DNA of 35,632 nucleotides, from positions 1-35,632 of the forward strand of contig CANHEE010000018.1 of NCBI GenBank assembly GCA_947459655.1, in the 5' to 3' direction. The DNA comes from Lewinellaceae bacterium (GTDB lineage Bacteria > Bacteroidota > Bacteroidia > Chitinophagales > Saprospiraceae). The notes under the pieces were generated by a model. The model was not told where the DNA came from. It saw only the letters and a list, made by a program, of their open reading frames with translations, and did not search any database. Made by a program: the position numbers and the translations under genes. Of the stretch, positions 1-35,632 are shown in pieces (the stretch's first letter is position 1; each line of letters starts with the position of its first letter).

Positions 1-104
1 CCGATTCCTATTGAAACGGTGTTTTTATACATATCATTTTGGGCTGTAAGCTGCGTAGTGCATCCTGCAATCATCAGAATTGAAAACAACCTGTTCATAG
101 ACAT
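1..104 (-). CDS. Exported protein, N-terminal fragment (runs off left edge)
   Basis: Only the first ~34 codons are in the window. Reading leftward from ATG at 104 (or the in-frame ATG two codons later at 98) gives a basic start, a hydrophobic core and a Thr-Ala-Gln-Asn stretch typical of Bacteroidota signal peptidase I sites. The core also contains Ile-Ala-Gly-Cys, which fits a lipobox, so a lipoprotein is an alternative. The gene follows prfB on the same strand with a 140-bp gap, so it may have its own promoter. No function can be given from so little sequence. Confidence 0.6.
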   Translation of the reverse strand, partial: MSMNRLFSILMIAGCTTQLTAQNDMYKNTVSIGI

Positions 105-244
105 CTCAGAAAATTTTATTCTGAACTATTTCTTGTACAAACGGAAGATGACGGTTATTTGTTGTTAAAGGTTATAGGACCTTCGTTCGGGGCAACTGGC
201 GATTGTTTGAACTTATCTGACTATTCCTGCAATCCGGTTTGGCT

Positions 245-1349
245 TTACTTGTCGTCGTCAGAACCTGCCTCTACCGTTGCATTCATGAGATAGGCCTTCA
301 GAAATCCCTGGATATCGCCGTCTAATACAGCATCTGTATTTCCTGTCTGGAAACCTGTTCGGTGGTCTTTAACGCGCCTGTCATCCAGTACGTAACTTCT
401 GATCTGGCTTCCCCACTCATTTTTTGTCTTTCCTGCCTCCAGCTTTTCTCTCTCGGCCTGTTGTTTTTCCAGTTCCAGTTCGTAAAGGCGCGATCTTAGC
501 TTATTCATAGCTTTTTCGCGGTTCTGTATCTGTGAGCGTTCCTCCTGGCAGGTAACGACTACGCCAGTGGGTTTGTGTGTTACTCGGACGGCGGAATCGG
601 TTGTATTAACGTGTTGTCCTCCAGACCCTTGCGAGCGGTAGGTATCCCATTCCAGGTCTGCGGGATTGATTTCAATTTCTATTCGATCATCCACAATCGG
701 ATGTACGAACACACTGGAGAACGAGGTCATTCGTTTACCTTGCGCATTGAAGGGGCTGACACGCACCAGGCGATGGACTCCGTTTTCGCCTTTCAGGAGT
801 CCGTATGCATAATCTCCGGTGATTTCGACCTCTACCTGTGAAATGCCGGCTACATCGCCATCCTGTCGGCTAACCTCCCTAAATTTGAATCCATTTCTTC
901 TTGCCCACATCTGGTACATACGAAGCAACATTGACGACCAGTCGCAACTTTCGGTTCCACCTGCACCGGCGTTGATTTCTAATGTGGCACCCAATTCGTC
1001 CTCGGGTTTATTGAGTGTTGAGCGGAATTCCAGATCATCGATGGATTCAATTACTGCTTCATATTGCGTGTCAACATCCTCTTCTGAAGCCTCTCCCTCT
1101 TTTTGAAACTCAAAGAGTACCTCCAGGTCATTGTACAATTCTTCTGTTTTGAGGCATCCTTCTACCCAGTTTTTGTTCGCTTTGATTTTTCGCAGAACAG
1201 CTTCTGCGTTTTTGGGATCCGCCCAAAAGTCTGGATTCAGGGTGAGCTGCTCCTTTTCTTCTATCTCTGAAAGTCGGTTATCGACGTCAAAGATACCTCC
1301 GTAACGAAGCCAACCTGTCTTTCAGGTTTTTAAGCTGTTCAACTGTCAT
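245..1349 (-). CDS. prfB: Peptide chain release factor 2 (RF2), expressed by programmed +1 frameshift
   Basis: RF2 recognises UGA and UAA stop codons in the ribosomal A site and triggers peptide release. The gene is in two frames. A short zero frame starts at ATG 1349 and reaches an in-frame TGA at 1289-1287 after 20 codons. The main frame resumes at GAC 1288 and runs to 245. The fused product is 367 aa, matching E. coli RF2 (365 aa). It contains the RF2-specific anticodon-like Ser-Pro-Phe motif (about residues 198-200; RF1 would have Pro-x-Thr) and the catalytic Gly-Gly-Gln loop (about 243-245). A call that starts at the first ATG of the long frame (1138) would lose about 70 residues of the N-terminal domain. 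The FKBP lipoprotein gene lies 251 bp upstream on the same strand. Expression is expected to be autoregulated, because low RF2 favours the frameshift. Confidence 0.97.
1286..1301 (-). promoter_or_regulatory. prfB programmed +1 frameshift signal
   Basis: On the minus strand the order is CGGAGG (1301-1296), a TAT spacer, then CTT TGA C (1292-1286). This is the classic RF2 frameshift arrangement: an internal Shine-Dalgarno-like element three bases before the slippery CUU codon, followed by UGA and C. After slippage on CUU the ribosome skips the U at 1289 and reads GAC. The downstream frame is continuous with the RF2 main body, which confirms the shift. The E. coli element differs mainly in having AGGGGG in place of CGGAGG. 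Confidence 0.95.
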
Positions 1350-1482
1350 AAGTAGTTGTTTAGTAGGTTATTAAAGTAATAATTTTTTTGTGTTTTTCTG
1401 CCTTCATCAAACGTCAGCACGCCTCAGAAAATGGGTGTTTTAAGCCGGTCAATGAAAGCACTCAGACCAGCAATAAACAGCA

Positions 1483-1573
1483 GGTGCTTCGACATTGTCC
1501 GGTCAATTGTAAACGTTTCCAAACGCCACTAACATTTCTTTGAGGCGAAGGTTCCGGACAGCGGCGAAGCACC
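1483..1573. repeat. Imperfect 20-bp inverted repeat between the FKBP gene and prfB
   Basis: The arms at 1483-1502 and 1554-1573 pair at all but four central positions (GGTGCTTCG on the outer side and TGTCCGG on the inner side are complementary), with a 51-base loop. It lies 28 bases downstream of the FKBP stop on the minus strand. It could be a transcription terminator, a structured RNA or a decayed REP-like palindrome. There is no clear U-tract, so terminator function is uncertain. Confidence 0.5.
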
Positions 1574-1600
1574 CGAGGTAGTGCAGTTGATGTTGTGGTC

Positions 1601-2473
1601 TTATTTTTTTACCGAAATGACTTCGATGTAGAATACCAGATCAGAATTGGGTTTTATCGGACCCGTTCCCTTATCACCGTAACCCAGTGCTGAAGGGATG
1701 AAAAGGTATCCTTTTGATCCTTCACTGAAGTAGGTAAGACCTTCATCCCAACCCTGGATAACCTGTCCTTCACCAATTCCAAGCGTAAATGGTTCCATTC
1801 CTCTTGAGAAGGAGTCGTCAAAAGTTTCTCCGTTCATTAATGCACCATAGTATTGCACAGTTGCCTGACTGCCATTTTCGACTTTGGCTCCTGTGCCTGG
1901 CTGGGTGATACAGTATTGCAAACCTGAAGCTGTTTTTACGACATTAGGTAGTTTTTTAGCTTTAAAATCAGCTATAACTTTTTTTACCGTTACACCAATT
2001 TCATCTGAAAGCTTTTTGCCTTCCTCCATTTTGGCAGCGAATTCCCTTTCTTTTGTTTCCTTTTCCTTATTGTATTCATCCTCCGTTTTAATGTCGGTCA
2101 GGACAATATCATATTCCAACTCCTTTACTCCCGCGAGTTCAGGAGGAAGATTTTTTATGGTATCGATTGGCATAAACACAGTTAGAGAGTCGCCAATGCC
2201 CATCAGACGAAGACCGGCAACAATTGGGATGACACCTTTTCCGTCTTTGTTGACTTCCGGCATCTTGTACTGGCTAACACCACCACGCTCACGCGTAGAG
2301 GTTATCAATTTGTCTCCATTTCTGAAATACACGTGAAAATAGGCATATTCTCCTACCTGGGGCTTTCTGTCTCCTTTCTTAATGTGGTGAACAAATTTGT
2401 ATCCACCTTCAGCTTTTTTGCTGCAACTGGTCAAAAAGACTAGTGCAGTAAATAAAAATAGTAGTTGTCGCAT
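1601..2473 (-). CDS. FKBP-type peptidyl-prolyl cis-trans isomerase lipoprotein
   Basis: Predicted 290-aa envelope lipoprotein that would catalyse cis-trans isomerisation of Xaa-Pro bonds and help fold exported proteins. The signal peptide ends in a lipobox Leu-Thr-Ser-Cys with lipid-acceptor Cys17. Residues ~30-115 look like a degenerate FKBP-like fold. Residues ~120-165 are a charged, Lys/Glu-rich helical linker. Residues ~185-290 are a well-kept FKBP domain with the Tyr-Tyr-Gly strand, Phe-Asp-Asp, Gly-Gln-Val-Ile-Gln-Gly-Trp and Ala-Leu-Gly-Tyr-Gly active-site landmarks. The layout recalls dimeric FkpA/Mip-type isomerases, but with an extra N-terminal domain. It lies 65 bp downstream of the DHH phosphoesterase gene on the same strand, so co-transcription is plausible. 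Family assignment is firm; the client proteins are unknown. Confidence 0.92.
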   Translation of the reverse strand: MRQLLFLFTALVFLTSCSKKAEGGYKFVHHIKKGDRKPQVGEYAYFHVYFRNGDKLITSTRERGGVSQYKMPEVNKDGKGVIPIVAGLRLMGIGDSLTVFMPIDTIKNLPPELAGVKELEYDIVLTDIKTEDEYNKEKETKEREFAAKMEEGKKLSDEIGVTVKKVIADFKAKKLPNVVKTASGLQYCITQPGTGAKVENGSQATVQYYGALMNGETFDDSFSRGMEPFTLGIGEGQVIQGWDEGLTYFSEGSKGYLFIPSALGYGDKGTGPIKPNSDLVFYIEVISVKK

Positions 2474-2538
2474 TTTGAATTTTTTAATAATGAATGTGAA
2501 TTGAGTTTGACAGTACAGTAAGGGTTTTCCGTTCCACT

Positions 2539-3558
2539 TTAGATCTGTGCTGCAATGATTTTATCTCTGTACAGAGGTAGAATATCCTTGAATTTTCGGA
2601 TAGCTGCGTGTAAATTGGTGTGCATGTAGCCACCCGAAGCATTTTTGTGTCCGCCACCGTTAAAATATTTCTGGCAGATTTCCTGAACATTCAGATCTCC
2701 TTTTGAGCGTATCGAAAATTTGACGATATTAGGTTGTTCGGTAATGAAAGCCGCCATTTTGATGTTTTTCATCAGCAAAAGCTGATTGACAATCCCCTCG
2801 GTGTCGCCCCTCTTTATTTCAAAATCCGCATAGTCCTGCTTGAAGAGGTGGATGATGGCTGTCTGGTACTCTGACAGCACTTCCATACGGTTGGCAAGAC
2901 AATGCCCAAGCAACCTGAGTTGTTTTTCCTGAGCTGAATTGAAAATCAGGTCCTGTATCCTGAAGTCCTCCAGGCCAATGGCTTTTAATTCTGCCATTTG
3001 ACGGAAAAGACGAACGTTGGTAGCATATTTAAAAGATCCCGTATCGGTCATTATTCCCGTGTAAATGCATTCGGCAATGGGAATGGTAATTTTTGATTTG
3101 TCACCCAGATCGCAGATAAACTGATAGATGAGTTCACAAGTGGAACTTGAGGCGGTGTCAGATATGATGTAATCGGCAAATGGCTCCGGATCAAGATGAT
3201 GGTCAATCAGAATTTTGGTCACCCCGCTGCGATGGTGTATCAGCTCTCCCAGCTTGTCGATCCGGTCGAGTGCATTGAAGTCCAAACAGAAGATGATGTT
3301 GGCATTCGCGATGATCTCGGCTGATCTTTCCTGAAAGATATCGTAAATGGTGATGTCTTCCACATCAGGCATCCAGGAAAAGTTGACAGGATACTCAGAA
3401 GGCAGAACCACCCGCACGGTATGCCCCAACTGGTTCAGGTAGTGGTACAAGCCGAGGCATGAGCCAACAGCATCACCATCCGGGTTGCGGTGGGAGACAA
3501 TCGCGATGTATTTGGGAATGGACAGTAGGTCCCTGATTTCAGCTATCTGAGGATCCAT
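2539..3558 (-). CDS. nrnA: DHH/DHHA1 phosphoesterase, NrnA-like (oligoribonuclease / pAp phosphatase family)
   Basis: Predicted 339-aa cytoplasmic enzyme. NrnA-type proteins degrade very short RNA oligonucleotides and dephosphorylate 3'-phosphoadenosine 5'-phosphate using Mn2+. Visible motifs are His-Arg-Asn-Pro-Asp-Gly-Asp-Ala (about residues 23-30), Cys-Leu-Asp-Phe-Asn (~91-95), the defining Asp-His-His (~119-121), Met-Thr-Asp-Thr-Gly-Ser (~184), and the C-terminal DHHA1 glycine loop Gly-Gly-Gly-His-Lys-Asn-Ala-Ser-Gly-Gly. I chose ATG 3558. The frame is open ten codons further to a TTG at 3588, but the sequence from the ATG is the typical N-terminus. The gene sits between the subtilase and the FKBP lipoprotein. 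Whether both activities are present cannot be told from sequence, so the symbol is provisional. Confidence 0.9.
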   Translation of the reverse strand: MDPQIAEIRDLLSIPKYIAIVSHRNPDGDAVGSCLGLYHYLNQLGHTVRVVLPSEYPVNFSWMPDVEDITIYDIFQERSAEIIANANIIFCLDFNALDRIDKLGELIHHRSGVTKILIDHHLDPEPFADYIISDTASSSTCELIYQFICDLGDKSKITIPIAECIYTGIMTDTGSFKYATNVRLFRQMAELKAIGLEDFRIQDLIFNSAQEKQLRLLGHCLANRMEVLSEYQTAIIHLFKQDYADFEIKRGDTEGIVNQLLLMKNIKMAAFITEQPNIVKFSIRSKGDLNVQEICQKYFNGGGHKNASGGYMHTNLHAAIRKFKDILPLYRDKIIAAQI

Positions 3559-3600
3559 TTTTTGTAATTTGGCCTGCAAAGGTCGCAATTAATTTTGGGA

Positions 3601-3619
3601 TGTGCTAATTTTTAGCACA
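3601..3619. repeat. Perfect 8-bp hairpin upstream of nrnA
   Basis: TGTGCTAA (3601-3608) and TTAGCACA (3612-3619) are perfectly complementary around a TTT loop. It lies in the 128-bp gap between the subtilase stop and the nrnA start, 43 bp from the nrnA ATG. No U-tract follows on either strand, so it may be an operator or a 5'-UTR hairpin rather than an intrinsic terminator. Confidence 0.5.
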
Positions 3620-3686
3620 AAAAGCCTTGTGTTAAACACTGCTTCCACAATGTTTGGAAATCGAAATTCAGTGGTAGAAAATTGTT

Positions 3687-5333
3687 TTACCACAATAGGA
3701 TGCGACGCGTACTGAATCTGCCGTCACTTTTCCTGATGGCCAAAAAATAAACGCCTTTTGAAAGTCCACTCAAATCTAGGTCGAGCTGGTAGTCTGTCTG
3801 AAACAACACACTGTTGATTTGGGGTTGTAAAACAAGTTGTCCCATTGTATTGTATAATGAAAACTCAACCGGGATTGCACCTCCATTGGTTTGTAATTCA
3901 ATTTTCAGCTTGTCTTTTACTGGGTTGGGGTAAATCAATAATGAATCCACACGGGTTTCATTCACTGCTTTTTCCATAAAGCGGTAACTATTCAGGGCAT
4001 TGAGCCTCCCACCGGTTGTCACACAATCCGAAAGCCCATCAACCTTGTCAACATTTTTTAGAATGGCATCTCTGATAAAAAGTGCTGTTTCTGAAGGCTT
4101 TTCCAGTGCTGAGCTTGCAAATGATGCATTTGGGAAACTGTACAATAGCGCAATGGTGCCGCTCACATGTGGCGCCGCTGCAGATGTTCCTGAGAATTCG
4201 CTGTAGGATGACTGCCTGGTGGTGAAACTGCCCTGTAAAAAAGTGGGTGTACTGCCCGATGATTTCCCACCTGGAGCGGAAAGGTCTACAGAAACTACTC
4301 CGCAAGCACCCAGTATCTCGTCGTTTCTGCCGGTATTGGTCACGCCGATAAGGTGCGTGCTCGGGCATTGTGTTGGTATATCGCCCAGAATTTCGATGTT
4401 CTTTCCTGTGGAATTGCTGGTGGCAACTACACCAAGCACGCCTACCTTGCCGAGTTCATCAAACATTTTGCACCACAGTGGAGTCTGAGCCGGCATGGCA
4501 TCATCAATACCTGCTGAGTAATTCAGGGCTACCACAAAAGCACCGCTTTTTCCCTTAGTTTTATTGTATAAATCCCTCATTTTGAAAATGTAGGAGTAGG
4601 CTTTTAGCGAGGTGGCTTCATCATCCACATTGGAAAATAGCATCATTTTTACATTCCAGTTGATCCCGCTGACTCCCATGCCATTGTTCCCTGCCGCACC
4701 AACAATGCCCATGACGGGTGTGCCGTGATTGCCGGTATCGCCGGAGAGGAATCCGGTATTTGAGGTGGCATTCCAGCCATTTATGTCATCTATGTAACCA
4801 TTATTGTCGTTATCAATACCATCTCCAGGGGATTCACGATGGTTGACGTAAATGTTGGGTAAGATGTCGGGGTGGTTCAGAATGAAACCACCTACTTCCA
4901 CCACCGCGACTACGATGCTGTCTCCATTGGCAGTCAGTCCACCGGTGCTTTGCTCCCAGACCTGATCAACCAAAATTTTACGCAAGTTCCACTGCTTATC
5001 CCAGTAGGTGTCGTTTGGATTTACCGAGCGCGGACTGATAATGTGATTAAACTGCACGGCCTCGACGCCGTTCACACCGGAAATCAGCTCCAGAAGATTG
5101 TTTTCGTTGACAGCAGTGGTGTCGAAAAGCAATCGATAGAATCGAAAATCTTCGTCCAGTACTTCAAGGCCGGTAATGGTTTTTGTTCCGCTTTTTTCAT
5201 CTAATTTACTGATTACCTGCTCGATGCCCGTCTTTTTCTGCATTTGCAACAACAACTGTCCCTTCCGGTGGGCCGAATTTTGAGCCTTTAGACAGCCGAA
5301 CACCAATAAAAAGCAAAAAAAGATATTTTTCAT
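3687..5333 (-). CDS. Secreted S8 (subtilisin-like) family protein with T9SS type A sorting domain; catalytic Asp replaced by Glu
   Basis: Predicted 548-aa exported protein. The start at ATG 5333 gives a clean signal peptide ending Lys-Ala-Gln-Asn; the frame is open further upstream, but that extension has no export signal. Residues ~25-105 resemble an inhibitor-like prodomain. The S8 domain (~125-415) has His203 in a Gly-Asn-His-Gly-Thr motif, Ser384 in Ser-Gly-Thr-Ser-Ala-Ala-Ala-Pro, and an Asn in the oxyanion-region segment Ala-Thr-Ser-Asn-Ser. At the usual Asp-Thr/Ser-Gly the sequence reads Val-Glu-Val-Gly-Gly (Glu146, codon GAA), so activity is uncertain. The C-terminus (~460-548) has the type A signature: Tyr-Pro-Asn-Pro, then Tyr-Asn-Thr-Met-Gly-Gln, then Leu-Ser-Lys-Gly-Val-Tyr-Phe. 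It would be moved across the outer membrane by T9SS and anchored or released. The U32 gene lies 112 bp upstream. Confidence 0.9.
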   Translation of the reverse strand: MKNIFFCFLLVFGCLKAQNSAHRKGQLLLQMQKKTGIEQVISKLDEKSGTKTITGLEVLDEDFRFYRLLFDTTAVNENNLLELISGVNGVEAVQFNHIISPRSVNPNDTYWDKQWNLRKILVDQVWEQSTGGLTANGDSIVVAVVEVGGFILNHPDILPNIYVNHRESPGDGIDNDNNGYIDDINGWNATSNTGFLSGDTGNHGTPVMGIVGAAGNNGMGVSGINWNVKMMLFSNVDDEATSLKAYSYIFKMRDLYNKTKGKSGAFVVALNYSAGIDDAMPAQTPLWCKMFDELGKVGVLGVVATSNSTGKNIEILGDIPTQCPSTHLIGVTNTGRNDEILGACGVVSVDLSAPGGKSSGSTPTFLQGSFTTRQSSYSEFSGTSAAAPHVSGTIALLYSFPNASFASSALEKPSETALFIRDAILKNVDKVDGLSDCVTTGGRLNALNSYRFMEKAVNETRVDSLLIYPNPVKDKLKIELQTNGGAIPVEFSLYNTMGQLVLQPQINSVLFQTDYQLDLDLSGLSKGVYFLAIRKSDGRFSTRRILLW

Positions 5334-5445
5334 ATCACAGGAGGATGGTTGTACAGGAGAAAAGCCTCCGCACGGGATGCAAATATGGTGATTTTTTGAG
5401 AAATATGTCGCTGTCGTTTTTTGTAGATGCTCATTGGAAAGTTGG

Positions 5446-7308
5446 TCAATCTTCCTCCAGAACCAGCTCGGCATCTTTTTCCCAGATTTCCATCTCGCAG
5501 GGTTTGCAGTTGAATTTTAATTTGTATTCCACGGCACCGTGCTTCAACGTGAGCGGCTCAGTTACTTTTTCCCCCATGGTGCTACGCTGATAGCGTGGAC
5601 ATTTGCCCAGTTCGTATTTGACACAGTATTTAGTGACCATAACACGCGATTTTCCAGGGTCCCACTGCAATTCAAAAGCCTTTTCGATTTCAGTCACACC
5701 ATGACGTTTGTAAAATGCGCGTGCCAGTTTGTTTGACACATTATATGTAAAATCAAGTGCTTTAACGGGATAAGGGTGTTCCGTTTTGACCACCGGTTTT
5801 TCGGTTCGCTGGTACTCTCTGATACGCACATCAATAAGCTCCGCCAGTGCAGCTCTTCTGATTTCATTTACCCGTGAATTAGGCAGAAACCAATTTTCAG
5901 AAAAATCTACCGAGATTTCATCAGCTGTGAAAGGCGTATTGCCCGTTTTGGACAAATTTTGCCGGATATTATCATAAAGTCCCTCGGGATTCTTTGCCAC
6001 TTCTTTGGCTGACAGGATATCTACGCTGCAATGGTGTCCGTCTTCATCGGTTACTTCCAGACAGAATCCGGATTCGGTATCCCTGAAGTTCATTTTTACC
6101 CCTATTTTTCGTATTGCACTATTTTCATTTTCCACCATTCGGTTGAATTCAGCGTCGTAATTCCGGAAAATTTCAGTTCCAACGGGAATAGGTTTCAGGG
6201 TATTTGGCACTACGATATCGTTTACAATGATGTTCACCTGGGCGCCATCTGCTACGCCCGTTTCGTTGATGAAATATAGTCCATCGCCATTGTTCAGTAA
6301 CTCGCTGTTTTCAATCACGTAGCCATTTGCTCTTATTTCCAACAGTTTTCCGATGTACTGACCTTTGGATTTAGGACTTTCCCAGGAGCCGATTCTGGCG
6401 TGTCGTTGGTTCACGAAGTAATCGGTATAGCCTCTGTTGAAGCTCCTATTCAGTTCGGGTTCATAGTTGTAAATGGTGCGACCGGATGAGGCTTTTTCGT
6501 ATTTGTCGGCATTTTCCGCTAGAAATGCATCTAGTTTCTTCCGAAGGTAAGCTGTATTGTTTTTTACGTAAACGATGTCTTTGAGTCGACCTTCAATTTT
6601 GAACGAGCAGATGCCGGCCTTAATCAGGTTTGGCAGCTCATCGCTCAGGTCGAGATCTTTGATTGAAAGGAGATGGCTGTTTTCGATCAGTGTTTCTCCT
6701 TTGCCGTCAATCAACTGATAGGGGAGGCGACAATTTTGCGCACAGGAGCCCCTATTGGCAGATCGTTCGCCATTGGCAACACTCATGTAGCAGTTGCCGC
6801 TGAATGATACGCACAATGCACCGGTTACGAAAAACTCCAGTTCCGCACTAGTTGCTTCATGAATCTCACTGATTTGGTCGAGGTTGAGCTCTCTGGCGAG
6901 TACTATTCTTTTGAATCCGGCATCCGCCAAAAAACTGACGTGTTGAGCATCCCTGTTATTCGCCTGCGTGCTGGCATGTAAAGTAATTGGTGGTAAATCC
7001 ATTTCCAAAATACCCATATCCTGCACGATGATGGCATCAACACCTATGCGGTACAAATCCCAGATCAATTTCCGACAGGCCTCCAGTTCATTATCATATA
7101 AAATGGTATTGACCGTGACCAGCACCTTTGCTTTGAAAAGGTGCGCATATTTGACCATCTCAGCAATATCGTCCAATGAATTTGTCGCATTGGTTCTTGC
7201 ACCGAAAAGTTCAGCGCCCATGTATACAGCATCTGCACCTGAATTGATGGCGGCCATCCCCTGGTAAAGGTTTTTTGCAGGGGCCAGTATTTCTATTTTT
7301 TTTCTCAT
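5446..7308 (-). CDS. U32 family peptidase-like protein, probable tRNA/rRNA hydroxylation factor (RlhA/TrhP type)
   Basis: Predicted 620-aa cytoplasmic protein starting at ATG 7308. An N-terminal TIM-barrel-like region begins with Glu-Ile-Leu-Ala-Pro-Ala. The U32 signature is clear at about residues 158-175 (Glu-x-Phe-x-x-Gly-Ala-Leu-Cys then Gly-Asn-Cys-Tyr-Met-Ser), and Cys166, Cys173, Cys189 and Cys193 form a four-Cys set that could hold a metal or Fe-S cluster. A second four-Cys group lies near the C-terminus (Cys-x7-Cys and Cys-x-x-Cys). In E. coli, U32 proteins of this length (RlhA, ~650 aa) are needed for 23S rRNA C2501 hydroxylation, and shorter ones (TrhP/YegQ) act on tRNA; classical collagenase activity is doubtful. 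The length and the C-terminal extension favour the RlhA group, but I do not assign a symbol. It is divergently transcribed from the act operon. Confidence 0.88.
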   Translation of the reverse strand: MRKKIEILAPAKNLYQGMAAINSGADAVYMGAELFGARTNATNSLDDIAEMVKYAHLFKAKVLVTVNTILYDNELEACRKLIWDLYRIGVDAIIVQDMGILEMDLPPITLHASTQANNRDAQHVSFLADAGFKRIVLARELNLDQISEIHEATSAELEFFVTGALCVSFSGNCYMSVANGERSANRGSCAQNCRLPYQLIDGKGETLIENSHLLSIKDLDLSDELPNLIKAGICSFKIEGRLKDIVYVKNNTAYLRKKLDAFLAENADKYEKASSGRTIYNYEPELNRSFNRGYTDYFVNQRHARIGSWESPKSKGQYIGKLLEIRANGYVIENSELLNNGDGLYFINETGVADGAQVNIIVNDIVVPNTLKPIPVGTEIFRNYDAEFNRMVENENSAIRKIGVKMNFRDTESGFCLEVTDEDGHHCSVDILSAKEVAKNPEGLYDNIRQNLSKTGNTPFTADEISVDFSENWFLPNSRVNEIRRAALAELIDVRIREYQRTEKPVVKTEHPYPVKALDFTYNVSNKLARAFYKRHGVTEIEKAFELQWDPGKSRVMVTKYCVKYELGKCPRYQRSTMGEKVTEPLTLKHGAVEYKLKFNCKPCEMEIWEKDAELVLEED

Positions 7309-7334
7309 TGACGTGATTTCATAAAATCAAAGTG

Positions 7335-7342
7335 CAAAAGTA
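7335..7342 (-). promoter_or_regulatory. Candidate -7 element for the U32 gene
   Basis: On the minus strand this reads TACTTTTG, a full match to the Bacteroidota -7 consensus TAnnTTTG. It is 26 bases upstream of the U32 start codon. I do not see a convincing TTTG -33 partner at the expected distance, so this is tentative. Confidence 0.45.
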
Positions 7343-7609
7343 AGACAATGCATCCAATATCATTAGTTTAGGCATGCAGTACTTCCTCAAAAGATTCAGA
7401 AAATAATAATAGACAATCGAAGTGGCGAATTCCAAAACCTTTATTGCATCAAAATTGCGTGTAGATTTCATTAGTAAGGTTGGGCAATCAGCACAGGACT
7501 GAATGAAAATGTGGCTTTTTTTTTCGCGGTCGAAATTATATTTTATTTTTCTCACAATTGGGGTTTGTTGAGCAAAAATAAATCACCCAAAACTCCATTT
7601 TTTTACCAA

Positions 7610-7650
7610 TTTATTTTACTATTTAGATGGTTTCTAAATAGTAAAATAAA
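7610..7650. repeat. Perfect 18-bp inverted repeat upstream of the act promoter (candidate operator)
   Basis: The left arm 7610-7627 and right arm 7633-7650 are exactly complementary over 18 bases, separated by the 5-base loop TGGTT. The arms are almost entirely A/T with one G:C pair in the outer half and one near the loop. The right arm ends 10 bases before the -33 TTTG of the act promoter. Since both neighbouring genes start from this region, a terminator is not needed here, so a dimeric regulator site or cruciform is the better reading. A short run of T follows the right arm, so a terminator for an unseen upstream plus-strand transcript is not excluded. Confidence 0.8.
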
Positions 7651-7660
7651 CTTTTTTCTG

Positions 7661-7691
7661 TTTGTATTTAATTTCAGGTCTTTTAACTTTG
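7661..7691 (+). promoter_or_regulatory. Bacteroidota-type promoter of the act-cox operon
   Basis: TTTG at 7661-7664 (-33 element) is followed after exactly 19 bases by TAACTTTG at 7684-7691 (-7 element, consensus TAnnTTTG). Both elements match the primary sigma-factor consensus of Bacteroidota. Transcription should begin a few bases after 7691, leaving a leader of about 65 bases before actA. Confidence 0.8.
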
Positions 7692-7763
7692 CGCCGTAAT
7701 TCCAGAACTTAATACTTAGGAGACATTTCTACACATCACTAGTCATACAAATATCATTTAAAA

Positions 7764-9176
7764 ATGATAACAAGATTGATAAAAAATAGGTTATTTTCCC
7801 TTCTTTTCGCCTCGATATCCGTTATAAACATTGCTCTTGCGGGTGGCGATGCTGCAGCAGGTAAGACGTTGTTCATCAACAACTGTGCTTCCTGTCACGC
7901 GAAGGACATGAAGTCCAAACTGACAGGCCCTGCACTCGGTGGAGTTGAAGAGCGTTGGGCAGCATATCCGAAGTCGGATTTGTATGCCTGGGTCAGAAAT
8001 TCACAGGCTATGATTGCAAAGGGCCACCCTAGGGCTACGGAACTTTGGAATGCCTGGAAGCCTACGGTAATGACTTCTTTTACCACGCTGAAAGATGAGG
8101 AAATTGACAATATCATTGCGTACGTCAATCAGCAGTATACAGGTGGAGGTGCTAAAAAAGAAGTTGCAAAGACAGATGCTGTAGCCGGGGAAGAGGGTAA
8201 AGACAATAACCTCGTGTTTTACGGGTCCATTTTGGCTGTATTGGCGTTTCTGATGTTGTTAATGGCTCAGTTGACTGCCCGTCTGAATTCGATTAAATAT
8301 GCTGCAGAGGGCTCTGAGCAAAGAGCTAAAACGCTGAAAGATATTCTTACCAGCAAGAGTGTGATGACTTTTGTGATTTTCGGACTTATCGTTCTTGGTG
8401 GATATACCACTGTAAACAATGCCATAGCGTTTGGTCGTCAGCAGGGTTATGCGCCAGAGCAGCCCATTAAATTCTCACATGCCACGCACGCAGGACAACA
8501 GAAAATAGATTGTCAGTACTGCCACGATTCTGCTCGCAGGTCCAAGCACTCATCCATCCCTGGCACAAATACTTGTATGAACTGTCATGCAGCAGTAAAG
8601 GTAGGATCTAAGTATGGTACGGCTGAAATCACCAAGATTTACGCATCAATTGGTTTTGATCCAACTACTGGTAAATACATAGAAAACTACGATAAATTGA
8701 GTGAAGAGCAGGTTTCTTCAATCTACAAAAAGTGGATCGGTGACAATTATGTTTCGCAGAAGAGTCTTGCTGCACTTGACAAGGGTGGTGAACTGTTGGT
8801 GAACAACCAGTGGGAGGCCATCAAGACATCTCTGACAAATGAACTGAAGACTAAAGTTCAGGGTCCAGTTGAGTGGACAAGGATTCACAGTCTCCCGGAT
8901 CACGTTTATTTTAATCATGCGCAGCACGTATCAGTTGGTAAAGTTGCCTGCCAGACCTGCCACGGCAAAGTGGAAGCGATGGAGGTAATGACACAACATG
9001 CTCCGCTTTCAATGGGCTGGTGCATTAATTGTCACCGCCAGACTGACGTGAAGTTTGCAGACAACGATTACTACAATACCTACAAGCGTTACCATGATGA
9101 AATCAAAAATGGAACCCGTGAAAGCGTGAAAGTAGAAGAAGTTGGTGGTTTGGAGTGTCAGAAGTGTCACTACTAA
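7764..9176 (+). CDS. actA: Alternative complex III subunit A: membrane-anchored multiheme cytochrome c (six heme sites)
   Basis: Predicted 470-aa periplasmic electron carrier of the quinol:cytochrome c oxidoreductase complex. After a signal-like N-terminus (Ala-Leu-Ala-Gly-Gly) comes a monoheme class I-type cytochrome c domain with CASCH at residues 41-45 and Met103 as a possible distal ligand. Two hydrophobic segments follow (~150-172 and ~200-217). A larger multiheme domain then has CXXCH at 250-254, 271-275, 396-400, 420-424 and 465-469, the last just one residue before the end. That gives six c-type heme sites, five in the C-terminal domain as described for pentaheme ActA plus the N-terminal one. 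It would take electrons from the ActB Fe-S chain and hand them on toward the oxidase. First gene of the operon, 73 bases after the -7 element. Confidence 0.95.
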   Translation: MITRLIKNRLFSLLFASISVINIALAGGDAAAGKTLFINNCASCHAKDMKSKLTGPALGGVEERWAAYPKSDLYAWVRNSQAMIAKGHPRATELWNAWKPTVMTSFTTLKDEEIDNIIAYVNQQYTGGGAKKEVAKTDAVAGEEGKDNNLVFYGSILAVLAFLMLLMAQLTARLNSIKYAAEGSEQRAKTLKDILTSKSVMTFVIFGLIVLGGYTTVNNAIAFGRQQGYAPEQPIKFSHATHAGQQKIDCQYCHDSARRSKHSSIPGTNTCMNCHAAVKVGSKYGTAEITKIYASIGFDPTTGKYIENYDKLSEEQVSSIYKKWIGDNYVSQKSLAALDKGGELLVNNQWEAIKTSLTNELKTKVQGPVEWTRIHSLPDHVYFNHAQHVSVGKVACQTCHGKVEAMEVMTQHAPLSMGWCINCHRQTDVKFADNDYYNTYKRYHDEIKNGTRESVKVEEVGGLECQKCHY

Positions 9177-9294
9177 TCAATTGATGTGCAGTTGCAAAAA
9201 TAGCTGATTTTCAGTAATTTAATCATATATTTTTAAATAAAATATTCTCAATAGTACATCAGATGTTTGCGCAAGTAAAGCTCAGCTTCTGATT

Positions 9295-9303
9295 AAGGGA
9301 GGT
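9295..9303 (+). promoter_or_regulatory. Strong Shine-Dalgarno sequence of actB
   Basis: AAGGGAGGT ends five bases before the actB ATG at 9309. Strong SD matches are uncommon in Bacteroidota and most other starts in this window lack one, so this both fixes the actB start and suggests high translation. An AT-only hairpin (9227-9245) lies just upstream in the same 132-bp gap. Confidence 0.65.
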
Positions 9304-9308
9304 CAAAA

Positions 9309-12300
9309 ATGGAATTTCAAAAAGATAATATCTGGATTGGTGCTGAGCACTTGACGAACGACTCAACTTTTGTGGAAATAGCAAAACAAGAGTTTCATCA
9401 TACTTCTGTTGAGGACACTCTGGAGAACATGGGTGAATTCAATACCAACCGTAGGGACTTTCTTAAGTACTTGGGTTTTGGGATTTCGGCGGCAACACTT
9501 GCTGCCTGTGAAATACCACTTCGCAGAGCGGTGCCTTACGTCACCAAACCTGACTCCGTCGTTCCAGGCGTAGCGAATTATTACGCTTCTTCCTTCGTTG
9601 AGGGTGGCGATTTCAATGCCATTCTGGTGAAAACCCGCGAGGGTCGTCCTATTAAGATAGAAAGCAACACGATATATGGTATTGAAGGATCAAGCGCCAG
9701 AGCACAGGCTTCAGTACTAAGTCTGTACGACACACATCGCTTCCAAAGCTGCGGAAAAATCAGCGATGGGAAGTATACAGCTGCAAACTGGGAGACCATT
9801 GATAATGAAATCAAGGCCAAACTTGCCGGCGGAAATGTGAGAATCGTAACCGGTTCGATGATGAGTCCGACAGCCAAAGCAGTTGTTGCTGAGTTTGCTT
9901 CAAAGTTCCCAAACACACAGGTTATCAGCTATGATGCGGTTTCATACCACGGAATGTTGGAAGCCAATCTGAAATGTTTTGGGGATCGTGTGATTCCGGG
10001 TTACAGATTTGACAACGCAAATGTTATTGTGAGTTTTGATGCAGATTTCCTGGGTACCTGGGTTTCTCCCACAGAATTCAATCAGCAATACGCTAAAGGA
10101 CGCCGCATCCAAAACCATGAGGAAGCGAAAATGTCCAGACATGTACAGGTTGAAAGCCGTATGTCGCTCACGGGTTCAAATGCCGACAATCGTATTCTTG
10201 TGAAACCTTCTGAGCAGGGTGCAGCTATCCTTGCGTTGTACAATGCTGTGGCGGCATTGACAGGTGGAACAAAAGTAGAAGGTGCAAGTGTGAACGAAGC
10301 AGCTGCAAAAGCACTTGCTAAAGTAGCCGAAGAACTTGTTGCAAATAAAGGCAAATCCTTGGTAGTTTCTGCGTCAAACAATGTGTCAGAGCAGATTCTT
10401 ATTAACGAAATCAATTCAAGACTGGAAAACTACGGTTCGACAATTGATTTTGCAAACGCAAACCTGCAGCACAGTGGCTCAGATGAGAAAATTCAGAGTT
10501 TGATAAGCGAGATGAATGGAGGTGCAAGTAATCCTATCATCATCTGGGGCTGCAATCCTGTATATGACCTGCCAAATGGTGAGCAGTTCAAAGCGGGCCT
10601 CGCAAAAGCGAGTCTTTCGGTATCTTTCGCTGCCAAAATGGATGAGACAACAGCTGCTTGTCAGTATGTTGCACCTGCAAATCACGTTTTGGAATCATGG
10701 GGAGATGCTGAAGCAAGAAAAGGACAAATCACCCTTATTCAGCCGACGATTGCTCAGATTTTCAGTACACGTCAGGCCGAATTGAGTCTTTTGAGATGGG
10801 CTGACAGTTCTAACACCAACTGGGGCGCAGAACAACCTTACTACGAATATCTCAAAAAATACTGGGAGAAGAACGTTTTTATACCGGGTAAGTACCTTTC
10901 ATTCCAGACATTTTGGGACAATACCCTTCATGACGGGGTGCATGGAGCACCTTCCGCTCCTGTTGCACGCAAATGCGTTTGCGATGTGGCACAGGCTGCA
11001 GCAGGAATCAGCAAACCTGAAAATGTAGAATGGGAAATATCTTTTTACGAAAGTGTAAACATTGGGGATGGCCGCTACGCCGATAATCCATGGCTGCAGG
11101 AGCTTCCTGATCCGGTTATGCGTACGGTTTGGGGCAACTACCTCAGTCTGCCAATCGAATGGAACGGAAGCAACGATTTCAGATCACACAATGATCTTAA
11201 GGACGGAGACATCGTCGAAATAACCGTGAACGGAAAGTCGGAGAAAGTAATCGTCATTAGGCAGTTTGGTCAGATGCCGGGTACAGCTTCTCTTGCGATT
11301 GGTTTCGGTCGCACAGTGGCAGGTGCTGGCAAAGGTGTCGGAACAAATGTTTATCCGATGATGAAATCAATGTCAGCCAACTATGCTTCCCTTACTATAG
11401 GTGCCAAAGTAGGTGAAGACAAAGATTTTGCTTCTGTGCAATACCACCACACAATGGGTATTACCGGAAAGCAGGAAGGTTACAAGGATAAAGAAGACAA
11501 AGATGGCAATATCAATCTGGATGAGAAGGCATTGGGCCCCGGTTACTTTGCAGGTGCACTTACCAATCGTTCTATCATTTTCCGTACCCACGTCTCTGAA
11601 CTGAAGACAAAAGTGGAGGAACTTGAAGAGAAAAGAGCTGAATTTGCAAAATTAAATAAAGAAACACTTTATAGCGGACATGAGGATGTTTTCACTGCAG
11701 GACCGCATTGGAAAATGTATGTCGACCTGAATTCATGCACGGGTTGTGCAGCATGTACAGTGGCCTGTATGTCAGAAAACAATGTACCGGTAGTTGGTAA
11801 GAAAGAAGTTCACCGTCACCATGAGATGACCTGGCTTCGTATCGATCGCTATTACTATGGTGATATCACGAATCCGAACACGGTCTACCAGCCGATGATG
11901 TGTCAGCATTGTGAAAACGCTCCTTGTGAGAATGTTTGTCCGGTTAATGCGACAAACCACTCTCACGACGGTTTGAACCAGATGACTTACAACCGTTGTA
12001 TTGGTACGCGCTACTGTGCAAACAACTGTCCATTCAAGGTTCGTCGCTTTAACTGGCTGGATTATACCACCGCTGATTTGTTCCCTTGGAACGAGAATTA
12101 CAAGAACGATGAAAATATGCTCACTGCAGACGGGCAGCCGATGTATGCGGACAATTTGGTTCGCATGGTGCTAAACCCAGACGTGACGGTACGTTCCCGT
12201 GGCGTGATTGAAAAATGTTCTTTCTGTGTTCAGCGTATTCAGGAGGGTAAACTTACTGCAAAGCGTGAAAATCGTGTTATTCGCGATTCAGATGTGAAAA

Positions 12301-12479
12301 CAGCATGCCAGACTGCTTGTCCGACCGGTGCAATTACATTTGGAAACGGTAATGATCCTGAGAGCACTGTTTCAAAACTGATTGAGAATCCTATGAGCTA
12401 CAGGGTTCTGGAGGACATCAATGTGAACCCAAGTGTTGTTTATTCCATGAAGGTCAACAACCGCTCAGAAATGGCGTAG
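9309..12479 (+). CDS. actB: Alternative complex III subunit B: molybdopterin-oxidoreductase-like and four-cluster Fe-S protein
   Basis: Predicted 1056-aa periplasmic subunit. A Tat-like motif Asn-Arg-Arg-Asp-Phe-Leu-Lys (residues 47-53) precedes a hydrophobic stretch ending Leu-Ala-Ala-Cys, so Cys67 is a likely lipid attachment site. Residues ~80-740 resemble the catalytic subunit of molybdopterin oxidoreductases; in ACIII this domain is known to lack the Mo cofactor. Residues ~795-1010 are a PsrB-like ferredoxin domain with exactly fifteen cluster cysteines: 810, 813, 816, 820; 865, 868, 873, 877; 897, 903, 907; 970, 973, 1000, 1004. That number fits three [4Fe-4S] plus one [3Fe-4S]. A charged coiled-coil-like stretch (~765-785, Lys/Glu rich) separates the two halves. 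It relays electrons from the quinol site at ActC to ActA. It is a fusion of what are separate A and B subunits in polysulfide-reductase-type complexes. Confidence 0.95.
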   Translation: MEFQKDNIWIGAEHLTNDSTFVEIAKQEFHHTSVEDTLENMGEFNTNRRDFLKYLGFGISAATLAACEIPLRRAVPYVTKPDSVVPGVANYYASSFVEGGDFNAILVKTREGRPIKIESNTIYGIEGSSARAQASVLSLYDTHRFQSCGKISDGKYTAANWETIDNEIKAKLAGGNVRIVTGSMMSPTAKAVVAEFASKFPNTQVISYDAVSYHGMLEANLKCFGDRVIPGYRFDNANVIVSFDADFLGTWVSPTEFNQQYAKGRRIQNHEEAKMSRHVQVESRMSLTGSNADNRILVKPSEQGAAILALYNAVAALTGGTKVEGASVNEAAAKALAKVAEELVANKGKSLVVSASNNVSEQILINEINSRLENYGSTIDFANANLQHSGSDEKIQSLISEMNGGASNPIIIWGCNPVYDLPNGEQFKAGLAKASLSVSFAAKMDETTAACQYVAPANHVLESWGDAEARKGQITLIQPTIAQIFSTRQAELSLLRWADSSNTNWGAEQPYYEYLKKYWEKNVFIPGKYLSFQTFWDNTLHDGVHGAPSAPVARKCVCDVAQAAAGISKPENVEWEISFYESVNIGDGRYADNPWLQELPDPVMRTVWGNYLSLPIEWNGSNDFRSHNDLKDGDIVEITVNGKSEKVIVIRQFGQMPGTASLAIGFGRTVAGAGKGVGTNVYPMMKSMSANYASLTIGAKVGEDKDFASVQYHHTMGITGKQEGYKDKEDKDGNINLDEKALGPGYFAGALTNRSIIFRTHVSELKTKVEELEEKRAEFAKLNKETLYSGHEDVFTAGPHWKMYVDLNSCTGCAACTVACMSENNVPVVGKKEVHRHHEMTWLRIDRYYYGDITNPNTVYQPMMCQHCENAPCENVCPVNATNHSHDGLNQMTYNRCIGTRYCANNCPFKVRRFNWLDYTTADLFPWNENYKNDENMLTADGQPMYADNLVRMVLNPDVTVRSRGVIEKCSFCVQRIQEGKLTAKRENRVIRDSDVKTACQTACPTGAITFGNGNDPESTVSKLIENPMSYRVLEDINVNPSVVYSMKVNNRSEMA

Positions 12480-12585
12480 AAGCTGACTGACAAAATGAAG
12501 GCAGCGTATTTCAGCGATAATTAATTCATAATCAATCGTCTCGTTTGATTTTTACATAAGCATCAAAGGAGTTAACTAAATTAAA

Positions 12586-14013
12586 ATGAGCGTAGTAATT
12601 TCAGGCATCAGAGAGCCGTTAGTATTAGGCAACAAAACCTACCACCAGATTACGGAGGATATTTGTGCACCCACAGAGAGAGTGCCCAGCAAGGCATGGA
12701 TTATTGCTTTCGTGATTGCAGCGTGCTTCCTGGGTATGTATTTATTTGCGGTTACCTGGACAATCTGGATGGGTATTGGTTCGTGGAACCTTAACCGTAC
12801 CATCAACTGGGGTTATGATATTACCAATTTCGTTTGGTGGGTGGGTATCGGTCACGCAGGAACGCTTATTTCTGCGATTCTCTTGCTTTTCCGTCAGAAA
12901 TGGCGTACAGGTGTAAACCGTGCAGCAGAGGCGATGACGATTTTTGCGGTAATCTGTGCCGGTCAGTTCCCAATCATTCACATGGGACGTGTCTGGATGG
13001 CTCCGTTTATCTTTCCTTATCCGAACACGCGAGGTCCTTTGTGGCCTAACTTCAACTCTCCTTTGTTCTGGGATGTATTTGCGATATCGACTTATTTTAC
13101 CGTTTCGCTTTTGTTCTGGTACACAGGTCTTGTACCCGATTTTGCGACAGTACGTGACCGTGCAATCGGATGGAGAAAAAAACTGTACAATTCTCTGGCG
13201 TTCGGCTGGACAGGATCAGCCAAGCACTGGCAGCGCTGGGAGTATTTGTCACTCGTTCTTGCAGGTATCTCTACTCCGCTTGTACTTTCTGTACATACGA
13301 TTGTAAGTTTTGACTTTGCCACTTCCGTAATTCCGGGTTGGCACACAACGATATTTCCGCCATATTTCGTAGCCGGTGCGATTTTCTCCGGTTTTGCGAT
13401 GGTGCAGACATTGATGTTGATTTGCCGTAGGGTTTTGAATCTTCAGGATTACATTACTCTAGAGCACATTGAGTCAATGAACAAGGTTATTCTTCTCACG
13501 GGTACTGTCGTAGGTATTGCCTACCTAACTGAGTTGTTTATCAGCTGGTATTCGGGATCGCTGTGGGAAGGTTTTGCTTTCTATCACCGCTTGTTTGGAC
13601 CATACTGGTGGTCTTATTTTGGAATGATGTTTTGTAATGTACTCTCTCCGCAGATTTTTTGGAAAAAGTCATGGAGACGCAATATAGAGCTTACTTTCCT
13701 GATGTCCATCTTTATCAACATCGGTATGTGGTTTGAGCGTTATGTCATCATAGCCTCCACTCTTGCGCGTGATTTTCTTCCTTCATCATGGAGTTACTAT
13801 TCTCCAACTTGGGTTGAGATCTGTCTGTTCCTGGGTTCTCAGGGATTGTTCTTTACATGCTTCCTGATTTTCACCCGCGTTGCACCTGTGGTCGCAATTG
13901 CAGAGGTTAAGTCAATTCTAAAGGCGGCGGGTAATCAGTATGCAGGCAAAAACACCATGCCTTCACACCATGATCACAGTCATGAAGAAGAGCATGACCA
14001 TGCTCATCATTAA
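12586..14013 (+). CDS. actC: Alternative complex III subunit C: NrfD/PsrC-like integral membrane subunit
   Basis: Predicted 475-aa polytopic membrane protein with about ten transmembrane helices (for example around residues 38-60, 82-102, 115-135 and 155-178). NrfD-like subunits bind the quinol and are thought to couple its oxidation to charge movement in ACIII. It is spaced 106 bp after actB, with AAAGGAG at 12565-12571 14 bases before the ATG. The C-terminus is a hydrophilic tail with eight His among the last ~15 residues, interleaved with Asp and Glu. That tail is not part of the NrfD fold. Assignment rests on the hydropathy pattern, the gene order and close resemblance to Bacteroidota ActC. 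Confidence 0.94.
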   Translation: MSVVISGIREPLVLGNKTYHQITEDICAPTERVPSKAWIIAFVIAACFLGMYLFAVTWTIWMGIGSWNLNRTINWGYDITNFVWWVGIGHAGTLISAILLLFRQKWRTGVNRAAEAMTIFAVICAGQFPIIHMGRVWMAPFIFPYPNTRGPLWPNFNSPLFWDVFAISTYFTVSLLFWYTGLVPDFATVRDRAIGWRKKLYNSLAFGWTGSAKHWQRWEYLSLVLAGISTPLVLSVHTIVSFDFATSVIPGWHTTIFPPYFVAGAIFSGFAMVQTLMLICRRVLNLQDYITLEHIESMNKVILLTGTVVGIAYLTELFISWYSGSLWEGFAFYHRLFGPYWWSYFGMMFCNVLSPQIFWKKSWRRNIELTFLMSIFINIGMWFERYVIIASTLARDFLPSSWSYYSPTWVEICLFLGSQGLFFTCFLIFTRVAPVVAIAEVKSILKAAGNQYAGKNTMPSHHDHSHEEEHDHAHH

Positions 14014-14048
14014 TCAAAAGTTTAACTGAAAAATACATTCAATAGATA

Positions 14049-14579
14049 ATGAAGACTTTAAATAAAGAAGTTCTCTTTGGATTATACGATGATGAGACAG
14101 ATTTGCTGAATGCGGTAAATGCTGCAAACAAGGCACATCTTGACATCATGGATGTTTACACACCATTTCCTGTACATGGACTGGATCCTGCGCTTGGCTT
14201 AGCTGAGTCTCGTTTGCACATTGCGGGTTTTGTATATGGAATGACGGGTACATTGACCGGATTCGGTTTCATGACATGGGTGTTCACCCGCGACTGGCCG
14301 ATTATTTTCGGAGGTAAGCCTTATTGGTCTGTTCCTGCTTTCATCCCGGTGACATTTGAGTTGACCGTATTGTTTGCTGCGATAGGAATGGTGGTCACGT
14401 TTTACACCATTTGTGGAATGGGTCCCGGTGTTACCAACCCGACCCTGCACGACCGTATCACAGATGATAAATTCTGCCTGGCATTTCAAACGAACGGAAT
14501 GGATGCTGAAGAAATAAATAAATTGAAAAACTTCCTTAGCACTTCAAATGCTTCTGAAGTCCACCAAAAAAACATATAA
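14049..14579 (+). CDS. actD: Alternative complex III subunit D (DUF3341)
   Basis: Predicted 176-aa membrane protein of the DUF3341 family. The N-terminal ~55 residues form a soluble alpha/beta domain opening with Leu-Phe-Gly-Leu-Tyr-Asp-Asp-Glu, followed by two transmembrane helices (~57-80 and ~98-121) joined by a loop containing Gly-Gly-Lys-Pro-Tyr. In ACIII structures this subunit is a scaffold beside the NrfD-like subunits and carries no cofactor. It lies 35 bp after actC, and its stop is only 7 bp before the actE start. Confidence 0.93.
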   Translation: MKTLNKEVLFGLYDDETDLLNAVNAANKAHLDIMDVYTPFPVHGLDPALGLAESRLHIAGFVYGMTGTLTGFGFMTWVFTRDWPIIFGGKPYWSVPAFIPVTFELTVLFAAIGMVVTFYTICGMGPGVTNPTLHDRITDDKFCLAFQTNGMDAEEINKLKNFLSTSNASEVHQKNI

Positions 14580-14586
14580 TACAAAA

Positions 14587-15462
14587 ATGCGAACTATACC
14601 ATATTTTGCAATTTTAGGGATAGCCGTTGTAGTAGCTCTGCAGTCCTGTTCCCCTGCAGGTGGCGACAATCCGGGGCATGAGTACATGCCGGATATGGGA
14701 CATCCAATCACCTATGAAGCCAACGTTTATGACGACTATTCCTACAACTCATGGAATACCGCAGAGCGCAGTGTTGTTGATCGCAAAACCCTTTCAGGTC
14801 TAAACCATCCCGTAAAAGGTACTATACCGCGAGGTTATGTAGGTATGACGCCGGATGATGAGGTGAAAATGATGCTCATGACCGGACAGAGTTCCAATTC
14901 AGCTATCCGCACTACTGTGAATGGAAGTGTTCCCTTTTATTACAAGGACAACGAAGACGAGCGCCTTCGCGCTACCAAAGAAATCGTTGGCAATCCCTTT
15001 CCGATAACGAAAGTGGGATTGCAAAAGGGAAAAGAACTTTTCAACATATATTGTTCTGTTTGCCACGGTGAAAAAGGTGATGGACAGGGCTATTTGGTCA
15101 GTGAGGAGAATCCGAATGCCAAGTACCCGGCACAGCCTGCAAATTTTATGCAGGATCAGTTTTACACATCAAACAATGGTCGTTACTACTTTGCAATCAT
15201 GTACGGAAAGAACGTGATGCAGGCTCATGCCGACAAATTGTCTTATGAAGAGCGTTGGCAGGTGATTCACTACATCAGAAGTATGCAGGCAAAAGCCAAA
15301 ACTCTGCAGTATGATGAAAACCAAAATACTTTTTTCCCTGCAGCAGGGACACCCTATGCAGTAGTTGCTGCGAAAAAGCCGTCTGTAGCAACTGCAGCAG
15401 TAACGGAAGCTAAAAAAGAGGAGCATAGCGCTGAAGCCCATCACGAGGCAGGGCACCACTAG
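14587..15462 (+). CDS. actE: Alternative complex III subunit E: monoheme cytochrome c lipoprotein
   Basis: Predicted 291-aa lipoprotein. The start at ATG 14587 gives a signal peptide ending Leu-Gln-Ser-Cys, with lipid-acceptor Cys21; the frame is open 13 codons further upstream into actD, but that extension would spoil the signal peptide. One heme site, CSVCH, is at residues 156-160, followed by Gly-Glu-Lys-Gly-Asp-Gly-Gln-Gly as in class I cytochromes c. A His/Glu/Ala-rich tail with five His ends the protein. Within ACIII, ActE is the peripheral monoheme subunit and a candidate exit point toward the CuA site of the oxidase. Confidence 0.94.
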   Translation: MRTIPYFAILGIAVVVALQSCSPAGGDNPGHEYMPDMGHPITYEANVYDDYSYNSWNTAERSVVDRKTLSGLNHPVKGTIPRGYVGMTPDDEVKMMLMTGQSSNSAIRTTVNGSVPFYYKDNEDERLRATKEIVGNPFPITKVGLQKGKELFNIYCSVCHGEKGDGQGYLVSEENPNAKYPAQPANFMQDQFYTSNNGRYYFAIMYGKNVMQAHADKLSYEERWQVIHYIRSMQAKAKTLQYDENQNTFFPAAGTPYAVVAAKKPSVATAAVTEAKKEEHSAEAHHEAGHH

Positions 15463-15502
15463 TGGTTTAATGGTCTAGAATTCAATTTAATAAAGAATAT
15501 AG

Positions 15503-15518
15503 CTGTTCGTATGAACAG
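15503..15518 (+). repeat. Intercistronic hairpin before actF
   Basis: CTGTTC (15503-15508) and GAACAG (15513-15518) pair perfectly around the loop GTAT. The hairpin ends 15 bases before the actF ATG, where it could affect ribosome access or mRNA processing. It has no terminator U-tract. Confidence 0.45.
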
Positions 15519-15533
15519 TAAAAAACTATCAAA

Positions 15534-16877
15534 ATGAATACTCAATTCGTATTTGAAGGTAAACAAAAGACAATATTGTTGAGCGCGATGCTCCTTGGAT
15601 TGGCGTGCCTGGGTCTAACCTGGGTTTATGATGATGAGTATCACACCCGGTTCTGGACCAATGTTTTGCACAACTCGGTATTTTTTACCGGGATTTCGGC
15701 TGTTGCATTGTTTCTCATTACAGCTGGGATCACCATGTATGGTGGTTGGGCGACTGCTTTCAAACGCATATGGGAAAGCTACAGTCTTTTTATGATTGTC
15801 GGCATGGTATTGCTTGGAGTTATCGCAATCGGTAATGTAGGACATTTCCATCACCTTTACCATTGGGCAGATAGCAGCGCAGTTGAAGGTGACAAGATAT
15901 TGAAGGGCAAGTCGGGATTTCTTAACAATACCTGGTATATGCTTGCAACGTTTGTTTTTCTTGGAACATGGTTTTTGTTTGCGTACAAACTTCGTCAATT
16001 GTCTGTAAAAGAAGACGCCGAGGGAAATTACGAAGCGGGTGATTTCACGATTCACAGAACAATGCGAAAGTACGCTGCAGCATTCCTGCCGATTTTCGGT
16101 TTTACCAGTGCAGCTGCGATTTGGCTTTGGGTAATGTCCATTGATGCGCATTGGTTTTCCACACTTTTCGCATGGTATTGTACCGCGAGCCTTGTGGTCA
16201 GCATGGTTTGTGTAACCATTCTCATGTTGTTGTATCTGAAGTCTATTGGTTACATGACATATATTACGAAGGAGCATTTTCATGATTTGGGTAAATATAC
16301 TTTCGCATTCAGTGTTTTCTGGACATATCTTTGGTTCTCGCAGTTTATGCTTATCTGGTATGCCAACCTTGGGGAAGAAACTACCTATTTCAAGTTGAGA
16401 ATGACTCAATACCCGGTTTTGTACTGGGGTAATTTTATTATGAACTTTGTACTTCCGTTCCTTATTTTGATACGTAACGACACAAAGCGTAAGTTTGGAT
16501 CAATTGGTTTTGCTGCTTCCTTGGTTTTGTTTGGTCATTGGTGGGATTTCTTCCAGATGATTAAGCCGGGAGCCTACAAGAACATGCAGGAGCACGTTGA
16601 GCACATGGCGCACCAAGGCGGTGGCCATGAGGCAGCGCAACATGGATCAGAGGCAGCTGCGGGTGCAGGGCATGCTGTTGCCGCTTCTCACGAAGTAGCG
16701 CATCATGCTGCCACATTTGTTGAAGGATTTACCATACCTGGATTGCTTGAAATGGGAACATTTGTAGGATTTGCAGCTTTGTTTGTTTATGTAGTTTTCA
16801 TGAACCTTGCTAAAGCTTCTTTGTTGCCTAAGAATGATCCTTACGTTCAAGAAAGTTTGTCACATCATGTAGTGTGA
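15534..16877 (+). CDS. actF: Alternative complex III subunit F: second NrfD-like integral membrane subunit
   Basis: Predicted 447-aa membrane protein with ten hydrophobic helices by eye, the family-typical number, and broadly paralogous to ActC. It forms the other half of the membrane core of ACIII; its quinol-binding role is less certain than that of ActC. Between helices nine and ten lies a hydrophilic, low-complexity insert (about residues 352-393) with nine His among Gly, Ala and Glu. The last helix begins after Pro-Gly-Leu-Leu-Glu-Met-Gly. No actG follows, as in several Bacteroidota operons; the next gene is the oxidase subunit II. Confidence 0.93.
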   Translation: MNTQFVFEGKQKTILLSAMLLGLACLGLTWVYDDEYHTRFWTNVLHNSVFFTGISAVALFLITAGITMYGGWATAFKRIWESYSLFMIVGMVLLGVIAIGNVGHFHHLYHWADSSAVEGDKILKGKSGFLNNTWYMLATFVFLGTWFLFAYKLRQLSVKEDAEGNYEAGDFTIHRTMRKYAAAFLPIFGFTSAAAIWLWVMSIDAHWFSTLFAWYCTASLVVSMVCVTILMLLYLKSIGYMTYITKEHFHDLGKYTFAFSVFWTYLWFSQFMLIWYANLGEETTYFKLRMTQYPVLYWGNFIMNFVLPFLILIRNDTKRKFGSIGFAASLVLFGHWWDFFQMIKPGAYKNMQEHVEHMAHQGGGHEAAQHGSEAAAGAGHAVAASHEVAHHAATFVEGFTIPGLLEMGTFVGFAALFVYVVFMNLAKASLLPKNDPYVQESLSHHVV

Positions 16878-16913
16878 TTGATTACTTAAACATTTATTTG
16901 ATTAAAAAATTCA

Positions 16914-16932
16914 ACACCGGATTTATCGGTGT
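16914..16932 (+). repeat. Intercistronic hairpin between actF and coxB
   Basis: ACACCG (16914-16919) and CGGTGT (16927-16932) pair perfectly around a 7-base loop. It sits at the junction of the ACIII and oxidase halves of the operon, 24 bases before the coxB ATG. No U-tract follows, so an mRNA-stability or processing element is more likely than a full terminator. Confidence 0.45.
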
Positions 16933-16956
16933 GTTCATCTATAAAGATTAAATATA

Positions 16957-18153
16957 ATGACTGGTTTAATCATTTTGTTGTGCATTGTAATGCTGGCGAT
17001 TGTTATCATCCAGATTGGAAAGGTAACAGAACTGACAGCTCAGATTCGCGGTGAAAAAGACGCACAGAAGGAAAGTAACGAGTGGAACTCCAAAGGATTA
17101 TTGATTTTCGGTGCTGTTTTCCTTATTTTCTGTGTGGTTTCAGCGTCCTATTACAGAGATGATATGCTATGGTATGGTGTGAATGAAAGTGCGTCAGTAG
17201 AAGGTAGTTCTATTGATAATCTATTCAACATCACGCTGATTTGTACCGGTATCGTTTTCTTTATCACGCACATTCTGCTTTTCTGGTTTTCATACAAATA
17301 CCGTGGTCGTGAAGGGCGTACAGTATTGTATATGCCTCATGACAATCGTCTTGAGATGATCTGGACGGCAGTTCCGGCGGTGGTGCTTACTTTTTTGGTC
17401 ATTGCTGGTCTGGACACGTGGAATGATGTCATGGCAGATGTCAAGGAAGGAGAAGATTACATTGAAATAGAGGCCAACGGAATGCAGTTTGCATGGAATC
17501 TTCGTTACCCTGGTCCTGATGGAAAATTGGGTGCCAGAGATTACAAGAGAATCACAGCTTCTAATCCTTTTGGCCAGGATTTTACTGATCCGAAAGGTTT
17601 GGATGATTTTTACCCGGACGAAATTGTTTTACCGGTAGGTAAAAAAGTACGGGTACGTATTACTGCAAGAGACGTATTGCACAATTTCTATCTTCCACAT
17701 TTCCGTACAAAGATGGATGCGATCCCTGGTATACCAACTTACTGGGTATTTACGCCGAAAATAACTACGGAAGAATACCGCCAAATGTTGGCTAAATCTG
17801 ATGAGTGGAATGAGAAGATGGATCCAAGTGATCCGGAAAGTAAAACCAGGGCAGAAATGTTTAATTACGAACTTGCCTGTGCAGAGTTATGTGGTAAGGG
17901 TCACTATTCCATGAGAAGAGTGGTTCGCATTGTTTCTCAGCAGGAGTACGAAGATTGGTTGAAAAAGCAGCAGTCCTGGTATGCGAACAACGTACACAAT
18001 AAAGGAGGAAAAGTGGTCATCAACGGAAAGGAGGAAAGTGAAGATCCGTTTGAAGGAAAGGTAACTCCTGTAGATGTCGTTAAAGACAGCACCAGCACAG
18101 CAGTAACCGTTAAAAAAGACAGTACAGCGATAGCTGCTCCGGTAAAAAAATAA
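16957..18153 (+). CDS. coxB: Cytochrome c oxidase subunit II (CuA subunit)
   Basis: Predicted 398-aa subunit that accepts electrons from cytochrome c at a binuclear CuA centre. All CuA ligands are visible: His242, Cys308, Glu310, Cys312, His316 and Met319, the last five inside Cys-Ala-Glu-Leu-Cys-Gly-Lys-Gly-His-x-x-Met. Four hydrophobic helices (about 2-24, 48-67, 88-113, 132-155) precede the cupredoxin domain, two more than in classical subunit II. There is no C-terminal CXXCH, so this is aa3 rather than caa3 type, and the electron donor must be another protein, presumably ActA or ActE. The C-terminal ~50 residues are a Lys/Thr/Val-rich tail without known fold. Confidence 0.96.
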   Translation: MTGLIILLCIVMLAIVIIQIGKVTELTAQIRGEKDAQKESNEWNSKGLLIFGAVFLIFCVVSASYYRDDMLWYGVNESASVEGSSIDNLFNITLICTGIVFFITHILLFWFSYKYRGREGRTVLYMPHDNRLEMIWTAVPAVVLTFLVIAGLDTWNDVMADVKEGEDYIEIEANGMQFAWNLRYPGPDGKLGARDYKRITASNPFGQDFTDPKGLDDFYPDEIVLPVGKKVRVRITARDVLHNFYLPHFRTKMDAIPGIPTYWVFTPKITTEEYRQMLAKSDEWNEKMDPSDPESKTRAEMFNYELACAELCGKGHYSMRRVVRIVSQQEYEDWLKKQQSWYANNVHNKGGKVVINGKEESEDPFEGKVTPVDVVKDSTSTAVTVKKDSTAIAAPVKK

Positions 18154-18258
18154 TTGCACTTGGAGTAAGCCTAATGTTGGTATCGTACAGATGTTAAAAT
18201 CAGGTTCAATAATAACAATTAACAGACTATTTTGTCAAATAAGATAAATTTTTCTAAA

Positions 18259-20112
18259 ATGGCATACGTAACTGAAACCGGCTACAACGAAGAGGTTCTG
18301 ATTAAGGAAAACGGACTAAATGATCATTTTCATGATCACCATCATGGAGATAAATTCCAGTCAAATTTTATCACGACCTATATTTTCAGCCAGGATCACA
18401 AGATGATTGCCCGTCAGTTTTTAATTACGGGTATGTTTTGGGCAATAATTGGTGCAGCGATGTCAATTGTTTTCCGTCTGCAACTTGGTTTTCCAGAGGA
18501 GAATATGGCTTGGCTTAGACCAATTCTTGGTAAGTGGATTACTGTTGATGAAGCAGGAATGGGTCGTCTAGCACCTGAGTTTTACTATGCTCTGGTAACG
18601 ATGCACGGAACCATTATCGTATTCTTTGTATTGACTGCGGGATTAAGTGGTACTTTTTCGAACCTGCTTATTCCTTTGCAGTTGGGTGCACGCGACATGG
18701 CATCAGGTTTTCTGAATATGTTGTCCTATTGGTTCTTTTTCCTTTCCAGTGCAGTAATGTTGTATTCCCTTTTCCTTAGCACTGGTCCTTTCAGTGGAGG
18801 ATGGACGGCTTATCCGCCATTGTCAGCACTACCTCAGGCTTCTACGGGATCTGGAACAGGTATGACCTTATGGTTACTGAGTCTGACTTTCTTTGTGGTT
18901 TCGGTATTGTTGGGTGGTATCAACTATGTTACTACAGTATTAAACCTGCGCACAAAAGGTATGACACTATGGAGAATGCCGCTTACCATTTGGGCTTTCT
19001 TCCTGACGGCTATTATTGGTATCTTGTCTTTCCCGGTACTTGTCTCAGGGTTCTTCCTGTTAATGTTTGATAGAGGTTTGGGTACCTCATTCTATCTCTC
19101 AGAAATATTCATCGGAGGAAAGGCGCTTGAGAATGTAGGTGGGTCGCCGATTTTATATCAGCACCTTTTCTGGTTCCTCGGTCACCCGGAAGTATATATC
19201 ATTATCCTTCCTGCGATGGGATTGGTATCTGAAGTGCTTTCGGTACATGCACGCAAACCAATTTTTGGTTACAAGGCCATGGTGATGTCTATGTTGGCAA
19301 TCGGATTTTTGTCATTCATCGTTTGGGCGCACCACATGTTCATGTCGGGTGTTAATCCGTTTATTTCGAATTTCTTTGTGTTGTTCACACTTATTATCGC
19401 TGTGCCATCAGCGGTGAAAGTATTCAACTGGATTGCCACTCTCTTTGGTGGTAACATACGATTCAATTCACCGATGTTGTTTGCAATCGGTTTCGTGTCT
19501 TTGTTTATTTCAGGAGGTCTTACAGGTATTTTCCTTGGTAACTCGGCTATTGATATTCCGATGCACGATACTTACTTTGTAGTTGCACACTTCCATATTG
19601 TGATGGGTATTGCTGCGTTCTTTGGAATGTTTGCTGGCGTTTATCACTGGTTTCCAAAGATGTTCGGTCGTTTCATGAATGAAATGATGGGGAAAATTCA
19701 CTTCTGGGGTACCATTGCGGGAGCGTATGCTATTTTCTGGCCTATGCATTATCTTGGCATGGCCGGTGTCCCTCGTCGTTATTACAGATTTGATACTTTT
19801 GAGGCATTCAAGCACTTCGAAGATACCAATAAATTCATCACTGTAGCCGCGATTATTGTTTTCGCATTGCAGATAGTTTTTGTAATCAACTTTTTCTACT
19901 CTATTTTCAATGGTAAAAAGGTTACGGATGCAAATCCTTGGGGTGCAACAACCCTTGAGTGGACTACTCCGATTGAACCTGGCCACGGAAACTGGGAAGG
20001 AAATCTTCCTGCTGTTGAGCGTTGGCCATATGATTATGGTAAAAACGGACGTGAATTTATTCCGCAGTGGGAACCTCTGGCAGCTGGTGAACAGGATGGT
20101 GGCAACCATTAA
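18259..20112 (+). CDS. coxA: Cytochrome c oxidase subunit I (heme a, heme a3/CuB)
   Basis: Predicted 617-aa catalytic subunit of a heme-copper oxidase that reduces O2 to water and pumps protons. Start taken at ATG 18259; a TTG nine codons upstream is in frame but less likely. Ligands visible: His116 and His446 for heme a, His444 for heme a3, His309, His358 and His359 for CuB. Gly-His-Pro-Glu-Val-Tyr (His309, Glu311, Tyr313) carries the cross-linked Tyr and the D-channel Glu that define A1-type oxidases; Lys339 in Gly-Tyr-Lys-Ala-Met fits the K channel. The N-terminus has a cluster of five His between residues 23 and 29. The C-terminal ~60 residues are soluble with a Trp-Thr-Thr-Pro motif. Confidence 0.97.
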   Translation: MAYVTETGYNEEVLIKENGLNDHFHDHHHGDKFQSNFITTYIFSQDHKMIARQFLITGMFWAIIGAAMSIVFRLQLGFPEENMAWLRPILGKWITVDEAGMGRLAPEFYYALVTMHGTIIVFFVLTAGLSGTFSNLLIPLQLGARDMASGFLNMLSYWFFFLSSAVMLYSLFLSTGPFSGGWTAYPPLSALPQASTGSGTGMTLWLLSLTFFVVSVLLGGINYVTTVLNLRTKGMTLWRMPLTIWAFFLTAIIGILSFPVLVSGFFLLMFDRGLGTSFYLSEIFIGGKALENVGGSPILYQHLFWFLGHPEVYIIILPAMGLVSEVLSVHARKPIFGYKAMVMSMLAIGFLSFIVWAHHMFMSGVNPFISNFFVLFTLIIAVPSAVKVFNWIATLFGGNIRFNSPMLFAIGFVSLFISGGLTGIFLGNSAIDIPMHDTYFVVAHFHIVMGIAAFFGMFAGVYHWFPKMFGRFMNEMMGKIHFWGTIAGAYAIFWPMHYLGMAGVPRRYYRFDTFEAFKHFEDTNKFITVAAIIVFALQIVFVINFFYSIFNGKKVTDANPWGATTLEWTTPIEPGHGNWEGNLPAVERWPYDYGKNGREFIPQWEPLAAGEQDGGNH

Positions 20113-20177
20113 TTGGTTTCTCGAGCAGAAGTGGAAGAAAAAAGTGGAATTTAATCGCAATTAACAGTCAAAGGTAA

Positions 20178-21065
20178 GTGGTAACAAAGATAAATCTGTT
20201 GCTTATATTAAGACAGAAAATAGCTGACTACAAGATGTTAGTAAAGTTCGGTCTGAATATTGTGGTTGTGGTATCTGCAATTGCAGCCTATCTGACAACG
20301 ATAACAGGTTCTGTCGACTGGTCAAAAGTACTCACTTTGGGAGTAGCCGGTTTCCTTATCACAGGAGCTGCCAATGCGCTGAATGAAGTTCTGGAAAAGG
20401 ATTACGACAAAATAATGAATAGGACTTCAAACCGGCCTCTTGCAGCCGGAAGAATGACTACTTCTGAGGCGGTGCTTGCAGCTGGATTGATGAGTTTAGC
20501 GGGTTTGTCATTCTTGGCATTGTTTAATCCACTTACGGTATTTCTTGGGTCGTTATCACTGATCAGTTACGCGTTCATTTATACGCCGCTGAAGCGTGTT
20601 TCTCCTATCGCCGTATTGGTGGGAGCTGTACCGGGAGCTTTACCTGTTTTAATAGGCAGTGTGGCTGTAAGCGGTCATCTGACAACTTTGTCAATAGCTT
20701 TGTTTGCAATCCAATTTCTGTGGCAGTTCCCGCATTTTTGGGCAATAGCCTGGGTGGCGGATGAAGACTACAAGAGAGCCGGATTTAATCTGTTGCCTTC
20801 CAAAAGTGGAAGACTTGATGAAAGCGTTGGATGGAATGCGTTTGTATACACAGCTTTTTTGATCCCGGTTGGATGTGGACCATATGCACTTGGATACACT
20901 GGCGTTTGTTCAGCAATTGTATTGGTTTTACTGGGAGTAGTTTTTGCGTTTTATGCTTTTATGTTGTACAAAAATTGCAGCAGAGAGGCCGCGAGAAATC
21001 TGATGTTCAGTTCATTTTTTTATTTGCCCATAGCGCAATTCGCCATGGTATTTGATAAACTTTGA
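20178..21065 (+). CDS. cyoE: Protoheme IX farnesyltransferase (heme O synthase)
   Basis: Predicted 295-aa membrane enzyme of the UbiA family that adds a farnesyl chain to heme b, the first step to heme a for the neighbouring oxidase (also called ctaB). The diagnostic loop Asn-Glu-Val-Leu-Glu-Lys-Asp-Tyr-Asp-Lys-Ile-Met-x-Arg-Thr, followed by Asn-Arg-Pro-Leu, is present, and a second loop has Asp-Tyr-Lys-Arg-Ala-Gly-Phe. About nine helices. The start is GTG 20178, because family homology (Lys-Ile-Ala-Asp-Tyr) begins before the first ATG at 20235; an AAGG lies just upstream. Heme A synthase (ctaA) is not in this window. The stop is 5 bp before the next start. Confidence 0.93.
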   Translation: MVTKINLLLILRQKIADYKMLVKFGLNIVVVVSAIAAYLTTITGSVDWSKVLTLGVAGFLITGAANALNEVLEKDYDKIMNRTSNRPLAAGRMTTSEAVLAAGLMSLAGLSFLALFNPLTVFLGSLSLISYAFIYTPLKRVSPIAVLVGAVPGALPVLIGSVAVSGHLTTLSIALFAIQFLWQFPHFWAIAWVADEDYKRAGFNLLPSKSGRLDESVGWNAFVYTAFLIPVGCGPYALGYTGVCSAIVLVLLGVVFAFYAFMLYKNCSREAARNLMFSSFFYLPIAQFAMVFDKL

Positions 21066-21070
21066 TTATC

Positions 21071-21655
21071 ATGAGTACTGTAGTACAAAACCAACCGATG
21101 CGCAGCAATAATAAAATTCATCCGAAAAAGTTCGGGTTGTATATTTCTTTTGCCAGCATAATGATGATGTTCACCGGTCTAACCAGTGCGCATATTGTAC
21201 GTCAGTCTGCCGGTAATTGGTTAGAATTCAAAATACCGCCGATTTTCTTTATCAGTACGGTTGTAATTTTGCTAAGTAGTGCGACGATACACCTTTCCTA
21301 TAAGAGTTTTTTGAAGGGTAGGGAGCAGCAGTACAAATGGTTGATGGTTTTATCAGCAGTGTTGGGTTTTGCTTTCATTGTACTTCAGTACGAAGGCTGG
21401 CAACAGTTGAACGCTATTGGTGTCGACTTGAAAGGAAATCCATCAGGATCATTTGTATATGCTATTTCAGGTATTCATGCAGCTCATGTTCTTGGAGGTA
21501 TTGGAGCCATCGCAGTTGCGCTACTGCATGCGTTTTCATTGCCATTTAAAGTAACACCAGTTAGGAAGTTGAGGTTTGAGCTTACTGCTCAATACTGGCA
21601 TTTTGTAGACTTTCTATGGGTTTATCTGATAGTTTTTCTGGTAATGCAGCATTAA
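21071..21655 (+). CDS. Cytochrome c oxidase subunit III-type protein (first copy, short form)
   Basis: Predicted 194-aa membrane protein with about five helices, as in short bacterial subunit III. The region Gly-Ile-His-Ala-Ala-His-Val-Leu-Gly-Gly and the ending Tyr-Trp-His-Phe-Val-Asp-Phe-Leu-Trp-Val match the subunit III family. Subunit III stabilises subunit I and helps supply protons to the D channel. Start ATG 21071 is 5 bp after the heme O synthase stop; an in-frame TTG at 21062 would overlap that gene. Bacteroidota oxidase operons commonly encode two such proteins, and this is the shorter one. Confidence 0.9.
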   Translation: MSTVVQNQPMRSNNKIHPKKFGLYISFASIMMMFTGLTSAHIVRQSAGNWLEFKIPPIFFISTVVILLSSATIHLSYKSFLKGREQQYKWLMVLSAVLGFAFIVLQYEGWQQLNAIGVDLKGNPSGSFVYAISGIHAAHVLGGIGAIAVALLHAFSLPFKVTPVRKLRFELTAQYWHFVDFLWVYLIVFLVMQH

Positions 21656-21692
21656 GTTGCTCAAAAATTAGTAATAAATAATAAATAACATA

Positions 21693-22547
21693 ATGGCTTC
21701 AGTAGATACTCATGTTGGGCACGATGTGCAGCAAGAAAATTGGGGTGGCGGTGCAGAACCGTTCAAGGCGAGTTATGGTAAATTGATGATGTGGTACTTT
21801 TTGGTATCGGATGCATTCACGTTTGCTGGTTTCTTAATTGCTTATGGAACATTGCGTTTCAGCAGCATGAGTTGGCCTTTGCCTGATTTCGTTTTCGCCA
21901 AGATTCCTTTTTACTCAGGTGAAGCACCTTTGATTTTCGTAACATTCATGACTTTTGTCCTGATCATCAGTTCTGTAACAATGGTGAGAGCGGTACAGGA
22001 AGGTCATCATGGCAATAAAAAGGGTGTTGTGTTCTGGATGTTGCTGACTATTCTTGGAGGTCTTACCTTTCTTGGTTGTCAGGCGTGGGAATGGACTACC
22101 CTAATTAAAGGAGAAAACGTTAGTGTGACGAGAAATCCATTTGGTAGACATACCGAAGATGGTGTTTACCTTGATGCCAGTGGTAACGAAACAGCAGAAA
22201 CATTTAAGGTAGGTGATTCTTATCTGATTCATGGTCATGAGCACAATGGTCAGGTGGAATTTGATTTCAAAAAGTACAAGGTCACCAGTGGTCCGGATGC
22301 AGGTAAAGTTGCTCAATTGGAATTTGGTCCGAAGGCATTTGGTGCGTTGTTCTTTTTCATCACAGGTTTCCACGGTTTCCACGTGTTTTCAGGGGTCGTC
22401 TTTCTGTTTGTCATTATGCTGAATGCAGCGAGCGGTTTGTATCACCGAAGGGGCAATCATTATGAGATGATTGAGAAAATTGGACTCTACTGGCACTTTG
22501 TAGACTTAGTATGGGTGTTTGTATTCCTCGTTTTCTACCTGCTCTAA
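21693..22547 (+). CDS. coxC: Cytochrome c oxidase subunit III (second copy, with a soluble insert)
   Basis: Predicted 284-aa membrane protein with subunit III hallmarks: Trp-Tyr-Phe-Leu-Val-Ser-Asp in the first helix, Gly-Phe-His-Gly-Phe-His-Val-Phe-Ser-Gly, and the ending Tyr-Trp-His-Phe-Val-Asp-Leu-Val-Trp-Val. Between helices there is a hydrophilic insert at about residues 139-212, rich in charged residues with a His-Gly-His-Glu-His patch, longer than the loop expected in canonical subunit III. It lies 37 bp after the short subunit III gene. Both copies probably assemble with the same subunit I, though one could be structural only. Confidence 0.92.
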   Translation: MASVDTHVGHDVQQENWGGGAEPFKASYGKLMMWYFLVSDAFTFAGFLIAYGTLRFSSMSWPLPDFVFAKIPFYSGEAPLIFVTFMTFVLIISSVTMVRAVQEGHHGNKKGVVFWMLLTILGGLTFLGCQAWEWTTLIKGENVSVTRNPFGRHTEDGVYLDASGNETAETFKVGDSYLIHGHEHNGQVEFDFKKYKVTSGPDAGKVAQLEFGPKAFGALFFFITGFHGFHVFSGVVFLFVIMLNAASGLYHRRGNHYEMIEKIGLYWHFVDLVWVFVFLVFYLL

Positions 22548-22588
22548 GAGCGATTATTAATTTAGATCACTATTAAAATATAGAAAAT

Positions 22589-22996
22589 ATGTTGAGTCAC
22601 GAAGAAGGTATCAGAGTTGTTACCAGAGGTTTGATTCTGTTGGGTATCATTACATTGGTTGAGGTTGCAATTGCCCTCGTAGGAAATGGTCACGTCATTC
22701 ATGGTCTTCACCTGCCTAAATGGGTTATGTATCCTGTAATGATTGGGTTCAGTTTGTACAAGGCTTATTTCATTGTGTATGAGTTCATGCACATGAAATA
22801 CGAAGTACCGGGTTTGGCGAAGTCTGTTCTTTTACCGACGCTTTTGCTTGTTTGGGGAATTATAGCCTTTTTCCAAGAGGGCGGCTCGTGGAGACACAGG
22901 CGCGAACAAATAAATGAAAAGAATAAAGAAAATATGGCTGCTCCAAAGCCTACAGGGTTCAATGTAACTCCGGCAGACACCAAGTCTTTCATGTAA
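22589..22996 (+). CDS. Cytochrome c oxidase subunit IV-type small membrane protein
   Basis: Predicted 135-aa protein with three hydrophobic helices (about residues 12-34, 44-65, 76-98) and a charged, Lys/Asn-rich C-terminal tail. Size, helix number and position right after subunit III match the bacterial cytochrome oxidase subunit IV (CyoD/COX4_pro-like) family, an accessory subunit without cofactors. The Glu-Phe-Met-His-Met-Lys segment at the end of helix two is typical. Last gene of the respiratory run. Confidence 0.88.
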   Translation: MLSHEEGIRVVTRGLILLGIITLVEVAIALVGNGHVIHGLHLPKWVMYPVMIGFSLYKAYFIVYEFMHMKYEVPGLAKSVLLPTLLLVWGIIAFFQEGGSWRHRREQINEKNKENMAAPKPTGFNVTPADTKSFM

Positions 22997-23055
22997 TTTG
23001 GACGATTGCTCACTGCGATCGTATTATATTGCTTTTTCAGAGAGAAAATATATTG

Positions 23056-23094
23056 TCCGGGTTTTTGCGTTCATCGTGAAAGTCCGGATTTTTT
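23056..23094 (+). terminator. Probable intrinsic terminator of the act-cox operon
   Basis: TCCGG (23056-23060) pairs with CCGGA (23084-23088); the stem can extend by G-U pairs, and a small inner hairpin TTCA/TGAA (23070-23080) lies inside the loop. Six T residues follow directly (23089-23094). It is 60 bp after the subunit IV stop and 22 bp before selD, so it should separate the two units, though selD could receive read-through. Confidence 0.6.
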
Positions 23095-23115
23095 ATTCAT
23101 ACACTTTTGTAAATT

Positions 23116-24165
23116 ATGAAAAATACCATACAAGAATTCGCCCTAACCAGATATTCTCATGGCGCCGGATGTGGATGTAAAATAGCACCAAAAGTACTGG
23201 ATAGTATCTTAAAAACGGAGGAAGCCAAAATTCACTTCAGCAAATTGCTTGTCGGTAATGAGGAGCGTGATGATGCTGCGGTTTTTGACCTCGGAGATGG
23301 AACTGCCATCATCAGTACAACAGATTTTTTCATGCCTATCGTGGATGATCCTGAAGATTTTGGAAGGATTGCATCCGTAAATGCTATCAGCGATATTTAT
23401 GCCATGGGTGGAACTCCGTTGCTTGCCATAGCAATATTAGGCTGGCCGATAAATTTACTACCTGCAGAGGTAGCAAACAGAGTTGTGGAAGGAAGTAGAA
23501 AAGCTTGTGCCGAGGCAGGAATACCGCTGGCAGGCGGGCACTCGATTGATAGTCCTGAACCCATTTTCGGACTGGCAGTAACCGGTAGGGTAGATATAGC
23601 ACATTTGAAAAAAAATGGTGGCGCAACGTCCGATTGTAAACTTTTTCTAACCAAGCCGCTCGGTGTTGGTGTTTTTACTACAGCTCAGAAAAAAGAAAAA
23701 CTAAAACCGGAACACGCACATATTGCCCCGGAAAGTATGAAAAAACTCAACAATGTCGGTGCGGCGTTTGGGAAGCTACCTTACATTAAGGCTATGACCG
23801 ATGTGACGGGATTTGGTCTGCTCGGGCATCTGTCTGAAATGTGTGAGGCAAGTGATTTGTCGGCAGTAGTTGATTTTGGTAAAGTTCCGGTGTTGGAAAA
23901 GGAGGCACTTGATTACTACCTTTCAGAAAAGTGTATCCCGGGAGGTACTATTCGAAATTTTGATAGCTACGGACACAAAATAGCGCCCATTTCCGACTAC
24001 CAAAAGCACATACTTTGTGACCCTCAGACAAGTGGTGGATTGCTTGTTGCAGTAAGTGGAGATAAAGTCATAGAGTTTACTGCTTTTGCTTCAACCCTTG
24101 GATTTGATCTCGAGCCGCTGGGTTATTTCATTGAGAAGGCAGATTACCTAATCTGTGTGAAATGA
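23116..24165 (+). CDS. selD: Selenide, water dikinase (selenophosphate synthetase), Cys form
   Basis: Predicted 349-aa cytoplasmic enzyme that makes selenophosphate from selenide and ATP. It starts at ATG 23116 and matches the E. coli enzyme in length and along its whole sequence, including Ser-His-Gly-Ala-Gly-Cys-Gly-Cys-Lys (active-site Cys19 and Lys22, equivalent to Cys17 and Lys20), Asp-Asp-Ala-Ala-Val, Thr-Thr-Asp-Phe-Phe, Ala-Gly-Gly-His-Ser-Ile-Asp and Asp-Pro-Gln-Thr-Ser-Gly-Gly. The catalytic position is Cys, so selenocysteine is not needed to make it. No selA, selB, selC or mnmH is in the window. The product could serve selenocysteine synthesis or 2-selenouridine in tRNA; the window cannot decide. 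It converges on the giant repeat-protein gene. Confidence 0.97.
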
Positions 24166-24182
24166 TTTTCTAAATATTTTTT

Positions 24183-24225
24183 ACAGCCGAATCTTCCTAT
24201 TTAACATGTAAGAAAATTCGGCTGT
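24183..24225. terminator. Perfect 10-bp hairpin in the convergent gap after selD
   Basis: ACAGCCGAAT (24183-24192) and ATTCGGCTGT (24216-24225) are fully complementary around a 23-base loop. The hairpin sits between the stop codons of selD (plus) and the repeat protein (minus), the expected place for a shared bidirectional terminator. Neither strand has a U-tract directly after the stem, so it may act as a processing barrier rather than a textbook intrinsic terminator. Confidence 0.6.
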
Positions 24226-24238
24226 GTTGAATATTCAC

Positions 24239-27200
24239 CTACCATTTCATCAGCATAATATCACCGGTATAATTTTTCACCTCGCCATCGGTGAACTCTA
24301 CTTGTGCATGGTAAGTGAATACTGCTGGGTTCATCAGATTGCCTCTGTAGTATCCATTCCAACCCCGTTTTTCATCCTGCGACTCGGCTTTGGTGAAATT
24401 TTTATCTTCATATACCAGCGTACCCCAACGATCATAAATTCTAAAGAAGTTGACCTTGACCGTCTCATCTCCGAGATAGATTCTGATGAGGTCGTTGTTT
24501 CCATCTACATTTGGTGAAAAGGTATTGGGGATATACACTCTTCGAACCTTGTTAACTATAATCTGAATGATGTCAGATGCTGAGCATCCCTCTTCATCCC
24601 ATACAGTTACACGGTAGTTTCTGGTGACATTCGGTTTAGCAATCGGAAACTGACAGGTATCGCAGCTTAATCCTTTGCTTGGACTCCAAAGAATTTTAGA
24701 CATCTGAAACTTGGTAGCCGGCGTGATGACCACACTGTCACCGTAATTGATCGTAATGTCTGGTCCAAGTGATACCTGAATAGAGTCACTATCCGCAACA
24801 TTTGGCTTGGCAGTCCAGTTACAGTTTCTATTGGAAGACTCACGAATGACGACCTGGTGCTCACCCGGAGAGAGGTTTCTGATCATGTATGGAATACCAG
24901 GGATGTCGCCTTTGTCCGATCCGTCGAGATCGTATGTAAACTTACCACTTCCGCCTTCAATACTCTGAATGGTTATGGTTCCCAGTCCTGTAAGACAGGA
25001 TGCAGCTTGTGCGACCATTAGTATCTTCAAAGGCTTCGGTTCAGTTATTTCATATTCACCCGAAGCAGTACACCCAATGGCATCTGTTACGGTTACTCTA
25101 TATTTTCCTGAGGGAAGTCCTTCAATTGTACCGGTGTTTTTACCATCAGACCAAACAAATGTGTACGGTGCGAGCCCTATGGTACTTAGTAAGATTGAAC
25201 CATCTGTCAAGCCGTTGCAACTGATGTTTTTCACCTGAGCATCAAGGGAGAGCGAACCGAATGACAGTTTGTACGTACCCAGAAAAGGTGGACAGCTTCC
25301 GGTAGGAATGCTCGTTGAAATAATGCGGTACGTTGTAGTGTTTTGAGGTGAAACAATGATGGTGTCACCATCATTTATTCCTTTTACTGTAAAAGTATTT
25401 CCATTATCGTCCCCATATACCATATCAAAGACACCTGCAAAGCCGCTGACATTAATTTTAAGTGCGACGGGTAGTTTTGAACATATGCTCGTAGGGCCAC
25501 TTAAGGTAACGCTTACAGAATCCCTGAAATAAAATTTTATGTTGACTGTGCTGTCACAGCCTCTATTGGCCGCTTTCGCGAGTATCTCAACCCCTTCAGG
25601 TCGGGAAATGTCATACCTTCGTCCGTTAACCAACCTGAATTCGCTATGGCAAAGTGTGTCTGACAGTGATCCTGTCGTATTCACTTTTATCACGTCGATG
25701 CCTGCTGATGAGGTACAGCCGTTCAGGTCTGTCACGGTTACTTTGTAATTTCCGGGAACTGAGGTGGTAATGGTTTGGCTCGCCGCTCCTGTAGACCAGC
25801 TGTATTTCTGGTAGCCGACGCCGGCACTAAGTGTATTGCTGTTTCTGCCGCAAATAACGTCTGAGCCGGAAATAGTAGGAGGTGTTATGGAGGACTGCTG
25901 AACGATTACCGATGCGGTTCCGGAACAACCTGTGCTGGTGCTGACAGTTATGTTGTATGTGCCGGGCGTATTGACCTGAATACTGTTTTTTGTTTCATTT
26001 GTGGACCATAGGTAATTATCGAAAAAAATCTGTACGGAAAGCGTGGTGCTTTTTCCGGAGCATACAGACAAGACCCCATCAATCTTTGGATTCAGGTTGC
26101 CCTGAATGGGAATTGTGGTATTATCAATTCCTTTACAACCATTCATATCTGTTACTGTCACGGTATGAGTTGATCCTGCTTTTGCATAAATGCTGCTGGT
26201 TGAACTTCCGTCAGACCACAGATAAGAGCTGAACGGATCAGTGAGGCTTATTTTGACGGAGTCTAGCGGACATATGGCTTTGTTCCCAGTAATTCGTGGA
26301 ACAGGGTTTGGGTTGACTGTGACATTGATTGTCTGTGTAGCAGTACAACCATTTGTATCAGAAATGGTGACACTATAATTACCTGCCTTAGCAACTGTTG
26401 TACCTGCGTTGAGGTCGCCGTTGCTCCAGCTGTACATACTGAAAGGAAGACTGGTGGACAAAACAGTGCTGGCTCCATCACAGATCAGAGTGTCGCCCAA
26501 TATGGCAAATGCGGGAACCGGACTCCTCACTACTGAGATGGAAGATGAACCTGTGCACAACCCATTGCTGACTGTTACGGCGTAGTTTTTTTCTGAAGAA
26601 GCCTGAATAGTCCTCGTGGTTTCGCCAGTATCCCAAATATAGGTGCTGAAACCGGCTCCTGCATCGAGGGTCGTGCTTTTACCATTGCAAAAAGACGGTG
26701 TGCCTGAGATTGAGAATACCAGATTGCCGTTTGACGTGATTGCCTTGGAATCACTGCCTTTACATCCTCTTGCATCGGTCACAGTCAGGGATACAGTTCC
26801 CACCTGACTGATAATGATGTTTTTTGCGGTTTCACCGGTTGACCAGAGATATGAGTTGTATACATTTCCCGCATCCAATAGTGTGCTGGAACCGGTGCAT
26901 ATGGAGGTTGAACCTGTAATATTCGGTTTCGGATTTGGAAATTCGGTAATATTTTTCGTTGCCGTAGCCGTACACCCATTTCCATCCTGAACAGTTACCT
27001 GATAGGTGGCCGTGCCGCTTGCATTGATGGTTGCTGCTACCGCCCCTGTAGACCAGCTGTAACTTGAAAAAGTTGGGGTAGTAGCAAGTGTCAAGTTAGT
27101 TCCCTGGCAGTAGGAAGCATTGCCGCTAATGTTCACTACAGGTTGGTTGTAGGCATTAATGGTTACACCTGCAAGTCCCGTGCAACCATTTGAATTGGTA

Positions 27201-30200
27201 GCGGTAATGGTATAGTTACCTTGTCCGACCGTAATAGAAGGACTGTTGCTGCCAGTTGACCATTTATAGCTGCTGTAGTTGCCTGTGATACCCAGTGTTG
27301 TATTTTTCTGTGGACAGACATTGAGACTTCCTGTGAAAGCAATATTGACGGGATCATCGCTGATGATTTTTGTAGCCAACGCCTTACAGCCATTCAGGTC
27401 GGTGACTGTAACTGTGTGGGTACCACTTCCCAGAATTGCAGAAGCTGTGGTTTGTCCATCTGACCATAGGTATGCACTAAATATGCCACCACTTACGCTC
27501 AAATTGCCTTTGCCTCCGACGCATACCGCAGAGACACCATTAATTTGTGGCGTTGGCGAGGGGTAGCCATTGATGATAACGCTATTCGAGGCCGTACAAC
27601 CATTTACATCGGTCACAGTAAGAGTAAAAGTACCCGACTGCGTAGCAAAAATGCCTGGTGTGTTCTGGTTATTGCTCCATTGGTATGAATTATAACTGGT
27701 AGGGCTTGCCGTTAAAGCAGTTCCGGAACCCGGACAAAAACTATTGTTGCCACTTATACTGACAGTTGGCGACGGAAACTGACTTACAGTTACTGAAACT
27801 GATCCTGTACAGCCGGTTGCAGCATTACTTACGGTAACTGAGTAGACGCCTGCGGAAGTAACAGTCGTGCTTTGTGTATTTGCTCCATTAGACCAACTAT
27901 ACGTGCTGAATGGGCTGCTCACAGTGAGGGAGACCGAGCCGTTTCCACATATTTTTCCAACCGGTGAAAGCGTAGGGGTAAGCTGTGCGCCTGGATTGAC
28001 CGTTTTAGTGTCTGTACTTGTACAACCGGTCGGGTCTGTTACCGTTACCGAATAGGTTCCCGGACCATTTATTGCCAATGTTGGGCCGGAAGAACCATCA
28101 TTCCATTGGTACGATGAATAGGGGTTATTCAGTGTCAGATTGGAGTTAAACCCACTGCAGATGTTTGCTGGAGCAGTAATGGATACAGGAGCAACGCTTC
28201 CTGCAGTAACTGTAAATGACTTTAACTGTGTGCAACCTGACAGGTCTGTAATCGTAACTGTGTAACTACCCGGATTTGTAACCGTGATGGAATTTACGGT
28301 ATTTCCCATTGCACCATTTGACCATTTGTAATAGAAGAATCCGCTGCTGGCACTAAGGTCTACACTGCCTGAGTAAGGTGCTGAAGTGCCGCATAATTTC
28401 CCCGTCTGGGTGGTAGAGGCTGCATTGGGAACAGATAAAATAATATTTGTGTTTCCGCCCAGGTAGCAGGTTGACGGTGACGGTGTAAAAGTAACATTGT
28501 AGGTTCCGGAGGAGAGTGCCGTACCATTAAAAGTCGGCGAAGCTGTAACACCTGGTCCAGACCATGATCCTGCGGGGACCGGACTAGGACTGCTAATAAG
28601 GTTATTCAGGTTCAGGCTATTTCCCGCACACAGGGTTGCTGTATTAAATGTCATCGGTTGTGGGGCCTGTACATTGACTGTAACATTTGCAGGGTTTGAC
28701 TGACACGAATTGTCTGAAACATTTGCTATGCCGACCACTACAGAATAGGTATAAGAGCCCGGCGTGGTTGGTGCCTGTGCCGAGTTGACCACAACGGTGT
28801 GTGGAAGTGTATTATTGGTTGTCATACTGCTATATCCACTTGGTCCTGTCCAGGTAAATTTGGCCAGAAAGGGGAATGGAGTGGGAAGCGGTATCGTTCC
28901 AAATATGGGTACGGTGACAGTTCCACTGGTCACCGTAAGGTTTATAGGTTGCCCGGGACAGATATTCACAGGTGTAGTCACCTGAAACGTGGCAGGAGGA
29001 GGATATCTAATGATATCAAAATTGTCTGACCACTTACATCCACCGGGATCAGTTACAGTTACCGAGTAGGATGATGTGGTGAATGGATTTGGAATCACCG
29101 GAGCAGGTGTGGTTGCCGTGGGTGTAGGACTGCTGGTAGAACTAAGACCAGGTCCGACCCACTGATAAGTTGATCCTGCCGGAGGGGGAGGAGTACCGAC
29201 AACCGCGAGCGGGACGGGTATCCCACCACAAACCGTTATATCCGGTATCGCAGTGTAGTTTGGAGCTCCGTTTACAGTAATGTCTTTTGTCGCTGTTGCA
29301 GAACACCCTGGTCCTGTGGTAACGGTAACACTGAAGGTATAAGTTCCTGCCGAGAGGTTAAGGCTGACCCCCGGTGGATTATATGCTGTTGAATTGTAGC
29401 CGGCAGGACCTGACCAAGAATAGGTAGCACCTGCAATCTGGGTGGTAGTTAAAGAGGGCGTTATTGTTTTTGGAACCGAAGCACAAAGGATGCCATTTGG
29501 GCTGAGCGCAATGGACTGTGGTGGTGGTGGAGTACATGGGAGGGCAGGAAAGCAATCGTTTCCTCCATCTCTACTGGTTGCCACGCCGGCGGGATCGAGA
29601 GTAACATTAGAGCCATCTGTTCCAGGAAAACCTCGTACATCATAAGTAACACTATAGGTACAGCCTCCAACAGTTATAGTAATTGTCTTTGGGCAGGGTG
29701 CAGGCGCACCGGGACAGGATGCATTAGGATTATTGAGAAAAAAGCCATTTGAGGATGTGTAATCTCCAGAAACCACATAGATGGGCCCCTGTCCACAAAG
29801 GTTGCTAAGGTTTTGCGTAAACGTCAGTCCATGATTGGAAACGACTGCAATTACCTTTGCATTTGCCGGAATTATACCACCTGGTGGAGAAACAAATACC
29901 GGAGGTGCGCAGGCAGGCATCGCCATGTTATTCAGTTGAGCGGCTATGGCAGGATCTGCAGCGAAATTACTAGAAGCAGGCGGTCCAGAAGTGGAGCCGG
30001 TCATTTGTATTGAGTTGGCATTAATGGGCGAACTTCCATTTGTTATGGTCACGAATTCGTTCCACCCTTCCTGACTGGTGCAGGCATCAATAATGATTTT
30101 ATTCAAAACAGGCCCTCCGGGGCAACCTGAGGGCGATACAGTCCACGTTTGTGACAGCGCAAACTGTATAGCAAATACAGCAGCAAATGAGCAGGCAATA

Positions 30201-30211
30201 AGCTTCTTCAC
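24239..30211 (-). CDS. Giant secreted Ig/SprB-like repeat protein with T9SS type B (gliding-motility-associated) C-terminal domain, copy A
   Basis: Predicted 1990-aa cell-surface protein. The start is GTG 30211, giving Met-Lys-Lys and a clean signal peptide ending Ala-Leu-Ser-Gln. Residues ~30-215 weakly resemble a lamin-tail-like domain. Four diverged Ig-like modules (~225-600) follow, then thirteen ~70-residue repeats (~600-1500) built on Tyr-x-Trp-Ser-x-Gly, Tyr-x-Val-Thr-Val-Thr-Asp-x-Asn-Gly-Cys and a second Cys, suggesting a disulfide per repeat. A distinct Cys-containing module with Gly-Cys-Asp-Ser follows, then one canonical SprB-type repeat ending Val-Thr-Asp-Ala-Ile-Gly-Cys. The last ~100 residues are the CHU_C/type B sorting domain (Pro-Asn-Thr-Phe-Ser-Pro-Asn-Val-Asp-Gly, Asp-Arg-Trp-Gly, Gly-Trp-Asn-Gly). 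Family knowledge points to an adhesin or gliding-related surface fibre; the ligand is unknown. A 90-bp gap separates it from paralogue B. Confidence 0.92.
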   Translation of the reverse strand: MKKLIACSFAAVFAIQFALSQTWTVSPSGCPGGPVLNKIIIDACTSQEGWNEFVTITNGSSPINANSIQMTGSTSGPPASSNFAADPAIAAQLNNMAMPACAPPVFVSPPGGIIPANAKVIAVVSNHGLTFTQNLSNLCGQGPIYVVSGDYTSSNGFFLNNPNASCPGAPAPCPKTITITVGGCTYSVTYDVRGFPGTDGSNVTLDPAGVATSRDGGNDCFPALPCTPPPPQSIALSPNGILCASVPKTITPSLTTTQIAGATYSWSGPAGYNSTAYNPPGVSLNLSAGTYTFSVTVTTGPGCSATATKDITVNGAPNYTAIPDITVCGGIPVPLAVVGTPPPPAGSTYQWVGPGLSSTSSPTPTATTPAPVIPNPFTTSSYSVTVTDPGGCKWSDNFDIIRYPPPATFQVTTPVNICPGQPINLTVTSGTVTVPIFGTIPLPTPFPFLAKFTWTGPSGYSSMTTNNTLPHTVVVNSAQAPTTPGSYTYSVVVGIANVSDNSCQSNPANVTVNVQAPQPMTFNTATLCAGNSLNLNNLISSPSPVPAGSWSGPGVTASPTFNGTALSSGTYNVTFTPSPSTCYLGGNTNIILSVPNAASTTQTGKLCGTSAPYSGSVDLSASSGFFYYKWSNGAMGNTVNSITVTNPGSYTVTITDLSGCTQLKSFTVTAGSVAPVSITAPANICSGFNSNLTLNNPYSSYQWNDGSSGPTLAINGPGTYSVTVTDPTGCTSTDTKTVNPGAQLTPTLSPVGKICGNGSVSLTVSSPFSTYSWSNGANTQSTTVTSAGVYSVTVSNAATGCTGSVSVTVSQFPSPTVSISGNNSFCPGSGTALTASPTSYNSYQWSNNQNTPGIFATQSGTFTLTVTDVNGCTASNSVIINGYPSPTPQINGVSAVCVGGKGNLSVSGGIFSAYLWSDGQTTASAILGSGTHTVTVTDLNGCKALATKIISDDPVNIAFTGSLNVCPQKNTTLGITGNYSSYKWSTGSNSPSITVGQGNYTITATNSNGCTGLAGVTINAYNQPVVNISGNASYCQGTNLTLATTPTFSSYSWSTGAVAATINASGTATYQVTVQDGNGCTATATKNITEFPNPKPNITGSTSICTGSSTLLDAGNVYNSYLWSTGETAKNIIISQVGTVSLTVTDARGCKGSDSKAITSNGNLVFSISGTPSFCNGKSTTLDAGAGFSTYIWDTGETTRTIQASSEKNYAVTVSNGLCTGSSSISVVRSPVPAFAILGDTLICDGASTVLSTSLPFSMYSWSNGDLNAGTTVAKAGNYSVTISDTNGCTATQTINVTVNPNPVPRITGNKAICPLDSVKISLTDPFSSYLWSDGSSTSSIYAKAGSTHTVTVTDMNGCKGIDNTTIPIQGNLNPKIDGVLSVCSGKSTTLSVQIFFDNYLWSTNETKNSIQVNTPGTYNITVSTSTGCSGTASVIVQQSSITPPTISGSDVICGRNSNTLSAGVGYQKYSWSTGAASQTITTSVPGNYKVTVTDLNGCTSSAGIDVIKVNTTGSLSDTLCHSEFRLVNGRRYDISRPEGVEILAKAANRGCDSTVNIKFYFRDSVSVTLSGPTSICSKLPVALKINVSGFAGVFDMVYGDDNGNTFTVKGINDGDTIIVSPQNTTTYRIISTSIPTGSCPPFLGTYKLSFGSLSLDAQVKNISCNGLTDGSILLSTIGLAPYTFVWSDGKNTGTIEGLPSGKYRVTVTDAIGCTASGEYEITEPKPLKILMVAQAASCLTGLGTITIQSIEGGSGKFTYDLDGSDKGDIPGIPYMIRNLSPGEHQVVIRESSNRNCNWTAKPNVADSDSIQVSLGPDITINYGDSVVITPATKFQMSKILWSPSKGLSCDTCQFPIAKPNVTRNYRVTVWDEEGCSASDIIQIIVNKVRRVYIPNTFSPNVDGNNDLIRIYLGDETVKVNFFRIYDRWGTLVYEDKNFTKAESQDEKRGWNGYYRGNLMNPAVFTYHAQVEFTDGEVKNYTGDIMLMKW
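25700..28410 (-). repeat. Thirteen in-frame ~210-bp tandem repeats in copy A
   Basis: The protein motif Tyr-x-Trp-[Ser/Asn/Asp] recurs about every 70 codons, thirteen times, from about residue 625 to 1465. Spacing between adjacent motifs was counted as 70 residues for one pair, and the whole span fits that period. Boundaries are approximate. Repeats are clearly diverged at DNA level, so this is an old array rather than recent slippage. Confidence 0.85.
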
Positions 30212-30238
30212 GGAAAAAAATTTTTAATACAATCCGGT

Positions 30239-30257
30239 CGGGAACATTGTATTCCCG
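30239..30257. repeat. Hairpin between the two giant repeat-protein genes
   Basis: CGGGAA (30239-30244) pairs with TTCCCG (30252-30257) around a 7-base loop. It lies in the 90-bp gap between the stop of copy B and the start of copy A. A run of T occurs about 20 bases further along the minus strand, too far for a standard intrinsic terminator. I see no clear -33/-7 promoter in this gap, so the two genes may be co-transcribed. Confidence 0.45.
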
Positions 30258-30301
30258 GTTCATGTGCTTTTCAGGTCTATATTTTGGTGGCCGAATCCAA
30301 A

Positions 30302-33300
30302 CTACTGTTTCAGTAGCATAAAATCTCCGGTGTAGTTTTTGGTTTCACCATCAGTAAATTCAACCTGTGCAGAATAGATGTACACTCCGGGGTTAAGCAA
30401 TTTTCCTCTGAAGTAACCATTCCACCCACGTCTGTCATCCTGTGCATCTTCTTTAGTAAAATCACGATCCTCGTACATCAGTTCTCCCCATCTATCGAGT
30501 ATTCTGAAGTAATTAACTTTTACGGTTTCATCACCGAGATAGATTCGGAACAAATCGTTGTTTCCGTCAACGTTGGGACTAAAGACGTTTGGTATGAACA
30601 CCCTTCTGATCTGGTTGACGATAATCTGCACCTCATCTGTGGCAAGACAGCCGTTTTCATCCCATACTTTCACAATATAGTTTGAAGTAGCCTTGGGTTT
30701 GGAGATAGTAAACTGACAAGTGTCGCAATTGAGATAGGTGGCAGGAGTCCACTGAATTTTGCTCATCTGGAAATTGGTCACTGGTGTCAGCACTATGCTG
30801 TCACCATAAACCAGCGTAATATCTGGGCCAAGATTGACAGTCAAGGCTTTACCTTGGGCTACATTGATATTACCGGACCAGTTGCATTCATCTGCTGATG
30901 CTTCCCTGATGGTAACGATATAGTTGCCTGCGCCCAGATTTGGTATTTTAAAAGGAGTTACATTGATGGGATTAAAAATTGTGCCATCTATACTATATAC
31001 AAAATTGCCGGAACCCCCTTTGATTGAATCAATGGTAATGCTACCACTGGAAGGGTTGCAGGTAAGTGAATCTGAAGAAAGGGTTGCAGAAATAGGCAGC
31101 GGTTCGCTGATGCTGATGTCTGCTGAGGCAGTGCAACCAATGGCATCTGTTACTGTGAATTTGTAAACTCCTGTTTTGAGGTCAGTAATTCCTGCAGTTG
31201 AGGCACCGAAGTCCCAGCTGTAATTGAAAGGAGGAATACCTTTTCGGACCTGTATATCAGCAGAGCCATTGTTTTTTCCGCTACAAGTAATCTGGGACAC
31301 CTGTGTACTGATTTCAATTGGTGAGACAGTCACTTTTGCCGCACCGAGCACAAGTGTACAATTGCCATTGGCGATACTAACTGTGCTGATTCTGTAAATC
31401 TTTGTTTTGTCTGGATTTACTGTAAGGGTATCTCCGTTTTTGACATTGGTCAGATTGATTTTCCCACCATCACTGTCTTCCACGACAGCATTAAAGGCGC
31501 CGTTGTATCCGGTCACATTCAGCACAAGTTTGACAGGTGAAGCTGAACAGACAGTCTTATCTCCATCAAATCCAATGTTGATATCGGGCCTAAAAAACAG
31601 CTGTATGGTCAGGATGCTGTCGCACCCACCGCCGGCTGCACCGATGAGCGTTTCTGTACCGGAGGATTTGCTGAAATCATAGCGATTGCCGTTGAATACT
31701 CTGAAATCACTTTTGCAAATTGTATCTCTCAAGCTGCCGGTAACATTTTTGAGTTGTAAAAAGGCGCTGTTGCTACCTTTGCAACCCGCAGCAGTGGTGA
31801 CTGTAACGGTGTATTTTCCGGGACTGGAAATGTTTGTTTTCTGTGCTTTGTCGCCGTTAGACCATAGGTATGTGTTGTATCCTGATCCTGCGTCAAGGGT
31901 GGTCGTTCTGCTTCCACAAATAAAAAGGTTACCCGTTATCAATGGTGCCGGGTTGGGGTTTTCACTGATGGTGATGTCTTTCGAACCGCTACAGCCAGAG
32001 GAGGAAGTGACGGTTACGCTGTATTTGCCAGCTTTGTTGACGGTTATCTCAGGTGTCGCCTGCTGGTCCGACCACTTGTAGGATGCGTAGACTGCATCCA
32101 GGCCCAACACTACAGAGTCACCCTTGCAGAAAGATGTTGGTCCCGTGATTAGCGGATTCAGGTTGCTTTTTACATCAACATCCTTGGAAGCAGAATTAAT
32201 GCAGCCGTTGTTATCGGTCACACTTATTTCGTATTTTCCGGGTTGATTGATCTCGATGGTATCTGTTGCTTTACCATTGGACCATCGGTATGCTTTGTAT
32301 TTTTCAGACAGGCTGAGTATGGTTTTTTCCCCGAAGCAGATGGTGGCCTGACCAACTACCGTCGGTACAGGCAGCGGATTGACCACTAATTTTACACTAT
32401 CGCGGTTTGTGCATCCTTTAGCATCCTTCACATTGACGTAGTAGCTGCCGCTTGTTGAAGAAGATATAGAATTACCGGTTTCACCTGTAGACCAAAGATA
32501 ACTGGCGTAACCGGTTTGAACGGAAAAGTTTACAGACTGGCCTGCGCACAAGGCGGTGTCTTTGCTGGTATTCAAGACCGGAAGTGGATTCATTTTTACC
32601 TGGATAGAATCTACGCCTTTACATGCACCATTGTTTACTGTCACTTTGTAGGTGCCACCTTTGTTGATGATGATTCCTGTTGCACTTTGGCCAGATGACC
32701 ATTTGTATCCGCCAAATGCTCCATTAACGCTCAGGTGCAAGGTGTCGTTTTCACAAAATTCTTTTTTACCGGTAATCTGAGGCTTGAGGTCCGGTTCTTT
32801 GGACAGCAAAAAGCTTGTGCTGCCGGTGCACCCGTTTAGGGCAGTAACCGTCACAAAGTAGCTTGTAAAAGATCTTGCAGCAAGGTCTTTTTTTGTCGAA
32901 CCATCCGACCATTTATAGGCGGAATAATTTTCCGTTAGGGAAAGCAGAGATGTATCACCTGCGCAGATACTGTTCTTTCCAATGATTATTGGTTTTGGAC
33001 TGACTGCAGATGTTATGGTTATTTGATTTGTCGCGGTGCATCCATTGATATCCTGAACAGTCACACTGTATGTATTTGCAGCAGCTACATTGATACTTTG
33101 GGTGAATTGTCCTGTACTCCAGCGGTAAATACTGAATGGAATATTGGTGGACAATGCACTTGTTGTTCCTTCACAGAAGGATGCATTCCCAGTTATGGAT
33201 ACTGTAGGTAAGGAGTTTTTAGTAACAATCACCGAAGAATTGCCCGTACAGGAACCGTTGCTCACGGTCACGGAATAGGTATTAGAGGAAGTTACTATGA

Positions 33301-35632
33301 TTGCCTGAGTTGTTTCTCCTGTACTCCACAAATAGGAACTGAATCCGCTTCCTGCATTCAGTGTGGAGGAAAGGCCGTCGCAAAATGAAGTGTTCCCGCT
33401 GATGTTAAAGGCAAGTGAACCACTGTTTATTATATTTTTCACATCTGTACCTATGCATCCCTTTGAGTCTGTTACACTTACTGAAACAAAACCAGGCTGG
33501 TTCGTAGTTATGGTCTGGCCTGTTGCACCAGTAGACCATAGATAAGAATTAAAACCGGGTCCGGCGTCCAAGGTAGTAGAACTACCGGCGCAGATGGAAG
33601 TCGAACCTGTGATCGAAGGTGTCGGGCTTGGGAAATAAGATGTGAGCTTAGAAACGGACGCTGAGCAGCCATTGATGTCGGTCACCGTAAGCGAGTAGTT
33701 CTGCGCCAATGTTACAGTCGTGGAGGGACTTACGCTACCATTGCTCCACTGGTAATTTGCAAAGTTTGCAGGGCTAGCAGAAAGTGTCGTTCCGATACCG
33801 CCAAAACAAAACAATAGATTTCCTGTAATGTCGACTGTCGGATTTGGAAACTGCTGCACGGTTGCTGTGGCAACAGCGGTACATCCTGTTGCCGTATTGG
33901 AGACGGTCACGCTATAGTTTTGTCCACTATTTACCGTTACTGCAGCACCGTTGCCAAGTCCGTTTGACCAGCTGTATGTATCAAAGATTCCGGTAAGGCT
34001 GAGCAAGACAGATCCGTTGCCACAAATTTTTCCAAAAGGTGAAAATGTTGGATTCAAGGGAGCAGCAGCAGCGATGGTTTTGGATGTTGTTGCCGAGCAG
34101 CCATTGTTATCTGTAACTGTCACACTATACGTTCCCGGATTGATGATGGCAAGTGAACTTGCTGTCGAATTGTCATTCCAGAGGTATGAGCTAAAGGAGG
34201 AATTTAGTGTTAGGGTAGCATTTACGCCACTGCAAAGAGATCCCGGTCCGGTAACTGATACGTTCGGACTCGCAAAACTGCTCACGGTCAATGATTTGAC
34301 TGCTGTACATCCCGAGGCATTGGTCACTGTCACGGTATATGTGCCCGGGGCACTCACAGTCACAGCATTGCCGCTGCCGCTCACTCCTGTTGACCAATTG
34401 TATGTAGTAAAACCTGCAGTTGCAGTTATTGCTGTTTGACCCGAAAATGGTGCTGTCAGACCACAAATGGTCCCGCTCTGTGAAAGAGTGACATTGGGAG
34501 GTGTGCTAATGCTTACATTGGTGGAAGTAGCAGCCAGGCATGCTGCGGCACTTGGTGTAAAAGTAACGCTATAGGATCCGGGCGACAGTACGCCCGCATT
34601 GAATGTGGGACTTGGACCGACCCCGGTTCCGGTCCAGCTGCCTACCGGAGCAGGACTGGGTGAGGTGATTAATGTTGTAAGGTCGACAGTTTGTCCCTGA
34701 CATATTGCCGTGGGGGCGAGGGTAATACTCCCTCCCGGCTGCACATTTACGGTCACATCGATAGGAGACATGCTACAACTTGGGTGTGAATACCCCGGAA
34801 TACTTGGCGTTAATTTGTAGATGTAAGGACCTCCCACTCCCGGGATTTGTGCGCCCGGAACACTTGTCAGATTGGGTAGTATATCAGTAGTTTGATTGGT
34901 TGTAAAACCATTCGGCCCAGTCCAAGTGAATTTGACAGGAATAGGTAATTTCGGATTGGGCGCTGAGGGTATGCTAATCGGGCCGTTCCAGTTCATGGTG
35001 GCACTATTGATGTTCAGATTCAGTGCTTGACCCGTACACAAGTTTACAGGATTGGCAACACTGAGCATCGGCGGCATGGGAACTGTCGTCAGTTTGAAGG
35101 TATCCAGCCACCTGCAGCCGTTGGTTTCAGTAATGGTAACCGAGTAGTTATTTGTGGTTCCGGTAGCCGGGGATACCGGCAGCTGAGGTGTCAGCGTAGG
35201 GCTGGGAGCAAAAATTGATGATAGTCCGGCACCATTCCACAGGTAGCCTGCTCCAGCTGAAGGCCCAGGAGATCCACCTACCGATAAAGACAAAGGTGAA
35301 TTGCCACAGACGGTCAAATCGGGCAGCGGTGTAAAATTAAATGCAGGGCTCACAGTGACCGTAACGGTAGACATGGAGAAACAACCACCGGGTGCTATTA
35401 CTTTGACCTTGAAAATGTTGTTTCCTGCTGGTAGTCCCGAGACAGATGGGTTTGCCAATGTTGAATTGTATCCATTCGGACCTGTCCACATATAGGTTGA
35501 TCCGGCCGGTGCATTGGTCGTGGTTGTGAAATTGACCGTCTGCGAGGGTGTAACACATGGGCCACCGCTGACCGTAGCAGTTAAGGTAGGCGATACGCAA
35601 CCCGGGGGGAAGCAACCGGCACCCGTATTGTA
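30302..35632 (-). CDS. Giant secreted Ig/SprB-like repeat protein with T9SS type B C-terminal domain, copy B (5' end beyond right edge)
   Basis: At least 1776 codons are present; the frame is open through the last base, so the start lies outside. Alignment to copy A at a shared Cys-Phe-Pro motif implies about 213 missing N-terminal residues, so the full protein is probably near 1990 aa. The order is the same as in A: Ig-like modules, thirteen ~70-residue repeats, a Gly-Cys-Asp-Ser module, one SprB-type repeat and the CHU_C/type B sorting domain. By my eye alignment the last 101 residues are identical to copy A at about 75% of positions. An in-frame ATG at 35491 is internal (Met-Trp-Thr-Gly-Pro-Asn within an Ig-like module) and is not the real start. 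Function is inferred only as a T9SS-exported surface protein. Confidence 0.92.
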   Translation of the reverse strand, partial: YNTGAGCFPPGCVSPTLTATVSGGPCVTPSQTVNFTTTTNAPAGSTYMWTGPNGYNSTLANPSVSGLPAGNNIFKVKVIAPGGCFSMSTVTVTVSPAFNFTPLPDLTVCGNSPLSLSVGGSPGPSAGAGYLWNGAGLSSIFAPSPTLTPQLPVSPATGTTNNYSVTITETNGCRWLDTFKLTTVPMPPMLSVANPVNLCTGQALNLNINSATMNWNGPISIPSAPNPKLPIPVKFTWTGPNGFTTNQTTDILPNLTSVPGAQIPGVGGPYIYKLTPSIPGYSHPSCSMSPIDVTVNVQPGGSITLAPTAICQGQTVDLTTLITSPSPAPVGSWTGTGVGPSPTFNAGVLSPGSYSVTFTPSAAACLAATSTNVSISTPPNVTLSQSGTICGLTAPFSGQTAITATAGFTTYNWSTGVSGSGNAVTVSAPGTYTVTVTNASGCTAVKSLTVSSFASPNVSVTGPGSLCSGVNATLTLNSSFSSYLWNDNSTASSLAIINPGTYSVTVTDNNGCSATTSKTIAAAAPLNPTFSPFGKICGNGSVLLSLTGIFDTYSWSNGLGNGAAVTVNSGQNYSVTVSNTATGCTAVATATVQQFPNPTVDITGNLLFCFGGIGTTLSASPANFANYQWSNGSVSPSTTVTLAQNYSLTVTDINGCSASVSKLTSYFPSPTPSITGSTSICAGSSTTLDAGPGFNSYLWSTGATGQTITTNQPGFVSVSVTDSKGCIGTDVKNIINSGSLAFNISGNTSFCDGLSSTLNAGSGFSSYLWSTGETTQAIIVTSSNTYSVTVSNGSCTGNSSVIVTKNSLPTVSITGNASFCEGTTSALSTNIPFSIYRWSTGQFTQSINVAAANTYSVTVQDINGCTATNQITITSAVSPKPIIIGKNSICAGDTSLLSLTENYSAYKWSDGSTKKDLAARSFTSYFVTVTALNGCTGSTSFLLSKEPDLKPQITGKKEFCENDTLHLSVNGAFGGYKWSSGQSATGIIINKGGTYKVTVNNGACKGVDSIQVKMNPLPVLNTSKDTALCAGQSVNFSVQTGYASYLWSTGETGNSISSSTSGSYYVNVKDAKGCTNRDSVKLVVNPLPVPTVVGQATICFGEKTILSLSEKYKAYRWSNGKATDTIEINQPGKYEISVTDNNGCINSASKDVDVKSNLNPLITGPTSFCKGDSVVLGLDAVYASYKWSDQQATPEITVNKAGKYSVTVTSSSGCSGSKDITISENPNPAPLITGNLFICGSRTTTLDAGSGYNTYLWSNGDKAQKTNISSPGKYTVTVTTAAGCKGSNSAFLQLKNVTGSLRDTICKSDFRVFNGNRYDFSKSSGTETLIGAAGGGCDSILTIQLFFRPDINIGFDGDKTVCSASPVKLVLNVTGYNGAFNAVVEDSDGGKINLTNVKNGDTLTVNPDKTKIYRISTVSIANGNCTLVLGAAKVTVSPIEISTQVSQITCSGKNNGSADIQVRKGIPPFNYSWDFGASTAGITDLKTGVYKFTVTDAIGCTASADISISEPLPISATLSSDSLTCNPSSGSITIDSIKGGSGNFVYSIDGTIFNPINVTPFKIPNLGAGNYIVTIREASADECNWSGNINVAQGKALTVNLGPDITLVYGDSIVLTPVTNFQMSKIQWTPATYLNCDTCQFTISKPKATSNYIVKVWDENGCLATDEVQIIVNQIRRVFIPNVFSPNVDGNNDLFRIYLGDETVKVNYFRILDRWGELMYEDRDFTKEDAQDDRRGWNGYFRGKLLNPGVYIYSAQVEFTDGETKNYTGDFMLLKQ
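31750..34475 (-). repeat. Thirteen in-frame ~210-bp tandem repeats in copy B
   Basis: The same Tyr-x-Trp-Ser / Val-Thr-Val-Thr-Asp-x-x-Gly-Cys unit as in copy A occurs thirteen times at a period of about 70 codons. Boundaries are approximate. The first four repeats align with the first four of copy A, but later ones align only after a register shift (see findings). Confidence 0.85.

Follow-up and report, generated by a model that had tools for sequence, protein, structure and literature searches.

Evidence for a register shift between the repeat arrays of two tandem giant surface proteins in Saprospiraceae

Introduction

Two neighbouring genes at the end of a contig from an uncultured Lewinellaceae bacterium (family Saprospiraceae in GTDB) encode giant proteins with the same number of repeats. 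The question raised by this locus is whether these repeats correspond one to one and, if they do not, why the totals agree. The window analysed here, 35,632 nucleotides in length, is one entire contig (C18, accession CANHEE010000018.1) of a genome assembly of 2.99 Mb in 175 contigs that is 99.8% complete (GCA_947459655.1).

Homologues were searched with two queries, the N-terminal 620 aa of A and the tail, the former in 398 genomes of the family and 299 of the order, and the latter in the 398 family genomes. In both searches, scoring covered the best 3-4 candidates of each genome, so a weak orthologue of A or B could escape notice. There were no genomes of the same genus among the relatives found.

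Layout of the two genes and their genomic context

Genes A and B are adjacent on the same strand, with a gap of 90 bp. The contig ends at 35632, inside B, so that about 217 N-terminal residues lie beyond it; the ATG at 35491 is not the start of B but falls within the gene. A similarity search of the genome did not recover the missing 5' end. The features are given below, with the units that follow the first one grouped by three (A2-A4, for instance, being A triplet 1, or AT1).

24239..30211, minus strand: gene A, predicted T9SS type-B surface protein of 1990 aa, with a GTG start, a hydrophobic N-terminal signal-like segment and an open frame
29522..30211, minus strand: A, N-terminal domain of ~230 aa, without Pfam match at E 0.5
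28412..29521, minus strand: A, pre-array Ig/PKD-like domains (PF22352, best stretch 260-313)
28193..28411, minus strand: A, unit 1; partner B1, 47%
27554..28192, minus strand: A, triplet 1 (A2-A4); partner B triplet 1, 55%
26933..27553, minus strand: A, triplet 2 (A5-A7); without demonstrable partner in B
26306..26932, minus strand: A, triplet 3 (A8-A10); partner B triplet 2, 54%; modelled as beta-sandwich domains
25676..26305, minus strand: A, triplet 4 (A11-A13); without demonstrable partner, 36% to BT4 (paralogue level)
25250..25675, minus strand: A, module with one 'TLC...GCDS' repeat and the adjoining Ig-like part
24548..25249, minus strand: A, SprB-type repeat and the tail domains after it (PF13573, 27.8 bits, cut-off 28)
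24242..24547, minus strand: A, CHU_C / T9SS type-B sorting domain (PF13585, TIGR04131); 75% identity to B
30302..35632, minus strand: gene B, tandem twin of A, 1776 aa visible, 5' end lost at the contig edge
34484..35632, minus strand: B, pre-array Ig/PKD-like domains, cut at the contig end
34268..34483, minus strand: B, unit 1; partner A1
33626..34267, minus strand: B, triplet 1 (B2-B4); partner A2-A4
32999..33625, minus strand: B, triplet 2 (B5-B7); partner A8-A10
32372..32998, minus strand: B, triplet 3 (B8-B10); without demonstrable partner in A
31742..32371, minus strand: B, triplet 4 (B11-B13); without demonstrable partner in A
31319..31741, minus strand: B, TLC...GCDS module; 42% identity to A
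30611..31318, minus strand: B, SprB-type repeat and tail domains (PF13573, 36.3 bits, cut-off 28); 48% identity to A
30308..30610, minus strand: B, CHU_C / T9SS type-B sorting domain (PF13585, TIGR04131)

In line with the original prediction, the modules come in the same order wherever the two proteins can be compared, the N-terminus of B lying beyond the contig. The thirteen repeats of ~70 residues claimed for each protein are indeed exactly 13 in A and 13 in B, as Y-x-W-anchored units of ~68-74 aa with two cysteines per unit. The pre-array domains are 43% identical between A and B over the comparable part, and both type-B sorting domains score above the curated cut-off of TIGR04131 (36.0 bits in A and 39.9 in B, cut-off 35). 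The number of lysines and arginines per unit climbs along the arrays (25676-28411 and 31742-34483), from 0-3 in early units to 3-5 in A11-A13 and 5-8 in B8-B13.

The genome encodes the T9SS translocon SprA (2276 bits) and 11 genes of the PorP/SprF family above the cut-off; there is no PorP gene within the window, beyond which, on the side of B, the assembly does not continue. The gene of the T6SS sheath protein VipB was not found in this 99.8% complete genome. Many more giant SprB/Ig-repeat proteins are encoded on contigs C45, C57, C64, C96, C33 and others; such proteins take up a large share of the 2.99 Mb genome and are often cut at contig ends. Elsewhere in the window, selD (23116-24165) lies tail-to-tail with gene A, and positions 3687-5474 encode a subtilase whose sorting tail is T9SS type-A-like (PF18962). 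Positions 7764-22547 hold cytochrome c, Fe-S-molybdopterin-type and NrfD genes followed by COX2, COX1, UbiA and COX3, and probably encode an alternative complex III with an aa3-type oxidase.

Age and relatives of the gene pair

The tails of A and B are 51% identical to each other, whereas other relatives reach 35-39% among the matches listed from the 398 family genomes. In a tree of 36 family tails A and B are sisters (SH-aLRT 99.8), and most of the named loci with a tail of this type are Saprospiraceae. The N-terminal 620 aa of A had no match outside its own genome among the best 3-4 candidates per genome of the 398 family and 299 order genomes. A third gene (G000:C96:6155-10636) has the N-terminal domain of A, with 45% identity over A 22-238, combined with another kind of array.

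At the fourfold-degenerate sites of aligned conserved codons, the identity of A and B is ~28%, where chance would give 26%, and no module stands out. Since these sites are near chance everywhere, the duplication is, by sequence, an old one, and recent homogenisation has touched no part of the pair. By tail similarity and tree, A and B are sister genes. An assembly error by collapse or duplication is unlikely, given an identity of just ~46% between the two genes, but many giant-protein genes of this genome run past contig ends.

Correspondence between the two repeat arrays

The first four units match in order (A1-B1 47%, A2-B2 54%, A3-B3 61%, A4-B4 46%), and the high values then move off the diagonal (A8-B5 60%, A9-B6 57%, A10-B7 44%, with A7-B7 at 51%). 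Paralogous units inside one protein are mostly 22-48% identical. A collinear alignment of units recovered the ten pairs originally proposed for all gap costs tried between 0 and 100, and the shifted pairing scored 770, versus 555 for the one-to-one pairing. In the maximum likelihood tree of the units, A1B1, A2B2 and A3B3 are sisters, as are A4B4 (94/41, not starred), A8B5 (95/76) and A9B6 (95/86), and A7, B7 and A10 group together (85/86). The tree of triplets joins AT1 with BT1 (95/94) and AT3 with BT2 (99/97). A strict pairing of Ai with Bi, against which the original prediction had been set, failed in this phylogeny, and for the middle triplets it was ruled out by the AU test (AT2+BT2, p = 0.023; AT3+BT3, p = 0.015).

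Hence the claim that A1-A4 are the counterparts of B1-B4 was borne out by matching, trees, and AU tests, while the claimed equivalence of A8-A11 and B5-B8 holds for A8-A10 and B5-B7 but not for A11 and B8, which are only 37% identical. The further pairing of A12-A13 with B12-B13 found no such support: at 36% (A12-B12) and 41% (A13-B13) these pairs are, like A11-B8, in the range of paralogues, with best partners elsewhere or tied. The three pairs were joined in no tree computed, and were picked in the alignment through collinearity rather than special similarity. Their 36-41%, compared with 44-61% in true pairs and 42-75% in the flanking modules, argues against simple orthology, though these units may have changed faster. 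Six units per gene lack a demonstrable partner, which leaves the idea of three extra units in A offset by a different three in B unproven. The comparison of units shows a real shift of register: unit 1 and two triplets are shared by A and B, and two triplets in each gene lack a demonstrable partner in the other.

A three-unit period in both arrays

The linker words start with L in units 3, 9 and 12 of A and in units 3, 6, 9 and 12 of B. We asked whether units of equal phase (modulo three) resemble each other more than other units do, excluding putative orthologous pairs; the test was done after the linker pattern had been noticed, and its p-values are to be read accordingly. Units in the same phase are more similar (permutation p = 0.0005, and 0.0002 with more pairs excluded, over all columns; p = 0.002 when A and B were permuted jointly), and no such excess was found by permutation for periods of 2, 4 or 5 units in these arrays. 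The three-unit period is thus weak but significant. It allows each array to be read as unit 1 followed by four triplets, so that the shift amounts to exactly one triplet and the agreement between 13 and 13 becomes one between 4 and 4, which is less remarkable.

The period might be structural rather than historical: if the domains twist along the stalk, every third unit would face the same way and keep its surface and linker residues, and a shift by three units would then keep the phase. The excess is strongest at the unit ends, i.e., at the linkers, and falls to p = 0.12 in the core (0.017 in the joint test), as such a reading would have it. However, a weaker signal survives the trimming of the linkers (p = 0.012), and we find a purely structural origin somewhat unlikely. 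The three-unit arrays of relatives do not have the phase of A and B, which also suits the structural reading. As an ancestral cassette in phase with A and B these arrays are not supported (p = 0.51), so the cassette is not traceable beyond the pair.

Origin of the private triplets and exchange between units

Neighbouring triplets do not pair within either gene (AU test, AT2+AT3, p = 0.023; BT2+BT3, p = 0.010), which rules out that the private triplets are recent local copies. An import from another giant protein of the genome was rejected as well, as no unit matches better there than in A or B. Near-identical DNA repeats or DNA tandem repeats were not detected in the two genes. The private triplets fit either a loss from a longer ancestor or an early gain with later divergence; for AT4, BT4 and the others the signal is too low to separate gain, loss, and fast-evolving partners.

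Gene conversion or recombination could also have moved units between A and B, with mosaics as a result. B7 looks like such a case, its first third resembling A7 and the stretch just after resembling A10, and the tree keeps these three units together. Yet the AU test favours neither A7+B7 nor A10+B7 over the other, and with 70 residues per unit the apparent mosaic may thus be noise; at synonymous sites, no stretch of the two genes looks recently exchanged. We therefore give this explanation very little weight, although an exchange long ago may have occurred. A search for gene conversion tracts had been proposed to decide the matter: none is recent, no module departing from the rest at the fourfold sites, whose near-chance identity rules out recent conversion between A and B. 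Of the suggested shuffling of units between the copies there remains a turnover of units, in blocks of three.

Fold, family and comparison with known systems

The structure model of A8-A10 consists of beta-sandwich domains (mean pLDDT 93.4); that of the post-array region was unreliable (pLDDT 46.5) and was left out of the reading. The sole PDB sequence match of A (E = 4e-24) and of B (E = 3e-51) is GhpA of Aureispira, which belongs to the Saprospiraceae, and the first seven Foldseek matches of the A8-A10 model are fragments of the GhpA stalk. The stalk domains of GhpA (grappling hook protein A, from Aureispira sp. CCB-QB1; PDB 9flp, 9fls, 9flu-9fly, 9g8b) are homologous to those of A and B. 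GhpA is a protein of 5898 aa that forms heptameric hooks acting with a T6SS in predation (PMC11205867). In contrast, A has 1990 aa, and its match lies essentially in the stalk (GhpA residues ~1456-4700, with no significant stretch in the first ~1200), with a weak C-terminal match in addition; the genome of A and B also lacks VipB. Given a match to the stalk only, a third of the length of GhpA, and no VipB, we call A and B putative surface proteins of the stalk type, whose fold is related to that of GhpA, rather than grappling hooks.

The mobile SprB-type surface adhesins of gliding Bacteroidota likewise have a type-B sorting domain and a SprB-type repeat near the C-terminus, the repeat of A scoring just under the Pfam cut-off, and their genomes, like this one, have SprA and PorP/SprF genes. 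They carry many SprB repeats, whereas A and B have one SprB-type repeat, together with a stalk of Y-x-W Ig-like units. Cargo of type B is anchored through PorP/SprF proteins (PMC11205867), and A and B would be secreted and anchored at the surface through their type-B domain. The best reading of the pair is that of ordinary fibrillar T9SS type-B surface proteins, in which the array would serve as a stalk.

In the periscope proteins SasG, Rib and Sgo_0707, tandem folded domains set the distance from the surface, as they may in A and B; their repeats, almost the same at the DNA level, differ in number from strain to strain, while the usual rule is that adjacent domains share <50% identity (PMC8201768). 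Unlike them, A and B have units that are mostly 22-48% identical, have no DNA tandem repeat, and fit the <50% rule. A similar layout is found in three giant Saprospiraceae/Bacteroidota proteins with a tail of the A/B type (L128:481-5103, L129:6440-10963, and L132:6350-11008). Ig units, GCDS repeats, tail, and CHU_C follow in the same relative order, and a SprB-type module is present in both classes, but the expanded module differs: the three proteins, from three species, have exactly 3 Ig and 14 GCDS units each (41-aa spacing), at 76% and 61% identity, versus 13 Ig and 1 GCDS in A and B. These identical counts indicate that diverged arrays can stay frozen. Such arrays can keep their unit number for long, by selection or because diverged repeats stop recombining.

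Equal totals and the history of the arrays

The equal totals invite the view that stalk length was selected, one triplet having been lost and another gained or retained as both proteins need the same reach. Both arrays do end at 13 although their contents differ, and unit counts were exactly conserved over a long divergence in the L128/L129/L132 class. However, the argument from A and B rests on one pair and, counted in triplets, on a match of four with four. The conserved counts of the related class come with a one-to-one alignment and may reflect no change at all, and elsewhere unit counts vary widely, from 3 (L128) to several tens; a loose count in the genome of A and B gave 36 units in the C45 protein, 40 in C57, and at least 23 in C64. 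Tandem T9SS pairs are common, and their lengths are either equal (798 and 795 in L164, 982 and 1003 in L140) or very unequal. We regard selection on total length as improbable, and the shared total of 13 is probably a coincidence rather than a proof of it. A compensated turnover, where selection held the stalk length constant while three-domain cassettes were exchanged, seems to us quite improbable; if it were true, the reach of a surface organelle would be conserved though its parts are not.

The history that we consider likely is an old tandem duplication of a surface-stalk gene, an early turnover of three-unit blocks, and then frozen arrays with a coincidental total. A giant T9SS type-B surface protein gene of Saprospiraceae would have been duplicated in tandem, in this lineage, to give A and B. 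In each protein, beta-sandwich Ig-like domains, every one with a conserved pair of cysteines able to form a disulfide, would make up a stalk that keeps the N-terminal part at a distance from the outer membrane, while the C-terminal domain would serve for export by the T9SS and for anchoring. The array would have been built in blocks of three domains. As long as units were similar enough to recombine, in-frame gains or losses of three units, different in each copy, would have shifted the register; recombination is the presumed cause of the shift. Later divergence would have frozen both arrays, and the total of 13 in both (1 + 4x3) would most simply be a coincidence on the coarse scale of triplets.

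Implications

A and B are a case of stalk repeats that changed register between duplicate genes though they are diverged and not near-identical, with a hidden period of three domains. Together with the frozen counts of the L128, L129 and L132 proteins, they offer a testable contrast to periscope proteins, namely whether stalk length evolves only while the repeats are alike. The comparison also ties a pair of Saprospiraceae surface proteins to the fold of the GhpA stalk of Aureispira.
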